A stretch of DNA of 64,000 nucleotides from Kibdelosporangium persicum (GTDB lineage: Bacteria > Actinomycetota > Actinomycetes > Mycobacteriales > Pseudonocardiaceae). A program made the translations under genes and the position numbers. The stretch spans positions 203,170 through 267,169 of the forward strand of contig NZ_JAAATY010000012.1 of the NCBI RefSeq assembly GCF_013280595.1, written 5' to 3'. Position 1 is the stretch's first letter. Every line of letters starts with the position of its first letter. The notes beneath the pieces were generated by a model, which made no database searches, was not told the DNA's origin, and worked only from the letters and a program-made list of their open reading frames with translations. Below, in pieces: positions 1 through 64,000 of the stretch.

Positions 1-749
1 CCTGTGCCGCGTTCACCGGGGACGACTATGTCCTCAACGGACACAAAGCCTTCATCTCCAACGGCCCGATCGCCGACCTGATCGTGGTCTACGCACTGAC
101 CGGCGTGCCCGGCACGTTCACCGGCCTGACCGCGTTCATCGTCCCCCGGGACACCGACGGGCTGACCCTGAGCGAACCGCTGGACAAGATGGGCCTGCGG
201 TGTTCGCCACTGGGGACCGCGGACCTGGTCGGCGTCCGCGTTCCGGCCGATCACGTGGTCGGTCAGGTCGGCGGCGGTTCCTGGCTGCTGTCGCACGTCA
301 TGGCGCGCGAGATCCTGTTCATCGCCGCGGGCCAGGTCGGTCAGATGCAGCGGCGGCTGGACGCCTGCACCGGGCGTGCCCGTGGCCGGGTCCAGTTCGG
401 ACAGCCGATCGGCGCGTTCCAGGCCGTCTCGCACAAGATCGTCGACATGCGGATCAGCGTGGAGACCGCCCGTTACTGGTTGTACGACACGACAACCAGG
501 ATGGTCGCCGGTGAGGACGTCACCGCACGGGTGGCGATGACCAAGATCGTGGTCAGTGAGGCGAACGTGGCCACCGCCCGGACCGCCGTGCAGGTGTTCG
601 GTGGCGCGGGTTACCTGTCCGAGACGGGCATCGAACGCGGCCTGCGGGACGCCATCGCCGGGACCATCTACTCCGGCACGTCGGAGATCCAGCGCAACAA
701 GGTCGCCGCGGTCATGGGACTCGGCGAGAACGGAGGGCAGTCGTGGTGA
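1..749 (+). CDS. Acyl-CoA dehydrogenase, 3' part (cut by the window edge)
   Basis: Only the C-terminal two thirds (about 248 residues, reading from base 3) lie in the window; the gene starts upstream. The middle beta-domain is seen in FNGHK-like (LNGHKAFISNG) and in DKMGLRCSPLGTADL. The C-terminal helical domain has GRVQFGQPIGAFQAVSHKIVDM, and the family tail GTSEIQRNKVAAVMGL includes the usual flavin-side GTSEIQ motif. The family oxidises acyl thioesters with FAD and passes electrons to ETF; here the substrate cannot be read. Its stop overlaps the next start (GTG at 743), so the two genes are translationally coupled. It may belong to the biosynthetic cluster that follows, as acyl-CoA dehydrogenases often do, but that is inference. 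Confidence 0.9.
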   Translation, partial: CAAFTGDDYVLNGHKAFISNGPIADLIVVYALTGVPGTFTGLTAFIVPRDTDGLTLSEPLDKMGLRCSPLGTADLVGVRVPADHVVGQVGGGSWLLSHVMAREILFIAAGQVGQMQRRLDACTGRARGRVQFGQPIGAFQAVSHKIVDMRISVETARYWLYDTTTRMVAGEDVTARVAMTKIVVSEANVATARTAVQVFGGAGYLSETGIERGLRDAIAGTIYSGTSEIQRNKVAAVMGLGENGGQSW

Positions 750-1390
750 TCGGGCCGACCGAGTTCCTGGACTACGAACACGAACGAGTACGTGCCTTCG
801 TCGGCAAGGCGATCGGCGATGCCACGACACCCAAAGATTGTGCTGTACGGCTGTTCTACGCCGTCCGCGACGGCCTCGACTACGAGGTGAGCGGTCAGGA
901 TCTGTCCAGGGAAGGCCTACGCGCGAGTTCGATCGTCGCTCGTGGACAGGGATTCTGCGTGCACAAGTCCATTCTCTACGCCGCCGCGGTGCGCTCGGTC
1001 GGCATCCCGAGCCGGCTCGTGGTCAGTGAAGTCCGCAACCACCTGGCGTCCCCCGCTCTCAAGGCACTGGTCGGCGGCGACACCTTCGTGCACTGGCTCA
1101 CCGCGATCCGGCTCGACGGACGCTGGCTGCACGTCACACCGGTGTTCAACAAGGTGCTGTGCCGGCTGTACCGGATGGAGCCGTTGGAGTTCGACGGCGA
1201 GTCGGACGCGCGGCTGCACCCGTTCACCGACGGCGAGCGAATGGAGTTCCTCACCGAGCACGGTCGCTTTGACGACGTGGACTATGACAGACTGATGGGG
1301 CTCATGCGGACCCGCCACCCGGGTATGTTCGCCAACGGCACGGTGGTGCCGGACTCCGGGTCACTCGCGGCGCAGGCCACCTCGGTGTGA
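743..1390 (+). CDS. Transglutaminase-like superfamily protein
   Basis: A 215-residue protein starting at GTG 743, with GGAGG at 732-736 and a 7-base overlap with the acyl-CoA dehydrogenase. The transglutaminase/papain-like core is visible: Cys in GFCVHKSILYAAAVRSVGIP and His in HWLTAIRLDGRW. The region after it reads HVTPVFNKVL...PLEFDG; in this bacterial subfamily the third residue of the triad is not in the usual D-P position after the His strand, and the LEFDG Asp is conserved instead. No signal peptide or membrane segment. Members of this group are mostly uncharacterised; a few transglutaminase-fold proteins form amide bonds in natural-product pathways, which makes this a candidate tailoring enzyme. 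The exact reaction is unknown. Confidence 0.8.
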   Translation: MVIGPTEFLDYEHERVRAFVGKAIGDATTPKDCAVRLFYAVRDGLDYEVSGQDLSREGLRASSIVARGQGFCVHKSILYAAAVRSVGIPSRLVVSEVRNHLASPALKALVGGDTFVHWLTAIRLDGRWLHVTPVFNKVLCRLYRMEPLEFDGESDARLHPFTDGERMEFLTEHGRFDDVDYDRLMGLMRTRHPGMFANGTVVPDSGSLAAQATSV

Positions 1391-1433
1391 GAGAGCAGGA
1401 CGAGAGATCGGCGAGAGTTTCCGGGAATAACTT
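1391..1433 (+). promoter_or_regulatory. Candidate SARP operator and -10 box of the KMO-decarboxylase/P450/trp operon
   Basis: Three direct repeats GAGAGCA (1391), GAGAGAT (1402) and GAGAGTT (1413) are spaced exactly 11 bp apart. A TAnnnT box (TAACTT, 1428-1433) starts 8 bp after the last heptamer. SARP activators are known to bind heptamer direct repeats at 11-bp (or multiple) spacing, 8 bp upstream of the -10 box, so the layout fits. A SARP gene lies in the same cluster (24845-26656). The assignment is by geometry only. Confidence 0.5.
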
Positions 1434-1556
1434 TCTTGTCAGGCACTGAAAAGCCAAGCACCACCAGTGCCCGCAGCACAGTTCCTGGCAAGAAATCCTG
1501 ATTCGTCGAGAGTCTCCCACGCGATCGGTCACGGCGCGATTGGGGAGGAGGCGTAA

Positions 1557-4424
1557 ATGTCCGGAAACACCCAACCGAAAGCGGTCATCGTCGGTGCGGG
1601 TCCAGTCGCGTGCTTGGTCGCGATCGAACTGCGCAGGCGCGCTTTCCAGGTCGAGCTCTACGAGCGGGGAACCGATTTCCGCCGTCTGCGCGGTGGCAAG
1701 GGCCACTCCTTCAACCTCACGCTGACCCGGCGCGGTTTGAAGTCGCTGCAGCCGCACCTCATCGATGTCCTGCACCAGAACGGTGTTCCGCTGCCGCAAC
1801 GGGTCATCCACCACGCCGACGGTTCGTTGTCCTACCAGCGCTACGGCACCGAAGAAGACCACTACCTGTTGTCCATCCCGCGTGGACTGTTGCACCACAC
1901 GCTGATGGACGAGGCCGAGAAGGCGGGCGCGGAGATCTTCTTCGAGCACGAGTGCATCCGCGCCGATCCCGCCGCGGCCACGGCCACGTTCGCCACCAGT
2001 TCCTACGGTATCCGGGAGGCCACGGGCGACATCCTGATCGGCTGCGACGGCGCGAACAGCATCGTGCGGCAGGAGATGTCCCGCCGGGGCGCCCGGATGA
2101 GCATCTCCCAGGAGTACATCACCGACGGGTTCGCCGAGCTGAAGATGCCGCCGTCGGCGGGCGGCGGCTTCGCGCTGCTGGAGGCGCTGAGCGACCCGCA
2201 CCGTCCGGACAGCGAGAACCACGGCCTGCACGTCTGGCCGCGCGGCGACTTCGTCCTGCTGTCCCAGCCCAATGTGGACCGAAGCTACACCACCGGGCTG
2301 TTCATGCCGCTCACCTCCGCCGACCCCGAGCAGCCGACCTGGGACAAGCTGAAGACCGAACAGGACGTGGAAGCCCTGTTCTCCCGGTACTTCCCGGACA
2401 TCGTGCCGTTCCTGCCGCAGCTGACCAAGGACATCCTGGCGGCGCCGCCGTCCTGGCTCAAGACCATCAAGTGCTTCCCGTACCACCACGAGCGCACGGT
2501 GCTCATCGGCGACTCGGCGCACACCATGGTCCCGTTCTACGGCCAGGGCATCAACTGCAGCTTCGAGGATGTCCGGACGTTCTTCGAGATCCTGGACCGG
2601 CGCCTGGCCACCGAGGAGCTGCGGGCGGGCATCCGCGCGGCGCTGGCCGACTTCACCGAGGCCCGCAAGGCCCCGGGGGACGCCATCGCCGACCTGTCGC
2701 TGGCGATGCGGGCCGAGCTGAAGTCGCACACCGACGACACCAAGTTCCACGCCCGCAACAAGCTGGAGAAGCAGCTGCACCTGCGCCACCCCGGGGACTT
2801 CGTCCCGCTCTACCACATGGTCGCGTTCACCAACATCCCGTACAACGAGGTGATCAAGCGGCACCACGAGCAGAAGGCCATTCTGGACGAGCTGTGCGAC
2901 CGGTTCGACATCCACACCGAGGCGCCCAAGATCCTCGACTCGTTCCCGGCGAGCCGCGACGGCGTCCGGACCGGTCAGTCGCTGAGCTTCGACCTGGCTC
3001 CGGAGCAGCAGCGCTACCTGCTCGACACGGTTGTCAACCGGTTGCTGCGGTACCAGGAGGACCTGGCCAACGGCAAGTATCCGGCGTCGTACCTGCACCA
3101 CCCGGACGGCGCGCACGACCCGGACGGCGCCCTGATCGGCGCGGAACTGCGCGAGGACGACGTCCCGCAGCACGGCACCAATCTCGAGGTGCTGCTGACC
3201 GAGATCTTCGACAAGGCCGTGCCCAACGGGATGATCCACCCACACCCCGGGTTCATGGCCCACGTCCCGTCGGGCGGGCTGTTCCAGGCCGCGGTCGGTG
3301 AGTTCATCTCGCGCACGCTCAACCGGTTCCCGGGCGCGTGGGCGGCCTCCCCCGGGTTCACGCAGATCGAGTCGAACGTGATCCGGTGGTTCTGCGCCAT
3401 GCTCGGCTACGGCACGGGATCCTTCGGATACCTCACCACGGGCGGGTCGATCGCCAACTTCATGGCATTGCGGTGCGCGCTGGCCCGGGCCGGTGATGTC
3501 GCACAGCAGCGCGGCACGGTCTACGTGTCCTCCCAAGGACATTTCTCCGTGGCCAAGGCCGCACGGATGGCCGGCATCCCCGGTGACCGCGTCCGGAGCA
3601 TCGGCGTGAACCGCGACTACACAATGGACCTGGACGAGCTGCGGCGGGCCGTGAACCGCGACCTCGACCGCGGTTACATCCCGACCTGTGTGGTCGGCAC
3701 CGCGGGCACGACGAGCACCGGCGCGGTCGACGATCTGGCCCAGCTGGCCGACTTCTGCGCGTACTACGGCATCTGGCTGCACGCCGACGCCTGCTTCGGC
3801 GGGTTCTTCCGGCTCACCGCCAGGGGCAAGGTCCTGCTGGCCGGCAGTGAGCTGGCCGACTCGATCGCGGTCGACGCGCACAAGTCGCTGTTCCTGCCGC
3901 ACGGCATCTCCGGGCTGCTGGTCAAGGACCAGTCGCAGCTGAAGGTGGCGTTCGAGATCGGTGGCGCGGCCTACGTGCCGGAACTGTCCACTGACGACGC
4001 GTACGTCGACTTCTGCAACTACGGCCCGGAACTCACCCGGGAGGCCCGTGGGCTGACCGCGTGGCTGCCGATCAAGCTGCACGGCATCAAGGCGTTCGAA
4101 CGGTGCCTGGACGAGAAGCTCGACCTGGCCGACGACCTGGCCGACCGGCTCAGGCACTTCAACGACATCACGCTCGTCGAGCGCGGCAAGCCGCACCTGC
4201 CGACGGTCGGGTTCGGTGTCCGGTCGGACAACCTGGCCGACCAGGCACGCCGCAACGAGCGGCTGGCCGAGCTGATCAACTCGCGCGGCAACGTCTACCT
4301 GTCCACCACCACTCTGCCTGAGGAGGGCGTCGTCGTCCGGTCGTGCATCCTGCACCACCAGACCGACAAGATCGTCATCGACCAGCTCCTGGAAGACGTC
4401 CAGTGGTCCCTCGACAAGCTCTGA
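1557..4424 (+). CDS. Kynurenine 3-monooxygenase / aromatic-L-amino-acid decarboxylase fusion
   Basis: A 955-residue two-enzyme fusion; ATG 1557 follows GGGGAGGAGG. Residues about 8-430 form a group A flavoprotein hydroxylase close to kynurenine 3-monooxygenase: dinucleotide motif GAGPVA (13-18), the LSYQRYG segment, HVWPRGDFVLLSQPN, the FAD motif GDSAHTMVPFYGQGIN and the KMO-type tail PLYHMVAFTNIPYNEV. Residues about 470-955 form a group II PLP decarboxylase: His662 (stacks on PLP), Asp744 in HADACFGGF and PLP lysine Lys776 in DAHKSLFLP, with the same 32-residue Asp-Lys spacing as DOPA decarboxylase. Predicted activity is ring hydroxylation of kynurenine (or a related amino acid) followed by decarboxylation to an arylalkylamine such as 3-hydroxykynurenamine. 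First gene of an operon that also makes tryptophan. No tryptophan dioxygenase or formamidase lies in the window; they could lie left of it. The precise substrate is inferred. Confidence 0.85.
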   Translation: MSGNTQPKAVIVGAGPVACLVAIELRRRAFQVELYERGTDFRRLRGGKGHSFNLTLTRRGLKSLQPHLIDVLHQNGVPLPQRVIHHADGSLSYQRYGTEEDHYLLSIPRGLLHHTLMDEAEKAGAEIFFEHECIRADPAAATATFATSSYGIREATGDILIGCDGANSIVRQEMSRRGARMSISQEYITDGFAELKMPPSAGGGFALLEALSDPHRPDSENHGLHVWPRGDFVLLSQPNVDRSYTTGLFMPLTSADPEQPTWDKLKTEQDVEALFSRYFPDIVPFLPQLTKDILAAPPSWLKTIKCFPYHHERTVLIGDSAHTMVPFYGQGINCSFEDVRTFFEILDRRLATEELRAGIRAALADFTEARKAPGDAIADLSLAMRAELKSHTDDTKFHARNKLEKQLHLRHPGDFVPLYHMVAFTNIPYNEVIKRHHEQKAILDELCDRFDIHTEAPKILDSFPASRDGVRTGQSLSFDLAPEQQRYLLDTVVNRLLRYQEDLANGKYPASYLHHPDGAHDPDGALIGAELREDDVPQHGTNLEVLLTEIFDKAVPNGMIHPHPGFMAHVPSGGLFQAAVGEFISRTLNRFPGAWAASPGFTQIESNVIRWFCAMLGYGTGSFGYLTTGGSIANFMALRCALARAGDVAQQRGTVYVSSQGHFSVAKAARMAGIPGDRVRSIGVNRDYTMDLDELRRAVNRDLDRGYIPTCVVGTAGTTSTGAVDDLAQLADFCAYYGIWLHADACFGGFFRLTARGKVLLAGSELADSIAVDAHKSLFLPHGISGLLVKDQSQLKVAFEIGGAAYVPELSTDDAYVDFCNYGPELTREARGLTAWLPIKLHGIKAFERCLDEKLDLADDLADRLRHFNDITLVERGKPHLPTVGFGVRSDNLADQARRNERLAELINSRGNVYLSTTTLPEEGVVVRSCILHHQTDKIVIDQLLEDVQWSLDKL

Positions 4425-4438
4425 CAAGGAAGCCCGAC

Positions 4439-5767
4439 ATGTCTCCCGTGACACCAACGACATCGGACCGGCTGCCGCCGATCTCCGCCGCGGCACCGGA
4501 ACAACAACAGGCCGCCTTCCACGCCGACCCGTTCGGCTACGTCGAGAAGCAGGCCGCCGAACACGGCACGATCTTCGCCATCGAGCTCGGCTCGCTGGGC
4601 AACGAGGACGTCGTCGACGTCGAGACCAACGGCAAGTGGGTGTTCGTGTCCCGGCCGCACCAGATCCGTGCGATGTACAGCGCCGTGCGCTCCACCAGTG
4701 GCGCCGAGGCCAACCAGGTGTTCTTCGGCACCATGGAGGAATCGGTCGGCTACATCGACGGCAAGGCCCACCGCAGGCGCCGCGCGCAGCTGCACCCGGC
4801 GTTCAGCGGCGGCAAGGACTACATCGCGATCATCCAGCAGGCGGTGGACCGGCACTTCGCGCTCTGGCCGCGTGACACGCCGTTCCCGGTCTTCGAGGAG
4901 CTGCAGAAGCTCACGGCCGAGGTGATCGTCGAGGTGGTGTGCGGCAACTTCTCCGAGGCCGACAAGGCCGAGCTGTGCGAGTTGTTGCCGCGCACCGAGA
5001 ACGCCAAGTACACGGTGGACGAGGTGATCGCGGCCGACAAGATCATCCGCGGCTTCGTGGCGGACCGGATTCCCGGTCATCTGGCCAAGTCCGACGAGCT
5101 GGGTGTGGACGACGTCTTCGCCTCCCTGCTGCGGCACGCGGCCGAGGGCGACGAGTCGCTCACCGACGAGGTCGTCCGCGACGAGGTGTTCAGCCTGCTG
5201 TACACCGGGTTCTCCACGACCGCCAACACCTTGTCGTGGGTGTTCGCCGAGATCACCCGCCGGCCCGAGGTGCTCGCCCGGCTCCGGGCCGAGGTGGGCG
5301 ACCGGTTCAGGAACAGGCCGTTGTCACGTGACGAGTTCGGCGACCTGGACTACCTGGACGCGACGATCTCCGAAACCCTGCGGCTGCACCCGGTTTCCGC
5401 GCTCAACGGCGTCCGGCTGCTCAAGGAACCGTTGCGGATCGACGACTACCTCATCCCGGCCGGGTCGATTCTCGTGCACTGCGCGTACCTTTCCCAGCGC
5501 AGTCCCGAGGTGTACGACAACCCCGAGGAGTTCCTGCCCGAGCGGTTCGTCGGCGCTCCGGTCGACCCCTACGTGTTCGGCGCTTTCGGTGGCGGGCAAC
5601 GCACCTGCGTCGGCCGCGGCTACGCCCGGGCTGAGATGAAGATGATACTGGCCATGGCCGTCGCGGGCCTAGACTTGGGGCAGAACGAAACACCCGTTCC
5701 GCCCGCGAGGCAACAGGGCATCTTCATGGGTCCCGAAGACCACGCGGTCATCACGATTTCCCGGTAA
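4439..5767 (+). CDS. Cytochrome P450
   Basis: A 442-residue P450; the ATG at 4439 is preferred because AAGGA lies just upstream and it is 14 bases after the previous stop. The family marks are complete: ExxR in SETLRLHP, and the haem loop FGGGQRTCVG with Cys390 as thiolate ligand. In the I-helix the usual acid-Thr pair reads GFSTTA, with Ser in place of the acid residue, which in other P450s alters proton delivery or goes with unusual chemistry. Soluble, no membrane anchor, so it needs external ferredoxin partners that are not in the window. It sits between the hydroxylase-decarboxylase fusion and trpE, so it probably oxidises the amine or a tryptophan-derived intermediate; the substrate is unknown. 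Confidence 0.9.
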   Translation: MSPVTPTTSDRLPPISAAAPEQQQAAFHADPFGYVEKQAAEHGTIFAIELGSLGNEDVVDVETNGKWVFVSRPHQIRAMYSAVRSTSGAEANQVFFGTMEESVGYIDGKAHRRRRAQLHPAFSGGKDYIAIIQQAVDRHFALWPRDTPFPVFEELQKLTAEVIVEVVCGNFSEADKAELCELLPRTENAKYTVDEVIAADKIIRGFVADRIPGHLAKSDELGVDDVFASLLRHAAEGDESLTDEVVRDEVFSLLYTGFSTTANTLSWVFAEITRRPEVLARLRAEVGDRFRNRPLSRDEFGDLDYLDATISETLRLHPVSALNGVRLLKEPLRIDDYLIPAGSILVHCAYLSQRSPEVYDNPEEFLPERFVGAPVDPYVFGAFGGGQRTCVGRGYARAEMKMILAMAVAGLDLGQNETPVPPARQQGIFMGPEDHAVITISR

Positions 5768-5799
5768 TCTCATCATCACGATCCGAGGATCGGTCCATC

Positions 5800-7193
5800 A
5801 TGCGCGAATGTCCCGAGTACCCACTCGTGCCCGTTTACGAGGAATTCCTTGCCGACACGATGACGCCGGTGACGGTGTTCGAGCGGCTCTGCGGACCCGA
5901 CGAGCCCGGCTTCCTGCTGGAAAGCGTGCCGGTGACCGGGGACGTCGGGCGGTACTCGTACATCGGGCATCGTCCGGTCCCGCTGACCCTGCCGGCCGGC
6001 GACCCGCTCACCACGCTGCGATCGCTCGCGGCGCAGCGGATCGCCCCGGTCCCGGGACTGCCGCCGTTCCTCGGTGGCGCGGTCGGGTACCTCGGCTGGG
6101 AGACCGCTCGGCACTTCGAGCGGCTGCCCGAGGCCGAGGGCCCGGCGCCCGGCCTGCCGGAGGCGGCGTTCCTCAGCGTCGAGGACCTCGCCGTCTTCGA
6201 CCACGCCACCCGCAGGCTGATCCTGCTGACCGTGCACCGGCCGGCCCAGGAGTCCTATCAGGACGCCCTGGACCGGGTGGCGCGGATGCGGGAGCGGCTG
6301 GCGAATCCGGTGCCGCAGCGTCCGGTCGTGTCACTCTGCCCCGCGCAGGGCGACCTGCTGGACGGCTGGCGGTCGAACGTCACGCAGGAGGAGTTCGAAG
6401 CACGGGTCGAGCGGGCCCGTGAGTACATCGCCGCGGGCGACGCTTTCCAAATCGTGTTGTCGCAACGGTTCACCAAGCAGCTGACCGCGGATCCGCTGGA
6501 CCTGTACCGGCACCTGCGGGCGGTCAACCCGTCGCCGTACATGTACCACCTGAGCCTCGGCGGCGGGCGGCACATCGTCGGCTGCTCGCCCGAACTGCTG
6601 GTGAAGGCGACCGGCAAGCGCATCGAGACCCGGCCGTTGGCCGGGACCCGGGCGCGCGGCAAGGACATCGACGCCGACCTGGCGCTGGAGCGCGAGCTGC
6701 TGGCCGACGAGAAGGAGTGCGCGGAGCACGTCATGCTCGTCGACCTGGGCAGGCACGACCTCGGCCGGGTCGCGGCGCCGGGCAGCGTGCGGGTGGAGAA
6801 GCTGATGGAGATCGAGCGCTTCTCGCACGTGATGCACATTTCGTCCACTGTGGCCGGTGAGCTGGCCGGCAACGCGGACGGGCTGGACGCGTTGCGCTCC
6901 ACGTTCCCCGCGGGCACGCTCAGCGGCGCACCCAAGATCAGGGCGATGGAGATCATCGCCGAACTCGAGCCGGAACGACGGGGCGTGTACGGCGGCGCCC
7001 TCGGTTTCGTCGGCTACGACGGCGCGGCCGATCTGGCGATCGCGTTGCGCACCATGGTCGTCGCCGACGGCAAGGTGCACGTCCAGTCCGGTGCGGGTGT
7101 GGTCGCCGACTCCGACGCGACCGCCGAGTACCAGGAGACGCTGCACAAGGCCCGGGCCATGTTCACCGCCGTCCGGCAGGCGGAGGCGGTCCG

Positions 7194-7197
<4 letters not shown>
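5800..7197 (+). CDS. trpE: Anthranilate synthase component I
   Basis: A 465-residue chorismate-utilising enzyme that makes anthranilate with ammonia from TrpG. The C-terminal catalytic domain shows DAFQIVLSQRF, RPLAGTRARG, ECAEHVMLVDLGRHDLGRV and FPAGTLSGAPKIRAMEII, all typical of TrpE. The N-terminal segment FLLESVPVTGDVGRYSYIG keeps the LLES motif that forms the tryptophan feedback site, so this copy is probably still feedback-sensitive rather than deregulated. It begins 32 bases after the P450 stop and overlaps trpG by 4 bases (ATGA). Its place in a secondary-metabolite operon suggests a cluster-dedicated tryptophan supply, although whether the genome has another trp set cannot be seen here. 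Confidence 0.95.
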
Positions 7198-7757
<560 letters not shown>

Positions 7758-7758
7758 G

Positions 7759-8781
7759 ATGATTGACCTGATCAAGCGGGTGTCCCGAGGGGAGACCCTG
7801 AGCGAGTCGGACGCCGCGCTGGCGATGCGCACGATCATGTGCGGCGCCGCGGGGCCCGCGCGGATCGCCGGGTTCGCGATGGCGCTGACGATGCGCGGTG
7901 AGACCGTCGACGAGATCGTGGGCATGGCCAAGGCGGCCCGCCAGCTGGCCAGGCCGGTGCCGTTCGGCTCCGACGTGCTGGACACCTGCGGGACCGGCGG
8001 CGACGGCCTGAACACGTTCAACATCTCCACCGCGTCCGCCATTGTCGCGGCGGCCTGTGGCGTCAAGGTGGCCAAGCACGGCAACCGCAGCGCCTCGTCC
8101 GGCTGCGGCAGCGCCGACGTGCTGGAGGAGCTCGGCGTGCGGATCGACCTCACGCCTGAGGACGCGGCCCGGTGCCTCGCCGAGACGGGCATCACGTTCC
8201 TGTTCGCGCCGGTGTTCCACCCCGCGTTCCGGCACGCCTCCGGGCCGCGCAAGGAGCTGGGCATCCGCACGGTGTTCAACCTGCTGGGCCCGTTGTGCAA
8301 CCCCGCTCGTGCCCAGTACCAGGCGCTCGGCGTGCCCAACGCCGACCTGGTCGCTCCGATGGCCGAGGTGCTCGCCCGGCTGGGCGTCACCCGGGCACTG
8401 GTGTTCCACTCCGAGGACGGCCTGGACGAGCTGAGCATCGGCGCACCGTCCACAGTGGTCGAAGTGATCGACGGCGAGCGCCGGGCGTACCGGTTCGACC
8501 CGGCCGGCCTCGGCCTGCCGAAGGCCTCGGTCGCCGACCTCGCCGGGGGTGACCGTGCGGTGAACGCGGACATCATCCGCCGGATCTTCGCCGGTGAGCC
8601 GGGTCCGGGCCGCGACATCGTGCTGCTCAACGCCGCGGCGGCGTTGCGGATCACCGGGCACGCCAAGGACTGGCACGACGGTCTCGGGCAGGCCGCCCGT
8701 GCGATCGACAGCGGTGCCGTGACGGCGTTGCTCGACAAGTGGGTCGCGGTGTCGCAGAACCGAGTGGCGGTGCCGTCATGA
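7759..8781 (+). CDS. trpD: Anthranilate phosphoribosyltransferase
   Basis: A 340-residue enzyme that joins anthranilate to PRPP. The PRPP-binding motif GTGGDGLNTFNIST and the KHGNRSASSGCGSADVLEELG segment are intact, as is HPAFRHASGPRKELGIRTVFN near the anthranilate site. It starts directly after the trpG stop and overlaps trpC by ATGA. Usual length for the family; no oddities seen. Confidence 0.95.
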   Translation: MIDLIKRVSRGETLSESDAALAMRTIMCGAAGPARIAGFAMALTMRGETVDEIVGMAKAARQLARPVPFGSDVLDTCGTGGDGLNTFNISTASAIVAAACGVKVAKHGNRSASSGCGSADVLEELGVRIDLTPEDAARCLAETGITFLFAPVFHPAFRHASGPRKELGIRTVFNLLGPLCNPARAQYQALGVPNADLVAPMAEVLARLGVTRALVFHSEDGLDELSIGAPSTVVEVIDGERRAYRFDPAGLGLPKASVADLAGGDRAVNADIIRRIFAGEPGPGRDIVLLNAAAALRITGHAKDWHDGLGQAARAIDSGAVTALLDKWVAVSQNRVAVPS

Positions 8782-9581
8782 CCTTGTCCGACAACGGCCT
8801 CCGGCCGACGATGCTGACCAGGCTGATCCAGACCGCCAACGAGCAGACCGCACGGCGCAGGAGCGTGCGTCCACTGTCCGAAGTGGCCGAACTGGCCGCG
8901 AAGGCGGAGCCGCCACGGGACTTCGTCGCCGCGCTGAGCGAACCGGGGCTGAGCGTCATCGCCGAGATGAAGCCACGCAGCCCGTCGAAAGGGCCGCTGA
9001 CCGACGACTACCGTCCGGCTGAGCGGGCCCGCGCCTACCGCAGGGGCGGTGCGGCCGCGATCTCGGTGCTGACCCACGAGGACGGCTTCGGCGGCAGCCC
9101 CGAGCACCTGCCCGTCGCCCGCGCCGAGGGCGGCATCCCGGTGCTGCGCAAGGACTTCATCGACGACGAATACCAGATCCTCGAAGCCCGGGCGCTGGGC
9201 GCGGACGCGCTGCTGCTGATCGTCGCCTCGCTGACGCCGCACCGGCTGGCCGAACTGCTCGGCTACACCAGAGGCCTCGGCATGGAGGCGCTGGTCGAGG
9301 TGCACGACGCCGACGAGGTCGACATCGCGCTCGACGCGGGCGCGACCGTGATCGGCGTGAACCACCGGGATCTGCGGGACTTCCGGATCGACATGACACT
9401 CACCGCGCGGCTGCGCGACCGGGTCGGTTCCGGGCGCCTGCTCGTCGGTGAGAGCGGGATCAACACCAGACAGGACGCGGCCGCGCTGTACGAGGCGGGC
9501 GCCGCGGCGGTACTCGTCGGCGAGGTCCTGATGAAGGCCGCCGACCCCGAGGGGAAAGTCAGGGAGCTGAGGCAGGCATGA
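8778..9581 (+). CDS. trpC: Indole-3-glycerol phosphate synthase
   Basis: A 267-residue TIM-barrel enzyme of the tryptophan pathway. The start at 8778 is chosen because it gives the ATGA overlap with trpD; an upstream in-frame start at 8739 would overlap trpD by 43 bases. Motifs: [41 protein letters not shown] and LVGESGI, giving the catalytic Lys and Glu residues of the family. It lacks a fused PRA isomerase domain, as is usual in actinobacteria, where PriA does that step elsewhere in the genome; no trpF-like gene is present here. It overlaps trpB by ATGA. Confidence 0.95.
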
Positions 9582-10780
9582 GCGACCGCACCAGGTTCGG
9601 CCGTTTCGGCGGGCGTTACGTCCCGGAGACGCTGATGGCCGCACTCGACGAACTGCAGACCGTGTGGCTGGATCTGCGCGAGGACGAGGGCTTCCTCGGT
9701 GAGCTGCGGGCCCGGCAGGCGACGTTCATCGGCAGGCCGACGCCGCTGTACCACGCCGAGCGGCTGACCGAGCACTTCGGTGGCGCGACCATCCACTTCA
9801 AGCGTGAGGACCTCTGTCACACCGGCGCGCACAAGCTGAACAACGCGCTCGGCCAGGCGGTGCTGGCTCGCCGGATGGGCAAGAAGCGGATCATCGCCGA
9901 GACCGGCGCCGGTCAGCACGGCGTGGCCACCGCGACCGTATGTGCCCGGTTCGGGCTGCCGTGCACCGTCTACATGGGCGCGGAGGACATGCGCCGCCAG
10001 GAGGTCAACGTCCGGCGGATGCGGATGCTCGGCGCCGAGGTCCGGCCGGTGACCAGCGGCACGGCCACGCTGAAGGACGCCACGTCCGAGGCGATCCGTG
10101 ACTGGGTCACCAACGTCCGCGACACGCACTACATCATCGGCTCGGTCGTCGGACCGGCTCCGTACCCGGAGATGGTCCGCGAGTTGCAGCGCGTGATCGG
10201 TGACGAGGCCCGCGCGCAGTATCTGGCCGCGGAGAACACGTTGCCGGACACGGTGGTCGCGTGTGTCGGCGGCGGGTCGAACTCGATCGGCATGTTCGCC
10301 GGGTTCGTCGACGACCCCGGCGTGGAACTGGTCGGTGTCGAGGCGGGCGGGCACGGCGTCGCGAGCGGGCAGCACGCCGCGGCGGCGGTCGGCGGCCAGG
10401 CCGGCGTCCTGCACGGCAGCTTCAGCTACATCCTGCAGGACCGGCACGGCCAGGTGCTGCCGACGCACTCGATCGCCGCGGGTCTGGACTACCCCGGCGT
10501 CGGCCCGGAGCACGCGATGCTGGCCGAGCTGGGCCGGGCGTCCTATGTGGCCGTCAACGACGACGAGGCGGTCGCCGCGTTCAAGCTGTGCACCCGCCTC
10601 GAAGGCATCATGCCCGCGCTGGAGACGTCGCACGCCCTGCACCACGTCGGCGAGCTCGCCCGTGAGATGGGCCCGGGAGCACGCATCCTGCTGTGCTTCT
10701 CCGGCCGCGGCGACAAGGACATGCACACCATCGAGTCGGTGTCCCCCACCGACATGCCGGTGATCGGAGACCCGGAATGA
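9578..10780 (+). CDS. trpB: Tryptophan synthase beta chain
   Basis: A 400-residue PLP enzyme condensing indole and serine. The PLP lysine lies in [16 protein letters not shown], the phosphate-binding glycine loop in [12 protein letters not shown], and the substrate loop in [14 protein letters not shown]. The N-terminus [14 protein letters not shown] is typical of the TrpB1 type that works with TrpA. It overlaps both trpC and trpA by 4 bases, the normal arrangement for a stoichiometric alpha/beta complex. Confidence 0.96.
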
Positions 10781-11535
10781 CTCTGGCTGCAAGGTTGAAG
10801 CAAGACGGTCTGTCCCTCATCCCCTACCTGATGGCCGGCCACCCGGACCTGGACACCACCCGCGAGGTCGGCCGCAAGCTGGTCAACACCGGGATCGCCG
10901 CGATCGAGCTGGGCATCCCGTACAGCGACCCGCTGGCCGACGGACCGGTGATCCAGCGCGCGGGGCAGCGTGCCCTCGACGCGGGCACCACGACCGAGGG
11001 CTGCCTGGAGGTCGCCGCGGACATCGCGGCCGAGCAGGCGGCACCCGTGATCCTGATGACGTACGTCAACCCGGTCCTGGCCTACGGCCCGGAGCGGTTC
11101 GCCCGTGACGCCGCCGAGGCGGGCGTCGCCGGGGTGATCATCCCGGACGTGCCGGTCGAGGAGTCCGCCGACATCGCGCGGACGATCACGGCCGCCGGCC
11201 TGGACACCGTGTTCCTGGTGGCTCCCACGAGCCCGGACGAGCGGATCGTGGCCGCGGCCACCGCGTCGACCGGTTTTGTGTACTGCGTGACGGTCACCGG
11301 GATCACCGGCAGCCGTTCGGCACTGCATCCCGACGTGCACGGACTGCTCGCCAAGGTCCGGTCGCACACCGACCTTCCCGTCGCAGCGGGCTTCGGCATC
11401 TCCAGTGCCGAGCAGGTCTCGCTGCTGCGGGAGCACGCCGACGCCGCGATCGTCGGCAGCGCGATCGTCAACGAACTGGACGCCGGACGGGATCCCGGCC
11501 CGCTTGTGAGGGAGCTGCTGTCAGCATGCAAATGA
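10777..11535 (+). CDS. trpA: Tryptophan synthase alpha chain
   Basis: A 252-residue TIM-barrel protein that cleaves indole-3-glycerol phosphate. The ATG at 10777 overlaps the trpB stop (ATGA). The two catalytic acids are present: Glu in [11 protein letters not shown] and Asp in [13 protein letters not shown]. Phosphate-binding segments [10 protein letters not shown] and AIVGSAIV close the barrel. It overlaps the DAHP synthase gene by 10 bases. With the preceding five genes it makes a complete chorismate-to-tryptophan set apart from PRA isomerase. Confidence 0.95.
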
Positions 11536-12956
11536 TCGACATCCAGCCACACCGGCTGGGCATCCCCGTCCTGCCCGAGACGTCGGCCACGCCGCGGACG
11601 CACCTGCCGCCCGCCACCTGGCACCCCGACTCCTGGCGTGCCCGGCCCATCGCGCAGCAGCCCGACTGGCCGGACCCGCACCACGTCCAGCGGGTCGCCG
11701 AGGAGATCGCCCTGCAGCCGCCGCTGGTGCTGCCCGACGAGATCGGCACCCTGCAGCAGTCGCTGGCCGCCGCGGCGGAAGGCAACGCCTTCCTGTTGCA
11801 GGCCGGTGACTGCGCCGAGCGGTTCACGTCGTGCACCGAGCACGGCGTGCGCAGCAAGCTGCGGGTGATCCTGCAGCTGGCGATCCTGCTGACCTACGGC
11901 TCGGGACTGCCGGTGGTCAAGGTCGGCCGGATCGCCGGCCAGTTCGCCAAGCCACGCAGCAAGCCCACCGAGGTCATCGACGGCGTCGAGTTGCCCGCCT
12001 ACCGCGGCGACATCGTCAACGGCCCCGAGCCGACCGAAGAGGCCCGCCGCCCGGACGTCGACCGGTTGATGCGCGCGTACCACCACTCGTCCGCGACGCT
12101 GAACGTGTTGCGTGCCTTGACCAAGGAGGGCTTCGCCGACCTCGAGCAGGTGCACGCGTGGAACACCGAGTTCGTCCGCCGCAGCCCGGCCGGGCAGCAC
12201 TACGAGCAGGTGGCCGACAACATCACATGGGCACTGCGGTTCATGCAGGCGTGCGGCATGAACGGCAAGGAGTCGTTGCGGCAGGTGCACTTCTACACCT
12301 CGCACGAGGCACTGCTGCCCCAGTACGAGCAGGCGTTGACCCGGTACGACAAGAAGACCGGCGCCTGGTTCGACACCAGCGCGCACATGGTGTGGATCGG
12401 TGACCGGACCCGGCAGCTCGACGGCGCGCACGTGGAGTTCCTGTCCGGGATCGCCAACCCGATCGGGCTGAAGGTCGGTCCGACCACCACGCCGGGCGGA
12501 CTGCGTGACCTGGTCGAACGACTCGACCCGGACCACGTGCCGGGCCGGCTGGTGCTCATCTCGCGGATGGGCGCCGACCAGGTGACCGACCTGCTGCCGC
12601 CGCTGCTGCGCGCGGTGCGTTCCACCGGCCGCTCGGTGGTGTGGGCGTGCGATCCGATGCACGGCAACACGTTCGTGTCCCAGAGCGGCTACAAGACCAG
12701 GCGGTTGAGCGACATCACCCGCGAGATCGTCGGCTTCTTCGCCGCACACAAGCAGGAAGGAGTGCACCCAGGCGGCATCCATCTCGAACTCACCGGCGAC
12801 AACGTGACGGAATGCCTCGGTGGGGCCGAGGAAATCCTGGACACCCACCTCTGCACCCGGTACGAGACCGCGTGCGACCCCCGGCTGAACGCCAGCCAGT
12901 CCATCGAACTGGCCTTCCGGGTCGCCGAGCTGTTGCGCGAACACCGCGGCCGGTGA
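11526..12956 (+). CDS. Class II 3-deoxy-7-phosphoheptulonate (DAHP) synthase
   Basis: A 476-residue plant/actinobacterial type DAHP synthase, the entry step of the shikimate pathway (PEP plus erythrose 4-phosphate). Recognised by QAGDCAERF, VGRIAGQFAKPRS, WNTEFV, the long conserved WIGDRTRQLDGAHVEFL, NPIGLKVGPT, CDPMHGNTF and HLELTGDNVTECLGG. Either ATG 11526 or ATG 11532 could start it; 11526 fits the GAGGGAG upstream. Its place as the last gene of the trp operon suggests that carbon is pulled into chorismate for the cluster, a pattern seen in other aromatic natural-product clusters. Confidence 0.95.
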   Translation: MQMIDIQPHRLGIPVLPETSATPRTHLPPATWHPDSWRARPIAQQPDWPDPHHVQRVAEEIALQPPLVLPDEIGTLQQSLAAAAEGNAFLLQAGDCAERFTSCTEHGVRSKLRVILQLAILLTYGSGLPVVKVGRIAGQFAKPRSKPTEVIDGVELPAYRGDIVNGPEPTEEARRPDVDRLMRAYHHSSATLNVLRALTKEGFADLEQVHAWNTEFVRRSPAGQHYEQVADNITWALRFMQACGMNGKESLRQVHFYTSHEALLPQYEQALTRYDKKTGAWFDTSAHMVWIGDRTRQLDGAHVEFLSGIANPIGLKVGPTTTPGGLRDLVERLDPDHVPGRLVLISRMGADQVTDLLPPLLRAVRSTGRSVVWACDPMHGNTFVSQSGYKTRRLSDITREIVGFFAAHKQEGVHPGGIHLELTGDNVTECLGGAEEILDTHLCTRYETACDPRLNASQSIELAFRVAELLREHRGR

Positions 12957-12960
12957 TCGC

Positions 12961-12986
12961 GAAGTCCTGAGTGGACTTCCGGAAGT
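12961..12986 (+). terminator. Small hairpin and overlapping palindrome after the DAHP synthase gene
   Basis: GAAGTCC (12961-12967) and GGACTTC (12973-12979) form a perfect 7-bp stem. The second arm also belongs to the 12-bp palindrome ACTTCCGGAAGT (12975-12986), so two structures compete for the same bases. It may be a weak terminator at the end of the trp operon or a protein-binding site for the next gene; see the related palindromes at 20895, 20917 and 26827. Confidence 0.4.
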
Positions 12987-13016
12987 GAGGAGGAGAGCGG
13001 GCGCGAACCGCCGCGG

Positions 13017-13061
13017 GACGCGGTCACGAAGATATCGTTACGGCATCTTCGTGACCGCGTC
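13017..13061. promoter_or_regulatory. Perfect 17-bp inverted repeat upstream of the first DszC-like gene
   Basis: GACGCGGTCACGAAGAT (13017-13033) and its exact reverse complement (13045-13061) flank an 11-base loop. There is no T-run after it, and the right arm ends 25 bases before the GTG start at 13087. It could end the trp operon transcript or sit in the leader of the monooxygenase gene as an RNA structure or operator. The sequence differs from the other hairpins of the window. Confidence 0.6.
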
Positions 13062-13086
13062 GTGCCGTTTGCGCCAAGGAGAAGCC

Positions 13087-14286
13087 GTGACGAACACTCA
13101 GGTGCCCGCGCAGGAGCAGTGGGCCCGTGAGCCCTTACCCAGCACCCTTCCCGGATGGCTGGACCGCGCCAGGCAGGTCCGTGACATCTACTCGCTCAAC
13201 GACGCCTCCCGTGACCGGGAACGAACCCCGGCACACCCGCAGGTGCAACTGCTGAAGCAGGCCGGACTGCACCGCCTGCTCGGCCCGGTGGAACACGGCG
13301 GCGCAGGCGCGGAGTGGCCATGGGTACACCGGATCATCCGTGAAGTGGCGTCCGGGGACGGCTCGCTCGGCCAACTGCTCGGCTACCACTACCTGTGGTA
13401 CGCGTGGCCACGGCTGACCGGCTCCCCCAGCCAGGCCGCCGGATTCGAAGCCGACGCCACAGCCGGGAACTGGTTCCTCGCGGGCGCGCTCGACTCCGAC
13501 GACACACGTGTCACGATCCGCGAGGACGGCGACCACCTGATCTTCAACGGTGTCAAGCATTGCGCGACAGGGGTGCGCTACTCCGACGTCACCATGGTCG
13601 GCGGACTGTTGAACGGCACGCACGTCGTCGGTTTTGTCCCCACCGACCAGCCAGGCCTGCTCCTGCACGACGACTGGGACAGCATGGGCCAGCGGTTGAC
13701 CGCGAGCGACACCTTGACACTGCAGGACTTACATGTCCGTGCGGACCGCACCGTCACCTCACTCGGCAACGCGTACAGCACGATGACGGTCCCCGTCCGC
13801 CAGCTGATCTTCGCCAGCATCTGGCTCGGTATCGCGTCCCAGGCGCTGCGTGAAACAGCGGAGTACAGCCACAAACACGGCCGCGGCTGGGGCGGATACG
13901 AGAAGCTGGTCGACGAACCTCGTGTCATCGACGTGGTCGGTGATCTGACCGCCAAGCTCTGGACAGCCGAGGCTTTGCTCGACAAGGTCGCGGAGGAAGG
14001 CGTACCGCTGCACCGCGACCCGTCAAGCGTCACCGCGCGGACACGCGGCGAGTACAAGGTGCGCACCGCGGCGGTCCAGGCCCGCGCCCAGGAAGTGGCC
14101 GTGGAGGTCGGCTCCCGGCTCTTCGAGGTCACCGGCGCGAGGTCGACGACCTCGGCGTTCGGCTTCGACCGCTTCTGGCGCAACGCCCGGACGCACACGC
14201 TGCACGACCCGGTCAGCTACCAGCACGAGGAGATCGCTCGCTACGCGATCCTCGGCGCCGTGCCGACCCCTGGCTGGTACTCCTGA
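13087..14286 (+). CDS. DszC-like flavin-dependent monooxygenase (acyl-CoA dehydrogenase fold), paralogue 1
   Basis: A 399-residue protein of the acyl-CoA dehydrogenase fold in the two-component hydroxylase branch (DszC of dibenzothiophene metabolism, XiaF of xiamycin indole oxidation). GTG 13087 is chosen for the AAGGAGAAG just upstream. Family marks shared with paralogues 2 and 3: EHGGAGAEWPW, GDGSLGQLLGYH, DDWDSMGQRL, RGWGGYEKLVDEPRVIDVVGDL, FEVTGARSTTS and the C-terminal GWYS. The typical acyl-CoA glutamate is not evident, which fits a monooxygenase using FADH2/FMNH2 and oxygen on an aromatic ring. Two TTA codons (13135-13137 and 13729-13731) are unusual for such GC-rich DNA. Reduced flavin probably comes from the reductase at 24305-24814. 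Confidence 0.85.
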   Translation: MTNTQVPAQEQWAREPLPSTLPGWLDRARQVRDIYSLNDASRDRERTPAHPQVQLLKQAGLHRLLGPVEHGGAGAEWPWVHRIIREVASGDGSLGQLLGYHYLWYAWPRLTGSPSQAAGFEADATAGNWFLAGALDSDDTRVTIREDGDHLIFNGVKHCATGVRYSDVTMVGGLLNGTHVVGFVPTDQPGLLLHDDWDSMGQRLTASDTLTLQDLHVRADRTVTSLGNAYSTMTVPVRQLIFASIWLGIASQALRETAEYSHKHGRGWGGYEKLVDEPRVIDVVGDLTAKLWTAEALLDKVAEEGVPLHRDPSSVTARTRGEYKVRTAAVQARAQEVAVEVGSRLFEVTGARSTTSAFGFDRFWRNARTHTLHDPVSYQHEEIARYAILGAVPTPGWYS

Positions 14287-14293
14287 CCTGCTC

Positions 14294-14316
14294 GGCCGGG
14301 GCGGTCAGTCCCGGCC
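14294..14316. terminator. GC-rich hairpin between convergent genes
   Basis: GGCCGGG (14294-14300) pairs with CCCGGCC (14310-14316). It lies between the convergent ends of the monooxygenase (stop at 14286) and the hydroquinone-reductase-like gene (stop at 14305-14307, in the loop). No T-tract, as is common in actinobacteria. Confidence 0.4.
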
Positions 14317-15204
14317 GTGCGGACTGTGCCAACCACTCAGATCCGGCCCGCCCGCCACAATGCCCGACGGGTTCACGTCGGTGTGCACCCTGTAGTAGTG
14401 CTCCTTGATGTGGTCGAAGTCCACAGTGTCCCCGAACCCCGGCGTCTGGAACAGATCCCGCGCGTACGCCCACAACACCGGCATCTCGGTCAGCTTGTTC
14501 CGGTTGCATTTGAAGTGGCCGTGGTACACCACGTCGAACCGCACAAGCGTCACGAAGAACCGGATGTCGGCCTCGGTGATGCTGTCCCCCACCAGGTACC
14601 GCTGCGTGGACAACCGGTTCTCCAGCTCGTCGAGCCTGTCGAACAGCCGTTGGTACGCCTCGTCGTACGCCTTCTGCGTCGTGGCGAAGCCGGCCTTGTA
14701 GACGCCGAGGTTCACGTCTTCGGCCAAGTCCTCGATGACCTGGTCGATCTCCGGCCGCAGCGCTTGCGGGTACAGGTCGGGCGCGTCCGGTCGCGCGTAC
14801 TTCGACCACTGCGTGGCGAGGTCGATGGTGATGGTGTTGTGGTCGTTGGTCACCAGCCTGCCGGACGCGATGTCCACAATGGCCGGGACGCTGACACCGC
14901 CGTCGTAGCCCGGCCTGACCGCTTCGTACGCCTCGGCCAGATACCGGATGCCCAGTACGGGATCGCGGCCGTCCGGATCGAGGGTGAACCGCCAGCTGCG
15001 TTCGTCCTGGATCGGATCGGTCACGCCGACCGAGATCGCGTCCTCGAGCCCCATCAGCCGACGCACGATCAGGGATCGGCTGGCCCACGGGCAGGCCTTG
15101 TTGACCACAAGGCGATAACGCCCAGGCTCGGCCGGCCAGGGACCGTCAGCGGTGATCCGGGCGTTGAAGTGGGTCACCATGACCATGTCGTCGTTGTCAC
15201 TCAT
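14305..15204 (-). CDS. Glutathionyl-hydroquinone reductase-like protein (Xi-class GST)
   Basis: A 299-residue protein; ATG at 15204 with GAGGAGGA upstream, rejecting a longer in-frame opening that would run through a hairpin. The N-terminal thioredoxin-like domain holds the catalytic CPWA motif (NKACPWASRSLIVRRLMGL) typical of the ECM4/YqjG Xi class; the C-terminal helical GST domain has DAPDLYPQALRPEID and RYLVGDSITEADIRFF. The known reaction is thiol-dependent reductive removal of a thiol adduct from a (hydro)quinone. Actinomycetes normally make mycothiol and not glutathione, so the thiol partner is uncertain. It is the last gene of the minus-strand block with the hydroxylases, consistent with a quinone-type intermediate or self-protection. 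Confidence 0.85.
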   Translation of the reverse strand: MSDNDDMVMVTHFNARITADGPWPAEPGRYRLVVNKACPWASRSLIVRRLMGLEDAISVGVTDPIQDERSWRFTLDPDGRDPVLGIRYLAEAYEAVRPGYDGGVSVPAIVDIASGRLVTNDHNTITIDLATQWSKYARPDAPDLYPQALRPEIDQVIEDLAEDVNLGVYKAGFATTQKAYDEAYQRLFDRLDELENRLSTQRYLVGDSITEADIRFFVTLVRFDVVYHGHFKCNRNKLTEMPVLWAYARDLFQTPGFGDTVDFDHIKEHYYRVHTDVNPSGIVAGGPDLSGWHSPHGRD

Positions 15205-15225
15205 GATTGATCCTCCTCGCACGAA

Positions 15226-15278
15226 AACCCTCGTGCGTGTTTCGTCCGCGGAAACCGGACGAGACACGCACGAGGGTT
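15226..15278. terminator. 23-bp inverted repeat between SnoaL-like and hydroquinone reductase genes
   Basis: The arms at 15226-15248 and 15256-15278 are complementary apart from one base, with a 7-base loop. On the minus strand the stem is followed by a short TTTT. It contains CTCGTGCGTGTTTCG, close to the CTCGTGAGTGTTTA arm of the hairpins at 33230 and 44956, so it may be a diverged member of the same family. It can act as terminator or attenuator before the last gene of the block. Confidence 0.6.
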
Positions 15279-15289
15279 CTTCGGGGCCC

Positions 15290-15718
15290 TTATTCGGGTT
15301 TGGTCGGGTCGTTGACCAGCCCGAGCTGCATGAACATCGCGAAGTTGTCGACAACGCCCCAGTGCTCGGCCATCCGCCCGTCGACGAACCGGGTCTCGTC
15401 CATGGTCTCGATCTTCACCGGCAACCCGGTGGGAGCGTGATGCATGAACGGCCCGGTGTTCGTCCCGGCGGTCAGGATCCGGCACCACAACTTGTCCCCC
15501 GCCACCGCGTGGGACACGATCTCCAGGTGCACGTCCGGCAACGCCGTCCGCAGTCCGGTGATCGCCTGCTTGAGGGGCTCCGGCCCGACGGTCTCCGCCC
15601 CGTGCTCGTGCTCGAGGAAGTCCGGCGCCAGGATCTCGTCGACCACCGACAGGTCGCCCTTGTTGAACGCCTCGGTGATGAGCCGCTGGTAGACGGCGTA
15701 GATGTCGTGCTCGGCCAT
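15290..15718 (-). CDS. SnoaL-like (NTF2-fold) protein 1
   Basis: A 142-residue protein; ATG 15718 with AAAGGA upstream and a 10-base gap to the aldo/keto reductase gene. The SnoaL/ester-cyclase pattern is visible: YAVYQRLITEAFNKGDLSVV, LAPDFLEHEHG, LPDVHLEIVSHAVAGDKLW, a GTNTGPFMHHAPTG strand pair, and EHWGVVDNFAMFMQLGL at the end. The fold is an alpha+beta barrel with a deep pocket used in cyclases, isomerases and hydroxylases of aromatic pathways. The reaction here cannot be fixed; it is adjacent to an oxygenase-reductase pair and could assist ring closure or a tautomerisation. Confidence 0.8.
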   Translation of the reverse strand: MAEHDIYAVYQRLITEAFNKGDLSVVDEILAPDFLEHEHGAETVGPEPLKQAITGLRTALPDVHLEIVSHAVAGDKLWCRILTAGTNTGPFMHHAPTGLPVKIETMDETRFVDGRMAEHWGVVDNFAMFMQLGLVNDPTKPE

Positions 15719-15728
15719 GGGGGTCCTT

Positions 15729-16565
15729 TCAGGAGATGTCAAAAAGGGTGCCCGGGCGCGGTTCGCACCGCTGCTCGGTCCCGAGGTTGCTCAGGTGCGA
15801 CATCTCCTCGTCGCTGAGCTCGAAGTCGAAGATCTGGAAGTTGCTCCGGATCCGGTCGGGGTTGACCGACTTGGGGATCACCTGGATGCCGAGCTGGATG
15901 TGCCAGCGCAGCACCACTTGCGCGGGTGACCGGTCGTGCCCGGCCGCAATCCCGAGCACCACCGGGTGCTCCAGCAGTCCCTGGTTGCGCCCGATCGGGC
16001 TCCACGCCTGGGTGACGATGCCGTGCTCGGCGTGGAACGCGCGCAGTTCCTCCTGGGGGTACATCGGGTGCAGTTCGATCTGGTTCATCGCCGGCACCAC
16101 GTCGCACTCGTCGAACAGCCGCCGCAGCTCCGGGATGCCGAAGTTGGACACGCCGATCGACCGGACGCGGCCGTCGGCCTGCAGCTTCTCGAACGCCTTC
16201 CAGCTCTCGACGAACAGGTTCTGCTTCGGCCGCGGGAAGTGCATCAGGTAGATGCCCAGCCGCTCCATGCCGAGCTTGCTCATGCTCAGGTCGAACGCCC
16301 GCATGGTCCTGTCGTAGCCGTGGTCGTCGTTCCACAGCTTGGTGGTGACGTTCAGCTCGTCGGCCGGGATGCCGCTGTTGGCGACCGCCTTGCCGACGCC
16401 TTCTTCGTTCTTGTACGCCGCCGCCGTGTCGATCAGCCGGTAGCCGGTCTCGATGGCCATCGTGGTGACCTGGGCCGCCTCCTCCGGCGGGACCATGAAG
16501 ACGCCGTAGCCGATCTGCGGGATCACGGACCCGTCGTTGAACGTCAGGGTGGGAACCTCTGCCAT
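15729..16565 (-). CDS. Aldo/keto reductase
   Basis: A 278-residue AKR of the 2,5-diketo-gluconate reductase/AKR5 type. The catalytic tetrad is complete: Asp and Tyr in LIDTAAAYKNEEGVGKA, Lys in TTKLWNDDHG and His in YLMHFPRP. The NADPH-binding end IPKSVNPDRIRSNFQIFDFELS is conserved. It is co-transcribed with the monooxygenase upstream (13-base gap) and SnoaL-like protein downstream (10-base gap). It probably reduces an aldehyde or ketone of the pathway, for instance one formed from the arylalkylamine; the substrate is inferred only from context. Confidence 0.92.
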   Translation of the reverse strand: MAEVPTLTFNDGSVIPQIGYGVFMVPPEEAAQVTTMAIETGYRLIDTAAAYKNEEGVGKAVANSGIPADELNVTTKLWNDDHGYDRTMRAFDLSMSKLGMERLGIYLMHFPRPKQNLFVESWKAFEKLQADGRVRSIGVSNFGIPELRRLFDECDVVPAMNQIELHPMYPQEELRAFHAEHGIVTQAWSPIGRNQGLLEHPVVLGIAAGHDRSPAQVVLRWHIQLGIQVIPKSVNPDRIRSNFQIFDFELSDEEMSHLSNLGTEQRCEPRPGTLFDIS

Positions 16566-16578
16566 GACTGGACGCCTT

Positions 16579-17823
16579 TCAGGAATACCGGCCGGGTTTC
16601 GGGATCTGGTCGAGCAGCTGGTACTTGCCGACCTCCTGGCGGTGGTAGTAGATCGGGTGGTGCAGGCTGTGCGTGCGCACGTTGCGCCAGAACCGGTCGT
16701 AGCCGTACTTGCTGGCGGTGGACCGGGCGCCGGTCACCTCGAAGATCCGTGCCGTGATCTCCAGCGCGGTCTCGGCCGACCGGGCCCGTGCCGCCCCGGT
16801 GCGGACCTTGTACTCACCGCGCTTGCGCTCGGTCAGCGCGTCGGGATCGCGGTGGATCTCCAGCCCGTCCTCGGCGACCTGGTCCAGGAACGCCTCCAGG
16901 GTCCAGAGTTTCGTGGTGAGGTCGCCGATGACGTCCAGCACCCGCGGCTCGTCGACCGTCCGCTCGTAACCACCCCACGCCGTCCCCTGGGTACGGGTGT
17001 ACTCCTCGGCGGTGATCAGCGCGCCGCGTGCCACGCCCGCGTAGATGTTGGCGAACATCAGCTGGCCGGTCGGCACGTTCATGGTGTTGTAGACGCGCGG
17101 GTAGTGCTTCTTGTCGCGCCAGCCCAGCGCGTCGCTCCACGGCACCTTGATGTCGTTGAACGTCACGCTGCCGCTCTCGGTGAGCCGCTGTCCCATGTTG
17201 TCCCAGTCGTCGTGGAACACCACGCCGGGCTGGTCGATCGGGACGTACGCCAGGATGTAGGTGTCCTCCGTGCCCTCCAGCAGGCCCTCGATCACGCTGT
17301 AGTCGGACACCTTCACGCCGGTGCAGAACGTCTTGCGGCCGTTGAACACCAGGTGGTCGCCCTCGTCACGGACCACGATGTCCCGGAACCGCGGGTTGAG
17401 CGCGCAGCCGTAGAAGTACCGGTTGGCGCCCCCGGCGGCCTCGAACGGCACGACCTGCTCCGGCGTGCCCATGATGCGCGGCAGCCACGCCCACAGGAAG
17501 TGGTCGCCGATCAGCTGTCCGATCGACCCGTCGCCCGACGCGACACCACGCACGACCCGGTACGCGGTCGGCCACTCCATCCCGCCGCCCCCGGTGTGGG
17601 CGGGCGCGAGAATGTTGACCAGACCCGCGTCCTTCAGCAGCTGGATCTCGTCGTACGGCGTCTTGGCCGCCCGGTCGCGGGCCGCGCCGTCGGCGAGCAG
17701 CAGCCTGCCCACCTGACGAGACCGCTCATCCCACCCCTCCGGCGTGGTCGGTAAGGGCGCCAGGGCCCACTCCGGCGGCGAACCGGAGTCGCCGCGCACG
17801 GGCGGCTGCTCGGTGGTGGTCAC
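16579..17823 (-). CDS. DszC-like flavin-dependent monooxygenase, paralogue 2
   Basis: A 414-residue member of the same family as the genes at 13087 and 19562, and closest to the latter (both begin MTTT and share WGGYERTVDEPRVLD, FEVTGARSTASKYGYDRFWRNVRTH). Conserved flavin-side motifs GDGSIGQLIGDHF and HDDWDNMGQRLTESG are present. Expected to use reduced flavin and oxygen to hydroxylate an aromatic or N-heteroaromatic substrate. It is followed at 13 bases by the aldo/keto reductase. The presence of three such paralogues suggests three separate oxidations or a multi-step one; the order of action is unknown. Confidence 0.87.
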   Translation of the reverse strand: MTTTEQPPVRGDSGSPPEWALAPLPTTPEGWDERSRQVGRLLLADGAARDRAAKTPYDEIQLLKDAGLVNILAPAHTGGGGMEWPTAYRVVRGVASGDGSIGQLIGDHFLWAWLPRIMGTPEQVVPFEAAGGANRYFYGCALNPRFRDIVVRDEGDHLVFNGRKTFCTGVKVSDYSVIEGLLEGTEDTYILAYVPIDQPGVVFHDDWDNMGQRLTESGSVTFNDIKVPWSDALGWRDKKHYPRVYNTMNVPTGQLMFANIYAGVARGALITAEEYTRTQGTAWGGYERTVDEPRVLDVIGDLTTKLWTLEAFLDQVAEDGLEIHRDPDALTERKRGEYKVRTGAARARSAETALEITARIFEVTGARSTASKYGYDRFWRNVRTHSLHHPIYYHRQEVGKYQLLDQIPKPGRYS

Positions 17824-17868
17824 AGGACCTCCTTGAGAGTTTCAACTGGTGTGCGGTGAACGAACCGG

Positions 17869-19086
17869 TCAGTCGGCGGACGCCACGGTGACCGGGTCCT
17901 GCTGTCCGGTGTGGACGGCGCCGGCCGCCTGTCGGCGCCGCCTCGCCCGGACTTCGAGCACCCCGGACACCATCACCACGCCGAGTCCGGCGGTCGCCAT
18001 CAGGGCGCCCACCGTGGGTGGCCCGGTGAAGCCCAGTGCGGTGCCGATGGTCAGGCCGCCGACATAGGCTCCGGCCGAGATGCCGAGGTTGATGGCCGAT
18101 CCGCCGACCGCGGCCGCCAGCATCGGCGCCCCGTCGGCCTTGGCGATCAGCCGGGACATGAACGCGGGCACGAGCGCGAACCCGGCGCCGCCCATGACTG
18201 TCAACGCGATCGCCGCGGCCACCTGGTTCTCGGCGAACACCGCGAACGCGGCGAGCGAGACCGCGAGCGTCGCGAACGCGACGTGCAAGGTCGGCAGCTG
18301 GGCGCGGTCTGATCCCCACCCGCCCAGCAGGTTGCCGATGACAAGGCCGACACCGAACAGGGCGAGCAACGGCGTCAGTGTGCCGGGCGAGTAACCGCTG
18401 ACGTCGGTCAGCAACGGGGCCACGTAGCTGAACGACGCGAACAGCGCGCCGATCCCCAGCGTGCCGGTGAAGAGCGTCAGCCACACGTGAACATGCTTGA
18501 ACGCGGCCAGTTCACCACGCAGGCCGGAGTTGCGCGCCCTCGGCCGCTTGGGCACCAGCGCGAGCACGCCGAGCGCACTCGCCAGCCCGACCGCGGTGAT
18601 GATCCAGAAGGTCGCCCGCCACCCCATGTTCTGGCCGATCAGGGTGCCCAGTGGCGCACCGACCACATTGGCCACCGTGCCACCGGTGAACACCAACGCG
18701 ATGGCCCGTGCCTGTTTGCCCGCCGCGACGAGGTCCGCCGCGACCACGGACCCGATCGCGAGGAACGCCCCCTGCCCGAACGCGCCGATCACCCGGCCCA
18801 GCATCAGGATCAGGTAACCGGGAGCGATCGCCGCGATCAGGTTGCCCGCGACGAACAGCACTGAGGAGAGCATCAACAGTGTCTTGTGCGACAACCGCGT
18901 GCCGGCGGCCACGAATAATGGCCCGCCGATCACGATCGCCATCGCGTACCCCGACACGAGCAGCCCCGCGGTGGGAATCGACACGTCCAGGTCGCTCGCG
19001 ATGTCCGGCAACAAGCCCGCGATCACGAACTCCGCGGTGCCCATGGCGAAGACGGCAAGCGCCAGTGCCAGCAGTGCGACGGGCAT
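17869..19086 (-). CDS. MFS transporter (DHA1-type drug exporter)
   Basis: A 405-residue protein with twelve hydrophobic segments. Segment 1-2 reads FAMGTAEFVIAGLLPDIASDLDVSIPTAG, followed by GRVIGAFGQGAFLAIGSVVAADLV, as in the AraJ/Cmx/NepI drug-exporter branch of the major facilitator superfamily. A proton-driven efflux pump in the cell membrane. Its place between the two monooxygenase pairs suggests it exports the cluster product and gives self-resistance. No signal of truncation. Confidence 0.88.
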   Translation of the reverse strand: MPVALLALALAVFAMGTAEFVIAGLLPDIASDLDVSIPTAGLLVSGYAMAIVIGGPLFVAAGTRLSHKTLLMLSSVLFVAGNLIAAIAPGYLILMLGRVIGAFGQGAFLAIGSVVAADLVAAGKQARAIALVFTGGTVANVVGAPLGTLIGQNMGWRATFWIITAVGLASALGVLALVPKRPRARNSGLRGELAAFKHVHVWLTLFTGTLGIGALFASFSYVAPLLTDVSGYSPGTLTPLLALFGVGLVIGNLLGGWGSDRAQLPTLHVAFATLAVSLAAFAVFAENQVAAAIALTVMGGAGFALVPAFMSRLIAKADGAPMLAAAVGGSAINLGISAGAYVGGLTIGTALGFTGPPTVGALMATAGLGVVMVSGVLEVRARRRRQAAGAVHTGQQDPVTVASAD

Positions 19087-19116
19087 TTCAGCTCTCTCCA
19101 GTGCGTAGTGAGACGG

Positions 19117-19530
19117 TTATTCGGCGTCCGCCCGGGCGGTCCCGAACGGGCTGTCGACGAGGTAACGCCACTTGCCGTCCGGGCCACGCCGGACGACGTC
19201 GGTCCCGGTGCCCACGGTGCGGACGTGCTCGCCGTCCGGCGTGGTGCCTTCGATCACCCAGTCGACGATCAGCAGCGCGATACCGTCACCGGTGTCGTAG
19301 ACGTGCCGGGTGGTGGCCGACAGCGGCAGGCCGCCGTCGAGGAACTCCTTGGTGCGGCTGATGATCTCCTCACCGGTGACGGGCTTGCCCGGCTCCGGCA
19401 CGAACACCGCCTTCGGGTCGAACAGCTGGCGCACCCGCTCGATGTCACCGGAGTTGAAGGCCTGCACGAAGACCTCGGTGTGGCCGGCCGGGTCGGTGGC
19501 CAGCTCCACGTGCGGAAGGGTGTTGGTCAT
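19117..19530 (-). CDS. SnoaL-like (NTF2-fold) protein 2
   Basis: A 137-residue protein of the SnoaL/DUF4440-like NTF2 superfamily: HTEVFVQAFNSGDIERVRQLFDPKAVFVPEPGKPVTG, then a strand segment IALLIVDWVIEGTTPDGEHVRTVGTGTDVVRR and KWRYLVDSPFGTA. It lies 31 bases downstream of the third monooxygenase. It differs clearly from SnoaL-like protein 1. The family covers cyclases, isomerases and proteins without known activity; a role beside the monooxygenase is inferred from position. Confidence 0.75.
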   Translation of the reverse strand: MTNTLPHVELATDPAGHTEVFVQAFNSGDIERVRQLFDPKAVFVPEPGKPVTGEEIISRTKEFLDGGLPLSATTRHVYDTGDGIALLIVDWVIEGTTPDGEHVRTVGTGTDVVRRGPDGKWRYLVDSPFGTARADAE

Positions 19531-19561
19531 CTCAGGGAATCCTTTGTTCCGAAGTAGACGA

Positions 19562-20797
19562 TCAGGAGTACCAGCCGGGGGTGGGGACCTCGTCGCGCAA
19601 CTGGAAGGCGCCGATCTCCTGGCGCTGGTACGGCACCGGGTCGTGCACGGTGTGCGTGCGGACGTTGCGCCAGAACCGGTCGTAGCCGTACTTGCTGGCG
19701 GTGGACCGGGCGCCGGTCACCTCGAACATCCGGTTGGTGATCTCGAGGACGACCGAGTCGGCGGCGATCTTCACCGCGGCGGTGCGGATCTTGTACTCGC
19801 CACGCATCCGCTCGGTCACGCCGTACGGGTCGCGGTGCAGCGGAAGGCCTTCCTCGGCGACCTGGTCGACGAGCGCCTCGACGGCCCACAGCTTCGCGGT
19901 GAGGTCACCGATGATGTCCAGCACGCGCGGCTCGTCGACGGTCCGTTCGTAACCGCCCCACGCCGTTCCCTTGGTACGGGTGTACTCGGACGCCTCGTGC
20001 AGCGCGCGTTTGGCGATGCCGAGCCAGAAGCTGGCGAAGATGACCTGACCGGTCGGCACGTTCATGGTGCCGTACGGCCGTGGCTGGAACTTCTTGTCCA
20101 CGAATCCCAGTGCGTCGCTCCACGGGACGCGGATGTCGTTGAGGTTCACGCCGCCGCTCTCGGTCAGGCGCTGCCCCATGTTGTCCCAGTTGTCCAGCTT
20201 CACCAGGCCGGGCTGGTCGGTCGGCACGATCGCGACCACGTGCGTGTCGGTGCCTTCGAGCACACCTTCGATCACCGTGCGGTCGGAGACCTTCACCCCG
20301 GTGGAGAACGTCTTCTTTCCGTTGAACACAAGGTGATCGCCCTCGTCACGGACGACGACGTCCTTGTCACGCGCGTTGACCGCACCGGCCATGATCCAGT
20401 TGCCACGGGCGGACTCGGCCTCGAGCCGCGCGGTCTGCTCGGGCGTGCCGATGGCCGCGGGCACCCAGTTCCACATGTAGTGGTAGCCCAGCAGATGCCC
20501 GATCGAGCCGTCGCCGAAGGACACTTCCTTGATCACCTTGTACGCCGTCGGCCACTCCAGGCCACCGCCGCCGTGCTCGGCGGGCAGCAGCAGACCGGCC
20601 AGACCGGATTCCTTGATCAGGGTGATCTCGCTGTACGGCGTCTTGTTCGCCGCGTCACGCTCGGCGTCGTCGGCGGCCAGGATCTGCCCTACCTGGCGAG
20701 CGCGCTCGATCCACCCCTCCGGCGTGGTGGGCCGCGTCGCCCACTCCGGCCGGGGGCCCGCCTCGGCCCGTGCGGGCGGTTGCTGAGTGGTGGTCAC
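19562..20797 (-). CDS. DszC-like flavin-dependent monooxygenase, paralogue 3
   Basis: A 411-residue protein, strongly similar to paralogue 2 (same EHGGGGLEWPTAYKVIKE, DNWDNMGQRLTESGGVNLNDI and GATGAR-type C-terminal motif FEVTGARSTASKYG). It is the first gene of the minus-strand block, so its upstream region (20798-21086) holds the promoter. Predicted two-component flavin monooxygenase acting on an aromatic substrate with flavin from the reductase at 24305. What distinguishes its substrate from those of the other two copies cannot be seen. Confidence 0.87.
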   Translation of the reverse strand: MTTTQQPPARAEAGPRPEWATRPTTPEGWIERARQVGQILAADDAERDAANKTPYSEITLIKESGLAGLLLPAEHGGGGLEWPTAYKVIKEVSFGDGSIGHLLGYHYMWNWVPAAIGTPEQTARLEAESARGNWIMAGAVNARDKDVVVRDEGDHLVFNGKKTFSTGVKVSDRTVIEGVLEGTDTHVVAIVPTDQPGLVKLDNWDNMGQRLTESGGVNLNDIRVPWSDALGFVDKKFQPRPYGTMNVPTGQVIFASFWLGIAKRALHEASEYTRTKGTAWGGYERTVDEPRVLDIIGDLTAKLWAVEALVDQVAEEGLPLHRDPYGVTERMRGEYKIRTAAVKIAADSVVLEITNRMFEVTGARSTASKYGYDRFWRNVRTHTVHDPVPYQRQEIGAFQLRDEVPTPGWYS

Positions 20798-20894
20798 AAG
20801 CCCCTCCTAGTCAAAACTGACGAGTCGCGGAAATCTGTCCCGACGGTATCGCCGGGCAGGCGGGCGAAACCGTTTCGCGTCAAGCGGGCCACCT

Positions 20895-20931
20895 ACTTCC
20901 GCAAGTCGGCCGGGTTACTTGTCCAAGTCGG
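20895..20931. promoter_or_regulatory. Pair of ACTTSNNSAAGT sites in the divergent promoter region
   Basis: ACTTCCGCAAGT (20895-20906) and ACTTGTCCAAGT (20917-20928) start 22 bp apart, two helix turns, and give the direct repeat CAAGTCGG at 20902 and 20924. Related sites are ACTTCCGGAAGT at 12975 and ACTTGACCAAGT at 26827. They lie between the divergent monooxygenase 3 and acyltransferase genes, 98-131 bp upstream of the former. Candidate binding sites of a cluster regulator (MocR or SARP); the protein is not known. Confidence 0.45.
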
Positions 20932-21086
20932 CGCGCGGGCGCGGAGAGTGCGGTGAGACCGGCCGTCCATAGCGTGGCGATCAACTCGATACCGCCGCAC
21001 TTCCAGGAGCGATCCATGCCCGTGCACCAGGAGTTATGTCCGCGATTCCGTTCGTCGTCCGCGTTCGCGCACTGAGGGGGAAGACC

Positions 21087-22208
21087 GTGCAGACCATCGA
21101 CCCGCGCGTCCATTCACGGCTGCCATCGCTGACCGGCATGCGTTTCGCCGCAGCCCTGATGGTGTTTCTGTGCCATGTGGCCGACTCCCGGATATTCAGC
21201 GCGCAGGGGATCAGCGACGCGCTGCCGAAGTTCGTCTCCCAGCTTGGTTTTGTCGGTGTCTCGTTCTTCTTCATCCTCAGTGGTTTCGTGCTCACGTGGA
21301 CCGCGCGTGCCAACGACACCAGGCGCGCGTTCTGGCGGCGCCGCCTGGTGAAGATCTACCCGAACCACTTCGTCACCATGGTCATCGCGCTGGGCTTCAT
21401 GGCCGCGGCGGGCACAGTGACCCTTGTGGACACTTTCCCGTCGGTCCTGCTCGTGCAGGCGTTCATCCCGCAGGAGAGCGCCGCGTTCTACGCCAACGGC
21501 GTGAGCTGGTCGCTGTGCGCCGAGCTGGTGTTCTACCTGTCGTTCCCGGTGCTCCTGCCGCTGGTGAACCGGATCCGGCCGGAGCGGCTGTGGCTCTGGG
21601 CCGGGATCCTGGTCGCGTCGATCGGGCTCATCGCGGTGATCGCGCAGGTGTTCCCCGACCAGCCGAACATCTCGTACTACCCGATCCCGTGGTACAAGTA
21701 CTGGTTCGTCTACACGCTGCCGATCACCCGTATCCCGGAGTTCCTGCTCGGCATCGTGATGGCCAGGATCGTGCTCACCGGCCGGTGGATTCCGCTCAGC
21801 CTCGGCAAGGCACTGCTCCTGCTCATCCCGGGTTATGCCCTCACCATCACGCTGCCTGACGTCTACGGCATGGTGCTGCCGTGTGCGCTCCCGCTCGCGC
21901 TCATCGTCGCCGCCGGCGCGGTGGCCGACGTGCAGGGCCACCGGTCCCCGTTCCGCAACCGCGTCGCCGTGTGGCTCGGGGAGATCTCGTTCGCGTTCTA
22001 CATGGTGCATCTGTTGGTGCTGATGCACGGACCGATGTCCGCGGGCACGTTCCAGACCTGGGACGTCCCGGCCGCTCTGGGGATCATCGCGGTATCACTG
22101 GGGATGTGCGTGTTCGCGGCCTGGTTGCTGTACGCGCTGGTCGAACGACCGATCATGCGCCGGTTCAGCAAGCCGCGGCCCCGCGTCAAGCAAGTCGCGA
22201 CTGTCTAA
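21087..22208 (+). CDS. Membrane acyltransferase (acyltransferase 3 / OafA family)
   Basis: A 373-residue integral membrane protein; GTG 21087 is chosen for the GAGGGGGA at 21074-21081, leaving out a basic N-terminal stretch. The family start motif LPSLTGMRFAAALMVFLCHVAD carries the conserved RFxAxxxVxxxH pattern with the active-site His, followed by GFVGVSFFFILSGFVLTW and about ten hydrophobic helices. The family transfers acyl groups from CoA to sugars, antibiotics and other acceptors. In this cluster it may acylate the product, or it may modify a surface glycan. It diverges from monooxygenase 3. Confidence 0.85.
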   Translation: MQTIDPRVHSRLPSLTGMRFAAALMVFLCHVADSRIFSAQGISDALPKFVSQLGFVGVSFFFILSGFVLTWTARANDTRRAFWRRRLVKIYPNHFVTMVIALGFMAAAGTVTLVDTFPSVLLVQAFIPQESAAFYANGVSWSLCAELVFYLSFPVLLPLVNRIRPERLWLWAGILVASIGLIAVIAQVFPDQPNISYYPIPWYKYWFVYTLPITRIPEFLLGIVMARIVLTGRWIPLSLGKALLLLIPGYALTITLPDVYGMVLPCALPLALIVAAGAVADVQGHRSPFRNRVAVWLGEISFAFYMVHLLVLMHGPMSAGTFQTWDVPAALGIIAVSLGMCVFAAWLLYALVERPIMRRFSKPRPRVKQVATV

Positions 22209-22214
22209 GACCAG

Positions 22215-22264
22215 GACACCTGTGAGTGCGCGGCCGGTTCCCCGGCCGCGCACTCACAGGTGTC
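22215..22264. terminator. Perfect 23-bp bidirectional terminator hairpin
   Basis: Arms 22215-22237 and 22242-22264 are exact reverse complements with a TTCC loop. The hairpin lies between the convergent acyltransferase (stop 22208) and WrbA-like gene (stop 22272), so it can end both transcripts. Its lower stem contains CTGTGAGTG, recalling the GTGAGTG arm in other hairpins of the window. Confidence 0.8.
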
Positions 22265-22271
22265 AGGGGTT

Positions 22272-22883
22272 TCAGGCCGCGCGCAGCGCGGTCAGCAGCT
22301 CGGTGATCCTGGCCAGCCTGCCGCCCTGGAACTTGGCGGCGACGATCGTCTCCTTGCCCGGCAGCCCGTGCTCGGCGATGTGGCTGACACCGTAAGGGTT
22401 TCCGCCCGCGGCGTGGATGATGTCGTAGTCGACGTAACCGGTCGGGACGATGATGGAACCCCAGTGGTACATCACGTTGTACAGCGAGAGCAGCGTCGAT
22501 TCCTGGCCGCCGTGCCGCTCACCGGTGCTGGTGAACCCGGTGACCGGCTTGTTGGCCAGGTGGCCGCCTTCCCAGACGCCACCGGTGGTGTCGATGAACG
22601 CCTTGAGCTGCGCGGCGATGTTGCCGTACCGGGTCGGCGTGCCGAACGCGTAGCCGTCGGCCCACGTCAGGTCGTCCAACGTGGCCTCCGGGATGGAGGC
22701 GGTGGCGTTGAGGTGCGCCCGCCAGTCCGGGTTCTTGTCGACGGCCTTGTCGGGGGCCGTCTCGGCGACCCGCCGGAGGCGCACGTCCGCCCCGGCGTCC
22801 GCCGCGCCTTCCGCGATGGCCTCCGCCGTCGCGTGCACGTTGCCGGTCGCCGAGTAGTACACGACCGCGATCCGAGGACTCAT
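22272..22883 (-). CDS. NAD(P)H:quinone oxidoreductase, WrbA type
   Basis: A 203-residue flavodoxin-fold protein, the usual WrbA length. ATG 22883 is preferred; GTG 22889 is an alternative. The FMN phosphate loop is IAVVYYSATGNVHATAEAI; the second WrbA signature lies in DGYAFGTPTRYGNIAAQLKAFID and the third in GHLANKPVTGFTSTGERHGGQESTLLSLY. The known reaction is two-electron reduction of quinones to hydroquinones, avoiding semiquinone radicals. In this cluster it supports a quinone-type intermediate or product, together with the glutathionyl-hydroquinone-reductase-like protein. Confidence 0.9.
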   Translation of the reverse strand: MSPRIAVVYYSATGNVHATAEAIAEGAADAGADVRLRRVAETAPDKAVDKNPDWRAHLNATASIPEATLDDLTWADGYAFGTPTRYGNIAAQLKAFIDTTGGVWEGGHLANKPVTGFTSTGERHGGQESTLLSLYNVMYHWGSIIVPTGYVDYDIIHAAGGNPYGVSHIAEHGLPGKETIVAAKFQGGRLARITELLTALRAA

Positions 22884-23080
22884 GACCACAACCCCTACCG
22901 AAGTTGGAAAGAAGATACTCCGGCAACCGTATCGATCGGTTCGCCACACGGCCGGTGTTCAGCGCGCAACACGGCCGGATCTCGTTAAGTGCGGGAACAA
23001 CGTCAACTACGTCTACCACACGCGGTGGCCGCTCGACACGATCGGGAGCGAAGCCTCACCCGGAAGGATGGAGATCTCCA

Positions 23081-24121
23081 GTGGTCAACGACAACCGGCT
23101 CACCAGGAACGACTTTGTCGGCACCCTGTTCGGGGCCGCGGCCTTCCAGGTGCTCAACGCCGGGAACGAACTGGGCCTGTTCAGGCTGCTGAACGAGCGG
23201 CCGGGCCTGACCGGCGACGAGATCAGCGAGGCGCTCGGCCTCGCCCGGCGGCCGGTGGACGTGCTGCTGCTGGGCGCGACCGCCCTGAAGCTGACGACGA
23301 TGCGGGACGGCCGGTACCGCAACGCGGAACTGATCGACACCATGTTCACCACCAACGAGTGGGAGATCATGACCGACCTGATCACCTTCGAGGCGAAGTT
23401 CGTCTACGCGCCGCAAGGTGATCTGGTGGAGTCGTTGCGGCAGAACACGAACGTCGGCCTGCGCCACTTCGAAGGCGAGGGAACCGACCTGTACCACCGG
23501 CTGCCCGCGACGCCGCACCTCGAGCAACTGTTCTACCAGTGCATGCGGTCCTGGTCGCGCCTGTCGAACCCGATCCTGGTCGCCAAGGCCGATCTGGACG
23601 GTGTCCGCCGCGTGCTCGACGTCGGCGGCGGCGACGGCGTCAACGCGATCCAGCTGGCCCAGGCCAACGAGGGCGTGGAGTTCACGGTGCTGGACCTGCC
23701 CGGTGCGGTGGCGATCGCGAAGAAGAAGATCGCGGACAACGGCCTGACCGACCGGATCGACGTGGCCGAGGCCGACATCTTCGCGGACACGTACCCGAAG
23801 GGCTACGACGCGGTCCTGTTCGCCAACCAGCTGGTGATCTGGTCGCCGGAGGAGAACCTTTCGTTGCTGCGCAAGGCCTACGACGCCCTGGACGAGGGCG
23901 GCCGGGTGCTGATCTTCAACGTGATGTCGGACGACACGGGTGACGGCCCGCTCTACGCGGCACTGGACAACCTGTACTTCACGACCATCACCGCCAGCGG
24001 CAGCACGATCTACCCGTGGGGCCAGTACGAGAAGTGGCTGACCGAGGTCGGCTTCGGCAACGTGGAGCGCCTGCCCGGCGACACGTGGACCCCGCACGGC
24101 GTGATCAGCGGCGTCAAGTAA
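23081..24121 (+). CDS. O-methyltransferase-like protein (dimerisation plus SAM domain), atypical active site
   Basis: A 346-residue protein; GTG 23081 is used because GGAG lies 7 bases upstream. The N-terminal winged-helix dimerisation domain (LNAGNELGLFRLLNERPGL, ISEALGLARRPVDVLLLG) is followed by the SAM-binding domain with motif I VLDVGGGDGVNAIQLA. In most plant/bacterial family members the catalytic base sits in an HDW motif; here the matching stretch reads NQLVIWSPEENLSLL, with Val and Ile where His and Asp are expected. So it may be a methyltransferase with another base, or one of the family members that do other chemistry (RdmB is a known example of a SAM-binding hydroxylase in this fold). 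It shares its upstream region with the divergent WrbA gene. Confidence 0.85.
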   Translation: MVNDNRLTRNDFVGTLFGAAAFQVLNAGNELGLFRLLNERPGLTGDEISEALGLARRPVDVLLLGATALKLTTMRDGRYRNAELIDTMFTTNEWEIMTDLITFEAKFVYAPQGDLVESLRQNTNVGLRHFEGEGTDLYHRLPATPHLEQLFYQCMRSWSRLSNPILVAKADLDGVRRVLDVGGGDGVNAIQLAQANEGVEFTVLDLPGAVAIAKKKIADNGLTDRIDVAEADIFADTYPKGYDAVLFANQLVIWSPEENLSLLRKAYDALDEGGRVLIFNVMSDDTGDGPLYAALDNLYFTTITASGSTIYPWGQYEKWLTEVGFGNVERLPGDTWTPHGVISGVK

Positions 24122-24128
24122 CACCGCG

Positions 24129-24216
24129 GCACCGCGTGTCCACCGTTCCGGCACCGCGTGTCCACCGTTCCGGCACCGCGTGTTCGCCGTTCCGGCACCG
24201 CGTGTTCGCCGTTCCG
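24129..24216. repeat. Four tandem copies of a 22-bp repeat
   Basis: Copies at 24129-24150, 24151-24172, 24173-24194 and 24195-24216; the first two read GCACCGCGTGTCCACCGTTC plus CG, the last two have TTCGCC in the middle. A single inverted unit lies at 24282-24303. The same unit, inverted, recurs three times at 58743-58808. The array sits directly downstream of the methyltransferase stop. Confidence 0.85.
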
Positions 24217-24221
24217 GCACG

Positions 24222-24259
24222 GTGAAATCCCCGCGCGAACCAGCCGGCGGGGATTTCAC
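24222..24259. terminator. 13-bp hairpin after the tandem repeat
   Basis: GTGAAATCCCCGC (24222-24234) and its exact complement (24247-24259) flank a 12-base loop between the convergent methyltransferase and flavin reductase genes. A similar GGGGAATTTCA stretch precedes the repeat at 58731, so this hairpin seems part of the same repeat module. It probably terminates both genes. Confidence 0.6.
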
Positions 24260-24304
24260 GGTGCTGGAATGTGTATTTCGGGGTGCCGGAACGGTGGACA
24301 CGGC

Positions 24305-24814
24305 CTACTGGGGGGCGCTGAACGTCCCGTACTTGCTGCCGAAGAACACCATCGGCCGGACACCCGCACCGAACTCGGCGTGGTGCACCCGAGCCACCAC
24401 GATCACGTGGTCCCCGGCCAGGTGCTCGGCGAACAGCGAACACTCCAGCCAGGCCAGCGACCCTGGCAGCACCGGCATCCCGCCCGGCGACGAGAACCAG
24501 TCCACCCCCCGGAACTTGTCGCCTCCCTTGGCGGCGATCTGCGCCGTGACCTGGCGCTGGTCGTCGCCAAGGATGTTCAGGCAGTACCGGTCCGAGGTCC
24601 GCACGGCCGGCCAGCTGGTACTGGTGTGCGCCACGCAGAATGCCACCAGCGGCGGATCCAGGGACACCGACGTGAACGAGTTGACCGCGAGCCCGACGGG
24701 CCGGTCGGTCCGCGGGTCGATACCGGTGACGGCCACGACACCGGTGGCGAACCGGCCGAGGACGTCACGGAACCGCCTGGTGTCCAGCAGTTGCTCTGTG
24801 GCCTGGTCACGCAT
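24305..24814 (-). CDS. Flavin reductase (HpaC/ActVB-like)
   Basis: A 169-residue protein of the FMN-binding split-barrel flavin reductase family: FRDVLGRFATGVVAVTGID, GLAVNSFTSVSLDPPLVAFCVA, SDRYCLNILGDDQ and the C-terminal HVIVVARVHHAEFG. The known activity is NAD(P)H-dependent reduction of FMN or FAD to be used by a separate monooxygenase. It is the only such gene in the cluster and most probably serves all three DszC-like monooxygenases. It lies 30 bases downstream of the SARP gene on the same strand, so the regulator and reductase are likely co-transcribed. Confidence 0.9.
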   Translation of the reverse strand: MRDQATEQLLDTRRFRDVLGRFATGVVAVTGIDPRTDRPVGLAVNSFTSVSLDPPLVAFCVAHTSTSWPAVRTSDRYCLNILGDDQRQVTAQIAAKGGDKFRGVDWFSSPGGMPVLPGSLAWLECSLFAEHLAGDHVIVVARVHHAEFGAGVRPMVFFGSKYGTFSAPQ

Positions 24815-24844
24815 GACTGATCACCTTTCTCCAGGTAGGGGTGT

Positions 24845-26656
24845 TCACGCGGCGCGGCTTTCCGGAGCCGGCTGGGACAGTTCGGTCGCGTACAGCGCGA
24901 TCACTTCGTGCATGCGGTAGCGGACGTTGCCGCGGTCGTCGACGCCGACGATGTCGACGAGCCTGCGGTCGACGAGAAGGTCGAGCAGCCGTTCGGCGGC
25001 CTGCACGGAACCGCCGGTGTCCACGGCGGCCATCCACGCGTCGAAGCTGTCCACCGGCAGCTTGCTCAGCGCGCGCCACAGGCGCTTCGCCTCGGCGGGC
25101 AGTCCGTTCACTGTGGCCGCCAGGCTTTCCCGCACGTCGAGGGCGCCGTGCGAGAACTCGTCCAGCCGTCGGCGAGGGTCCCGCAGCCGGGTCGCCAGGT
25201 GGCCGAGCCGCAGGTGCGGCCGGGCCGCGAGCCGCGCTCCGGCGGCACGCACCAACAGGGGCAGGTTGCCGGCCAGCCGCAGGATCTCGCGCATCGCGTC
25301 CGGCTCGGCGTCGACCCGGACGGGTCCGACGATCGACGTGAACAACTCGATCGCCTCCGCGTCGCTGAACGCGTCGACCTCGACGGGATTGACGCCTGCC
25401 AGGTCGGTCACGGTGGTACGGCTGGTCATCAGCACCGCCGACCCCGGCCCGCCCGGCAGCAACGGACGGACCTGACGGGCGTCCACCACGTCGTCGAGAA
25501 CCACCAGGACCTTGCGCGTGGCCAGCAGGCTGCGGTACATCGCCGCCCGCTCGTCCGGGTCGGCCGGGATACGAGCGTCCGAAACACCCAGTGCGCGAAG
25601 GAAACCGCACGCGATTTCGCCGATACCCGCAGGCGTGCAGCGGGACGCGCCGAGTTCGGCGTAGAGCTGGCCGTCCGGGAACCGGTCACGCATCTGGTGG
25701 GCGACGTGCAGTGCCAACGCCGACTTGCCGACACCGCACCGGCCGAGCAGTGCGGCGATTCGCACGCCGGTCGCGTCGGGCGCGGTGAGCACCCGCCGGA
25801 TTTCCTTGGTGTACTCCCGGCGTTCGACGAAGTCCGGTGCGTCGGCGAGCAGTTGCGCGGGAACACGAACCGCCGCCGCGGCCACCGGAGCGGCCTGCGC
25901 GGGCAGTTCACCGTTGAGGATCTTGTGGTGCAGCTCCTGCAGTTTGCGGCCAGGCTCGACACCGAGCTCGTCGACCAGCACGCTGCGGCCTTCCCGGTAG
26001 ACCGCCAGCGCGTCGGCCCGGCGGTCGCTGCGGTGCAGTGCGAGCATCAGCTGCCAGCGCAGCCGCTCCCGCAACGGGTTCTGCTCGACCAGCACGGTCA
26101 GCTCGGGCACCAGTTGGGAGTCCAGTCCGGACTTCAGCTCCAGCTCCACGCAGTCCTCCAGGACTGACAGCATCCGCTCCTCCCACTTCGCCGCCGCCGT
26201 GCGCACCATCGGGCTGTCCACCTCGGCCAGCACCGGGCCGCGGAACAGCCGTAATGCCTTGCGGTACACCGCGATGGCCTCGGTGTGGTCCCCGGCGCCG
26301 GCGATCGCCCGCGCCTGGCTCACCCAGGTCTCGAAGACCCCGGTGTCGATCTTGTCGGCGGCCAGCCTGAGCGAGTAGCCGGACGCGGTCGTCTCGATCA
26401 GGCCGCTGCCCGCGCCCGCGTTGACGAACGCGCGGCGCAGCCGCCAGATGCATGTCTGGATCTGCTCCGCGGCGGTTTTCGGCGCGCAGCCGCTCCACAC
26501 GGCCTCGATCAGCCGGCCGACCGAAACGGTCTTGTTGACCTCCATCAGCAGAACGGCGAGCACCGTCAGCTGACGGTTCTTGCCCACCTGGACCGGCTCC
26601 CAGTCGACCGACACGTCGAGCGGCCCGAGCACACGAAACCACATGGTTTCCCCCAT
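24845..26656 (-). CDS. SARP-family transcriptional activator with NB-ARC domain
   Basis: A 603-residue regulator; ATG 26656 is chosen with AAGG 10 bases upstream. Domains: OmpR-type winged helix (about 3-95, MWFRVLGPLDV...LMEVNKTVSVGRLIEAVW), bacterial transcriptional activation domain (about 100-245), and NB-ARC ATPase (about 270-560) with Walker A GRCGVGKSA (Lys311) and Walker B KVLVVLDDV. It lacks the TPR region of AfsR, so it is a medium-size SARP. SARPs activate secondary-metabolite operons by binding direct repeats; a fitting set lies at 1391-1419. A TTA codon at 26252-26254 (residue 135) suggests dependence on the rare leucine tRNA (bldA). Confidence 0.93.
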   Translation of the reverse strand: MGETMWFRVLGPLDVSVDWEPVQVGKNRQLTVLAVLLMEVNKTVSVGRLIEAVWSGCAPKTAAEQIQTCIWRLRRAFVNAGAGSGLIETTASGYSLRLAADKIDTGVFETWVSQARAIAGAGDHTEAIAVYRKALRLFRGPVLAEVDSPMVRTAAAKWEERMLSVLEDCVELELKSGLDSQLVPELTVLVEQNPLRERLRWQLMLALHRSDRRADALAVYREGRSVLVDELGVEPGRKLQELHHKILNGELPAQAAPVAAAAVRVPAQLLADAPDFVERREYTKEIRRVLTAPDATGVRIAALLGRCGVGKSALALHVAHQMRDRFPDGQLYAELGASRCTPAGIGEIACGFLRALGVSDARIPADPDERAAMYRSLLATRKVLVVLDDVVDARQVRPLLPGGPGSAVLMTSRTTVTDLAGVNPVEVDAFSDAEAIELFTSIVGPVRVDAEPDAMREILRLAGNLPLLVRAAGARLAARPHLRLGHLATRLRDPRRRLDEFSHGALDVRESLAATVNGLPAEAKRLWRALSKLPVDSFDAWMAAVDTGGSVQAAERLLDLLVDRRLVDIVGVDDRGNVRYRMHEVIALYATELSQPAPESRAA

Positions 26657-26826
26657 CTTGTTCCGGCCTTCTTTCGGTATTGAAAGCCTATCCGGCAATT
26701 CAGGGCCGGCCACTCTTTCGCTTTTTTGAAACAGCGTTCACCAGCGGTTTCTCACGCCATGTCCGGTGTGCGATAAGTGCCTGTCCAGCGGTGTGTCACA
26801 AGTCTTCGCACGTATTGCCCGCACCG

Positions 26827-26838
26827 ACTTGACCAAGT
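26827..26838. promoter_or_regulatory. ACTTGNNCAAGT palindrome between SARP and MocR genes
   Basis: ACTTGACCAAGT (26827-26838) lies in the 240-bp divergent region between the SARP (start 26656) and MocR (start 26897) genes. It matches ACTTGTCCAAGT at 20917 in eleven of twelve bases. The rest of this region is comparatively AT-rich and holds no gene; a TTTTTT run lies near 26724. Confidence 0.4.
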
Positions 26839-26896
26839 ACCGCCCGCGGCGCCGGGTCCGGGCATGCTCGCAGCTCAGCGGTGGTTCGCTCGACGT

Positions 26897-28399
26897 ATGA
26901 CAGTGGAGACGGCCGTGGGCCCCGACGAACTGGCGACGTGGGACGACGTGTTGACGGGCCCGGCGAGCACGCCCGGCTGGGGTCTCCTGCTCGACCGCGA
27001 CAGCCATGAGCCGATGTATCAGCAGCTGTACACGCAACTGCGCGACCTCATCGTGGTACGCCGCCAATTCGCACCGGGAACACGACTGCCCGCGTCACGG
27101 ACATTGGCCGACGAATTGGGAATATCCCGGAATACCGTGTTGTTGGCATACCAGCGGTTACGTGAGGACAATTGTATTGACGGCGCGCCGGGCGCCGGAA
27201 CAATTGTGCTCGCACCACCGAGGGGACAGGCCGCTCCGCCGAGCCCGGCGCGGTGTGACGCATTGTCGGACCGGGCACGGGCGGCGATCGCGAACGGCCC
27301 GGGTCACCTGATCGACCGCAGTGCCTGCAACCGGCCGTTCGCGGTGGGGATGCCGCCGCTGGACGTGTTCCCGTCCGCGCTATGGGGCCGGTTGACGGCC
27401 AACCGCCTGCGTAAGCCGCCGGTCCGGTTGCTCAGCGACTGCGAAACGCTTGGCTTCGCACCACTTCGCGAGGCGATCGCGGCGTACCTGGGCCTCATGC
27501 GTGGCGTACGGTGCCGTGCCGAACAGATCGTCGTCACGCGTGGCGCGGAGAACGCGCTGGACCTGGTGGTGCGTTCGCTGCTGGAGCCGGGTGATCCGGT
27601 GTGGCTGGAGGAACCGGGCACCATCGAGGCGCGTGCCGTGGCGACGTGGCACGGCCAGCGAATCCACCCGGTGCCGATCGACGAGGAAGGGCTTGTGGTC
27701 AGCGCCGGTCCGGACGCGCGGATGGCGATCGTGTCGCCGACGCGGCAACTCCCGCTCGGCACTGCCATGTCCGCGCGGCGCCGCAGGGAACTGCTGGAGT
27801 GGGCGAACCGCAACAACTCGTGGATCGTGGAACTGGACACCGAGGCGCCGTTCCTCTCCCCCGACGCCCCGCCGCCCCTGCAGACGCAGGACACCAACGG
27901 CCAGGTGATCTACGCGGGCACGTTCCGCAACCTGTTGTTCCCCGAGGTCCGCGCCGGCTACTGCGTGCTGCCCGAGTCGCTGGTCGACCCGATCAGCGCG
28001 GTGCTCTGGCAGTCGGGCAGCGGCGTGTCCGCGCTGATCCAGCACGTGCTGGCGGATTTCATCAACTACCAGTACTTCCCGCGCTACCTGCGCCGCGTGC
28101 GTGATGTGTCCGCGAGCCGCCGTGAGACGCTGCTCACCGCACTGCGCGGGGAAAGCGCGGACTGGCTGACCCTTCGCGAGGACAAGAGCGGCGGCAGTTT
28201 CCTGGCGTGCCTGACCGACCATCCCGTCGACGAGAACACGCTCGCGGACCGCGCCGGGCCTGCTTCCCTTTCGCTGCACAGCATCGACCGCTACTACGCC
28301 GGGCAACGCGACCTCAGCGGCGTCGTACTCGGTTACGCGGCCGTCGGTGAGCCCGCCATCGCACCCGCGGTGCGGCGACTGATGAAGGTCCTCGGGTAG
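26897..28399 (+). CDS. MocR-type GntR regulator with a degenerate aminotransferase domain
   Basis: A 500-residue regulator; ATG 26897 is taken, though no strong ribosome site is seen and in-frame starts exist upstream. The GntR winged helix is clear (YQQLYTQLRDLIVVRRQF, LADELGISRNTVLLAYQRLRED), followed by a class I aminotransferase-like domain. In active MocR proteins PLP is held by a lysine in GSFSKTLFP; the same stretch here reads GTFRNLLFP, so the lysine is Asn345. The usual EDDYDSEF segment reads ELDTEAPF, losing the other PLP contacts. It should not form the normal internal aldimine and may sense another ligand, perhaps a pathway amine. A TTA codon lies at 27158-27160. It diverges from the SARP gene and probably regulates the cluster. 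Confidence 0.88.
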   Translation: MTVETAVGPDELATWDDVLTGPASTPGWGLLLDRDSHEPMYQQLYTQLRDLIVVRRQFAPGTRLPASRTLADELGISRNTVLLAYQRLREDNCIDGAPGAGTIVLAPPRGQAAPPSPARCDALSDRARAAIANGPGHLIDRSACNRPFAVGMPPLDVFPSALWGRLTANRLRKPPVRLLSDCETLGFAPLREAIAAYLGLMRGVRCRAEQIVVTRGAENALDLVVRSLLEPGDPVWLEEPGTIEARAVATWHGQRIHPVPIDEEGLVVSAGPDARMAIVSPTRQLPLGTAMSARRRRELLEWANRNNSWIVELDTEAPFLSPDAPPPLQTQDTNGQVIYAGTFRNLLFPEVRAGYCVLPESLVDPISAVLWQSGSGVSALIQHVLADFINYQYFPRYLRRVRDVSASRRETLLTALRGESADWLTLREDKSGGSFLACLTDHPVDENTLADRAGPASLSLHSIDRYYAGQRDLSGVVLGYAAVGEPAIAPAVRRLMKVLG

Positions 28400-28538
28400 C
28401 ACGACTTCAGGGTGGCACCTGCCCGTGCGGCGGGACAGGTCCATCGGAGAGGGTCGTGTGGTACCAATCCCGGTTGGCACCGTCCGGAGGCGACCGTTGG
28501 CACTATGGCCGCCCGGGCGCCAGTCCTACGTTGATGTC

Positions 28539-29408
28539 ATGGACATCCGGGATGACGACATCGAGCAGTTGCGCGAGTGGTCCGCCCAGTCCGGTCCCCA
28601 CGCGAACCGGGCGGCAATGGTGCTGATGGCCTCCGACGGCATGCCGCTCGCCGAGATCGCACGCCGCCTGCGGACCACTCGTTCCACCGTGACAGCGTGG
28701 TGCCAGCGGTACCGCGACGAAGGCGTGGACGGGTTGCGTGACCGGCCGCGCCAGGGCCGCCCACAGGCGATCGATGACGTGGAACTGTTGCTGCGCACGC
28801 TGATCACCTCGCCGAACGGTCAGGCATGGCGCCGTTGGTCGACCCGGTCGCTCGCCGCCGAGGTGGGCGCGTCCAACGGCACGGTCGCTCGCGCCTGGCG
28901 CCGTTGGGGTTACCGATCCGAGGCACCAGCGGAGTTCCGGCTGCCGTTGAGCCCTGCTCTGCCCGGCCGCGTCGTCGACGTCGTCGGCATCCACACCAAG
29001 CATCGCGTTCTCGCGGTGCGTGTCGCCGGTGAACCGGCCGTGCCCAGCCGACGGTTGCCCGTCGTGCACGACGACGAGGTCGCGACGTTCATCTCGCACG
29101 TCCTCGCCCGGCACGGCTCGGCGATCCACCTGATCAGCGCCGATCCCACCGTGTACGAACGGCCCGAGGTCCAGGCCGTGCTCACGGCCCACCCGCACCT
29201 GCGTGCGCACGTCGTCATGCCCGGCTTCGACTGGCTGGACATCACGACGCTTGCCTTGGGCATGGCCAAGGCAAGCCCATCGCCCAGGCACCAACGAGCC
29301 GTCGTGACCGCGGTGCTGCGGTTCGTCGACGCGCTACGCCGTCGCACCGACCCGGTGACCTGGGTCCAGGACGCGCCCGCCGTAACCCCGGCTCTGCGGA
29401 GTGCTTAG
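28539..29408 (+). CDS. IS630-transposase-derived helix-turn-helix protein, probably domesticated
   Basis: A 289-residue protein; ATG 28539. The N-terminal HTH (ARRLRTTRSTVTAWCQRYRDEGVDGLRDRPRQGRP) is the IS630-type DNA-binding domain. The C-terminal part can be aligned by eye to the IS630 catalytic domain, but the acidic residues are gone: the CVDEKS position reads RVAGEP, the LDNYATH region reads SADPTVYE, and the final WLNQVE region reads WLDITT. No terminal inverted repeats flank it. This suggests a former transposase kept as a DNA-binding protein. Its 3' end overlaps the convergent methyltransferase by 4 bases. Target and function unknown; it could be outside the biosynthetic cluster. Confidence 0.75.
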   Translation: MDIRDDDIEQLREWSAQSGPHANRAAMVLMASDGMPLAEIARRLRTTRSTVTAWCQRYRDEGVDGLRDRPRQGRPQAIDDVELLLRTLITSPNGQAWRRWSTRSLAAEVGASNGTVARAWRRWGYRSEAPAEFRLPLSPALPGRVVDVVGIHTKHRVLAVRVAGEPAVPSRRLPVVHDDEVATFISHVLARHGSAIHLISADPTVYERPEVQAVLTAHPHLRAHVVMPGFDWLDITTLALGMAKASPSPRHQRAVVTAVLRFVDALRRRTDPVTWVQDAPAVTPALRSA

Positions 29409-30145
29409 TCCTCGGCCTTCTCGTAGACCGACACGTGCTTGGTGCTCTCGTGCGTGAACGCGTGCCGGGTCCAGCCGCCCCAGCGCTGGAACAGCCTGAG
29501 CCCGGCCAGTCGCGCCATCAGGTCGAGTTCCGACGGCCACACGTACCGGAACGGGATCGACTGGTTCTCCCCGCGCCCGTCGACGACCTCGATGTAGTTC
29601 GAGGTCATCGACTGGGTGGCGGTGTCGTACACGTCGAACGCCCACTGCGTCGGACTGGTGTACAGCGGAACGATCCTGTGCCCGGGCGGCAGCTTGCGGA
29701 TCTCCGGCACCTCGACCTCCACCACGAACCGCCCGCCCGGCGCCAGGTGCCGCGCCACGTTGCGGAAGCACGCGACCTGCGCTTCCTGCGAGGTCAGGTT
29801 GGTGATGGTGTTGAACACGCTGTAGACGAGCGAGAACGTGTCCGGCACCTGGGTGGTGGAGAAGTCGCCGATGGTCACGTCGATCGCGCCGCCACCGGGT
29901 TTGGCGTGCAGCCGGGCCACCATCGCCCTGGACAGGTCGATCCCGCGCACCTTGACCCCGCGCTGCGACAACGGCAGCGCGATCCGGCCGGTCCCGATGC
30001 CGAGCTCCAGAGCCGTCCCGCCTGCCGCCAAGTCCTCGAGGACGTCGACCGCCGTGTCCACGATGCCAGGCAGGAACATGTCCGACGACGACTCGTCGTA
30101 CCTCCGTGCCACACCCTCGCCGAAGTACCCGTCTTCACCGATCAC
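29405..30145 (-). CDS. Class I SAM-dependent methyltransferase
   Basis: A 246-residue protein starting at GTG 30145. The Rossmann SAM site is seen in GTALELGIGTGRIALPLSQRG (motif I), VRGIDLSRAMV (motif II) and IGDFSTTQVPDTFSLVYSVFNTI, where the acidic IGDF of motif III is present. Motif post-III is LAPGGRFVVEVEVPE. The C-terminal half includes DVYDTATQSMTSNYIEV and a strand-rich end as in small-molecule methyltransferases. The substrate cannot be read. Its start overlaps the stop of a possible 47-residue gene (GTGA), implying translational coupling. Confidence 0.88.
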   Translation of the reverse strand: MIGEDGYFGEGVARRYDESSSDMFLPGIVDTAVDVLEDLAAGGTALELGIGTGRIALPLSQRGVKVRGIDLSRAMVARLHAKPGGGAIDVTIGDFSTTQVPDTFSLVYSVFNTITNLTSQEAQVACFRNVARHLAPGGRFVVEVEVPEIRKLPPGHRIVPLYTSPTQWAFDVYDTATQSMTSNYIEVVDGRGENQSIPFRYVWPSELDLMARLAGLRLFQRWGGWTRHAFTHESTKHVSVYEKAED

Positions 30146-30285
30146 CCGTGAACACTATCGTTCCGTCCGCACAAGACGTGGGCACGGCCTGCCGATCCGC
30201 TCACCCGGCCGACCGGCAAGGCCTCCGCCCCGGCATCCGTGCGTCCGGCAGGCACGCGGCAGGTCCCGGCACGAAGAATCTCCAT
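30142..30285 (-). CDS. Possible small protein (47 residues) coupled to the methyltransferase
   Basis: An open frame from ATG 30285 to TGA 30142, with the very strong ribosome site GGAGGTGA five bases upstream. The stop overlaps the GTG start of the methyltransferase (GTGA). The predicted peptide starts MEILRAGTCRVPAGRTDAG and has two Cys; no family is recognised. Third-position GC is about 70%, lower than in neighbouring genes, which argues for a leader peptide or a chance frame. It could be a translated leader that controls the methyltransferase, or a substrate peptide for it. Confidence 0.35.
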   Translation of the reverse strand: MEILRAGTCRVPAGRTDAGAEALPVGRVSGSAGRAHVLCGRNDSVHG

Positions 30286-30414
30286 GGTGGTCACCTCCGG
30301 CCATCACAGGGGCTTCGCCGCCCATCGCACCCACGACCTTCGAAAAGGCGTAACCGCCTGCCACCAAAGCATTCTGAAAGGCCTTACACGGCTACTTAGG
30401 ACAGCGGTACACGG

Positions 30415-30442
30415 TTGACAGCACGGTTCAGCCTGCTACCGT
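30415..30442 (+). promoter_or_regulatory. Likely promoter of the pectate lyase gene
   Basis: TTGACA at 30415-30420 and TACCGT at 30437-30442 are separated by 16 bp, a good housekeeping-sigma match for an actinomycete. The start point would fall near 30449, just at the palindrome 30450-30465. The rest of 30286-30414 shows no gene. Confidence 0.5.
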
Positions 30443-30449
30443 CAAAGGT

Positions 30450-30465
30450 CGGAAAGCGCTTTCCG
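30450..30465. promoter_or_regulatory. Operator-like palindrome CGGAAAGCGCTTTCCG
   Basis: A perfect 16-bp palindrome centred on GCGC, directly downstream of the predicted promoter and 48 bp before the pectate lyase ATG. The form is that of LacI-family operators of actinobacterial sugar regulators (central CG). Binding would block transcription. None of the three LacI genes in the window has an obviously matching operator before it. Confidence 0.6.
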
Positions 30466-30512
30466 TCTCTCCCCTGCAGCAGGGCGGTTCTCCGCCCAAC
30501 GGAAGGAACACG

Positions 30513-31451
30513 ATGTCAATGAAGACAGTGCGCGCCGGCGTGATCGGCGTACTGCTGGCCGCGGGCACAGTGCTTGCCCCGCAGCCGGCTTCGGCGGCAC
30601 CGTTCGACCTGGCCGGATGGGCCACGCAAGGCGGCGGCACCACCGGCGGCGGCAACGCGTCGCCTGTCACGGTGACCAGTTCGTCCGCGTTGATCTCGGC
30701 CATGCAGTCGTCGAGCCCCGCGGTCATCCGCGTGTCCGGGTCGATCGCGATCTCGGGCATGCAGAAGGTCGCGTCGAACAAGACCCTGATCGGCGTCGGT
30801 TCCACCGCGGCGATCACCGGCGGCGGGCTGAACATCGCCAACGCCTCGAACGTGATCGTGCGGAACATCAACTTCCGCGGCTGGTCGGACGACGCCATCA
30901 ACGTGCAGTACTCGACGCGGGTCTGGATCGACCACAACCAGTTCTCCAACGGCAACGACGGAGCCGTGGACGTCAAGCGCGCCTCGGACTACGTCACGGT
31001 CTCGTGGAACAAGTTCATCGACCACGACAAGACAATGCTGTTGGGGCACAGCGACAGCAACGGCGGCGAGGACCGTGGCAAGCTGCGCGTGACCTACCAC
31101 CACAACTGGTTCGCCGGCACCAACCAGCGCCACCCGCGGGTCCGGTTCGGCAACCCGGTGCACGTGTACAACAACTACTACGCCAGCATCGGAAGCTACG
31201 GCGTCGCCTCCACAATGGAGGCCGGTGTGCTCGTGGAAGGCAACTACTTCGAGAACACCGAGGACCCCTTCCACCGCGGTGAGGGCAGCTCGCCCGCGGG
31301 CAGTCTGGTCGCGCGCAACAACCACTTCGTCAACTCCGGCAGCGGAGACGCCGGTGGCAGCGTGCGGAGCATCCCTTACTCCTACACGCTCGACTCCGCC
31401 TCGTCGGTGAAGTCGAGCGTCTCCAGTGGTGCCGGTACCGGCCGGATCTGA
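30513..31451 (+). CDS. Secreted pectate lyase, family PL1
   Basis: A 312-residue protein; ATG 30513 with AAGGA upstream. An N-terminal signal peptide (about 1-29, hydrophobic VIGVLLAAGTVLAPQPASA) is followed by a right-handed beta-helix. PL1 motifs: VWIDHNQFSN, DGAVDVKRASDYVTVSWNKF (calcium-binding Asp), DHDKTMLLGHSD and the catalytic-arginine region RHPRVRFGNPVHVYNNYY. The enzyme cleaves polygalacturonate by beta-elimination with calcium, outside the cell. It is about 310 residues, a single catalytic module without a binding domain. Probably repressed through the palindrome at 30450. Confidence 0.93.
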   Translation: MSMKTVRAGVIGVLLAAGTVLAPQPASAAPFDLAGWATQGGGTTGGGNASPVTVTSSSALISAMQSSSPAVIRVSGSIAISGMQKVASNKTLIGVGSTAAITGGGLNIANASNVIVRNINFRGWSDDAINVQYSTRVWIDHNQFSNGNDGAVDVKRASDYVTVSWNKFIDHDKTMLLGHSDSNGGEDRGKLRVTYHHNWFAGTNQRHPRVRFGNPVHVYNNYYASIGSYGVASTMEAGVLVEGNYFENTEDPFHRGEGSSPAGSLVARNNHFVNSGSGDAGGSVRSIPYSYTLDSASSVKSSVSSGAGTGRI

Positions 31452-31463
31452 CGCGGGCGCCTC

Positions 31464-31495
31464 GGGCTCGTGGGTGAGCGCGCACCCACGAGCCC
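31464..31495. terminator. 13-bp terminator hairpin
   Basis: GGGCTCGTGGGTG (31464-31476) and its exact complement (31483-31495) flank a 6-base loop, 13 bp after the pectate lyase stop and 8 bp before the end of the convergent gene at 31503. Likely a bidirectional terminator. Confidence 0.75.
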
Positions 31496-31502
31496 TCAAC
31501 GC

Positions 31503-32276
31503 TCAGCCCAGTTCACACGTGGCGAACTGGCCGAGTCCTGCCGGCCTTTCCCCGGCCCGGCCGATCGCGATCGCGATCCGCTCCAGTGCCGCGGTCCGCT
31601 TACCGGCCAACGGCCCCAGAATCGCGTTCTGCACGAAGTTCGGCCCACCCTGCCCCACCGAGTTCGCCAGCCGCGTATTCGCTTCGGCCACCTGCTTGTC
31701 CAGATTCGCCAACTCCCGCTCCACCTCGGCCTGCGCGGCGGCCGGAACGTCAGGCAGAACCGGCTCCGGGCACACGATGCTGTTGCCTGCGGGCTGTGCT
31801 CCTGACGTCGCAGACGACGCCGGAGGCGGTGTCGGCGAGGATGTCACTGGGGGCGCCTGGCCCAGCCCACAGGTCGCGAACTGCTCCAGCCCTTCCGGAC
31901 GCGCACCGTCGGCCCGGCCGATCGCGATCGCGATCCGGTCCAGTGCCGCGGTCCGCTTACCGGCCAACGGCCCCAGAATCGCGTTCTGCACGAAGTTCGG
32001 CCCACCCTGCCCCACCGAGTTCGCCAGCCGCGTATTCGCTTCGGCCACCTGCTTGTCCAGATTCGCCAGTTCACGGTCCACTTCGGCCCGCGCCGCCGCC
32101 GGCACCGCGGGCAGCGCCGGGCTTGGGCAGACGATGCCCTGTACCTGCGGAGCTTCGGATTCACCACTCGAGGCCAGCGCGGCGACGGCGAGCGCGGACA
32201 TGGCGCCCGCGCTGAGCAACCCGATCCACACGAGGCGCCGTTTGGCACGCTGCGGACGGGCGTGTGCTTGTGACAT
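31503..32276 (-). CDS. Exported protein of unknown function made of two near-identical domains
   Basis: A 257-residue protein; ATG 32276 with GAGG upstream. After a basic stretch comes one hydrophobic segment (about 15-35, LVWIGLLSAGAMSALAVAALA), a signal peptide or membrane anchor. Two repeats follow (about 48-139 and 167-257), each starting IVCP, having LANLDKQVAEANTRLANSV and GPNFVQNAILGPLAGKRTA, and ending FATC(G/E)LG. Each copy thus begins and ends with a Cys, possibly a disulphide. A Pro/Ser/Thr-rich linker (PPVTSSPTPPPASSATSG) joins them. No family recognised; helix-rich. The neighbouring secreted enzymes suggest, but do not prove, an extracellular role. Confidence 0.7.
   Translation of the reverse strand: MSQAHARPQRAKRRLVWIGLLSAGAMSALAVAALASSGESEAPQVQGIVCPSPALPAVPAAARAEVDRELANLDKQVAEANTRLANSVGQGGPNFVQNAILGPLAGKRTAALDRIAIAIGRADGARPEGLEQFATCGLGQAPPVTSSPTPPPASSATSGAQPAGNSIVCPEPVLPDVPAAAQAEVERELANLDKQVAEANTRLANSVGQGGPNFVQNAILGPLAGKRTAALERIAIAIGRAGERPAGLGQFATCELG
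31553..31711. repeat. Internal DNA repeat, copy A (159 bp)
   Basis: Identical to 31910-32068 except for one base by direct comparison, offset 357 bp (119 codons). It lies inside the duplicated exported protein gene. Identity at silent positions shows recent duplication or gene conversion. Confidence 0.9.
31910..32068. repeat. Internal DNA repeat, copy B (159 bp)
   Basis: Partner of the copy at 31553-31711; one mismatch in 159 bases. Encodes the core of the first domain of the exported protein. Confidence 0.9.
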
Positions 32277-32439
32277 ATCGATACCTCACTGCTGTCGGGA
32301 CTTCGGCAGCGTCAGGTACGGCACGCCGGTACATCCGGCGCCACGGTTGGCCGCCTGACCGGGGGCCGGCCGGACCAGTTGCCGGCCCCCGCATCAGACA
32401 CGAGTGAACCGATCCCGCCGGTTCACGTTAACATCGAAA

Positions 32440-33093
32440 TCATCCGGTGAAGTTCACGTCACTGCAGAAGTAGTAGGACTGGTCCATGTGACTGGCCTGC
32501 CAGATCGTGTACACGACGTGCCGGCCGGACCTCGATCCCGCGTTCACGTTGACCTGGTACGTGCCGGCGGGCGCGAGCTTGCCCGTCTGGGCGACCAGCT
32601 CCAGGTTGTTCCACCCCAAGGGCTGCGTCAGCGGGTTGAACCCCTGCCTGGTCACGTAGACGTAGAGGTAGTCGGCGCCGTGCCTGGCCTGGTCGGTGAC
32701 GGTCAGCGTGAACCTGTTGCTCTTGTTCGCCATCTGCCACGCGCCGACGGCGTCGAGGGAGTTGTACCGTCCGTCCCCGGTGCGCCCGCCGCTGCACAGC
32801 TGTCCGTTCGGGATGGTGCCCTGGTGGTTGCCGCCCACGTTCTCGCGGTACAGGCCGTTCCAGTTCCACATCGCGTTCGTGTCGTGTTGCCAGGCCTGCC
32901 AGCACATCGGGTCCTTGGTCGCCATCTCCGGGTTCTGGAAGTCACTGCCCCAGCGGGCCCAGCAGCCGTAGTTGCGTGACGGCGGGTCAGTGGTCGAACC
33001 ATGGGCGCTCGCCGTCCCGCTCATCAGCGTGGCGAACAGCACGCCGATCGCACTCACCACTGTGAGCACACGTCGGCCTAACTGGTTGTGCAC
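32440..33093 (-). CDS. Lytic polysaccharide monooxygenase, family AA10
   Basis: A 217-residue secreted copper enzyme. The signal peptide ends at GTASA, leaving His31 as the mature N-terminus (HGSTTDPPSRNYGCW), as needed for the copper histidine brace. The second brace His is in WQASHMDQSYYFCSDVNF, the usual AA10 C-terminal segment. Cys pairs are present (GCWARWG, MCWQAW). It consists of one module only, with no carbohydrate-binding domain. Such enzymes oxidatively cut crystalline chitin or cellulose; the NGQLCSGG and QGFNPLTQPLGW stretches do not settle which. The upstream CebR-like and DasR-like sites imply control by both cellobiose and chitin signals. Confidence 0.95.
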   Translation of the reverse strand: MHNQLGRRVLTVVSAIGVLFATLMSGTASAHGSTTDPPSRNYGCWARWGSDFQNPEMATKDPMCWQAWQHDTNAMWNWNGLYRENVGGNHQGTIPNGQLCSGGRTGDGRYNSLDAVGAWQMANKSNRFTLTVTDQARHGADYLYVYVTRQGFNPLTQPLGWNNLELVAQTGKLAPAGTYQVNVNAGSRSGRHVVYTIWQASHMDQSYYFCSDVNFTG

Positions 33094-33133
33094 GTTGTCC
33101 TCCTCCTTGAGGGGTGCACTTGCAGGGAAAGGC

Positions 33134-33147
33134 TGGGAGCGCTCCCA
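33134..33147. promoter_or_regulatory. CebR-type operator TGGGAGCGCTCCCA
   Basis: An exact match to the 14-bp palindrome bound by CebR, the cellobiose-sensing LacI repressor of actinomycetes, 41 bp upstream of the LPMO start. No CebR gene is in the window, so it would act in trans. Confidence 0.8.
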
Positions 33148-33200
33148 GACTCCTACTGTAGCCAGTGCCGCACACCCTGTGAAGGCCTGACCTCGGGACT

Positions 33201-33218
33201 ATTTGGTCTGGACCAAAT
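33201..33218. promoter_or_regulatory. DasR-like (dre) site
   Basis: ATTTGGTC-TG-GACCAAAT is a perfect inverted repeat (33201-33218). Its core TGGTCTGGACCA differs in one base from the DasR consensus core TGGTCTAGACCA known from chitin/N-acetylglucosamine genes in Streptomyces. It lies 108 bp upstream of the LPMO start. The flanks CTCGGG and CCCGAG extend the dyad, so a terminator role for the converging pectate lyase operon is an alternative. Confidence 0.5.
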
Positions 33219-33229
33219 ACCCCGAGACC

Positions 33230-33275
33230 CTCGTGAGTGTTTATCAGGGTTAGAACACCGATAAACACTCACGAG
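33230..33275. terminator. 16-bp hairpin, CTCGTGAGTGTTTATC family
   Basis: CTCGTGAGTGTTTATC (33230-33245) and its exact complement (33260-33275) flank a 14-base loop AGGGTTAGAACACC. It follows the stop of the seven-gene operon (33304, minus strand). A second, imperfect copy with almost the same loop lies at 44956-44998. Confidence 0.8.
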
Positions 33276-33303
33276 GAGCGGGGTGGTCGTCCGGGTATGG
33301 GGC

Positions 33304-34554
33304 TCACCAGTTGCGGCCGACGCCTGCCTTCGCCCGCACCTGCCGTGGCACATCGATGGTCCGGTCCAGCCGGGGAACGAGCGTCGGCGTCCACCCGACA
33401 TCGGTGCCCAGGTCCGGATCGAACGCCGCGTTGTGCGCCGCCACCACGTCGACGGGCCGCCCGTTCACCAGTGTGCCGGTGGCGTGCAGCACGGTTCCCT
33501 TCCACCACTTCGCGATCAGGCTCGGGTCCTGGCGGGTTTGGAAGAAGTTGTTCTCCGCGTAGATCTTCGACTCGACGCCGACACCCCACGAGTACTCGTA
33601 CTCTCCGGGGATCACGTAGAGGTTGTTGTACACGTGAAGCTGTCCATAGCGGACACGAGGCGCGCGGGAGCCGAGGTTCTCGAAGAGGTTGTGGTGCAAC
33701 GTCACACGCAGCTTGCCCACGTCGTAGGTCGGCCGGTCGGTGTTGCCGATCAGCAGTGACTTGTCGTGGTCGTGGAAGTGGTTGTACGACAGGGTCACCA
33801 GGTCGGCGCCGTTGACCACGTCGAGCAGGCCGTCGTGCACCTCGTACTTGCGGCCGAAGTATGTCGGCTGAGTGGTGTTGCCGCCGTCGCTGAACTCGCT
33901 GCGGTCCACCCACACATGCGTCGCTCCGGCCAGCACGAGGTTGTCGTACTCGGAGTTCCAGTTGCCGGTGTCGCCGTCCAGCGGGTCCCACTGCGGGAAA
34001 CAGTCGTACGCGTCCTCGAACCGCAGGTTGCGGATGATCACGTTGTCCACGTTGGACGCCCGCAACGTCAGTCCGTGCAACGTGGCGTCGTCGCCGAGAC
34101 CGACGATCGTCGTGTTCGAACTGACCGGGACCACGACCCGGCGGGCCTGATTGGCCTGCGACCGGGCACGTGCGTCCTCCAACGGCCCGGACGGCTCGAC
34201 CCTGCCCCACGTGGCCGGGTCGTACTGCGTCAGGTAGGCCTGGAGGCTGTAGCCGGGATCGGCGTAGTCCGCGCAGGACAGCGGGCGGTCGTTGTCGTCC
34301 GCGTTGCCCTCGATCGTCCCGCGCACGTAGATGATCTTCGACTCGTTCCCGGCGAGCGCCGCCACGAGTTCCGAGCGACTGTCCACGAAGTACACGTGGT
34401 CGCGGGTCGCCGCCGAACCGCCGGTCGTGCCCGCCGCCCAGCCGTCACGGGGACCCAGTACCTCACGGCCGAGGTTCTCGAAGTCCGCGCCGGCCGGCGC
34501 GGCGGACACCACGCCCGCCGCCACCACCATCGGTAACAGCTTCGCCAACAGCAT
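33304..34554 (-). CDS. Secreted pectate lyase, family PL1 (second)
   Basis: A 416-residue protein; ATG 34554 with AAGGAGG upstream, sharing one base with the preceding TAA (TAATG). The signal peptide is short (MLLAKLLPMVVAAGVVSAAPAGA). The beta-helix motifs are HVWVDRSEFSDGG, HDGLLDVVNGADLVTLSYNHF, DHDKSLLIGNTD and RAPRVRYGQLHVYNNLYV, with the calcium Asp and catalytic Arg regions intact. It is longer than the 30513 enzyme because of an insert around CADYADPGYSLQAYL, typical of the larger extracellular pectate lyases. Last gene of a seven-gene operon with an ABC importer, so its products are probably the oligogalacturonides the importer takes up. Confidence 0.93.
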   Translation of the reverse strand: MLLAKLLPMVVAAGVVSAAPAGADFENLGREVLGPRDGWAAGTTGGSAATRDHVYFVDSRSELVAALAGNESKIIYVRGTIEGNADDNDRPLSCADYADPGYSLQAYLTQYDPATWGRVEPSGPLEDARARSQANQARRVVVPVSSNTTIVGLGDDATLHGLTLRASNVDNVIIRNLRFEDAYDCFPQWDPLDGDTGNWNSEYDNLVLAGATHVWVDRSEFSDGGNTTQPTYFGRKYEVHDGLLDVVNGADLVTLSYNHFHDHDKSLLIGNTDRPTYDVGKLRVTLHHNLFENLGSRAPRVRYGQLHVYNNLYVIPGEYEYSWGVGVESKIYAENNFFQTRQDPSLIAKWWKGTVLHATGTLVNGRPVDVVAAHNAAFDPDLGTDVGWTPTLVPRLDRTIDVPRQVRAKAGVGRNW

Positions 34555-35483
34555 TAGGCTTCCTCCTTGCTCCACCGAGGAGTGATGCGATGACCGATGT
34601 ACTCGTCGATCCGCCCGGAGTCCCACCGGCCGTCGGCGATGATCGCGTGATGGGTCAGGCTCAGCCGCCCATCGGGTTCGAGCAACAGCGGCTCGTGGAA
34701 CGTGACCGCGAAGCTGACCACGGGAAACGGTGCCGTGCGGACGTACCACGGCGTCGGATAGCGGACGTTGTCCGGGCAGTCGACGAAGACCACGGTGGAA
34801 TGCCGGAGGCTGACGTCGTGCTGGCCGGTGAAGGACAACCACGATGACCGGGACCCCATCGCCTCTTCACCGTGCACTCCCGACGAGGTGACCGCCTCGC
34901 CACCGATGAACGAACGCGGCCCGCGCCAGAACAGGCCGCCGTAGCCCGCGGTCGGGCGGCCTTCGGTCACCGGACTGCCCCAGCGCAGTTCACGTCCGCT
35001 CGTGTTGTGCAGCCGCGTTCTCCACGTGAGCAGCCAAGATCCGTCGACCGGGTCCACTTCGGCCACTTCGATCGACCGGTCCTCGATCAGCCAGCACTCC
35101 CCCGCCCTGGTCTGCCATTCCAGGCGGTGCCCCAGCTCCACCCGGTCGTCGGCGCACTCGGCGCGATGCCAGCGCACGTGCCTGATCGAGCCGTTGTTGT
35201 CCAGCGGGGTGTAGCCCTGGCCACGCACGAACGTCCGGCCGCCCCAGAAGTTCTCCCCGGACAGGTTCGCCGCGGTGAACTGCAGGCCGTTGTGCCAGGT
35301 GTGGTCGTGCGGCCGGATCGCGCTGACCACATCGCCCGTTGTCGTCCGAAGTGGATGGAGATACGGCTTCGGTGAATCGGACTGCGGAACACCCGGTTCC
35401 ACCACGTACTCGGCCAGTTCCACGTCACCGGCGGCCACCCGGACGTAGCCGTTGTCGGCGATCAGCCGCATCAGATCGCCCAT
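34554..35483 (-). CDS. DUF6807 / PmoA-family protein
   Basis: A 309-residue cytoplasmic protein of the DUF6807 (annotated PmoA) family: KPYLHPLRTTTGDVVSAIRPHDHTWHNGL, then GENFWGGRTFVRGQGY and the C-terminal LSLTHHAIIADG. Function is not established; members sit beside Gfo/Idh/MocA oxidoreductases and polysaccharide lyases, as here. It overlaps the Gfo/Idh/MocA gene by 13 bases and the pectate lyase by one, so it is tightly co-expressed. Conserved His residues (PHDHTWH) suggest metal or sugar binding. The name PmoA is historical and does not mean methane oxidation. Confidence 0.8.
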   Translation of the reverse strand: MGDLMRLIADNGYVRVAAGDVELAEYVVEPGVPQSDSPKPYLHPLRTTTGDVVSAIRPHDHTWHNGLQFTAANLSGENFWGGRTFVRGQGYTPLDNNGSIRHVRWHRAECADDRVELGHRLEWQTRAGECWLIEDRSIEVAEVDPVDGSWLLTWRTRLHNTSGRELRWGSPVTEGRPTAGYGGLFWRGPRSFIGGEAVTSSGVHGEEAMGSRSSWLSFTGQHDVSLRHSTVVFVDCPDNVRYPTPWYVRTAPFPVVSFAVTFHEPLLLEPDGRLSLTHHAIIADGRWDSGRIDEYIGHRITPRWSKEEA

Positions 35484-36589
35484 GGCACACCCAGTTCCGA
35501 GAACAACGCCATGCTTTCCGCGGCCGACTCCACGAACTTGTCGGCCCGGTCGATGACGTACCGGCGTTCCAGTCCGGTGTCGACCGAGTACACCCAGTCG
35601 GCGGCGACCCGCCTTGGCCCAGGATGGTCCCGCACCGCCTGGACGAACGCGGTGAAGGCGCGGGTCTGGCTCAGCGGCGCGACCAACGGCGTCTTGTCCC
35701 TGACGTGCATCACGAGGTTGCGCAGCAGGTCGATGGGCGTCCCGGCGGGCACACGTTCACCGTTGATCTCCAAGGCGTTGGACCGATACCACCAGCGGGC
35801 CTTTCCCCGCGTGCCGTGCAACACCACATACGGCTCGAACTCCTGCTCGGTGCACAGTGTCGCCGCGGCGACGACCTCCAGGCCGTTCGCGAACGTCACC
35901 CGGGCGCACGCGGTGTCGTCGGCCTCGATCTGCCGCGCCTGGAAGAGCTCGGTCTCCACCCGGGTCGGCAACACGTCCGCTTTCCCCGCCACGAGCAACG
36001 CCGTGGCGATGGCGTGGGCGAAGGGATTGGTCAACGAGCCGTCCACCACGAACTCGCCGTTGAGCCGACGACGGCCCGCCCAGGAATTGCGCTGGTAGTA
36101 GGCGTCGCGACGAATCCACGCACCGGCCGTGCCGACGCCGGTGAGCATGCCGATCGCCTGGGTTTCGACGGCGGCGCGAAGGGCGTGCAACGCCATCGAC
36201 CCGAAGCTCTGGAAGCCGGTCTGGACCTGCACGCGCCTCCGGTGCGCTGCCGCGGCGAGCCGCTCGAACGCGTCAAGCCCGAGTACGGGCGGCTTCTCCA
36301 CCAGCACATGGCATCCCGCCGAGACGGCCGTGAGGGCCACGGGCAGGTGCGCGTGCGGCGGGGTCGCCACCACGACGATGTCCGGTGTCGTCTCGTCGAT
36401 CAGATCACGCAGGTCACGGCGGACAGCGGCGTCGGGCGGCAGCAGACTGGCCGTCTCCGGCACGGTCTCCCGCACGTCACAGGCCCCTGCCAGAACGATT
36501 TCCGACGAGTCGTGCATCGCACGGGCCCGGCGCAGGTGCACTTCCGCGTACCCGGTCATCCCGGCCACCACCACGCGTGGCCGCTTCAC
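35471..36589 (-). CDS. Gfo/Idh/MocA family oxidoreductase (first)
   Basis: A 372-residue protein; GTG 36589 gives a GTGA overlap with the YesL-like gene. The N-terminal NAD(P) fold begins RVVVAGMTGYAEVHLRRAR, and the family Glu-Lys-Pro motif is HVLVEKPPVLGLDAFERL. The C-terminal half has GAGAWIRRDAYYQRNSWAG-like and GSLTNPFAHAIATALLVAG segments, where the His of the active site is expected. Oxidises or reduces sugars with a nicotinamide cofactor. It is a clear paralogue of the gene at 41381-42550. Role in pectin sugar metabolism is inferred from the operon. Confidence 0.87.
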   Translation of the reverse strand: MKRPRVVVAGMTGYAEVHLRRARAMHDSSEIVLAGACDVRETVPETASLLPPDAAVRRDLRDLIDETTPDIVVVATPPHAHLPVALTAVSAGCHVLVEKPPVLGLDAFERLAAAAHRRRVQVQTGFQSFGSMALHALRAAVETQAIGMLTGVGTAGAWIRRDAYYQRNSWAGRRRLNGEFVVDGSLTNPFAHAIATALLVAGKADVLPTRVETELFQARQIEADDTACARVTFANGLEVVAAATLCTEQEFEPYVVLHGTRGKARWWYRSNALEINGERVPAGTPIDLLRNLVMHVRDKTPLVAPLSQTRAFTAFVQAVRDHPGPRRVAADWVYSVDTGLERRYVIDRADKFVESAAESMALFSELGVPWAI

Positions 36590-37119
36590 CGGATCGTCCC
36601 GACCGCGGCCAGCGTCACCGGACCGGCCACCAGCAACAGCATCAACGGCTGCATCCACACCAGTGCGCCGGCGGTGACGACCGCACCGGCCAGCAACGCG
36701 GAGCCGCGGACGTCCGTGCTCAGCCGCATCGCGGTGCGCAGCGCGGACATCCACCGGTCGTCGACCACGGAACAGGTCCGCAACGCCACGACCATCAACG
36801 CCACCAACAGGACAGGGAACGCCACCGAGAAGAACTCACCACCGGGCAATCCGGCCTCCAGCAACGCCATGTCCACGCTCAGCACCAAGGCCAGCACGAC
36901 AACACCTGCCGTGAAGGGAATCCCTCCGCGCAACTGCCGGACGAACTCGTCACGGAAGGCCGGGAGCATCCGCGGCGACTCGCCGTCGCGCCACCTGCTG
37001 ACCAGACGGCATCCGGCGGCGAACGCCGGGCCGATGGTGACCACGGGGATCGAGGCCACACACACCAGCAGGCCAAGCTGGAGGCAGTCGGAGAACTCGG
37101 TCAACCGCTCACGCCACAT
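36586..37119 (-). CDS. YesL-like (DUF624) membrane protein
   Basis: A 177-residue protein with four to five hydrophobic segments (LQLGLLVCVASIPVVTIGPAF, GIPFTAGVVVLALVLSV, FFSVAFPVLLVALMVVAL, ALLAGAVVTAGALVWM). It matches the DUF624/YesL pattern, a small membrane protein regularly encoded beside CUT1 sugar permeases; in Bacillus subtilis YesL is in the rhamnogalacturonan operon. Function unknown. It lies 4 bases after the permease gene and overlaps the next by GTGA. Confidence 0.75.
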   Translation of the reverse strand: MWRERLTEFSDCLQLGLLVCVASIPVVTIGPAFAAGCRLVSRWRDGESPRMLPAFRDEFVRQLRGGIPFTAGVVVLALVLSVDMALLEAGLPGGEFFSVAFPVLLVALMVVALRTCSVVDDRWMSALRTAMRLSTDVRGSALLAGAVVTAGALVWMQPLMLLLVAGPVTLAAVGTIR

Positions 37120-37123
37120 CCCG

Positions 37124-37954
37124 TCACCCCTTCAGTCCGCTGGTGCTCACGCCCTCGACCAGAAGTCGTTGGAAGACCAGGAAGAACAGCACGATCGGCA
37201 CCAGCGCCAGCGCCGACATGGCGAACATCGCGCCGAAGTTGGACTGGCTGCTGGTGTCCACGAACAGCCGAAGTCCCAACGGGACGGTGAACTTCTCGGC
37301 GTCGTTGAGGTACACCATCTGCGTGAAGAAGTCGTTCCAGGTCCAGATGAACGTGAAGATCGACGTGGTCACCAGCGCCGGTTTGGCCAGCGGCAGCACC
37401 ACGTGCCAGAACGTCTTGTAGACGCCGCAGCCGTCGATGGTCGCGGCCTCGTCCAGCTCGCGCGGGATGCCGCGCATGAACTGCACGATCAGGAACACGA
37501 AAAACGCCTCGGTGGCCAGCAGTTTCGGCAGGATCAGCGGGACGAACGTGTTGACCATCCCGGCCTGCTGGAAGATCACGTACTGCGGGATCAGCGTGAC
37601 GTGGTGCGGCAGCATCAACGTCGCGATCATGAACGCGAACAACGGGCCGGAGAACCGGAACCGCAGGCGCGCGAAGGCGTACGCCGCGAGCGTGCACGAC
37701 AACACGTTGGCCACGACGGACGCGACGGCGACGACGAACGAGTTCATGAAGAACGTGCCGAACCCGATGCCCGCCGCGCCCTCCCAGCCCTGCCGGTACC
37801 CGTCCAGCACCAAGCGGCTGGGCAGCAGGTTCAGGCTGGACAGCACTTCCGACGGTGGCTTGACCGACGCGAACGCGAGCCAGATCAGCGGGTACAGCAC
37901 CACCGCGACCGCGGCGAGGCAGAGCACGTGCCACAGCACGGTCTTGGCCCTCAT
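37124..37954 (-). CDS. Carbohydrate ABC transporter permease (CUT1, MalG-like)
   Basis: A 276-residue membrane protein; ATG 37954 overlaps the stop of the partner permease (ATGA). Six membrane segments; the EAA loop is EAATIDGCGVYKTFWHVVLPLAKPAL, the docking site for the ATPase. No ATPase gene is in this operon, as is usual for actinobacterial CUT1 systems that share the MsiK ATPase. Together with 37951-38907 it forms the translocation pore for a di- or oligosaccharide, probably a pectin fragment. Confidence 0.93.
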   Translation of the reverse strand: MRAKTVLWHVLCLAAVAVVLYPLIWLAFASVKPPSEVLSSLNLLPSRLVLDGYRQGWEGAAGIGFGTFFMNSFVVAVASVVANVLSCTLAAYAFARLRFRFSGPLFAFMIATLMLPHHVTLIPQYVIFQQAGMVNTFVPLILPKLLATEAFFVFLIVQFMRGIPRELDEAATIDGCGVYKTFWHVVLPLAKPALVTTSIFTFIWTWNDFFTQMVYLNDAEKFTVPLGLRLFVDTSSQSNFGAMFAMSALALVPIVLFFLVFQRLLVEGVSTSGLKG

Positions 37955-38907
37955 GACTTGTCTCCGTAGAACACCCAGAGCCGTGCGCTGCGGAAGATCA
38001 CGGCGGTCACGATCGCGATCACCACGAGCAGCACCCAGGCCATCGCGGAGGCGTAACCCATCTCGAAGTCCTCGAATCCGGCCTGGTAGAGGTACAACGT
38101 GTAGACCAGCGCCGAGTCGGCCGGGCCGCCGCGCCCGCCGCCGATCACGAACGCCGGGGTGAAGACCTGGAACGCGTGGATCGCCTCGAGCACCAGGTTG
38201 AAGAAGATCACCGGGGACAGCATCGGCAGCGTGATGTGCCAGAACTTGCGCACCGGGCTGGCACCGTCCACTTCGGCCGCTTCGTAGAGCTCGCGCGGGA
38301 TCTGCTTGAGCCCGGCCAGGAAGATCACCATGGGCGCGCCGAACTGCCACACCGCCAGCAGGATGACCGACCAGATCGTGTACGACGGGTCGTCCACCCA
38401 GCTCGGGGTGTTCAGGCCGATCCCGTCGAGCAGCTCGTTGACCGTGCCGCCTTCGGTGAACATCGCCCGCCACACCAGCGCCGCGGCCACGCTCGCGCCG
38501 AGCAGCGACGGCGCGTAGAAAGCCGACCGGTAGAAGCCGTTGGAGCCGGCGCGGGTGTTGAGCACCATCGCGACCAGCAGGGACACGATCATCTTCATCG
38601 GCACCGCGACCAGGACGTACAGCAGGGTCACCTTGACCGACTGCAGGTAGCGGTCGTCCTCGGTGAACATGCGCACGAAGTTCTCGAAGCCGACCCAGCG
38701 CGGCTCGGTGAACAGGTCGTACTCGGTGAAGGACAGGTAGAGCGAGACGATCATCGGGCCGACCGTGAGCCCGATCGCGCCGAGCAGCCAGGGAGTCAGG
38801 AAGACGTACGCCTCACGCTGGTGCTCCCGGCGCCGCCCGGCCCCACGGGGTTTCCGTGGGGCCGGCGCCGCGGTGGCAGAGGACGGCGGCGTCTTGAGAA
38901 CCGTCAC
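37951..38907 (-). CDS. Carbohydrate ABC transporter permease (CUT1, MalF-like)
   Basis: A 318-residue membrane protein with an N-terminal basic Pro-rich tail followed by six segments (FLTPWLLGAIGLTVGPMIVSLYLSF first). The EAA loop EAAEVDGASPVRKFWHITLPMLSP is conserved. It pairs with the MalG-like permease and the lipoprotein binding protein, overlapping both genes by 4 bases. Confidence 0.93.
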   Translation of the reverse strand: MTVLKTPPSSATAAPAPRKPRGAGRRREHQREAYVFLTPWLLGAIGLTVGPMIVSLYLSFTEYDLFTEPRWVGFENFVRMFTEDDRYLQSVKVTLLYVLVAVPMKMIVSLLVAMVLNTRAGSNGFYRSAFYAPSLLGASVAAALVWRAMFTEGGTVNELLDGIGLNTPSWVDDPSYTIWSVILLAVWQFGAPMVIFLAGLKQIPRELYEAAEVDGASPVRKFWHITLPMLSPVIFFNLVLEAIHAFQVFTPAFVIGGGRGGPADSALVYTLYLYQAGFEDFEMGYASAMAWVLLVVIAIVTAVIFRSARLWVFYGDKS

Positions 38908-40184
38908 TGCAGGTCCTTCTGGGCTTCCGACATGAACCTGCTGACCGCGTCGTCGACGCTCAGCCGGCCGAAGGCGATCTCCTCATAGGTGCGTTGCAGC
39001 AACTTCTGGATGGCACCGGCTCCCTTGGGCGGCACCGCGGGTGCCGGGCCGAGCTTGGGCTCGATCGCCGCCTCGTAGTCGTAGATCACCTTGTCGGTGC
39101 CCTTGGCCTCGCCCGCGAGCTGCGCGCGGATCTTCAGGTTCGGCGGCAGCCCGCGGTCCGCGCCGAGGATCTTGCCCGCCTCGGGGTCGTTGATCAGGAA
39201 GTTCACCAGCTTGGCCGACGCCTCCTGCTGCTTGCCACGGGCCGACACGGCGAGGAACATCGACGGGCGGCGGTACTGCCCCGTGTTGGCCGGGTCGTCA
39301 CTCGGGTACGGCGCGACCCGCAGGTCCTTGCCGTTCGCCTTCTGGAATCCGGGATAGACGCTGTCGTAGGCGAATTCGGCGGCGGTCAGCTTCTTGCCCA
39401 GCGGGGCCTGCTCCGGCGAGGTGTTGTACGACGCCGTCACCTCGGCCTCGGTCGCCGCCTTCGTCGTGCGGAACCGGCTCGCCAGCTCCCAGTACTCCTT
39501 GAGCTCCGCGGCGCCGAACCCGAGTTTGCCGTCCGGGGTGAACATGCCCTTCCCGCGCTGCCGCAGCCAGATCTCCAGGGCACTGTCGATCATGCCGAAG
39601 TCGGTCACCCCGCGGACCTGGAACCCGTTGGCGGCGCTGACCTTCTCGGCCGCGGCACGGAACTGCTCCCAGGTCATCGGCTGGCTCGGGTCCGCACCGG
39701 CCGCCTGGTACGGCGCCGGGTCGTAGACCAACGAGGAGGCGTTCTGCGCCCACGGCACCGCGAACCGCTTGCCGCCGATCACGCCGGTGTTCGCCAGTTC
39801 CGGGTTCACGTCGGCCAGCGAGACCTGTTTGCCCGCACCCTCGTTCAAGTCGAGCAACACCTTGCGTTCGCCGTACTCCGAGAGATACCTGGTGTCGACG
39901 GTCATCACGTCCGGCGGGTTGCCGCCCGCGGTCTGCGTCGCGACCTTCTCCCAGTAGGCCGCGTACGCCGAGAACGTCGTCTGCACCTTGATGTTGGGGT
40001 TCTTCTGCTGGAACAGCTCGACCGCCTGTTTGGTGATCGTGGCCCTGCCGTCACTTCCCCACCAGGCGAACGAGATCGTCACGTCACCGCCGCCGCCCGC
40101 ACCGCCGGGCTGCGAGCCGCACGCCGCCAACGACACCGCCAGGGCAGCGATCGCGGTCCCTCGCCTGAGTCTCCCAGCACCCAT
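38904..40184 (-). CDS. Sugar-binding lipoprotein of the CUT1 importer
   Basis: A 426-residue extracellular solute-binding protein (family 1). ATG 40184 is chosen for GGGAG eight bases upstream. The lipobox LAACGS in the signal peptide gives a lipid-anchored Cys. The mature part starts with DVTISFAWWGSDGR, then KNPNIKVQTTFSAY and a C-terminal INDPEAGKILGADRGLPPN. First gene of the seven-gene operon; an operator candidate (GTTTTCTGAAAAC, 40208-40220) lies only 24 bp upstream. Substrate presumed to be pectin-derived oligosaccharides, from the pectate lyase in the same operon. Confidence 0.92.
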   Translation of the reverse strand: MGAGRLRRGTAIAALAVSLAACGSQPGGAGGGGDVTISFAWWGSDGRATITKQAVELFQQKNPNIKVQTTFSAYAAYWEKVATQTAGGNPPDVMTVDTRYLSEYGERKVLLDLNEGAGKQVSLADVNPELANTGVIGGKRFAVPWAQNASSLVYDPAPYQAAGADPSQPMTWEQFRAAAEKVSAANGFQVRGVTDFGMIDSALEIWLRQRGKGMFTPDGKLGFGAAELKEYWELASRFRTTKAATEAEVTASYNTSPEQAPLGKKLTAAEFAYDSVYPGFQKANGKDLRVAPYPSDDPANTGQYRRPSMFLAVSARGKQQEASAKLVNFLINDPEAGKILGADRGLPPNLKIRAQLAGEAKGTDKVIYDYEAAIEPKLGPAPAVPPKGAGAIQKLLQRTYEEIAFGRLSVDDAVSRFMSEAQKDLQ

Positions 40185-40207
40185 CCCGACCACTCCCAGG
40201 TTTGCAG

Positions 40208-40220
40208 GTTTTCTGAAAAC
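40208..40220. promoter_or_regulatory. Operator candidate GTTTTCTGAAAAC
   Basis: A perfect 13-bp dyad, 24 bp upstream of the binding-protein start. A one-mismatch copy lies at 40329-40341 before the divergent LacI gene, and a more distant one at 42579-42591 before the second Gfo/Idh/MocA gene. Likely operator of the LacI protein encoded at 40357. Confidence 0.55.
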
Positions 40221-40328
40221 TCACGTGTGACCGTGAACCGTAGAGTGCCGTCCATCTTGTGTCAACGGTCAGAAGTTCGCGGAAAAACAGGGTTTGACGA
40301 CACAGTGTGATCGCGGGACGATGTCAGA

Positions 40329-40341
40329 GTTTTCTGCAAAC
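40329..40341. promoter_or_regulatory. Operator candidate GTTTTCTGCAAAC
   Basis: Differs in one base from the perfect dyad at 40208-40220. It ends 15 bp before the start of the LacI gene, just ahead of its ribosome site, fitting autoregulation by blocking transcription. Confidence 0.5.
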
Positions 40342-40356
40342 GACAGGAGTGGTGTC

Positions 40357-41391
40357 ATGCGCGGGGACTTCGTCCGGCCGGCCACCCTGACTGACGTCGC
40401 CAACCGCGCGGGCGTTTCGGCGGCGACGGTCTCTCGTGTGCTCAACCGCAGCAACCTGGTCTCGCGTGCGACCCGGGAGCGCGTCGAGCGGGCGATCCAT
40501 GAGCTGGAGTACGTGGTCAACGGGCACGCCAGGGCGTTGGCGGCGGCGGCGTCCGAGGTGATCGGCGTGATCGTCGGCGACATGTCCGATCCCTTCTTCG
40601 CGCACATCGTGGCCGGTGTGCAGGACCAGACGTTCCTGGCGGGCCAGCTCGCGCTGGTGTGCAGCACCGGCAGCGATCCGCTGCGGGAGATCAGGCAGCT
40701 GGAACACCTGCGCCGGCTGCGAGCCGACGGCGTGATCCTGGTCGGCGGCTCGGTCAGGGACGCCGACCACCAGCTGACGCTCACCCGCCTGCTCAGCGGG
40801 TTCCACAACCGCGGCGCCCGGGTCGTCCTGTGTGGACGGCCGCCGATCCCGGACCTGCCGAAGGCGTCCGCGATCACGTTCGACAACACCGGCGGCACCA
40901 TGCGGCTCGTCGAACACCTCACCGCCTTGGGCCACAAGCGAATCGGCTACATCACCGGCCCACCGCTGCGATCCACCAGCCGGGAACGGCTGCACGGCTA
41001 CCGGATCGCCGCGCGCGACCACGACCCTGGCCTGATCGAACAAGGAACGTTCACCCGCGAGTCCGGATGGCTGGCAGGCCACAAACTGCTGCAACGCAAC
41101 GACGTCACGGCCATCGTCGCGGCCAACGACGTGATGGCGGCAGGCGCGCTGGCCGCCGCCCGGGCGTCCGGAAGGGACGTTCCCGGACAGGTTTCCGTGG
41201 CCGGGTTCGACGACATCGAGTTCTGCCAGGACACCCATCCGCCGTTGACCACGGTGCGGCTTCCGTTGCGGGAAGCCGGCGCGCTGGCCGGACGGATCGC
41301 GTGTGGACTGGACGAACCGCCGCCCACAGGCGTCGTCCGGCTGGGCGCCGAACTGGTCGTGCGCGATACGACCGGCCCGGTCAGGGAGTGA
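40357..41391 (+). CDS. LacI-family transcriptional regulator 1
   Basis: A 344-residue repressor; ATG 40357 with CAGGAG upstream. The HTH is TLTDVANRAGVSAATVSRVLNRSNLVS, followed by a hinge helix (NGHARALAAA) and a periplasmic-binding-protein-like sensor domain (VIGVIVGDMSDPFFAHIVAGVQ, GYITGPPLRSTSRERLHGY, FDDIEFCQDTHPPLTTVRLP). It diverges from the pectin importer operon, with two GTTTTCTGMAAAC sites between them, so it most likely controls this operon and itself. Effector unknown, presumably an oligogalacturonide or a metabolite of it. The 3' end overlaps the convergent gene by 11 bases. Confidence 0.92.
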   Translation: MRGDFVRPATLTDVANRAGVSAATVSRVLNRSNLVSRATRERVERAIHELEYVVNGHARALAAAASEVIGVIVGDMSDPFFAHIVAGVQDQTFLAGQLALVCSTGSDPLREIRQLEHLRRLRADGVILVGGSVRDADHQLTLTRLLSGFHNRGARVVLCGRPPIPDLPKASAITFDNTGGTMRLVEHLTALGHKRIGYITGPPLRSTSRERLHGYRIAARDHDPGLIEQGTFTRESGWLAGHKLLQRNDVTAIVAANDVMAAGALAAARASGRDVPGQVSVAGFDDIEFCQDTHPPLTTVRLPLREAGALAGRIACGLDEPPPTGVVRLGAELVVRDTTGPVRE

Positions 41392-42550
41392 CGGGCACGC
41401 GGTGAACACCACGCCACCACCGGTTGGGACCGGCCCACGGCACGCCGAGTTCGGAGAACAGGGCGAGGCGTTCCGCGGCGACGGCCACTTCCTCACCGAT
41501 CCCGCGGACGACCGGGTGGCGGCCCGGACCGTCACCGACGGTCCGAATCCAGCCCTCGGGGATCGGCGCGGGCTCGGGGGCGTCCCGTACCGCCTGGACG
41601 ACCGAAGCGAACGCCCTGGTCTGGGACAACGGCGCGAGCAGCCTCGTGCCGGGGTCGGCCCGGTGCATGATCAGGTTGCGCAGCAGGTCGGTCGGCGGGG
41701 CGACGGGAACGTGCTCGTCGTTGATCTCCAGCCGATGGGTCTTGTACCAGAACTTCGCGCGTCCCTCGGTGCCGTGCACGACGACGTACGGCTCGTGATC
41801 CTGTTCCGCGCACAGGGAAGCCGCGACCACGATCTCCGGCCCGCCGGTGAACCGCAGTCGCAGGCAAGCGGTGTCGTCGGCTTCCAGATCACGTGTGCCG
41901 AACAGTTCGAGCGCGATGTCCGCCGGATCCCGTTCCGCCACACCGGCGACGAGCACGGCCGTGGCGACCGCGTGCGAGAAGGGATTTGTCAACGCACCGT
42001 CCACAACGGCCTCACCGTCCAGCCATCTGCGGCCGGCCCAGGGATTGCGTGCGTAGTAGGCGTCGGTCCGGACCCACGCTCCGGCGGCGCCGACACCGGT
42101 CACCTCCCCCAGTTCGCCGCGGGCGATCGCGCCGGCCAGCACCGGCAAGGCACCGGAGCCGAAGCTCTGGAACCCCGTCTGGCAGATCCGGCCCAGCCTG
42201 GTGGTGAGTGCCATCAGCTCGTCGTACCCGTTGAGGTCGAGCACAGGCGGCGTCTCGATCAGCAGGTCGCCGCCCGCCCTGAGCACGGCGGCGGCGATCG
42301 ACCGGTGGGCGTGCGGCGGTGTCGCCACGACGACGACATCCGGTGTGGCCACGCGCATCAAGGTGTCGACGTCAGGATGCACAGCTGCGCCTGGCGGCAG
42401 CAGAGCGAGGGCTTGCGAGGACGGTTCCCGGATGTCGCAAGCGCCGACGAACTCCGCCCACCCTTCCTCGTGCAGGTCACGCGCCCGCTGCAGGTATGTG
42501 AACGCGTATCCGGACGTGCCGACAACGGCAAGGCGTGCGGTACCCGGCAT
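41381..42550 (-). CDS. Gfo/Idh/MocA family oxidoreductase (second)
   Basis: A 389-residue paralogue of the protein at 35471-36589, sharing GTSGYAFTYLQRARDLHEEG versus GMTGYAEVHLRRARAMH, CDIRE, VVVATPPHAH, QTGFQSFGS, NPWAGRRWL and LFSELGVPWA. The NAD(P) site is N-terminal. The usual EKP motif reads LIETPPVLDLNGYDEL, so the Lys is replaced by Thr; that lysine is normally catalytic in the family, so activity may differ. ATG 42550 with GGAG upstream. Probably co-regulated with the pectin genes through the TTTCTGCAAA sites upstream. Confidence 0.83.
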   Translation of the reverse strand: MPGTARLAVVGTSGYAFTYLQRARDLHEEGWAEFVGACDIREPSSQALALLPPGAAVHPDVDTLMRVATPDVVVVATPPHAHRSIAAAVLRAGGDLLIETPPVLDLNGYDELMALTTRLGRICQTGFQSFGSGALPVLAGAIARGELGEVTGVGAAGAWVRTDAYYARNPWAGRRWLDGEAVVDGALTNPFSHAVATAVLVAGVAERDPADIALELFGTRDLEADDTACLRLRFTGGPEIVVAASLCAEQDHEPYVVVHGTEGRAKFWYKTHRLEINDEHVPVAPPTDLLRNLIMHRADPGTRLLAPLSQTRAFASVVQAVRDAPEPAPIPEGWIRTVGDGPGRHPVVRGIGEEVAVAAERLALFSELGVPWAGPNRWWRGVHRVPVTP

Positions 42551-42563
42551 TGGGTCTCCGATC

Positions 42564-42591
42564 CTGCAAACGGCCGTGAATTTCTGCAAAG
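42564..42591. promoter_or_regulatory. Two CTGCAAA half-sites upstream of the second oxidoreductase
   Basis: CTGCAAAC at 42564-42571 and TTTCTGCAAAG at 42581-42591 resemble the operator GTTTTCTGCAAAC at 40329. They lie 14-41 bp upstream of the gene at 42550. Possible targets of LacI regulator 1 or 2. Confidence 0.35.
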
Positions 42592-42735
42592 CCACGCTAG
42601 GGGCGCCCGGGGAGCGCTGTCAAGAAGAACGCGCAGGTCGGAACCTGTTTCCAGACAGCGACGGACGGCGCGGCGAATTGACAGGAAAGCAGACGGTTTA
42701 CATCATGTTGTGCAAAGCAGCGCAAAGGGAGCCCC

Positions 42736-43716
42736 GTGACCGTCACCATCCATGACGTCGCCACTCTGGCGAAGGTCTCCATCTCCACCGTCTCCCGTGC
42801 CTTCACCACACCCGACCTGGTCAAGCCCGAGACACGCAACCGGATCCTGGCCGCGGCCGGGGAACTGGGGTACCACCCGGCCGGCGGGCCGCGCAAGCCG
42901 GCGAACCGCACCGGCCACATCGGCATCATCGTCTCCGACCTGGACAACCCGTTCTTCACCGGCGTGCTGAACGGCGTGCAGGCCCGGGCCCGTCAGGACG
43001 ACGTGGCGGTGCTGTTCGCCAACAGCGACCAGGACCCGGTGGTCGAGGAGAACCTGGCCCGCAACATGGCCAAACAGGTCGACGGACTGGTCCTGTGCAG
43101 CCCGAGCATGAGCGACGACCACGTCCGTGACCTGGCCAGGCAGACGTTCGTGGTGCTGCTCAACCGGGAGATCGAGGGCATCCCCTCGGTCGTGATGGAC
43201 AGTCCCGGCGGGATGCACCAGGCGATCCAGCACCTGGCGGCCCTCGGCCACCGGAAATGCGCCTTCCTCGGCGGTCCCCGCAACTCGTGGGCCAACGCGA
43301 CCCGGCTGAGCGGCCTGCGCCCGGCGGCCGAACAGCACAACATCGAGGTCGTCGAGTTCGGACCGTTCCCGCCGAGGTTCGAGGGCGGCCTGCAGGGAGC
43401 GGACCTGGCGCTGGCGGCGGGGGTCACGGCGATCATCACGTTCAACGACCTCGTCGCCTTCGGCGTCCTGGCCAGGCTGAACGCCCGGGGCGTTCCGGTG
43501 CCCGACGAGATCAGCCTGGTCGGCTTCGACGACCTGGTCTTCGCGGCGATCTCGGCGCCCCCGCTGACCACGGTGGCGATGCCCGCGGAAGCGGCGGGAC
43601 GCGCAGCGGTGAACGTGCTGCTGGCCCTGCTCGACGACGACCACCGCGTGAGCACGAACCAGTCGCTGGACACGTACCTGATCGTGCGTGCCACCACCGC
43701 GCCGCCCCGCTCCTAG
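42736..43716 (+). CDS. LacI-family transcriptional regulator 2
   Basis: A 326-residue repressor starting at GTG 42736 with AAAGGGA upstream. The HTH is TIHDVATLAKVSISTVSRAFTTPDLVK, and the sensor domain shows HIGIIVSDLDNPFFTGVLNGVQ, CAFLGGPRNSWANATRLSGL and LVGFDDLVFAAISAPPLTTVAMP. It diverges from the second Gfo/Idh/MocA gene and converges with the GguB-like permease (4-base overlap). Probable target is the divergent gene; effector unknown. Confidence 0.9.
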   Translation: MTVTIHDVATLAKVSISTVSRAFTTPDLVKPETRNRILAAAGELGYHPAGGPRKPANRTGHIGIIVSDLDNPFFTGVLNGVQARARQDDVAVLFANSDQDPVVEENLARNMAKQVDGLVLCSPSMSDDHVRDLARQTFVVLLNREIEGIPSVVMDSPGGMHQAIQHLAALGHRKCAFLGGPRNSWANATRLSGLRPAAEQHNIEVVEFGPFPPRFEGGLQGADLALAAGVTAIITFNDLVAFGVLARLNARGVPVPDEISLVGFDDLVFAAISAPPLTTVAMPAEAAGRAAVNVLLALLDDDHRVSTNQSLDTYLIVRATTAPPRS

Positions 43717-44930
43717 GCAGCCCTGCGCTTGGTCCAGATGTCATAGGCGACAGCGGCGAGCAACACCAGGCCCTTCACCAGCATGACGATCTCACTCGGC
43801 TGGCCGAGCAGGGACATGCCGTTGTTGATGACGGCCATGATCAGGCCACCGGTGATGGCCCCGACGACCTTGCCGACACCGCCCTGGACCGCGGCGCCGC
43901 CGATGAAGGCGGCCGCGATGGCGTCGAGCTCGAACGCGTTGCCCGCCGTCGGCCCGGCCTGGTTCAGCCGCCCGGCGAAGATCACACCGGCCAGCGCGGC
44001 GAGCACCCCCATGTTGACGAAGATCCAGAACGTGATCGGCTTGACCTTCACCCCGGACAGCTCGGCGGCCTGCCGGTTGCCGCCGATGGCGTAGATGTGC
44101 CGTCCGAAGACGGACTTGTTGGCCAGCAACGAATATCCGAGGACCAGCACGGTCAGCAGCACCAGCACCCACGGCAGGTTCTTGAACCTGGCCAGCTGCA
44201 CCACCACGGCGAGCACGACGAGGGCGGCGCCGCCGGCCTTGAGCAGGAACACCGGGAACGGATCGACCTGCTGCAGGTAGCCGAGACGCGCCTTACGCTG
44301 CCGCCACTGAACGAGGAAGATCGCGGCGACCCCGGCCACCCCGGCGAGCAGGCTGACCAGATCGGCACCGCCGAGCGGTCCGAGGCCGATGTTGCCGAGG
44401 TACCCGTCGGTGAACCCGTTGGACAGCGTGCGGATCTCGTCGGGGAACGGCCCGATCCCCTGGTTGCCCAGGACCCACAGGGTGAGGGCCCGGAACACGA
44501 GCATGCCCGCCAGGGTGACGATGAACGCGGGGATGCCGAAGTAGGCGACCCAGTACCCCTGCCAGGCCCCGATCACGGCCCCGGCGACCAGCGTGAGCAG
44601 CAGTGCGGGCAACCAAGGCATGCCCATCTCGACAGTGAGGACGGCACACAGCGCCCCGCAGACGGCCACCACCGAGCCGACCGAGAGGTCGATGTGCCCG
44701 GCGATGATGATGAGCATCATCCCGACGGCCAGGATCAGGATGTACGAGTTCTGCACGATGATGTTCGAGATGTTCTGCGGCTCGAGCAGGACACCGTCGG
44801 TCAGGATCGTGAACAGGACCACGATCAGGGCGAAGGCGACGTAGATGCCGCTCTCGCGGGGGTTGATGGAGATTCGCCGAAGCGGCTTGGCGGTCTCCGG
44901 CGCCTGGGAAGGAGCCTGGGTAACAGTCAT
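43713..44930 (-). CDS. Monosaccharide ABC transporter permease (CUT2, GguB/XylH-like)
   Basis: A 405-residue membrane protein; ATG 44930 with AAGGAA upstream. It belongs to the long CUT2 permeases: ILILAVGMMLIIIAGHIDLSVGSVVA is the family signature, and a long middle region (ADLVSLLAGVAG to LARFKNLPWVL) is typical of GguB/XylH proteins, which exceed 380 residues. The C-terminal part has AIGGNRQAAELSGVKVKPITF. Pore of the importer formed with the ATPase at 44990 and the binding protein at 46507. It is separated from the ATPase gene by a 59-base gap holding a hairpin. Confidence 0.92.
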   Translation of the reverse strand: MTVTQAPSQAPETAKPLRRISINPRESGIYVAFALIVVLFTILTDGVLLEPQNISNIIVQNSYILILAVGMMLIIIAGHIDLSVGSVVAVCGALCAVLTVEMGMPWLPALLLTLVAGAVIGAWQGYWVAYFGIPAFIVTLAGMLVFRALTLWVLGNQGIGPFPDEIRTLSNGFTDGYLGNIGLGPLGGADLVSLLAGVAGVAAIFLVQWRQRKARLGYLQQVDPFPVFLLKAGGAALVVLAVVVQLARFKNLPWVLVLLTVLVLGYSLLANKSVFGRHIYAIGGNRQAAELSGVKVKPITFWIFVNMGVLAALAGVIFAGRLNQAGPTAGNAFELDAIAAAFIGGAAVQGGVGKVVGAITGGLIMAVINNGMSLLGQPSEIVMLVKGLVLLAAVAYDIWTKRRAA

Positions 44931-44955
44931 GGGATTTCCTTCATCGGGTACCACG

Positions 44956-44998
44956 TCGTGAGTGTTTGTCAGGGTTAGAACACGGATAATCACTCACG
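44956..44998. terminator. Intra-operon hairpin of the CTCGTGAGTGTTTATC family
   Basis: TCGTGAGTGTTTGTC (44956-44970) pairs with GATAATCACTCACGA (44984-44998) apart from two positions. The loop AGGGTTAGAACACG matches that of the hairpin at 33230 in 13 of 14 bases. The right arm contains the stop codon of the ATPase gene. It lies between ATPase and permease genes of one operon, so it may reduce expression of the permease or be a processing site. Confidence 0.6.
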
Positions 44999-46510
44999 AT
45001 CGGTGGTCATCAGCTGCATCAACCGTTCCTGAGTCGCGTCAGCACGATCGACCTCACCTGTGATCCGTCCACGGGACAGCGCGTAGATCCGGTCACAGAG
45101 GCCGAGCAACTCGGGCAGTTCCGACGAGATGACCAGCACTGCCTTGCCGTCGTCCGCCAGCTGGTTGATGATCGAATAGATCTCGAACTTCGCCCCGACG
45201 TCGATGCCCCGCGTCGGCTCGTCCAGGATCAGCACGTCCGGGTCGGTCAGGATCCACTTCGACAGCACGACCTTCTGCTGGTTGCCGCCACTCAGCTTCC
45301 CGGTGACCGACCGGACGCTGGGCGCCTTGATCCCCATCCGGGCCCGGAACTCCTCGGCGACGCGATGCTCCTCGTGCTCGCGGACCCACCCGTGGCGGGA
45401 CAGGCCACCGAGCCAGGCCGCCGAGACGTTCCGCTTGATGTCCTCGATCAGGTTCAGCCCGTACCGCTTACGGTCCTCGGTGACGTAGGCGATCCCCTGC
45501 GAGATCGCGTCCTGGACGGACCGGAGGTGGATCTCCCTGCCGTCCTTGACGATCCGCCCCGAGATGTCCTTGCCGTAGGACCGCCCGAACACGCTCATGG
45601 CCAGCTCGGTCCGGCCGGCGCCCATCAGCCCGGCGAGTCCGACGATCTCCCCGCGCCGCAAGGACAGCGAGGCCCGGTCCACCACAAGCCGTCCCGAGTG
45701 GACCGGGCTGTGCACGGTCCAGTCCTCGATCCGGAACACTTCCTCGCCCACGGACGGCGTCCGCGGCGGGAACCGCTGTGACAGGTCCCGGCCGACCATC
45801 CCGGAGATGATCCGGTCCTCGGTGACCTCGGCCGCCTGCAAGGTCTCGATCGTCCGGCCGTCGCGCAGGATGGTGATCGAGTCCGCGATCGCCCGGACCT
45901 CGCCCAGCTTGTGCGAGATGATCACGCAGGTGACCCCCTCCTCCCGCAGCCCGCGCAGCAGGTCCAGCAGATGCGCCGAATCCGTGTCGTTCAGGGCGGC
46001 GGTCGGCTCGTCCAGGATCAGCAGGCGCACCTTCTTGGACAGTGCCTTGGCGATCTCCACCAGCTGCTGTTTGCCCACCCCCAGCTCCGAGACGGGCGTG
46101 ACCGGGTTCTCGTCCAGGCCCACCCGGCGCAACAGCTCCCCGGCCGCGTGGTTGGTGCGGTTCCAGTCGATCAACCCGCCCCGCGCCAGTTCGTTGCCCA
46201 GGAAGATGTTCTCGGCGATCGAGAGCTGCGGGCACAGCGCGAGCTCCTGGTGGATGATCACGATCCCGCGCCGTTCGCTGTCCCGCACCGACGAGAACCG
46301 GCAGCGCTCGTCCTCGAAGGTGATCTCGCCGTCGTAGGACCCGTGCGGGTACACGCCCGACAGCACCTTCATCAGGGTGGACTTGCCGGCGCCGTTCTCC
46401 CCGCAGATCGCATGGATCTCGCCGCTGCGCACGGCGAGATTCACGTCCTGGAGCGCTTTCACACCGGGAAAGGTCTTGGTGATGCCGCGCATCGCCAGGA
46501 TCGGCGTCAT
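44990..46510 (-). CDS. Sugar ABC transporter ATP-binding protein (GguA/XylG-like)
   Basis: A 506-residue double ABC protein of the CUT2 type. The first domain has Walker [13 protein letters not shown], signature-like [17 protein letters not shown] and Walker [13 protein letters not shown]. The second domain is degenerate at Walker A ([13 protein letters not shown]) but has [15 protein letters not shown] and [14 protein letters not shown]. Such asymmetric pairs energise monosaccharide uptake. It overlaps the binding-protein gene by 4 bases. Linked to araBDA upstream, so L-arabinose is the likely substrate. Confidence 0.94.
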
Positions 46511-47637
46511 TTGAGCTGATCCGCCTTGTAGTAGCCGGAGTCGACCAGTTCCTTCTGGTAGTTGTCCTTCGTCACGATCGACGTGGGCAGCAGCTGGCTG
46601 GGCACGACCTTCTTGCCGTTGTCGTAGTCCTTCTCGTTGTTGACGCTCGGCTTGCCGCCCTTGAGCACGGCGTCGGCCATCTGCACGGTCACCTTGGCCA
46701 GCTCACGGGTGTCCTTGAACACCGTCGAGTACTGCTCACCGGCGATGATCGACTTCACCGACGCGAGCTCGGCGTCCTGCCCGGTCACCACCGGGTAGGC
46801 CAGCGTTCCGGTGCCGTAGCCGCTGCTCTTGAGCGCCGAGAGGATGCCGATCGAGATACCGTCATAGGGCGACAACACACCCTGCACGGTCGGCCCGCCG
46901 CGATAGGTCTTGGTCAGCAGGTCCTCCATCCGGCGCTGCGCCGTGGCCGGATCCCAGCGCAGGATCGCGATCGTGCCGAGATCCGTCTGGCCACTGCGCA
47001 CGACCAGTTTCCCGCTGTCGATGAACGGTTTGAGCACCGACATGGCGCCGTTGTAGAAGTACGACGTGTTGTTGTCGTCCGGCGAGCCTGCGAAGATCTC
47101 GATGTTGAACGGCCCGGTCACCGCCGGATCGTCGGTGCCGTCCGGCTTCTTCAGCTTCAGGCCCGTCAGCAGCGAGGTGGCCTGCTGCACACCGACCTTG
47201 AAGTTGTCGAAAGTCGCGTAGTAGTCGACGTTCGGGCTGTTGAGCAGCAACCTGTCGTAGGAGATGACCGGGATCTTCCGGTCGGCCGCGGCCTGCAGCT
47301 GGGTGGACAACGACTTGCCGTCGATGGCCGCGACGATCAGCAGCTTCACCCCCTTGGTGATCTGGTTGTCGATCTGGTTGGCCTGCGTGGGGATGTCGTT
47401 CTCGGCGTACTGCAGGTCGACCTGGTAGCCCAGCTTCTCCAGCTGCGTCTTGATGTTGTCGCCGTCATGGATCCAGCGCTCGGAGGCCTTGGTCGGCATG
47501 GTCACACCGATCGTGCCGCCGGCGTTCTGGCCGGGCTGTGGCGCCTGGTCGGCGGTCTTCTCACTCGACCCGCAGGCGGCGAGCGCGAGCGTCAACGCCA
47601 TACTCCCGGCGACCGCCAGCAAACGTGAACTCTTCAT
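46507..47637 (-). CDS. Sugar-binding lipoprotein (ChvE-like)
   Basis: A 376-residue periplasmic-binding-type protein with lipobox LAACGSS at about residues 18-24. The mature part, [31 protein letters not shown], and [17 protein letters not shown] are typical of ChvE, the multiple-sugar-binding protein of GguAB systems (binds arabinose, galactose, glucose in Agrobacterium). It starts 10 bases after araA and overlaps the ATPase gene. Substrate L-arabinose inferred from the operon. Confidence 0.93.
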
Positions 47638-47647
47638 CGTTCTCCTC

Positions 47648-49135
47648 TCAGAAACCCTGGGCGAGCCGGTAGTAGGCCTGGTTCCAGCGGATCCGGTCGC
47701 CGAAGTCCGCCGGGGTGGTGGTCCTGTCGATCACCAGCAGCTCGGTGTGCAGCATGTGGGCGAAGTCCCGCAGGACGTCCGCGCCGACGGCCTGCGTGAG
47801 CACGGTGTGGTGCGGCCCGCCCGCGGTCAGCCAGGACTCGGCCGACGTCGGCAACGACGGCGCGGGCTTCCACACCGCCCTGGCCACCGGCAGCTTCGGC
47901 AGCGGCTCGTCCGGCGGCACCACTTCGACCTCGTTGGCCACGAACCGGAACCGGTCTCCCAGGTCGGCCAGGCCGATCACCACCGCGGGCCCGGCCGCCG
48001 CGTCGAAGACCAGCCGGACGGGGTCCTCGCGGCCGCCGATGCCCAGCGGGTGGATCTCGCAGGACGGCCGGTGCCCGGCGATGCTCGGGCACACCTCGAG
48101 CATGTGCGCGCCGAGGATCTTCGGCTCACCGGGACCGAAGTGGTACGTGTAGTCCTCCATGAAGGACGTGCCCCGGCCGGTGCCGTGTCCCATCGCCTTC
48201 ACCGCGGCCAGCAGCGCCGAGGTCTTCCAGTCGCCCTCGCCGCCGAAGCCGTACCCGTCGGCCATCAACCGCTGGACGGCCAAACCGGGCAGCTGTTTCA
48301 ACCCGCCGAGGTCTTCGAAGTTCGTGGTGAACGCGCCGAACCCGCCCTCGGTCAGGAACTGCCGCAGTCCTGCCTCGATCTTGGCCGCGTACCGCAACGA
48401 CGAGCGCCGCTCGGCCAGAGCCGGCGCGATGTCGTACAGCTCGAAGTACTCGGCGACCAGCGCGTCAGCGGCCGCGTCGGACACCGAGTCCACCACGTCG
48501 ACCAGGTCGTTGACGCCGTAGGTGTTGACCGAGACGCCGAACCGGAGCTCCGCCTCGACCTTGTCGCCCTCGGTCACGGCGACGTCCCGCATGTTGTCAC
48601 CGAACCGGGCCAGGCGCAGCGAACGCAGGTGCGCCAAGCCGATCGCCGCACGAACCCACCCGTCGATCCGGCTGACCAAGGCGGGATCGCTGGCGTGCCC
48701 GGCGACGGTCTTGCGCGCCACGCCAAGGCGGGTCTGGATGTAGCCGAACTCCCGGTCGCCGTGCGCGGCCTGGTTGAGGTTCATGAAGTCCATGTCGATG
48801 GTCTGCCACGGCAGCGCCTCGTTGAGCTGCGTGTGCAGGTGCAGCAACGGTTTGCGCAACGCGTCCAGCCCGGTGATCCACATCTTGGCCGGCGAGAACG
48901 TGTGCATCCACGCGATCACGCCGACGCACGACGGGTCGTTGTTCGCCTCCAGCATCACCTGGCGGATCGCGGCGGTGTCGGTCAGCACGGGCTTGCCGGC
49001 GATCTCCGCGCTGATCTTGCCCGTGGTGGCGAGCATCTGCTGGATGCGCACGGACTGATCGGCGACCTGGGCCAGCGTTTCCTGCCCGTAGAGACCCTGG
49101 CTGCCGGTGAGGAACCAGACCTGCGGTGTGTTCAT
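47648..49135 (-). CDS. araA: L-arabinose isomerase
   Basis: A 495-residue enzyme converting L-arabinose to L-ribulose. ATG 49135 overlaps the araD stop (ATGA). Hallmarks: [20 protein letters not shown] at the N-terminus, [51 protein letters not shown], and the metal-binding region [35 protein letters not shown]. Length is as usual for the family. Confidence 0.97.
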
Positions 49136-49818
49136 CGGATCTCCTGCTGGCCGTAGACGTTGCGGTACCGCTCGTGCAACCGGTCGATGTCCTTCTGGTC
49201 CAAGGGCTTCGGGTCGCCGAGCTGACGTGCGATGTGGACGGTGCGGGCGACGTCCTCGACCATGACGGCCGCCTTGACCGCGGCGCGCGCGTCCGGGCCG
49301 ACGGTGAACGGCCCGTGGTTGCGCATCAACACGGCGGGCGACCGGCTGCCGCGCAGCGTTTCCACGATGCCCCGGCCGATCGAGTCGTCGCCGATCATCG
49401 CGAACGGCCCGACCGGGATCTCCCCGCCGAACTCGTCGGCGATCATGGTGAGCACGCACGGGATCGGCTCGCCGCGGGCGGCCCACGCCGTCGCATAGGT
49501 GGAGTGCGTGTGCACCACTCCCCCGACCTCGGGCATGTGCTGGTAGACGTAGGCGTGCGCCGCGGTGTCCGAAGACGGCGCCAGGTTGCCGTGCACGAGT
49601 TCGCCGTGCAGGTCCGTGACGACCATCTTGTCCGCGGCCAGCTCGTCGTAGGACACCCCCGACGGCTTGATCACCATCAGGTCCTCGCCGGGCACCCGGG
49701 CGGACACGTTGCCCGCGGTCCAGATCACCAGTTCGTTGCGGGTCAGTTCACCGTGCAGGTCGGCGACGGTGTGGCACAGTTCGTCGACCGTGTCGAGAAC
49801 CGCTGTGGAGAACACCAT
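49132..49818 (-). CDS. araD: L-ribulose-5-phosphate 4-epimerase
   Basis: A 228-residue class II aldolase/epimerase converting L-ribulose 5-phosphate to D-xylulose 5-phosphate. Sequence signs are [27 protein letters not shown] and the zinc-binding [16 protein letters not shown], plus [11 protein letters not shown]. It lies 6 bases downstream of araB and overlaps araA by 4 bases, completing the araB-D-A order. Confidence 0.95.
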
Positions 49819-49824
49819 CCGGAT

Positions 49825-51471
49825 CTATCCTTTCTGGACCCGGCGGCGGTGGCGCAGCCGATGCATCAGTTCGTTCCCCCGGCCGAAGTAGTCGTGCAAG
49901 GTCTGGTACTCCTCGAACATCTCCTGGTACGCCTCGACGTTGGCCTCGATCGGCCGGTAGGCCGCACGGCGTACCGACCCCATCGCCCGTGCGGCCGCGT
50001 GGATGTCCGGATATGCGCCCGCTGCCACGGCCGCGTGGATCGCCGAGCCCAGCGCGGGTCCCTGCGGCGATCCGATCACCGACAACGGCAGGTTCACCAC
50101 GTCCGCGTAAATCTGCATGAGCAGCTCGTTCTTGATCAGTCCACCCGCGACGATCAACTCCCGCACCGGGACGCCCGCGTCGATGAACGTGTCGATGATC
50201 ACGCGGGTGCCGAACGCGGTCGCCTCCAGCAACGCCCGGTACATCTCCTCCGGTGTGGTCGCCAGGGTCTGGCCGACGATCACGCCGGACAGCTCGTGGT
50301 CGACCAGCACGGACCGGTTGCCGCTGTGCCAGTCGAGCGCCACGAGCCCGTGCTCGCCGATCCGTTGCCGTGCGGCGAGTTCGGTGAGGTGCTCGTGCAC
50401 CGAGATGCCCTTGGCCTTGGCCTGCTCGTGGTACTCCGCCGGGACGCACGTGCGCACGAACCAGGCGAAGATGTCCCCGACGCCGCTCTGCCCGGCCTCG
50501 TAACCCCACAGCCCGGGGACGATTCCGCCGTCCACCACGCCGCACATCCCGGGCACCTCGGTCAGGGTGGTCCCGTTCATCACGTGACACGTGGAGGTGC
50601 CCATGATCGCGACCATCTGCCCCGGCTCGACGGCCCGCGCCGCCGGCGCGGTGACGTGGGCGTCCACGTTGCCCACCGCGACCGCGATGCCCTCCGGCAG
50701 CCCGGTCCACTCCGCCGCCTGGGCGGTCAGTTCGCCCGCCTTGTCGCCCAGCTGGCCGAGCGGGTGGTCGAGCTTGTCGGCCACGAACCGCTCGAACCCG
50801 GGGTTCAGCTCACGCAGGAAGTCCGGGCCGGGGTAGCCGCCGTCCTGGTAGATGCCCTTGTACCCGGCGGTGCAGGCGTTGCGCACGTAGTTCCCGGTGA
50901 GCTGCCAGACGATCCAGTCCGCCAGTTCGACGAAGTGCCGCATGGCCGCGTACACCCGCGGGGCCTCTTCGAGGATCTGCAGTCCCTTGGCGAACTCCCA
51001 CTCGGAGGAGATCAGGCCGCCGTAGCGCGGCAGCCACTTCTCGCCACGGACGCGGGCCAGGTCGTTGATCCGGTCGGCCTGGGGCTGTGCGGCGTGGTGT
51101 TTCCACAGCTTGACGTACGCGTGTGGTTCGTCGGCGAAGTCGGGCAGCTCGCACAACGGCGTGCCCTGGTCGTTCGTCGGGACCATCGTGCACGCGGTGA
51201 AGTCCGTGGCAATCCCGATCACCGCGGCGGCGTCCAGTCCGGTCATCGCCTCGCGCACGGACCGGGACATCGCCTCGATGTAGTCGGCCGGGACCTGCAA
51301 CGCCCAGTCCGGTGGTAACGGCCGCCCGCGCAAAGCCTGGTCGACCACGCCGTGCGGGTAGTCCGCGACCGCGGTGCCCAGTTCGGCCCCGTCCCGCACG
51401 CGCACCACGACCGCTCGCGCGGACAGCGTGCCGAAGTCCACACCGACCACCAGAGCGTCATCTGCTGGCAC
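49825..51471 (-). CDS. araB: L-ribulokinase
   Basis: A 548-residue FGGY-family kinase phosphorylating L-ribulose. The N-terminal ATPase fold is VVGVDFGTLSARAVVVRV; further signs are GIATDFTACTMVPTNDQGTPLC, PRYGGLISSEWEFAKGLQIL and the C-terminal VAGGLIKNELLMQIYADV. It is the first gene of the araBDA-ChvE-GguA-GguB operon. An operator (AGTTAGCGCTAACA) lies 14-27 bp upstream of its start, in the gap to the permease gene before it, so it has its own repressible promoter in addition to possible read-through. Confidence 0.95.
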   Translation of the reverse strand: MPADDALVVGVDFGTLSARAVVVRVRDGAELGTAVADYPHGVVDQALRGRPLPPDWALQVPADYIEAMSRSVREAMTGLDAAAVIGIATDFTACTMVPTNDQGTPLCELPDFADEPHAYVKLWKHHAAQPQADRINDLARVRGEKWLPRYGGLISSEWEFAKGLQILEEAPRVYAAMRHFVELADWIVWQLTGNYVRNACTAGYKGIYQDGGYPGPDFLRELNPGFERFVADKLDHPLGQLGDKAGELTAQAAEWTGLPEGIAVAVGNVDAHVTAPAARAVEPGQMVAIMGTSTCHVMNGTTLTEVPGMCGVVDGGIVPGLWGYEAGQSGVGDIFAWFVRTCVPAEYHEQAKAKGISVHEHLTELAARQRIGEHGLVALDWHSGNRSVLVDHELSGVIVGQTLATTPEEMYRALLEATAFGTRVIIDTFIDAGVPVRELIVAGGLIKNELLMQIYADVVNLPLSVIGSPQGPALGSAIHAAVAAGAYPDIHAAARAMGSVRRAAYRPIEANVEAYQEMFEEYQTLHDYFGRGNELMHRLRHRRRVQKG

Positions 51472-51484
51472 GTGCCCTCCTCTG

Positions 51485-51498
51485 AGTTAGCGCTAACA
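51485..51498. promoter_or_regulatory. Arabinose-regulon operator AGTTAGCGCTAACA (before araB)
   Basis: Contains the perfect 12-bp palindrome GTTAGCGCTAAC. Same motif as at 56053, 57152 and 58893. Likely bound by the LacI protein encoded at 56108-57109. Confidence 0.75.
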
Positions 51499-51535
51499 CA
51501 ACGTCCCTGCCACTACCCTCGACCCCGCTCCCCTG

Positions 51536-52501
51536 CTATCGCGCGCGCCGGCTGACCAGCCGTTGCAACACGATGAACACGAACAACAACGCACCGATCA
51601 CGATCTTGGTCCACCACGAGCTGAGGGTGCCGTCGAAGGTGATCAGCGTCTGGATGATGCCCAGCACGAGCACGCCCAGAACGGTGCCGAGCACGTATCC
51701 GGTGCCACCGGTGAGAATTGTGCCACCGATGACGACCGCCGCGATCGCGTCCAGCTCCATCCCGACGGCGTGCAACGCGTTGCCGGACAACGTGTAGAAC
51801 GCGAGCAACACCCCGCCGAGCGCCGAGCACAGCCCGCTGATCGCGTACACCGTGATCTTCGTGCGTGCCACCGGAAGACCCATCAGCATCGCCGACTGCT
51901 CGCTGCCGCCGATCGCGTACACCGTCCGGCCGAGCCGCGTGAAGTGCAGCACGTACGCGGCCACCGCCAGCACGATCACGGCGATCACGACACTGGTCGA
52001 CACGTGCATGCCGCCCGGCAGTGACACCGGGGTCTGCGCCATGGTCGTGAAGAACCCGTCGGTGATCGAGATCGACTCGACGCTGATCGTGTAGCAGAGG
52101 CCTCTGGCCAGGAACATCCCGGCCAGCGTCACGATGAACGGCTGCAGCTCGAAGTAGTGGATCACCGCGCCCATGCCGAGACCGAGCGTTCCCCCGATCA
52201 CGAGCACGAGCACGAGCACCACGAGCGGGGACACCCCGGCGGCGAGCAGTCTCGCCGAGACCAAAGTGGACAGTGCGACGACCGCGCCGACGGACAGGTC
52301 GATGCCGCCGGTCAGGATCACGAACGTCATCCCGATCGCCACCACGAGCAGGAAGGCGTTGTCGATCAGGATGTTCAGCACGACCTGCCCGGACGCGAAC
52401 GCCTCGTACTGCGCCGCGCCGAAGCCGTACGCCCCGACCAGCAGGGCGAACGTGGCGATGATCGGCAGGTAGCGCTGCCGTGACGCGGTGAGCGTCGTCA
52501 T
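51536..52501 (-). CDS. Sugar ABC transporter permease (CUT2, YjfF-like)
   Basis: A 321-residue membrane protein with the CUT2 signature MTFVILTGGIDLSVGAVVALS, then MGLPVARTKITVYAISGLCSALGGVLLA and AIAAVVIGGTILTGGTGYVLGTVLG. Second permease of the YtfQ-YtfR-YtfT-YjfF type importer, overlapping the first permease gene by 4 bases. YtfT and YjfF together form a heteromeric pore in the Escherichia coli galactofuranose system. Confidence 0.9.
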   Translation of the reverse strand: MTTLTASRQRYLPIIATFALLVGAYGFGAAQYEAFASGQVVLNILIDNAFLLVVAIGMTFVILTGGIDLSVGAVVALSTLVSARLLAAGVSPLVVLVLVLVIGGTLGLGMGAVIHYFELQPFIVTLAGMFLARGLCYTISVESISITDGFFTTMAQTPVSLPGGMHVSTSVVIAVIVLAVAAYVLHFTRLGRTVYAIGGSEQSAMLMGLPVARTKITVYAISGLCSALGGVLLAFYTLSGNALHAVGMELDAIAAVVIGGTILTGGTGYVLGTVLGVLVLGIIQTLITFDGTLSSWWTKIVIGALLFVFIVLQRLVSRRAR

Positions 52502-53535
52502 GCCGACACCTCCACCTTCTCGTCCTGGCGGGCCCGGGTCACCGGTTTGGGCTTACGACGGCGGACCAGCTTGCGACGGAACGCCGGCGACTGCACCAGG
52601 CACACCGCCATCACGACCACGGCCTTGAACAGCAACGTGGTCTGCGGCGGGATGCCGAGCGTGTACACGGTCGTGGACAACGTCTGGATCAGCAACGCGC
52701 CGATCACCGTGCCCGCGAACGAGAACCGGCCGCCGGTCAGTGCCGTTCCGCCGATCACCACGGCCAGGATCGCGTCCAGCTCGATCCACAGCCCCGCGTT
52801 GTTGCCGTCCGCGCTGGACACGTTCGAGCTGATCATCAGCCCGGCGATGCCCGCGCACAGGCCGCACACCACGTACGTCAGCCAGATCAGCCGCCGTGAC
52901 CGCACCCCGGCGAGCCTGCTGGCCTCCGGGTTGCCGCCGACCGCTTCCAGCAGCATGCCCAGCGCGGACTTGCGGACCAGCAGCGACGCCAGTACGAACA
53001 CCGCGACCGCGATCAGGATCGACACCGGCAACGTCAGCACGAAGCCGCCGCCGATCGCCTGGTACGGCGACGAGTTGACGGTGATGATCTGGCCGTCGGT
53101 GATCAGCTGGGCGAGCCCGCGGCCGGCCACCATCAGGATCAGGGTGGCGATGATCGGCTGGATGTTCAGCACCGACACCAGCACCCCGTTGCACGCGCCC
53201 AGGACGATGCTCAGCCCCAGCGCGATGCCGACGGCACCGGCCGTGCCGCCCAGGCTGTCCTGGTTCTCCAGGCCGCTGAGGTGCAGGCACGCGATGGCCC
53301 CGCTGATCGCGACCACCGAGCCGACCGACAGGTCGATCCCGCCGGTGGCGATCACCAGCGTCATGCCGAGCGCGACCATGATCAGCGGCGCGCCGAACCG
53401 CAGGATGTCGATCAGGCTGCCGTACAGGTGTCCTTCCCGCAGTTCCACCGAGAAGAACGCCGGGTGCGCGATGAAGTTGCCCAGCAGCAGGACGATCAAC
53501 GCCGCGGTGGGCCAGAACAGCCGGTGCTTGATCAT
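52498..53535 (-). CDS. Sugar ABC transporter permease (CUT2, YtfT-like)
   Basis: A 345-residue membrane protein with GMTLVIATGGIDLSVGSVVAIS, NPEASRLAGVRSRRLIWLTYVV and LDAILAVVIGGTALTGGRFSFAGT. The C-terminus is rich in Lys/Arg (RKLVRRRKPKPVTRARQ), which should be cytoplasmic. Overlaps the ATPase gene before it and the YjfF-like gene after it by 4 bases each. Confidence 0.9.
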   Translation of the reverse strand: MIKHRLFWPTAALIVLLLGNFIAHPAFFSVELREGHLYGSLIDILRFGAPLIMVALGMTLVIATGGIDLSVGSVVAISGAIACLHLSGLENQDSLGGTAGAVGIALGLSIVLGACNGVLVSVLNIQPIIATLILMVAGRGLAQLITDGQIITVNSSPYQAIGGGFVLTLPVSILIAVAVFVLASLLVRKSALGMLLEAVGGNPEASRLAGVRSRRLIWLTYVVCGLCAGIAGLMISSNVSSADGNNAGLWIELDAILAVVIGGTALTGGRFSFAGTVIGALLIQTLSTTVYTLGIPPQTTLLFKAVVVMAVCLVQSPAFRRKLVRRRKPKPVTRARQDEKVEVSA

Positions 53536-55028
53536 TCCGCGCCTCCGTCCGCGATGGTCGCCATGATCTGCTCCGGTGTCAGCGCGTCGTTGTCCAGTTG
53601 AGCGACGACCTGCCTGTCGCGCAACACGAGCACGCGGTCGCTGAGCCGCAGGACCTCTTCCAGTTCCGCCGAGATGAACACCACGGCCATGCCCTCGGCC
53701 GCGAGTCGCGTGACGAGTTTCTGGATCTCGGTCTTGGCACCGATGTCGATGCCCCTGGTCGGCTCGTCCAGGATGAGCAGCCGGGGCTCGGTGATCAGCC
53801 AGCGGGCCAGCAGGACCTTCTGCTGGTTGCCGCCGGACAGCTCGCCCACCTTGGCCTCGGGGTTGGCCGGGCGGATGTCGAGTGCCTTGATGCTGCTCTC
53901 GGCGATCTCCTCCTGCCGCTTGCGCGACAGGGGTTTGGTCCAGCCACGCGAGGCCTGGACCGCCAGCGCGATGTTCTCGCGGACGGTCAGGTCCTCGACC
54001 AGGCCCTCGGTCTTGCGGTTCTCCGAACAGAACGCGATGCCGCGGGCGATCGCCGCACGCGGCGTGCGCAACGACACCGGCTTGTCGTCCACGCGGATGG
54101 TGCCCTGGTCGGCGTGGTCGGCGCCGAACAGCAGCCGGGCCAGCTCGGTGCGCCCCGATCCGAGCAGACCGGCCAGCCCGACCACCTCGCCGCGCTGGAT
54201 GCCGAGCGAGAACGGCTCGATACCGCCGGCCCGGCCGACTTCCTCGGCGCGCAGCAGTTCCTCCCGCACCGTGCGCTCCGGCCGGACCTGCTCGAGCTCG
54301 TCCAGCGTGGCGAGCTCCTTGCCGATCATCCTGGTGACCAGCTCCACCGGGGTGATCTCGGCGGTCTCGTACTCACCGACGAGTTTGCCGTTGCGCAGCA
54401 CGGTCATCCGGTCGGAGATGGCGAAGACCTGGTCGATGAAGTGCGTCACGAACAGGATCGCCATTCCCTCGTCCCGCAGCGTGCGCATCACCGCCAGCAG
54501 CCGGTCGACCTCGTGGGAGTCCAAACTGGACGTCGGCTCGTCGAGCACGAGCACCCGCGCGTCGACGTCCAGTGCCCTGGCGATCGCGACCAGCTGCTGC
54601 ACCGCGATCGACTGGGCCGACAGCGGCGCGCTGACGTCCAGCTCGAGGTCCAGCCGGGCCAGCAGTTCCTCGGCGCGGCGGCGCATCGGTGCCCACCGGA
54701 TCCGGCCGAACCGGCGCGGTTCGCGGCCCAGCAGGATGTTCTCGGCGATCGACAGGTTCGGGCACAGGTTGACCTCCTGGTACACCGTGCTCACCCCGGC
54801 CCGCTGCGCCGCGGCCGGGCCGGTGAAGGACACCGGCTCGCCCGCCAGCTCGATCTCGCCGGCGTCCACCCCGTACACCCCGGTCAGCACCTTGATCAGG
54901 GTGGACTTGCCCGCGCCGTTCTCGCCCATCAGAGCGTGCACCTCACCGGGCAGCAGCCGGAAGTCCACGTCGTCCAGTGCGACCACACCAGGGAACCGCT
55001 TCCGGATTCCCGTCATCCGCAGAACCAT
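53532..55028 (-). CDS. Sugar ABC transporter ATP-binding protein (YtfR-like)
   Basis: A 498-residue double ABC ATPase. Domain 1: [30 protein letters not shown]-like (AQSIAVQQLVAIARALDV) and VLVLDEPTSSLDSHEV. Domain 2: degenerate Walker A (GLAGLLGSGRTEL), [19 protein letters not shown] and [14 protein letters not shown]. It is clearly a paralogue of the 44990 gene but belongs to the second importer. Starts 5 bases after the binding-protein stop. Confidence 0.94.
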   Translation of the reverse strand: MVLRMTGIRKRFPGVVALDDVDFRLLPGEVHALMGENGAGKSTLIKVLTGVYGVDAGEIELAGEPVSFTGPAAAQRAGVSTVYQEVNLCPNLSIAENILLGREPRRFGRIRWAPMRRRAEELLARLDLELDVSAPLSAQSIAVQQLVAIARALDVDARVLVLDEPTSSLDSHEVDRLLAVMRTLRDEGMAILFVTHFIDQVFAISDRMTVLRNGKLVGEYETAEITPVELVTRMIGKELATLDELEQVRPERTVREELLRAEEVGRAGGIEPFSLGIQRGEVVGLAGLLGSGRTELARLLFGADHADQGTIRVDDKPVSLRTPRAAIARGIAFCSENRKTEGLVEDLTVRENIALAVQASRGWTKPLSRKRQEEIAESSIKALDIRPANPEAKVGELSGGNQQKVLLARWLITEPRLLILDEPTRGIDIGAKTEIQKLVTRLAAEGMAVVFISAELEEVLRLSDRVLVLRDRQVVAQLDNDALTPEQIMATIADGGAE

Positions 55029-55033
55029 CGGCG

Positions 55034-56026
55034 TCAGTACTGACGTTGCGGCAAGACCTCTTTGGCCTTGGCCTGGTCGAATTCGGTCTCCTCGGTCTCG
55101 ATGCGCTGCGGCACCTGCTCACCGGCGGCGACCTTCTTGACGAGGTCCATCAACTGCGGTCCGAGCAACGGGTTGCACTCGACGATGTAGTTGATCTTCC
55201 CGTCGGCCAGCGCCTGCATGCCGTCCCGCACCGCGTCGATCGACACGATCTTGATGTCCGTGCCCGGCTTCTTGCCCGCGCCCTCGATCGCCTCGATCGC
55301 GCCGAGCGCCATGTCGTCGTTGTGCGCGTAGAGCACGTCGATCTTGCTCTGCGACTTCAGGAAGGCCTCCATGACCTCCTTGCCCTTGGCCCGGGTGAAC
55401 TCACCCGTCTGCGAGGCGACCACCTTGAACTTCGAGGTCGACGCGATCGCCTCGGCGAAGCCCTTCTTGCGGTCGTTGGCGGGCGCCGAGCCCGTGGTGC
55501 CCTGCAGTTCGACGATGTTGACGTCCCCGGTGGCCGAGGCGAACTCCTTGGTCAGCCACTCCCCGGCCTTGCGGCCTTCCTTGACGAAGTCCGAGCCGAG
55601 GAACGTCTTGTACAGCGAGGTGTCCGGCGAGTCGATCGCGCGGTCGGTCAGGATCACCGGGATGTTGGCGGTCTTCGCCTCCTTCAGCACGGTGTCCCAG
55701 CCGGACTCGACCACCGGCGAGAAGGCGATGACCTTGACCTTCTGCTGGATGAACGACCGGATCGCGCGGATCTGGTTCTCCTGCTTCTGCTGCGCGTCGG
55801 AGAACTTCAGGTCGATCCCGGCGGCCTTGGCCGAGTCCTGGATCGACTTGGTGTTCGCGGTGCGCCAGCCGCTCTCCGCCCCGACCTGCGAGAACCCCAG
55901 CGTGATGGTGCCACCACCCCCGCTGCCCGGTGTCTGACCCCCACCACCACCCGCTTCACCGCACGCGGTGAATAACGTGAGACTGACGATCCCGGCCGCG
56001 ACGGCGGCCAGCTTCCTGTACTTCAT
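55034..56026 (-). CDS. Sugar-binding lipoprotein (YtfQ-like)
   Basis: A 330-residue binding protein; ATG 56026 with GGGAG upstream. Signal peptide with lipobox FTACGE, followed by a Gly-rich linker. The mature part reads ITLGFSQVGAESGWRTANTKSIQDSA, strongly like YtfQ, the galactofuranose-binding protein of E. coli. Beside arabinan-degrading GH43 modules and araBDA, arabinofuranose or a small arabino-oligosaccharide is a sensible substrate, but galactofuranose cannot be excluded. The operator at 56053-56066 lies 27-40 bp upstream. Confidence 0.92.
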   Translation of the reverse strand: MKYRKLAAVAAGIVSLTLFTACGEAGGGGGQTPGSGGGGTITLGFSQVGAESGWRTANTKSIQDSAKAAGIDLKFSDAQQKQENQIRAIRSFIQQKVKVIAFSPVVESGWDTVLKEAKTANIPVILTDRAIDSPDTSLYKTFLGSDFVKEGRKAGEWLTKEFASATGDVNIVELQGTTGSAPANDRKKGFAEAIASTSKFKVVASQTGEFTRAKGKEVMEAFLKSQSKIDVLYAHNDDMALGAIEAIEGAGKKPGTDIKIVSIDAVRDGMQALADGKINYIVECNPLLGPQLMDLVKKVAAGEQVPQRIETEETEFDQAKAKEVLPQRQY

Positions 56027-56052
56027 GGGCGGCTCCCAACACTCATAGCGAC

Positions 56053-56066
56053 TGTTAGCGCTAACA
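56053..56066. promoter_or_regulatory. Arabinose-regulon operator TGTTAGCGCTAACA (before the YtfQ-like importer)
   Basis: Perfect 14-bp palindrome upstream of the importer operon. It is followed by CTCAC, as is the copy at 57152, so the two promoters share a longer context. Confidence 0.8.
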
Positions 56067-56107
56067 CTCACAAGTGGCGACTTATCGCGACAGGACGCAC
56101 GGGCGTA

Positions 56108-57109
56108 CTACCGGGGTCCGGTGCTTTCCCGGACGATCAGCTCGGCGGGGACCAGGTCGCGGACCTGCGGCTGGCGACCGGCGATCCGCTCGGCGAGCTG
56201 CCGGAACGTGCGTCTGCCCACTTCGATGAAGTCCTGACGGACCGTGGTCAACGGCGGGCTGAAGTAAGCGGCCTCCGGTACGTCGTCGAAGCCCGCGACA
56301 TGGACATCCTTCGGCACGGCGATCCCCGTTTCGGAGAACGCGCGCAGCAGGCCCAGCGCCATCTGGTCGTTGGCGACGAAGACCGCCGTCAACCCCTTCT
56401 GACCAGCGAGCTCCCGTCCGGCCTCGTACCCCGACCGGGAACTCCAGTCACCACGCACCACGCGCGGCACCTTGGCACCGTGCCGTTCCAGCGTCTCCCG
56501 CCAGGCCAGCTCGCGATCCCGGGTCTCCAGCCAGTCCGCCGGACCGGCCACGTGCCAGACCGTCCTGTGCCCCAGCGCCAGCAGGTGTTCGGTGACCCGG
56601 CGGGCACCGTCGTACTGGTCGACCGCGCTGACCGGGACGGGAGCGTGCTCGCCGCCCCCGACAGCGACCAGTGGCACGTCACTCGGCATGTGCGCCAGTG
56701 CTTTGCCCGTCGCCACGTGCGGCGCGATCACCACGATGCCTTCGACCGCCTGGCGGCGCAGGGTCTCGATGGCGTCCGCGATCGACGTCCGGTTCGGGGC
56801 GCTGACACTGGTGATCGTGACCGAGTACCCGGCTTCCCGTGCGGCGTTCTCGATGCCGTACAGGGTGCTCGCCGGGCCGTAGAGGGTCGAGTCGAGCGCG
56901 ACCACGCCGAGGTTGCCGGTCTTGCCGGTGACCAGGGCACGGGCGGCGGAGTTGGGCCGGTAGTCCAGCTTCTCGACGGCGGCCAGCACCCTGGCCCGCG
57001 TTTCCGCGCGGACCGGGCCGGTGCCGTTGATCACCCGGGAGACCGTCATGTGGGAGACGCCCGCGAGTTCAGCCACGTCCGTGAGGCTCGCATGCCGTAC
57101 GCCTGTCAT
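56108..57109 (-). CDS. LacI-family regulator 3, probable arabinose-regulon repressor
   Basis: A 333-residue repressor; ATG 57109 with GGGAGG upstream. HTH: SLTDVAELAGVSHMTVSRVINGTGPVR; hinge: YRPNSAARALVTGKT; sensor domain: VFVANDQMALGLLRAFSETGI and AGFDDVPEAAYFSPPLTTVRQ. Four matching 14-bp operators surround it: before its own gene, the importer, araB and the GH43 gene. It thus very likely represses all four units and is released by L-arabinose or a derivative; the effector is inferred. Confidence 0.92.
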   Translation of the reverse strand: MTGVRHASLTDVAELAGVSHMTVSRVINGTGPVRAETRARVLAAVEKLDYRPNSAARALVTGKTGNLGVVALDSTLYGPASTLYGIENAAREAGYSVTITSVSAPNRTSIADAIETLRRQAVEGIVVIAPHVATGKALAHMPSDVPLVAVGGGEHAPVPVSAVDQYDGARRVTEHLLALGHRTVWHVAGPADWLETRDRELAWRETLERHGAKVPRVVRGDWSSRSGYEAGRELAGQKGLTAVFVANDQMALGLLRAFSETGIAVPKDVHVAGFDDVPEAAYFSPPLTTVRQDFIEVGRRTFRQLAERIAGRQPQVRDLVPAELIVRESTGPR

Positions 57110-57151
57110 GACCACCTCCCGATCGCTTCGCTGCGGCGTGATGAGAGGCAG

Positions 57152-57165
57152 TGTTAGCGATAACA
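57152..57165. promoter_or_regulatory. Arabinose-regulon operator TGTTAGCGATAACA (before the repressor gene)
   Basis: One base off the perfect palindrome at 56053; 43-56 bp upstream of the LacI 3 start. Implies autoregulation. Confidence 0.75.
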
Positions 57166-57344
57166 CTCACGGGGTCAAGCAGCACACGCGTAACGGTCGA
57201 GTCACGAGCACGCAACCTGCCACCCTGAGTCGTGTGGTCACTACCCAGCCGACCATACCGCGTCGCGCCAGCGGATCCGAGCAGCCACTTCGATGAGCAC
57301 CCGGCAAGCGGGACCACGAGCACGGACGAAGAATCCGCCTTCGG

Positions 57345-58529
57345 TCAACGTGCGAAGAGAACAGCGAGCGCGACGGCGCTGCCGAGCGGCACAAGGGCGA
57401 GCACCAGCCAGGCGACCGGCCCGAGGCCGAGCAGCGCACCACTGGCCGTACTGCCGATCAACACGGCCACACCACCCACCGAGGACAAGAACCCGAAATG
57501 GGCGCCCAATCGGCGTTCCCCAGCCAGAACCGGAACACGTTCCTGCGCGAACGGCACCGCGAGCATCTGCCCGGCGGTCAGCAGAACGACCATCAGGATC
57601 GCGGGCACCAAACCGGGAAGCGGTACCGCCACAACTCCGAACGCGGCCGCCATGAGCGCGAACCCGGCCACGACGGCACGACCAGGCCCCAGCACCCGCC
57701 GCGCGAACACCGTCGTCGGCATCTGTCCGACCACGACCATCACCGAAGCCAGCGCGAACAGCCAGCCCAGCGCGGCCTCGTCCCCCGTCGCGCCCCGCAG
57801 TTCACTGGGCAGGGCAAGGTAAAGCTGGTTGTAGGACACCAGATAGCCGGAGTACGCGACAGCGAAGACCACAAAGACCCGGTTGCGCAGGACCTCACGC
57901 CACCCCGCGAGTACCGGTTCGTTCCTGTGCTCGCCGGCCCGGTGCGGCAGCAGAACCACGTGCCCGGCAGCGATCAGCACGAACAAGCCCGCCGCGATCC
58001 AGCAGGCAAGCGCGAAATCGGTCAGGACAAGGGCACCGAGCAGCGGCCCCACCACCGCTCCCGCCTCACCACAGATCGCCAGCAGCGCGAACGCCGTCGC
58101 CCGCAACTCCGGCCCCGCTTCGCGCGCCAACGACGCCTCGACCGCCGGGGAGAACAGCGCGCCCGCGAACCCGGTCAGCACCGCCCCCGCCAGCACGCCG
58201 GGCAGCGTGCCGGAAACCGCCAGCAGCACAAAGCCGCCCACGCGGACGACGCAGCCGGCGAGGATCACCGGCTTGGCACCGAACCGGTCGGTCAGCGTGC
58301 CGCCCACGAGGAAAAGTCCCTGCTGACTGAAGGTCCGCAGGCCGAGGACAAGCCCGACGACCCAGCCCGCCAGCGCGAGGTCGCCGGTGAGATGCCCGGC
58401 CAGATACGGCAGGACGAGGAAGAACCCGATGTTGAACAGCAACTGGGTGCCGACAAGCATCCGGGCGACCGGCGGCAGCACGCTGAACCGCGTCAACGCC
58501 TGACGACGCGTACTGACAGACGCGGACAC
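57345..58529 (-). CDS. MFS transporter
   Basis: A protein of about 394 residues if started at GTG 58529 (GGGGAG upstream); an ATG at 58580 would add 17 residues and has no clear ribosome site. Twelve hydrophobic segments; the loop 2-3 motif is GGTLTDRFGAKPVILAG, near the MFS signature GxLaDrxGrkxxl. Similar to MdtH-like drug exporters in layout. Substrate unknown. It has no matching operator upstream and need not belong to the arabinose regulon. Confidence 0.85.
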   Translation of the reverse strand: MSASVSTRRQALTRFSVLPPVARMLVGTQLLFNIGFFLVLPYLAGHLTGDLALAGWVVGLVLGLRTFSQQGLFLVGGTLTDRFGAKPVILAGCVVRVGGFVLLAVSGTLPGVLAGAVLTGFAGALFSPAVEASLAREAGPELRATAFALLAICGEAGAVVGPLLGALVLTDFALACWIAAGLFVLIAAGHVVLLPHRAGEHRNEPVLAGWREVLRNRVFVVFAVAYSGYLVSYNQLYLALPSELRGATGDEAALGWLFALASVMVVVGQMPTTVFARRVLGPGRAVVAGFALMAAAFGVVAVPLPGLVPAILMVVLLTAGQMLAVPFAQERVPVLAGERRLGAHFGFLSSVGGVAVLIGSTASGALLGLGPVAWLVLALVPLGSAVALAVLFAR

Positions 58530-58742
58530 CGCACTCCCCGGAAATGGTTGATCAGATGGGAACACCGTAACGGTTTTCATTATCGAAGGCACGGCCCCGT
58601 GACCGAAGCCACTGGCAAGCGGAGTCCAGCATGGACGGCGGCGTGGTGTGCCCGGACGGCCTCGGAGGAGTGGGCTGGGAGCCGTTGGTGCAGCGTCAAA
58701 GACGCGGGCCGCCCCGGCCGAGCCCGCGAGGGGAATTTCAGA

Positions 58743-58808
58743 GTGCCGGAACGGCGGACACGGGGTGCCGGAACGGTCGACACGGGGTGCCGGAGCGGTG
58801 GACACGAG
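58743..58808. repeat. Three tandem copies of the 22-bp repeat
   Basis: Units start at 58743, 58765 and 58787 with GTGCCGGAACGG, GTGCCGGAACGG and GTGCCGGAGCGG, each followed by (C/T)(G/C)GACACG. They are the inverse of the array at 24129-24216, 34 kb away. Confidence 0.85.
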
Positions 58809-58892
58809 GCTTGGGGACCCCGGGCGGGGTGATTGGCGGTGTGTGCTTGACCGGTGACTGAGCGCGTCCTACTGTCGAAGCACCTCGTCGGA

Positions 58893-58906
58893 TGTTAACG
58901 ATAACA
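58893..58906. promoter_or_regulatory. Arabinose-regulon operator TGTTAACGATAACA (before GH43)
   Basis: Differs in one or two bases from the other three operators; 27-40 bp upstream of the GH43 start. Links the extracellular enzyme to LacI regulator 3. Confidence 0.7.
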
Positions 58907-58932
58907 TTCGCCGTGCCGTGAAGGGGTCAACG

Positions 58933-61740
58933 ATGTCCCGGTTCATCAGCTTCATCGCCATCATCGTCCTCGCGTGTGGCCTGACCACCGGTTCCGTGTC
59001 CGCCGCGCAGGAACCGTACGCGGGGTACGCGTTCTTCTACTTCACCGGTGAGGGCACCGCGAACGGTGAGCAGATCTACCTCGCCACCAGTCGCGGCAAC
59101 GACCCGCTGAAGTTCGACGAACGCAACAACGGCCAGCCGATCCTGACCTCCACGCTGGGCGACAAGGGCGTGCGCGACCCGTTCATCATCCGCGCCCCGC
59201 AGGGCGACAAGTTCTACCTGCTCGCCACGGACCTGAAGATCCACGGCAACGGCGACTGGGACAAGGCGCAACGGCACGGCAGCCGGTCGATCATGGTCTG
59301 GGAGTCGGCCGACCTGGTGAACTGGTCGGCGCAACGCTCCGTCCAGGTCTCGCCGCCGACCGCGGGCAACACCTGGGCGCCGGAGGCCTACTGGGACGAC
59401 GAACGCGGTGTCTACGTCGTGTTCTGGGCGTCCAAACTGTACGCGGAGAGCGATCCCGGCCACACGGGTTCCAGCTACAACCGGATGATGTACGCGACCA
59501 CGCGCGACTTCGTGACGTTCAGCGAAGCCAAGGTCTGGCTGGACCCGGGCTACTCGGTGATCGACTCGACCGTGATCAAGCACGACGGCGTCTACTACCG
59601 GTACACCAAGGACGAACGCGATCCCAGCTCCTCCAGCCCGTGCAGCAAGTTCATCGTCGCGGAGAAGGCCACCGACCTGCTAGACCCGTCGTACGACTTC
59701 ATCAGCGAGTGCATCGGCAAGCCGGACATCAGCCGTGGCGAAGGCCCGACCGTGTTCAAGTCGAACACCGAGAACAAGTGGTACATGTTCATCGACGAGT
59801 TCGGCGGCCGTGGCTACGTTCCCTTCGAGACCACCGATCTGACCAGCGGCAAGTGGACGGCCTCGGCAGGTGCCCAGCTTCCGGCGTCGCTGCGGCACGG
59901 CACTGTCCTGCCGATCACCAAGGCGGAACACGACCGGCTCACCGGCGGACCCGTGCCACCGGTCAAGGCGGACCACAACGGACTCGTGGCACACTGGCCG
60001 CTCAACGCGAACACAGGCACAAAAGCCAAGGACATCACCGGACACGGCTACGACGGCACGCTGTCCGGTGACGCCACCTGGTCCAACGGATCACTGTCGT
60101 TCGGCGGGAAGAACGGCTTCGTCGACCTGCCGGACAACATGCTGTCCGGAGTGGACGCCGTCACCGTGGCCGCTGACGTCTACGTCGATCCCGCGCAACA
60201 GACACCGTACTTCTTATACGGCTTCGGCAATACCGGCGCGACAGGCACCGGGAACGGCTATCTGTTCAGCACAGGCGGCAGTGCGGACAGTGGCTTACGC
60301 GCGGCGATATCCAGTGGTGACTGGCGTTCCGAGCAACAAACGGCAGCGTCCACCGGCCTGTCCCGAGGCGCCTGGCACAACCTCACGTACACCATCGGAG
60401 ACGGCAAAGCAGTGCTGTACCTCGATGGACTTCCGGTGGCGCGCAATGACAACGTCACGCGGAAACCGTCGGACATCGGCGGTGGCCGGACGGCGGCGAA
60501 CTACCTCGGGCGGTCGCAGTACACGGCGGACAAGTACTTCCAGGGCCGGATGAAGGACGTCCGGTTGTACAAACGGGCCCTGAGCGCCGCCGAGATCGCC
60601 GCCCTGCCGGGCAACATCACCACCATCCGGTCGGTCACGATGCCCGAACTGAAAGTGCCCGCGATCATCGACGTGACCGCCGGAACCGTCGTCCTGCCGG
60701 TCAAGCCGGGGACCGACCTGCGCCGCCTGTCCCCTGCCTTCGAACTGGCGAGCGGCGCGGCCATCCGGCCGGGCAGCGGCCAAGTGGTCGACCTGAGCAA
60801 GCCGATGACGTACCGCGTGCTCGCACCACGCGGAAACACTCGCGTGTGGACGGTCAGCGCCCGGGAGATGCGCAGCCCACTGCCGCCCGGCCTGAACGCC
60901 GATCCCAACATCGCGGTGTTCGGCGACACGTACTACGTGTACGCGACCACGGACGGCTTCCCGAACTGGGGCAGCACCACCTTCAAGGTCTGGTCGTCGA
61001 AGGACCTGGCCACCTGGACCGATCACGGCGTGGCGCTGGACCTCGGGCCAGACGTCTCCTGGGCGGACAACAACGCGTGGGCACCGGCCATCGCGTACCG
61101 CGACGGGAAGTACTACTTCTACTTCTGCGCCGAGGCCAAGATCGGTGTCGCCGTCGGTGATTCGCCCACCGGCCCGTTCGTCGACTCGGGCCGGCCGCTG
61201 GTCAGTCGCAACCCCGACAGCGGACAGGCCATCGATCCGGCCGTGTTCACCGACGACGACGGCAAACCATACCTCTACTGGGGCAATGGTTCCGCCTATG
61301 TCGTGCCGCTCAACGAGGACATGATCTCGTTCGACCCGGCCGCCGTGCGACGGATCACCGGCCTCGCCGACTTCCGTGAAGGCCTGTTCATGGTGAAGCG
61401 GAAGGGAACCTACTACCTCAGCTGGTCGATCGACGACACCCGCAGCGAGAACTACCGGGTCGCGTACGCCACCGCCGACAGCCCGGCCGGGCCCTTCACG
61501 AACCGTGGCGTGATCCTGCGCAAGGACCTGTCACTGGGCATCAAGGGCACCGGCCACAGCTCGATGGTCCGGATCCCCGGCACCGACGAGTGGTACATCG
61601 CCTACCACCGCTTCGCCATCCCCGGCGGTGACGGCACCCATCGCGAGTCCACAATCGACAAACTGACCTTCACCGACGACGGCATGGTCGCTCCGGTCGT
61701 GCCCACCCTGGAAAGCGTGCGACCACGACCGATCGAATAA
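58933..61740 (+). CDS. Secreted double GH43 glycosidase with a LamG-type domain (probable arabinan/arabinoxylan-active)
   Basis: A 935-residue secreted protein; ATG 58933 (an in-frame GTG at 58918 is possible). Layout: signal peptide (1-about 28); GH43 module 1 (about 30-340) with catalytic Asp in GVRDPFIIR, Asp in SVIDSTVIK and Glu in RGEGPTVFK; LamG/concanavalin-type domain (about 355-560, GLVAHWPLNANTG to GRMKDVRLYKRALSAAEIAAL); a small beta-domain (about 570-640); GH43 module 2 (about 645-935) with Asp in LNADPNIAVFG, Asp in QAIDPAVFTDD and Glu in FREGLFMVKR. Both triads are complete. Two TTA codons (60214-60216 and 60295-60297) and some AT-ending codons in the LamG part differ from the rest. 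The arabinose operator upstream suggests arabinan or arabinoxylan as substrate. Confidence 0.9.
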   Translation: MSRFISFIAIIVLACGLTTGSVSAAQEPYAGYAFFYFTGEGTANGEQIYLATSRGNDPLKFDERNNGQPILTSTLGDKGVRDPFIIRAPQGDKFYLLATDLKIHGNGDWDKAQRHGSRSIMVWESADLVNWSAQRSVQVSPPTAGNTWAPEAYWDDERGVYVVFWASKLYAESDPGHTGSSYNRMMYATTRDFVTFSEAKVWLDPGYSVIDSTVIKHDGVYYRYTKDERDPSSSSPCSKFIVAEKATDLLDPSYDFISECIGKPDISRGEGPTVFKSNTENKWYMFIDEFGGRGYVPFETTDLTSGKWTASAGAQLPASLRHGTVLPITKAEHDRLTGGPVPPVKADHNGLVAHWPLNANTGTKAKDITGHGYDGTLSGDATWSNGSLSFGGKNGFVDLPDNMLSGVDAVTVAADVYVDPAQQTPYFLYGFGNTGATGTGNGYLFSTGGSADSGLRAAISSGDWRSEQQTAASTGLSRGAWHNLTYTIGDGKAVLYLDGLPVARNDNVTRKPSDIGGGRTAANYLGRSQYTADKYFQGRMKDVRLYKRALSAAEIAALPGNITTIRSVTMPELKVPAIIDVTAGTVVLPVKPGTDLRRLSPAFELASGAAIRPGSGQVVDLSKPMTYRVLAPRGNTRVWTVSAREMRSPLPPGLNADPNIAVFGDTYYVYATTDGFPNWGSTTFKVWSSKDLATWTDHGVALDLGPDVSWADNNAWAPAIAYRDGKYYFYFCAEAKIGVAVGDSPTGPFVDSGRPLVSRNPDSGQAIDPAVFTDDDGKPYLYWGNGSAYVVPLNEDMISFDPAAVRRITGLADFREGLFMVKRKGTYYLSWSIDDTRSENYRVAYATADSPAGPFTNRGVILRKDLSLGIKGTGHSSMVRIPGTDEWYIAYHRFAIPGGDGTHRESTIDKLTFTDDGMVAPVVPTLESVRPRPIE

Positions 61741-61764
61741 CCCTGCACACCGAAAGGTCCCACC

Positions 61765-62568
61765 ATGACACACACCCGACGAACATTCCTGGCCGCCGGC
61801 TGCGGCGGCCTGCTCAGCACGGCCATCGCGGGCTCGCCGGCGAACGCGGCAGCCTGGGAAACCGTGATCGACGGCTCGTTCGCGAGCTATTCGACGCTGG
61901 AGTCCGCGTGGAACTACCGGTACCCGTGGGGTTCCGACCACAACGGCAGTGCCCGGATGTACGCCAGCGCCACCGACCACAACCACGTCTACCTGGAAAG
62001 CAACGGCGTCCTGGTGGTGAAGGCGACCAGGATCACCTGGGACGAAGGCACCAGTTCGGCCGATCCCCACCTGCCCATCCGATACCACTCCGGCGCCATC
62101 CACGCCCGTCAGCACGTCACGGTCTCCGACCAGTTCCCGAACTGGGAGGTCAAGGGCGAGTTCCAGGCCCCCTCGGCGCGAGGCACCTGGCCGGCGTTCT
62201 GGCTGACCGGCGCGAACAGCTGGCCGCCGGAAAGCGACATCCTCGAGTACAAGGGCGACGCCCGCAACTGGTTCAACACGTACCGCAACGCGAGCGGTGG
62301 TTGGTCCAACACCATCGTCAACGTCTCGAATCCCGGGGCGTGGCACGGCTACCGGGCGTGGATCACCAAGGCCAACGCGACCGACGTGGACATCCACTAC
62401 TACCTGGACGGCAACTGGGTCGGCCAGCACCGCGGCGCGAACTTCGTCGGCAAGCCGATGTGGATCATCATCAACCTGCAGATGGAAGGGTCGTCCGGTT
62501 CACCCGGCCCGACCAGCGCCACCTACTACCGCGCACGCAACGTCTACGTCGGACGAACACGGGCCTGA
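61765..62568 (+). CDS. Secreted glycoside hydrolase, family GH16
   Basis: A 267-residue protein with a Tat-type leader (TRRTFLAAGCGGLLSTAIAG). The GH16 catalytic motif ExDxxE is Glu156-Ser-Asp158-Ile-Leu-Glu161 in PPESDILEYKG, preceded by RGTWPAFWLTGANSWP. The single module has a jelly-roll pattern ending in YYRARNVYVGRT. GH16 enzymes cut beta-1,3/1,4-glucans, galactans, agars or xyloglucan; the substrate is not evident. It follows the GH43 gene by 24 bases with AAAGG before ATG 61765, so it is probably co-transcribed from the arabinose-regulated promoter. Confidence 0.9.
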   Translation: MTHTRRTFLAAGCGGLLSTAIAGSPANAAAWETVIDGSFASYSTLESAWNYRYPWGSDHNGSARMYASATDHNHVYLESNGVLVVKATRITWDEGTSSADPHLPIRYHSGAIHARQHVTVSDQFPNWEVKGEFQAPSARGTWPAFWLTGANSWPPESDILEYKGDARNWFNTYRNASGGWSNTIVNVSNPGAWHGYRAWITKANATDVDIHYYLDGNWVGQHRGANFVGKPMWIIINLQMEGSSGSPGPTSATYYRARNVYVGRTRA

Positions 62569-62702
62569 CTCCGTGCGTTGACCGCGGGCCTCCCAGCTCG
62601 ACGCCGGTGTCATGACAGTGCTGGACATGTCGCAGATCCGCCACTCTCCGGAGCACACCGACGCGGCAATCCGGGCGCTTGCCGCCTTGAAGCGTCCCGC
62701 GA

Positions 62703-64000
62703 TCACCTCTTCAGGGCGATGGGCCTGCCACGGGATCTGTTCGCCTGGAGCTGAGAACCCGTTGGTGATGAGCATGGACGAGCGCGCGCGTGCAGGCCTG
62801 CGTTCGGAGCAGACCAGGAGTGATTCCGTCGTGGTGTCCGTGCCGGGTCGACGTAGTCCGGCGGGGTGAACCAGGCGACGCCTCCGTCGAGCTTGACTTC
62901 CCACTCGCTACGGTGAATCAGCCGATGGTGCTGTCCACACAGGAGCACGAGGTTGCCCAGTGCGGTTGGCCCACCCCGCAGCCAGGACGTGATGTGGTGG
63001 CTGTGGCAGACACTGGCGGGCCGGTCGCACCCCGGGAAGGCGCACCCGCGATCCCTGAGCACCAGTCCACGCCGGATGTGCGCGGGCACGACATAGGCCG
63101 GAACCGCGACGTCGAGCGGTTTGGAATCTCCACCCATGACCGCGGGCAGCACGTGCGCGTCGCAGGCGATCCGCCGCGCCTCACCCGCGGTCAACCGGGT
63201 GCCGGGCAAGACCCGCCCGTCCACCGACTTGGTCAGCTCGTCCATCGAGATGGTGAACGCCACCTCGGTCTTGAACCCGTTGTGCGTCGGCAGATCCGGA
63301 CAGTTCGCGGCCTTCTGCAGCACATCGGCGAAGGCATCCCCGCCACGCTCGGCATACCCGCGCGTGTCGTCCGCTTCGCGCTTTTCAAACGGCGCGAGCA
63401 GTGCGTCGAACAGAGCGGCCGTCTCTGCATCCAACCGTCCTTTGAACTCCATCCGCCCGTCGCGAAAGATGTGCCGCCGCAGTTCTCGTTCCGGTCGCTG
63501 CGGTTCGTCGTCGTTCGGTGCTGTGCCGTCCGGGTCGACGATGTCACGCACCCACCGCTCGCCGTACCGGGCCAGGGCGTTCGGGTCGTCCTCGGCGGCG
63601 CGTTCGACCATCAACTCTTCCGCCAATGCAACCTTGTCCGCCTCCACATGGTTGAGGCTGCCGACGAACTTGCGGATGACTTCAACCTGTCCGACGCTGA
63701 TCTGACCGGCGGCGAGCTTCTTGGCGGTCAACGGAAGAGAGGCCTCGACCACGGCTCCGGTCGGAGTTTTCACATCGTGCAGGGCGGTGGCTTGGGCGAT
63801 GCGCTGGTTGGCTTCACTGCGTGAGATGTTCTGGGTGTGGACGAGTAGTGCGGCGGTGTTGCTGTAGCCCAACTCGTACGCGGCTCCCCGGCCGTCTACT
63901 TCGGACAGGATGTCGAAGTATTCGGCGTAGTCCCGGAGTATCCGCCTGTGTACGGCGGTGAGCCGGGTGACAAGCTCGCGGTTGCCGAGCTGCCAGAGTG
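62703..64000 (-). CDS. HNH endonuclease of the DUF222 family, 3' part (cut by the window edge)
   Basis: The frame stays open from 62703 to the right edge, so the start lies beyond 64000. DUF222 occupies the visible N-terminal part (AALLVHTQNISRSEANQRIAQ, LAAGQISVGQVEVIRKFV, ETAALFDALLAPFEK), followed by the HNH domain with LRDRGCAFPGCDRPASVCHSHHITSWLRGG and LVLLCGQHHRLIH; the Cys pairs and His residues are complete. Members are numerous in actinobacteria (13E12 repeat-like) and are often duplicated; function in vivo unclear. A 3' extension rich in Arg and Ser (RPCSSPTGSQLQANRSRGRP) follows the domain. Confidence 0.9.
   Translation of the reverse strand, partial: LWQLGNRELVTRLTAVHRRILRDYAEYFDILSEVDGRGAAYELGYSNTAALLVHTQNISRSEANQRIAQATALHDVKTPTGAVVEASLPLTAKKLAAGQISVGQVEVIRKFVGSLNHVEADKVALAEELMVERAAEDDPNALARYGERWVRDIVDPDGTAPNDDEPQRPERELRRHIFRDGRMEFKGRLDAETAALFDALLAPFEKREADDTRGYAERGGDAFADVLQKAANCPDLPTHNGFKTEVAFTISMDELTKSVDGRVLPGTRLTAGEARRIACDAHVLPAVMGGDSKPLDVAVPAYVVPAHIRRGLVLRDRGCAFPGCDRPASVCHSHHITSWLRGGPTALGNLVLLCGQHHRLIHRSEWEVKLDGGVAWFTPPDYVDPARTPRRNHSWSAPNAGLHARARPCSSPTGSQLQANRSRGRPIALKR

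Follow-up and report, generated by a model that had tools for sequence, protein, structure and literature searches.

A widespread fusion of a kynurenine 3-monooxygenase-like hydroxylase with a PLP decarboxylase and its predicted role in forming 3-hydroxy-4-methylkynurenamine

Does the window, the 64,000-nucleotide stretch of Kibdelosporangium persicum DNA analyzed here, encode a genuine fusion of a kynurenine 3-monooxygenase (KMO) with an amino acid decarboxylase, and what would such an enzyme make? One open frame runs from ATG to stop at 1557..4424 (+ strand, 955 aa), with a coding-like GC content of 0.66/0.43/0.93 over the three codon positions. Pfam places FAD_binding_3 at residues 9-346 (2.6e-19) and Pyridoxal_deC at residues 531-887 (3.2e-51), each exceeding its gathering score. 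A PDB sequence search matched residues 4-444 to solved KMOs (rat KMO 6lkd, 4.4e-73) and residues 531-937 to solved decarboxylases (R. gnavus tryptophan decarboxylase 4obu, 5.2e-59). These data bear out the earlier note, which had read a KMO-like hydroxylase and a group II PLP decarboxylase in a single 955-residue frame; we delimit the KMO-like half at residues ~4-445, the linker at ~446-475 and the decarboxylase half at ~475-955. No solved chain covers both halves among the 60 listed of the 91 matched. As the note had supposed, we found no characterized KMO-decarboxylase fusion among the PDB sequence matches or in a literature search of open-access papers.

A sequencing error joining two separate genes is ruled out, as the fusion recurs in other proteins and in related genomes. 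Of 56 database proteins found, counting that of the window, 46 carry both Pfam domains (the search favors similar lengths, and scores come from the best 7992 candidates). A single open frame crosses both halves in G216 and G218 (85-86% identity) and in G050, G048, G016, G891, and G985 (59-62% identity). The gene of G1058 is also fused, with a longer linker, and that of G361 is broken in frame. With at least 46 such proteins, in several actinobacterial genera and in Sorangium, the architecture is not unique, and both the fusion and its wide distribution are firm. In its own genome, the fusion is the only match to the whole KMO half; two other matches cover approximately residues 7-174 of this half at 28-30% identity. 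A phage collection gave decarboxylase matches in 2 records only (29% identical), which we judged irrelevant.

Separate KMO and decarboxylase genes adjoin in Streptomyces sp. 3211 and in Embleya. Although 99% of the query aligns to Embleya by tblastn, a stop divides the two genes there, and we rejected it as a further example of the fusion. In our tree, the KMO halves of the fused proteins form their own clade together with antibiotic-type KMOs (support 100/100). The fusion may have had one origin or several: the best KMO tree nests unfused sequences among fused ones (4 changes), but an alternative tree grouping every fused row is not rejected (p-AU 0.16). KMO-only relatives (39-50% identity) occur in three loci together with a SibL-type methyltransferase, adenylation domains, and a gene of the dioxygenase family; from this content we label them pyrrolobenzodiazepine-like, or antibiotic-type, clusters. 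Their KMOs nest within the fused family on the best tree, so that pyrrolobenzodiazepine-type pathways may derive from the fusion pathway by loss of the decarboxylase half.

We then consider each half. Sequence and fold searches both return KMOs, kynurenine complexes among them, as the nearest solved relatives of the first half, and KMOs match better over the whole fold than other flavin hydroxylases do. Both FAD-binding motifs, GxGxxG and GD(A/S)AH, are present (P0001). According to the accessible part of one report, Arg84, Tyr98, and Tyr404 of the P. fluorescens KMO bind the kynurenine carboxylate (PMC6376250). Our alignment shows that they correspond to R82, Y96, and Y419, which are invariant in 43/43 fused proteins. 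Asn369 of the same enzyme, a kynurenine contact, is replaced by Met384 in the window protein; at this position the 43 fused proteins carry Asn (26), Met (13), His (3), or Arg (1), and the substrate of the Met-bearing branch may therefore differ. By fold and residues this half is KMO-like, and hydroxylation of L-kynurenine is predicted.

In the decarboxylase half, H662, D744, K776, and Y806 are invariant in all 43 aligned fused proteins; the earlier note had placed the first three exactly. His and Tyr at the H662 and Y806 places presumably favor decarboxylation over aldehyde synthesis. The profile and these four catalytic residues point to a group II PLP decarboxylase, while its substrate is a guess, given just 27-28% identity to the nearest solved enzyme in the fold search. 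The closest unfused relatives among the matches are uncharacterized proteins from Embleya, Streptomyces, Ensifer, and haloarchaea. The earlier note had read the KMO-like half as apparently complete and the decarboxylase as complete; in the window protein, the decarboxylase active site keeps its residues, whereas that of the KMO keeps the compared substrate residues except for the Asn369 contact. Residue conservation is firm, and the active sites of both halves appear largely kept, with kynurenine the likely substrate.

Further support for this substrate comes from a SibL-type gene at 23078..24121 (+; SibL 4qvg, 3.2e-121), a predicted 3-hydroxykynurenine C4-methyltransferase. Its open frame starts at 22904, the true start being probably near 23081. 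Besides the window, we compared 9 related fused-gene loci from two families, and a homologue is present in 9/9. SibL is the crystallized 3-hydroxykynurenine C4-methyltransferase of the sibiromycin pathway; its Y134F variant loses 98% of activity, and Tyr288/Asp292/His335 hold the amino-acid tail of the substrate (PMC4426599). The window protein is 56% identical to SibL and keeps 12 of 13 compared active-site residues. Six methyltransferases (window and 5/9 loci) are 56-59% identical to SibL, and all keep Tyr134, Tyr295, and Tyr288/Asp292/His335. Five of the six hydrogen-bonding residues (Y99, Y134, Y288, D292, Y295, H335) are thus retained, Y99 being F in 9/9 proteins compared (window, five fused loci, and three antibiotic-type loci). 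The constant presence of this gene is independent support for the kynurenine substrate proposed in the earlier note.

Since the methyltransferase keeps the residues for the amino-acid tail, it likely acts between hydroxylation and decarboxylation. We consider it probable that the fusion hydroxylates kynurenine and decarboxylates C4-methylated 3-hydroxykynurenine, made by the SibL-type neighbor, to 3-hydroxy-4-methylkynurenamine. The two halves are physically fused, which would also suit an immediate sequence from kynurenine through 3-hydroxykynurenine to 3-hydroxykynurenamine, perhaps with site-to-site hand-over, the amine being methylated afterwards. Moreover, no SibL-type methyltransferase lies within 18 kb of the two unfused KMO/decarboxylase pairs, so that the core can work unmethylated there and methylation is not tied to it. 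We nevertheless hold this order to be unlikely, because the methyltransferase retains residues that bind the carboxyl and amino groups of an amino acid (PMC4426599), a fixed contact between the domains is not apparent in the predicted structure (pTM 0.57; residues 469-476 of the linker have low confidence), and 12 to 124 residues separate the halves across the 43 fused proteins. The retained tail-binding residues and the structural model likewise fail to support the direct channeling envisaged in the earlier note.

Where the kynurenine would come from bears on a second alternative. A set of tryptophan genes (trpE, trpG, trpD, trpC, trpB, trpA; 5800..11535, +) and a class II DAHP synthase gene (11526..12956, +; TIGR01358 8.3e-222, above cut-off; 8/9 related loci) are a predicted tryptophan supply. 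TrpE matches NCBIfam TIGR00564 above cut-off and is found in 8/9 related loci; the genes we take to be trpG, trpD, trpC, trpB, and trpA, named from their translations and gene order, occur in 5 to 7 of 9. Searches for a tryptophan dioxygenase and for a formamidase came up empty in the window cluster and in all 9 related loci; by contrast, each of the three antibiotic-type loci includes a dioxygenase-family gene. Such a gene lies elsewhere in the genome in 9/10 fused-gene genomes; that of G361 has neither a dioxygenase-family gene nor a PF04199 formamidase. An IDO search (0/12) was uninformative, its control being likewise without a match. With a kynureninase probe, neither the window cluster nor the 9 loci gave a match at E 1e-3; this probe is insensitive, reaching only E 0.001-0.003 in 2/3 antibiotic-type loci.

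The lack of an in-cluster dioxygenase in 9/9 loci, and of any in the G361 genome, would be expected if the KMO-like half used another aromatic amino acid, tryptophan or a ring-modified tryptophan, to yield a hydroxytryptamine-type amine, kynurenine never being made. The Met that replaces the substrate-contacting Asn in 13/43 proteins and the nearest solved decarboxylase, a tryptophan decarboxylase, point the same way. This seems improbable to us: the KMO carboxylate residues are invariant, Asn is kept in 26/43 fused proteins, the partner methyltransferase retains a 3-hydroxykynurenine pocket, and dioxygenase-family genes are present in 9/10 fused-gene genomes. A catalytically idle half, with for instance the KMO supplying 3-hydroxykynurenine while the decarboxylase fold serves assembly or another PLP reaction, is highly improbable. 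The activity of both halves is predicted from sequence, and PLP fold type I enzymes readily switch reaction, but all 43 proteins share the four decarboxylase residues and three of the four substrate residues compared for the KMO.

The remaining genes indicate what may follow hydroxylation, methylation, and decarboxylation by the fusion and its SibL-type partner. A cytochrome P450 gene (4439..5767, +; Pfam p450 6.8e-52, start taken from the frame) is likely co-transcribed with the fusion; together with a SARP-type regulator (24845..26713, -; BTAD and NB-ARC) and the SibL homologue, it accompanies the fusion in 9/9 related loci. Two quinone-handling families are represented: a WrbA-type NAD(P)H:quinone oxidoreductase (22272..22880, -; TIGR01755 and NF002999 above cut-off) in 8/9 related loci and a glutathionyl-hydroquinone reductase-like protein (14305..15204, -) in 7/9. 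The latter has no NCBIfam match and is named from 4pts (2.9e-124), YqjG 3r3e (2.7e-69), and 4uss (9.6e-63), the last being annotated "glutathionyl hydroquinone reductase." Among three DszC-like flavin monooxygenases of the window, that at 19562..20797 (-; DszC 3x0x 6.1e-67) is nearest to the single DszC-like gene of 8/9 related loci; the second lies at 16579..17823 (-; NF043015 1e-71, below cut-off) and the third at 12985..14286 (+; SfnB and DszC models, both below cut-off). A flavin reductase (24305..24814, -; Pfam PF01613 1.5e-39; 7/9 related loci, two only 25-26% identical) is their possible partner. An aldo/keto reductase (15729..16565, -; Pfam PF00248; 7/9) and an MFS exporter (17869..19086, -; Pfam MFS_1, NF033135 below cut-off; 5/9) are also encoded. 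The cluster, which spans approximately -2630 to 26713 in window coordinates, is conserved across loci and apparently undescribed.

Upstream, the window opens within an acyl-CoA-dehydrogenase-like gene (3' part at 1..749, +), which starts 406 bases before it and belongs to an adenylation domain-carrier protein-cupin-ACAD cassette kept (77-87%) only in the two same-genus loci. A transglutaminase-fold protein (743..1390, +; Pfam PF01841 3.3e-14), likewise confined to same-genus loci and with no solved relative at E 0.01, possibly forms an amide bond with a carrier-bound acyl group. Directly upstream there is a stand-alone adenylation domain with a carrier protein, and no two-module NRPS lies beside the fusion. 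A substrate assignment for this adenylation domain from a specificity code was discarded as unreliable. Some 20 kb beyond these genes, again upstream, lies a large ORF (L008 16354-19332).

From these genes we infer each reaction, the step order, and the product class. The trp and DAHP synthase genes would presumably supply tryptophan, and a dioxygenase and formamidase from other parts of the genome would open it to kynurenine. The KMO half, with FAD and NAD(P)H, would add OH at C3 of L-kynurenine to give 3-hydroxykynurenine, and the SibL-type enzyme CH3 at C4 to give 3-hydroxy-4-methylkynurenine. The decarboxylase half would then free CO2 to leave 3-hydroxy-4-methylkynurenamine, K776 forming the Schiff base, His662 lying over PLP, and Tyr806 in the mobile loop by homology. 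A quinone or quinone imine would result from oxidation of this o-aminophenol amine by the P450 and the DszC-like monooxygenase, to be reduced or detoxified by the WrbA-type and glutathionyl-hydroquinone reductase-like proteins. Within the genus of the window, the free amine may receive an acyl group from the carrier-protein cassette and the transglutaminase-fold protein.

Formation of a hydroxyquinoline requires oxidation of the amine to an aldehyde. The hydroxyquinoline suggested earlier is not supported, as the cluster carries quinone-handling enzymes instead. The product might, tentatively, belong to an undescribed class of bacterial alkaloids, in which the first two pyrrolobenzodiazepine-type precursor steps are kept and 3-hydroxy-4-methylkynurenine is then decarboxylated and oxidized, yielding a methylated amino(imino)quinone. 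Among product families, we rejected foxicin (PMC5318452) and mansouramycin (PMC10821133, PMC11857447, PMC12892944), the accessible parts of these reports describing no kynurenine chemistry. If correct, our proposal extends bacterial kynurenine chemistry by a decarboxylating branch and draws attention to a conserved, uncharacterized family of clusters whose predicted intermediate, 3-hydroxy-4-methylkynurenamine, is tractable. The fused enzyme offers a simple entry point for assays, with two readouts from a single protein and known cofactors.

Compared with rat (6lkd) and P. fluorescens (5fn0/6fox) KMO, the window protein is alike in fold, FAD motif, and carboxylate-binding Arg/Tyr/Tyr (31-34% identity, fold search), but it carries a decarboxylase as a second half, belongs to a distinct clade (100/100), and has Met384 for Asn369. 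Fusions of KMO with formamidase (PF04199; P0048, P0050, and P0051) likewise join a KMO to a predicted tryptophan-breakdown enzyme; their partner is different, and the tree places them with P. fluorescens KMO, outside the KMO-decarboxylase family. The R. gnavus tryptophan decarboxylase (4obu/4obv) shares the group II PLP fold and the catalytic Lys/Asp/His/Tyr with the second half, at 27-28% identity. The early pyrrolobenzodiazepine pathway (SibL, sibiromycin) shares the KMO and the 3-hydroxykynurenine C4-methyltransferase. With no NRPS pair beside the fusion and no in-cluster dioxygenase found, a pyrrolobenzodiazepine cluster is ruled out for the window, and the acid cleaved to anthranilate in that pathway is predicted to be decarboxylated here. 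The same type of amine as that predicted for the fusion is known from mammals: as far as the available text of PMC8295276 goes, 3-hydroxykynurenamine is a biogenic amine that animal cells form as a side product when they catabolize tryptophan, and it is reported to be immunomodulatory in mice. An enzyme making it or its methyl derivative would thus be a useful tool. Unlike this side product, the bacterial amine is predicted to be a dedicated intermediate and is probably ring-methylated.

The earlier note had claimed a single 955-residue frame at 1557–4424 (+) holding a kynurenine 3-monooxygenase (KMO)-like half and a group II PLP decarboxylase half (KMO-DC). The frame proved genuine: it is uninterrupted and coding-like, with GC at the three codon positions of 0.66/0.43/0.93, and both FAD_binding_3 and Pyridoxal_deC exceed their Pfam gathering scores. 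Among the best 25 of 55 matches, no NCBIfam model reached its cut-off. By sequence, solved KMOs match residues 4–444 and solved decarboxylases residues 531–948. The AlphaFold model (43 sequences; mean pLDDT 85.7, pTM 0.57) contains a low-confidence linker at 469–476; for the KMO half, the TM by target against rat and P. fluorescens KMO is 0.86–0.90. Because the match of the decarboxylase half to R. gnavus tryptophan decarboxylase is poorer (TM 0.74–0.76, rmsd about 14 Å), the relative placement of the modelled parts is not reliable.

The fusion occurs widely. Both domains were present in 46 of the 56 proteins found, the window's own counted, in a search that favours fused proteins since only those of similar length were admitted (7992 candidates scored). 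Among the names given to their sources are Kibdelosporangium, Parasphingorhabdus, Nocardiopsis, Actinomadura, Streptosporangium, Actinokineospora, Streptomyces, Aeromicrobium, Saccharopolyspora and Sorangium. The closest named relatives, at 86% and 85%, come from Kibdelosporangium sp. MJ126-NF4 and Actinosynnema sp. ALI-1.44, respectively, so that a Kibdelosporangium-like actinobacterium is the probable source of the window. We aligned 43 of the 56 proteins. Left out were two shorter fused ones (P0041, P0045), one with the decarboxylase alone (P0046), one short protein (P0047), the three fusions of KMO to a formamidase (P0048, P0050, P0051) and six decarboxylases (P0049, P0052–P0056). The decarboxylase residues named by the earlier note (H662, D744, K776) were invariant in this alignment, as was the loop tyrosine Y806. 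P0048, P0050 and P0051, one of which bears a soil-metagenome protein name, join KMO to a formamidase-like PF04199 domain and represent a second kind of KMO fusion. At the genome level, 8 of 390 genomes of the window's family match at E 1e-100 (own genome counted; G013 is KMO-only and G361 is broken in frame), as do 3 of 394 in the class sample (own genome counted; the other two KMO-only) and, at E 1e-150, 3 of 341 in a second family, all fused.

We fetched nine other fused-gene loci of 34–51 kb, six from the window's family and three from another (G216, G218, G050, G048, G016, G361, G891, G985, G1058), and used the proteins of the window's cluster as queries against them (E 1e-8, matches covering 40% or more of the query); the count was run a second time for three loci. 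All nine carry a P450, a SARP regulator and a methyltransferase resembling SibL of the sibiromycin pathway. DAHP synthase, TrpE, a WrbA-type reductase and a DszC-like flavin monooxygenase are each found in eight; a glutathionyl-hydroquinone reductase-like protein, an aldo/keto reductase, a flavin reductase (only 25–26% identity in G016 and G1058) and TrpG in seven; TrpA, TrpB and TrpD in six; TrpC and MFS in five. These counts are lower bounds, because each stretch covers a limited length and that of G985 stops with its contig at 34 kb. From KMO-DC through DAHP synthase, genes overlap or lie at most 32 bases apart. The window has three DszC-like genes (12985–14286, 16579–17823, 19562–20797), probably local duplications; eight of the nine loci have one, best matching the third copy. 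An MFS exporter at 17869–19086, which resembles the Cmx/CmrA chloramphenicol-exporter family below its cut-off, possibly exports the product. Upstream of the window (stretch L007), a TrpB-like gene (TrpB2, 15663–17027), additional to the operon trpB, adjoins an EamA transporter and is kept only in two same-genus loci. A stand-alone adenylation domain, a carrier protein and an ectoine-synthase-like cupin also lie there (17240–19527) and run into the ACAD gene. This cassette, with a transglutaminase, is kept at 77–87% only in two same-genus loci; the weaker adenylation or ACAD matches in the remaining loci (26–40%) are probably other genes.

Unfused relatives also occur. On a plasmid of Streptomyces sp. 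3211, KMO (45%) and decarboxylase (53%) are adjoining genes followed by a related P450 (47%); a cupin also follows them (L020). Embleya sp. NBC_00896 was rejected as a fused case, its KMO frame ending about 100 bases ahead of the decarboxylase frame. Three KMO-only relatives (G630, 50%; G460, 42%; G013, 39% identity) adjoin a dioxygenase-family gene, a SibL-type methyltransferase and adenylation domains, and we read their loci as pyrrolobenzodiazepine-like, antibiotic-type clusters. In the KMO tree, unfused and KMO-only relatives group with the fused family and are separated from the rat, Pseudomonas and formamidase-fused KMOs with support 100/100. KMOs of the antibiotic type are nested among fused ones, and a single clade of all fused rows was not rejected (p-AU 0.16). 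Unfused decarboxylases 39–46% identical to the decarboxylase half were seen in Ensifer (L022 9992–11455) and haloarchaea (L064 8064–9437, L065 7980–9410), with KMO absent among their annotated neighbours.

Kynurenine chemistry is most strongly supported by the SibL-type methyltransferase at 23078–24121 (METHYLTRANSFERASE), evidence that does not depend on the KMO half. This enzyme matches SibL at 3.2e-121, the next solved relative at 1.2e-25. According to PMC4426599, SibL methylates C4 of 3-hydroxykynurenine and holds the amino-acid tail with Tyr288, Asp292 and His335. The window enzyme keeps these three among 12 of 13 residues compared, but has Phe for SibL Tyr99, as does every one of the nine proteins set against SibL (the window's own, those of five of the nine fused loci and those of the three antibiotic-type loci). 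Since the tail-binding residues are kept, the methyltransferase most likely acts ahead of decarboxylation.

Kynurenine would come from enzymes encoded elsewhere. Nine of 10 fused-gene genomes have a dioxygenase-family gene (PF03301), and in none of the 10 was one found beside the fused gene; in the window's genome it lies on contig C1, adjoining a kynureninase-like gene read from DNA, and the cluster on C12. PF04199 formamidase candidates are present in six of seven fused-gene genomes examined (G891, G985 and G1058 left out), none of them beside the cluster, and the best candidate of the window's genome has no relative in the fused-gene loci. G361 has neither gene, and its fused gene (L031 15598–18454) is broken in frame inside the decarboxylase half, near 16389–16406. 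The cluster may therefore be decaying there, or the kynurenine reading may be wrong for this genome. A kynureninase probe matched nothing in the fused loci; it is insensitive, giving just E 0.001–0.003 in two of the three antibiotic-type loci.

We propose that cluster genes supply tryptophan, and that the resulting kynurenine would be hydroxylated by the KMO half to 3-hydroxykynurenine, methylated by the SibL-type enzyme to 3-hydroxy-4-methylkynurenine and decarboxylated by the other half of KMO-DC to 3-hydroxy-4-methylkynurenamine. More speculatively, the P450 and DszC-like enzyme might convert this amine to a quinone or quinone imine, a step supported by the presence of two quinone-handling enzymes in the cluster. 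Hydroxyquinoline formation would require prior oxidation of the amine to an aldehyde.

The KMO half, the decarboxylase half and the methyltransferase are each of a known kind. We found no description of their combination or of the cluster family in the open-access literature; as only open-access papers and no natural-product cluster database were covered, a subscription-journal account could have been missed. In P. fluorescens KMO, according to PMC6376250, the kynurenine carboxylate is held by Arg84, Tyr98, Tyr404 and Asn369. KMO-DC shares the first three (R82, Y96, Y419; invariant in 43/43 aligned proteins), whereas Asn369 is replaced by Met384, at a site occupied by Asn in 26 of the aligned proteins, Met in 13, His in 3 and Arg in 1.
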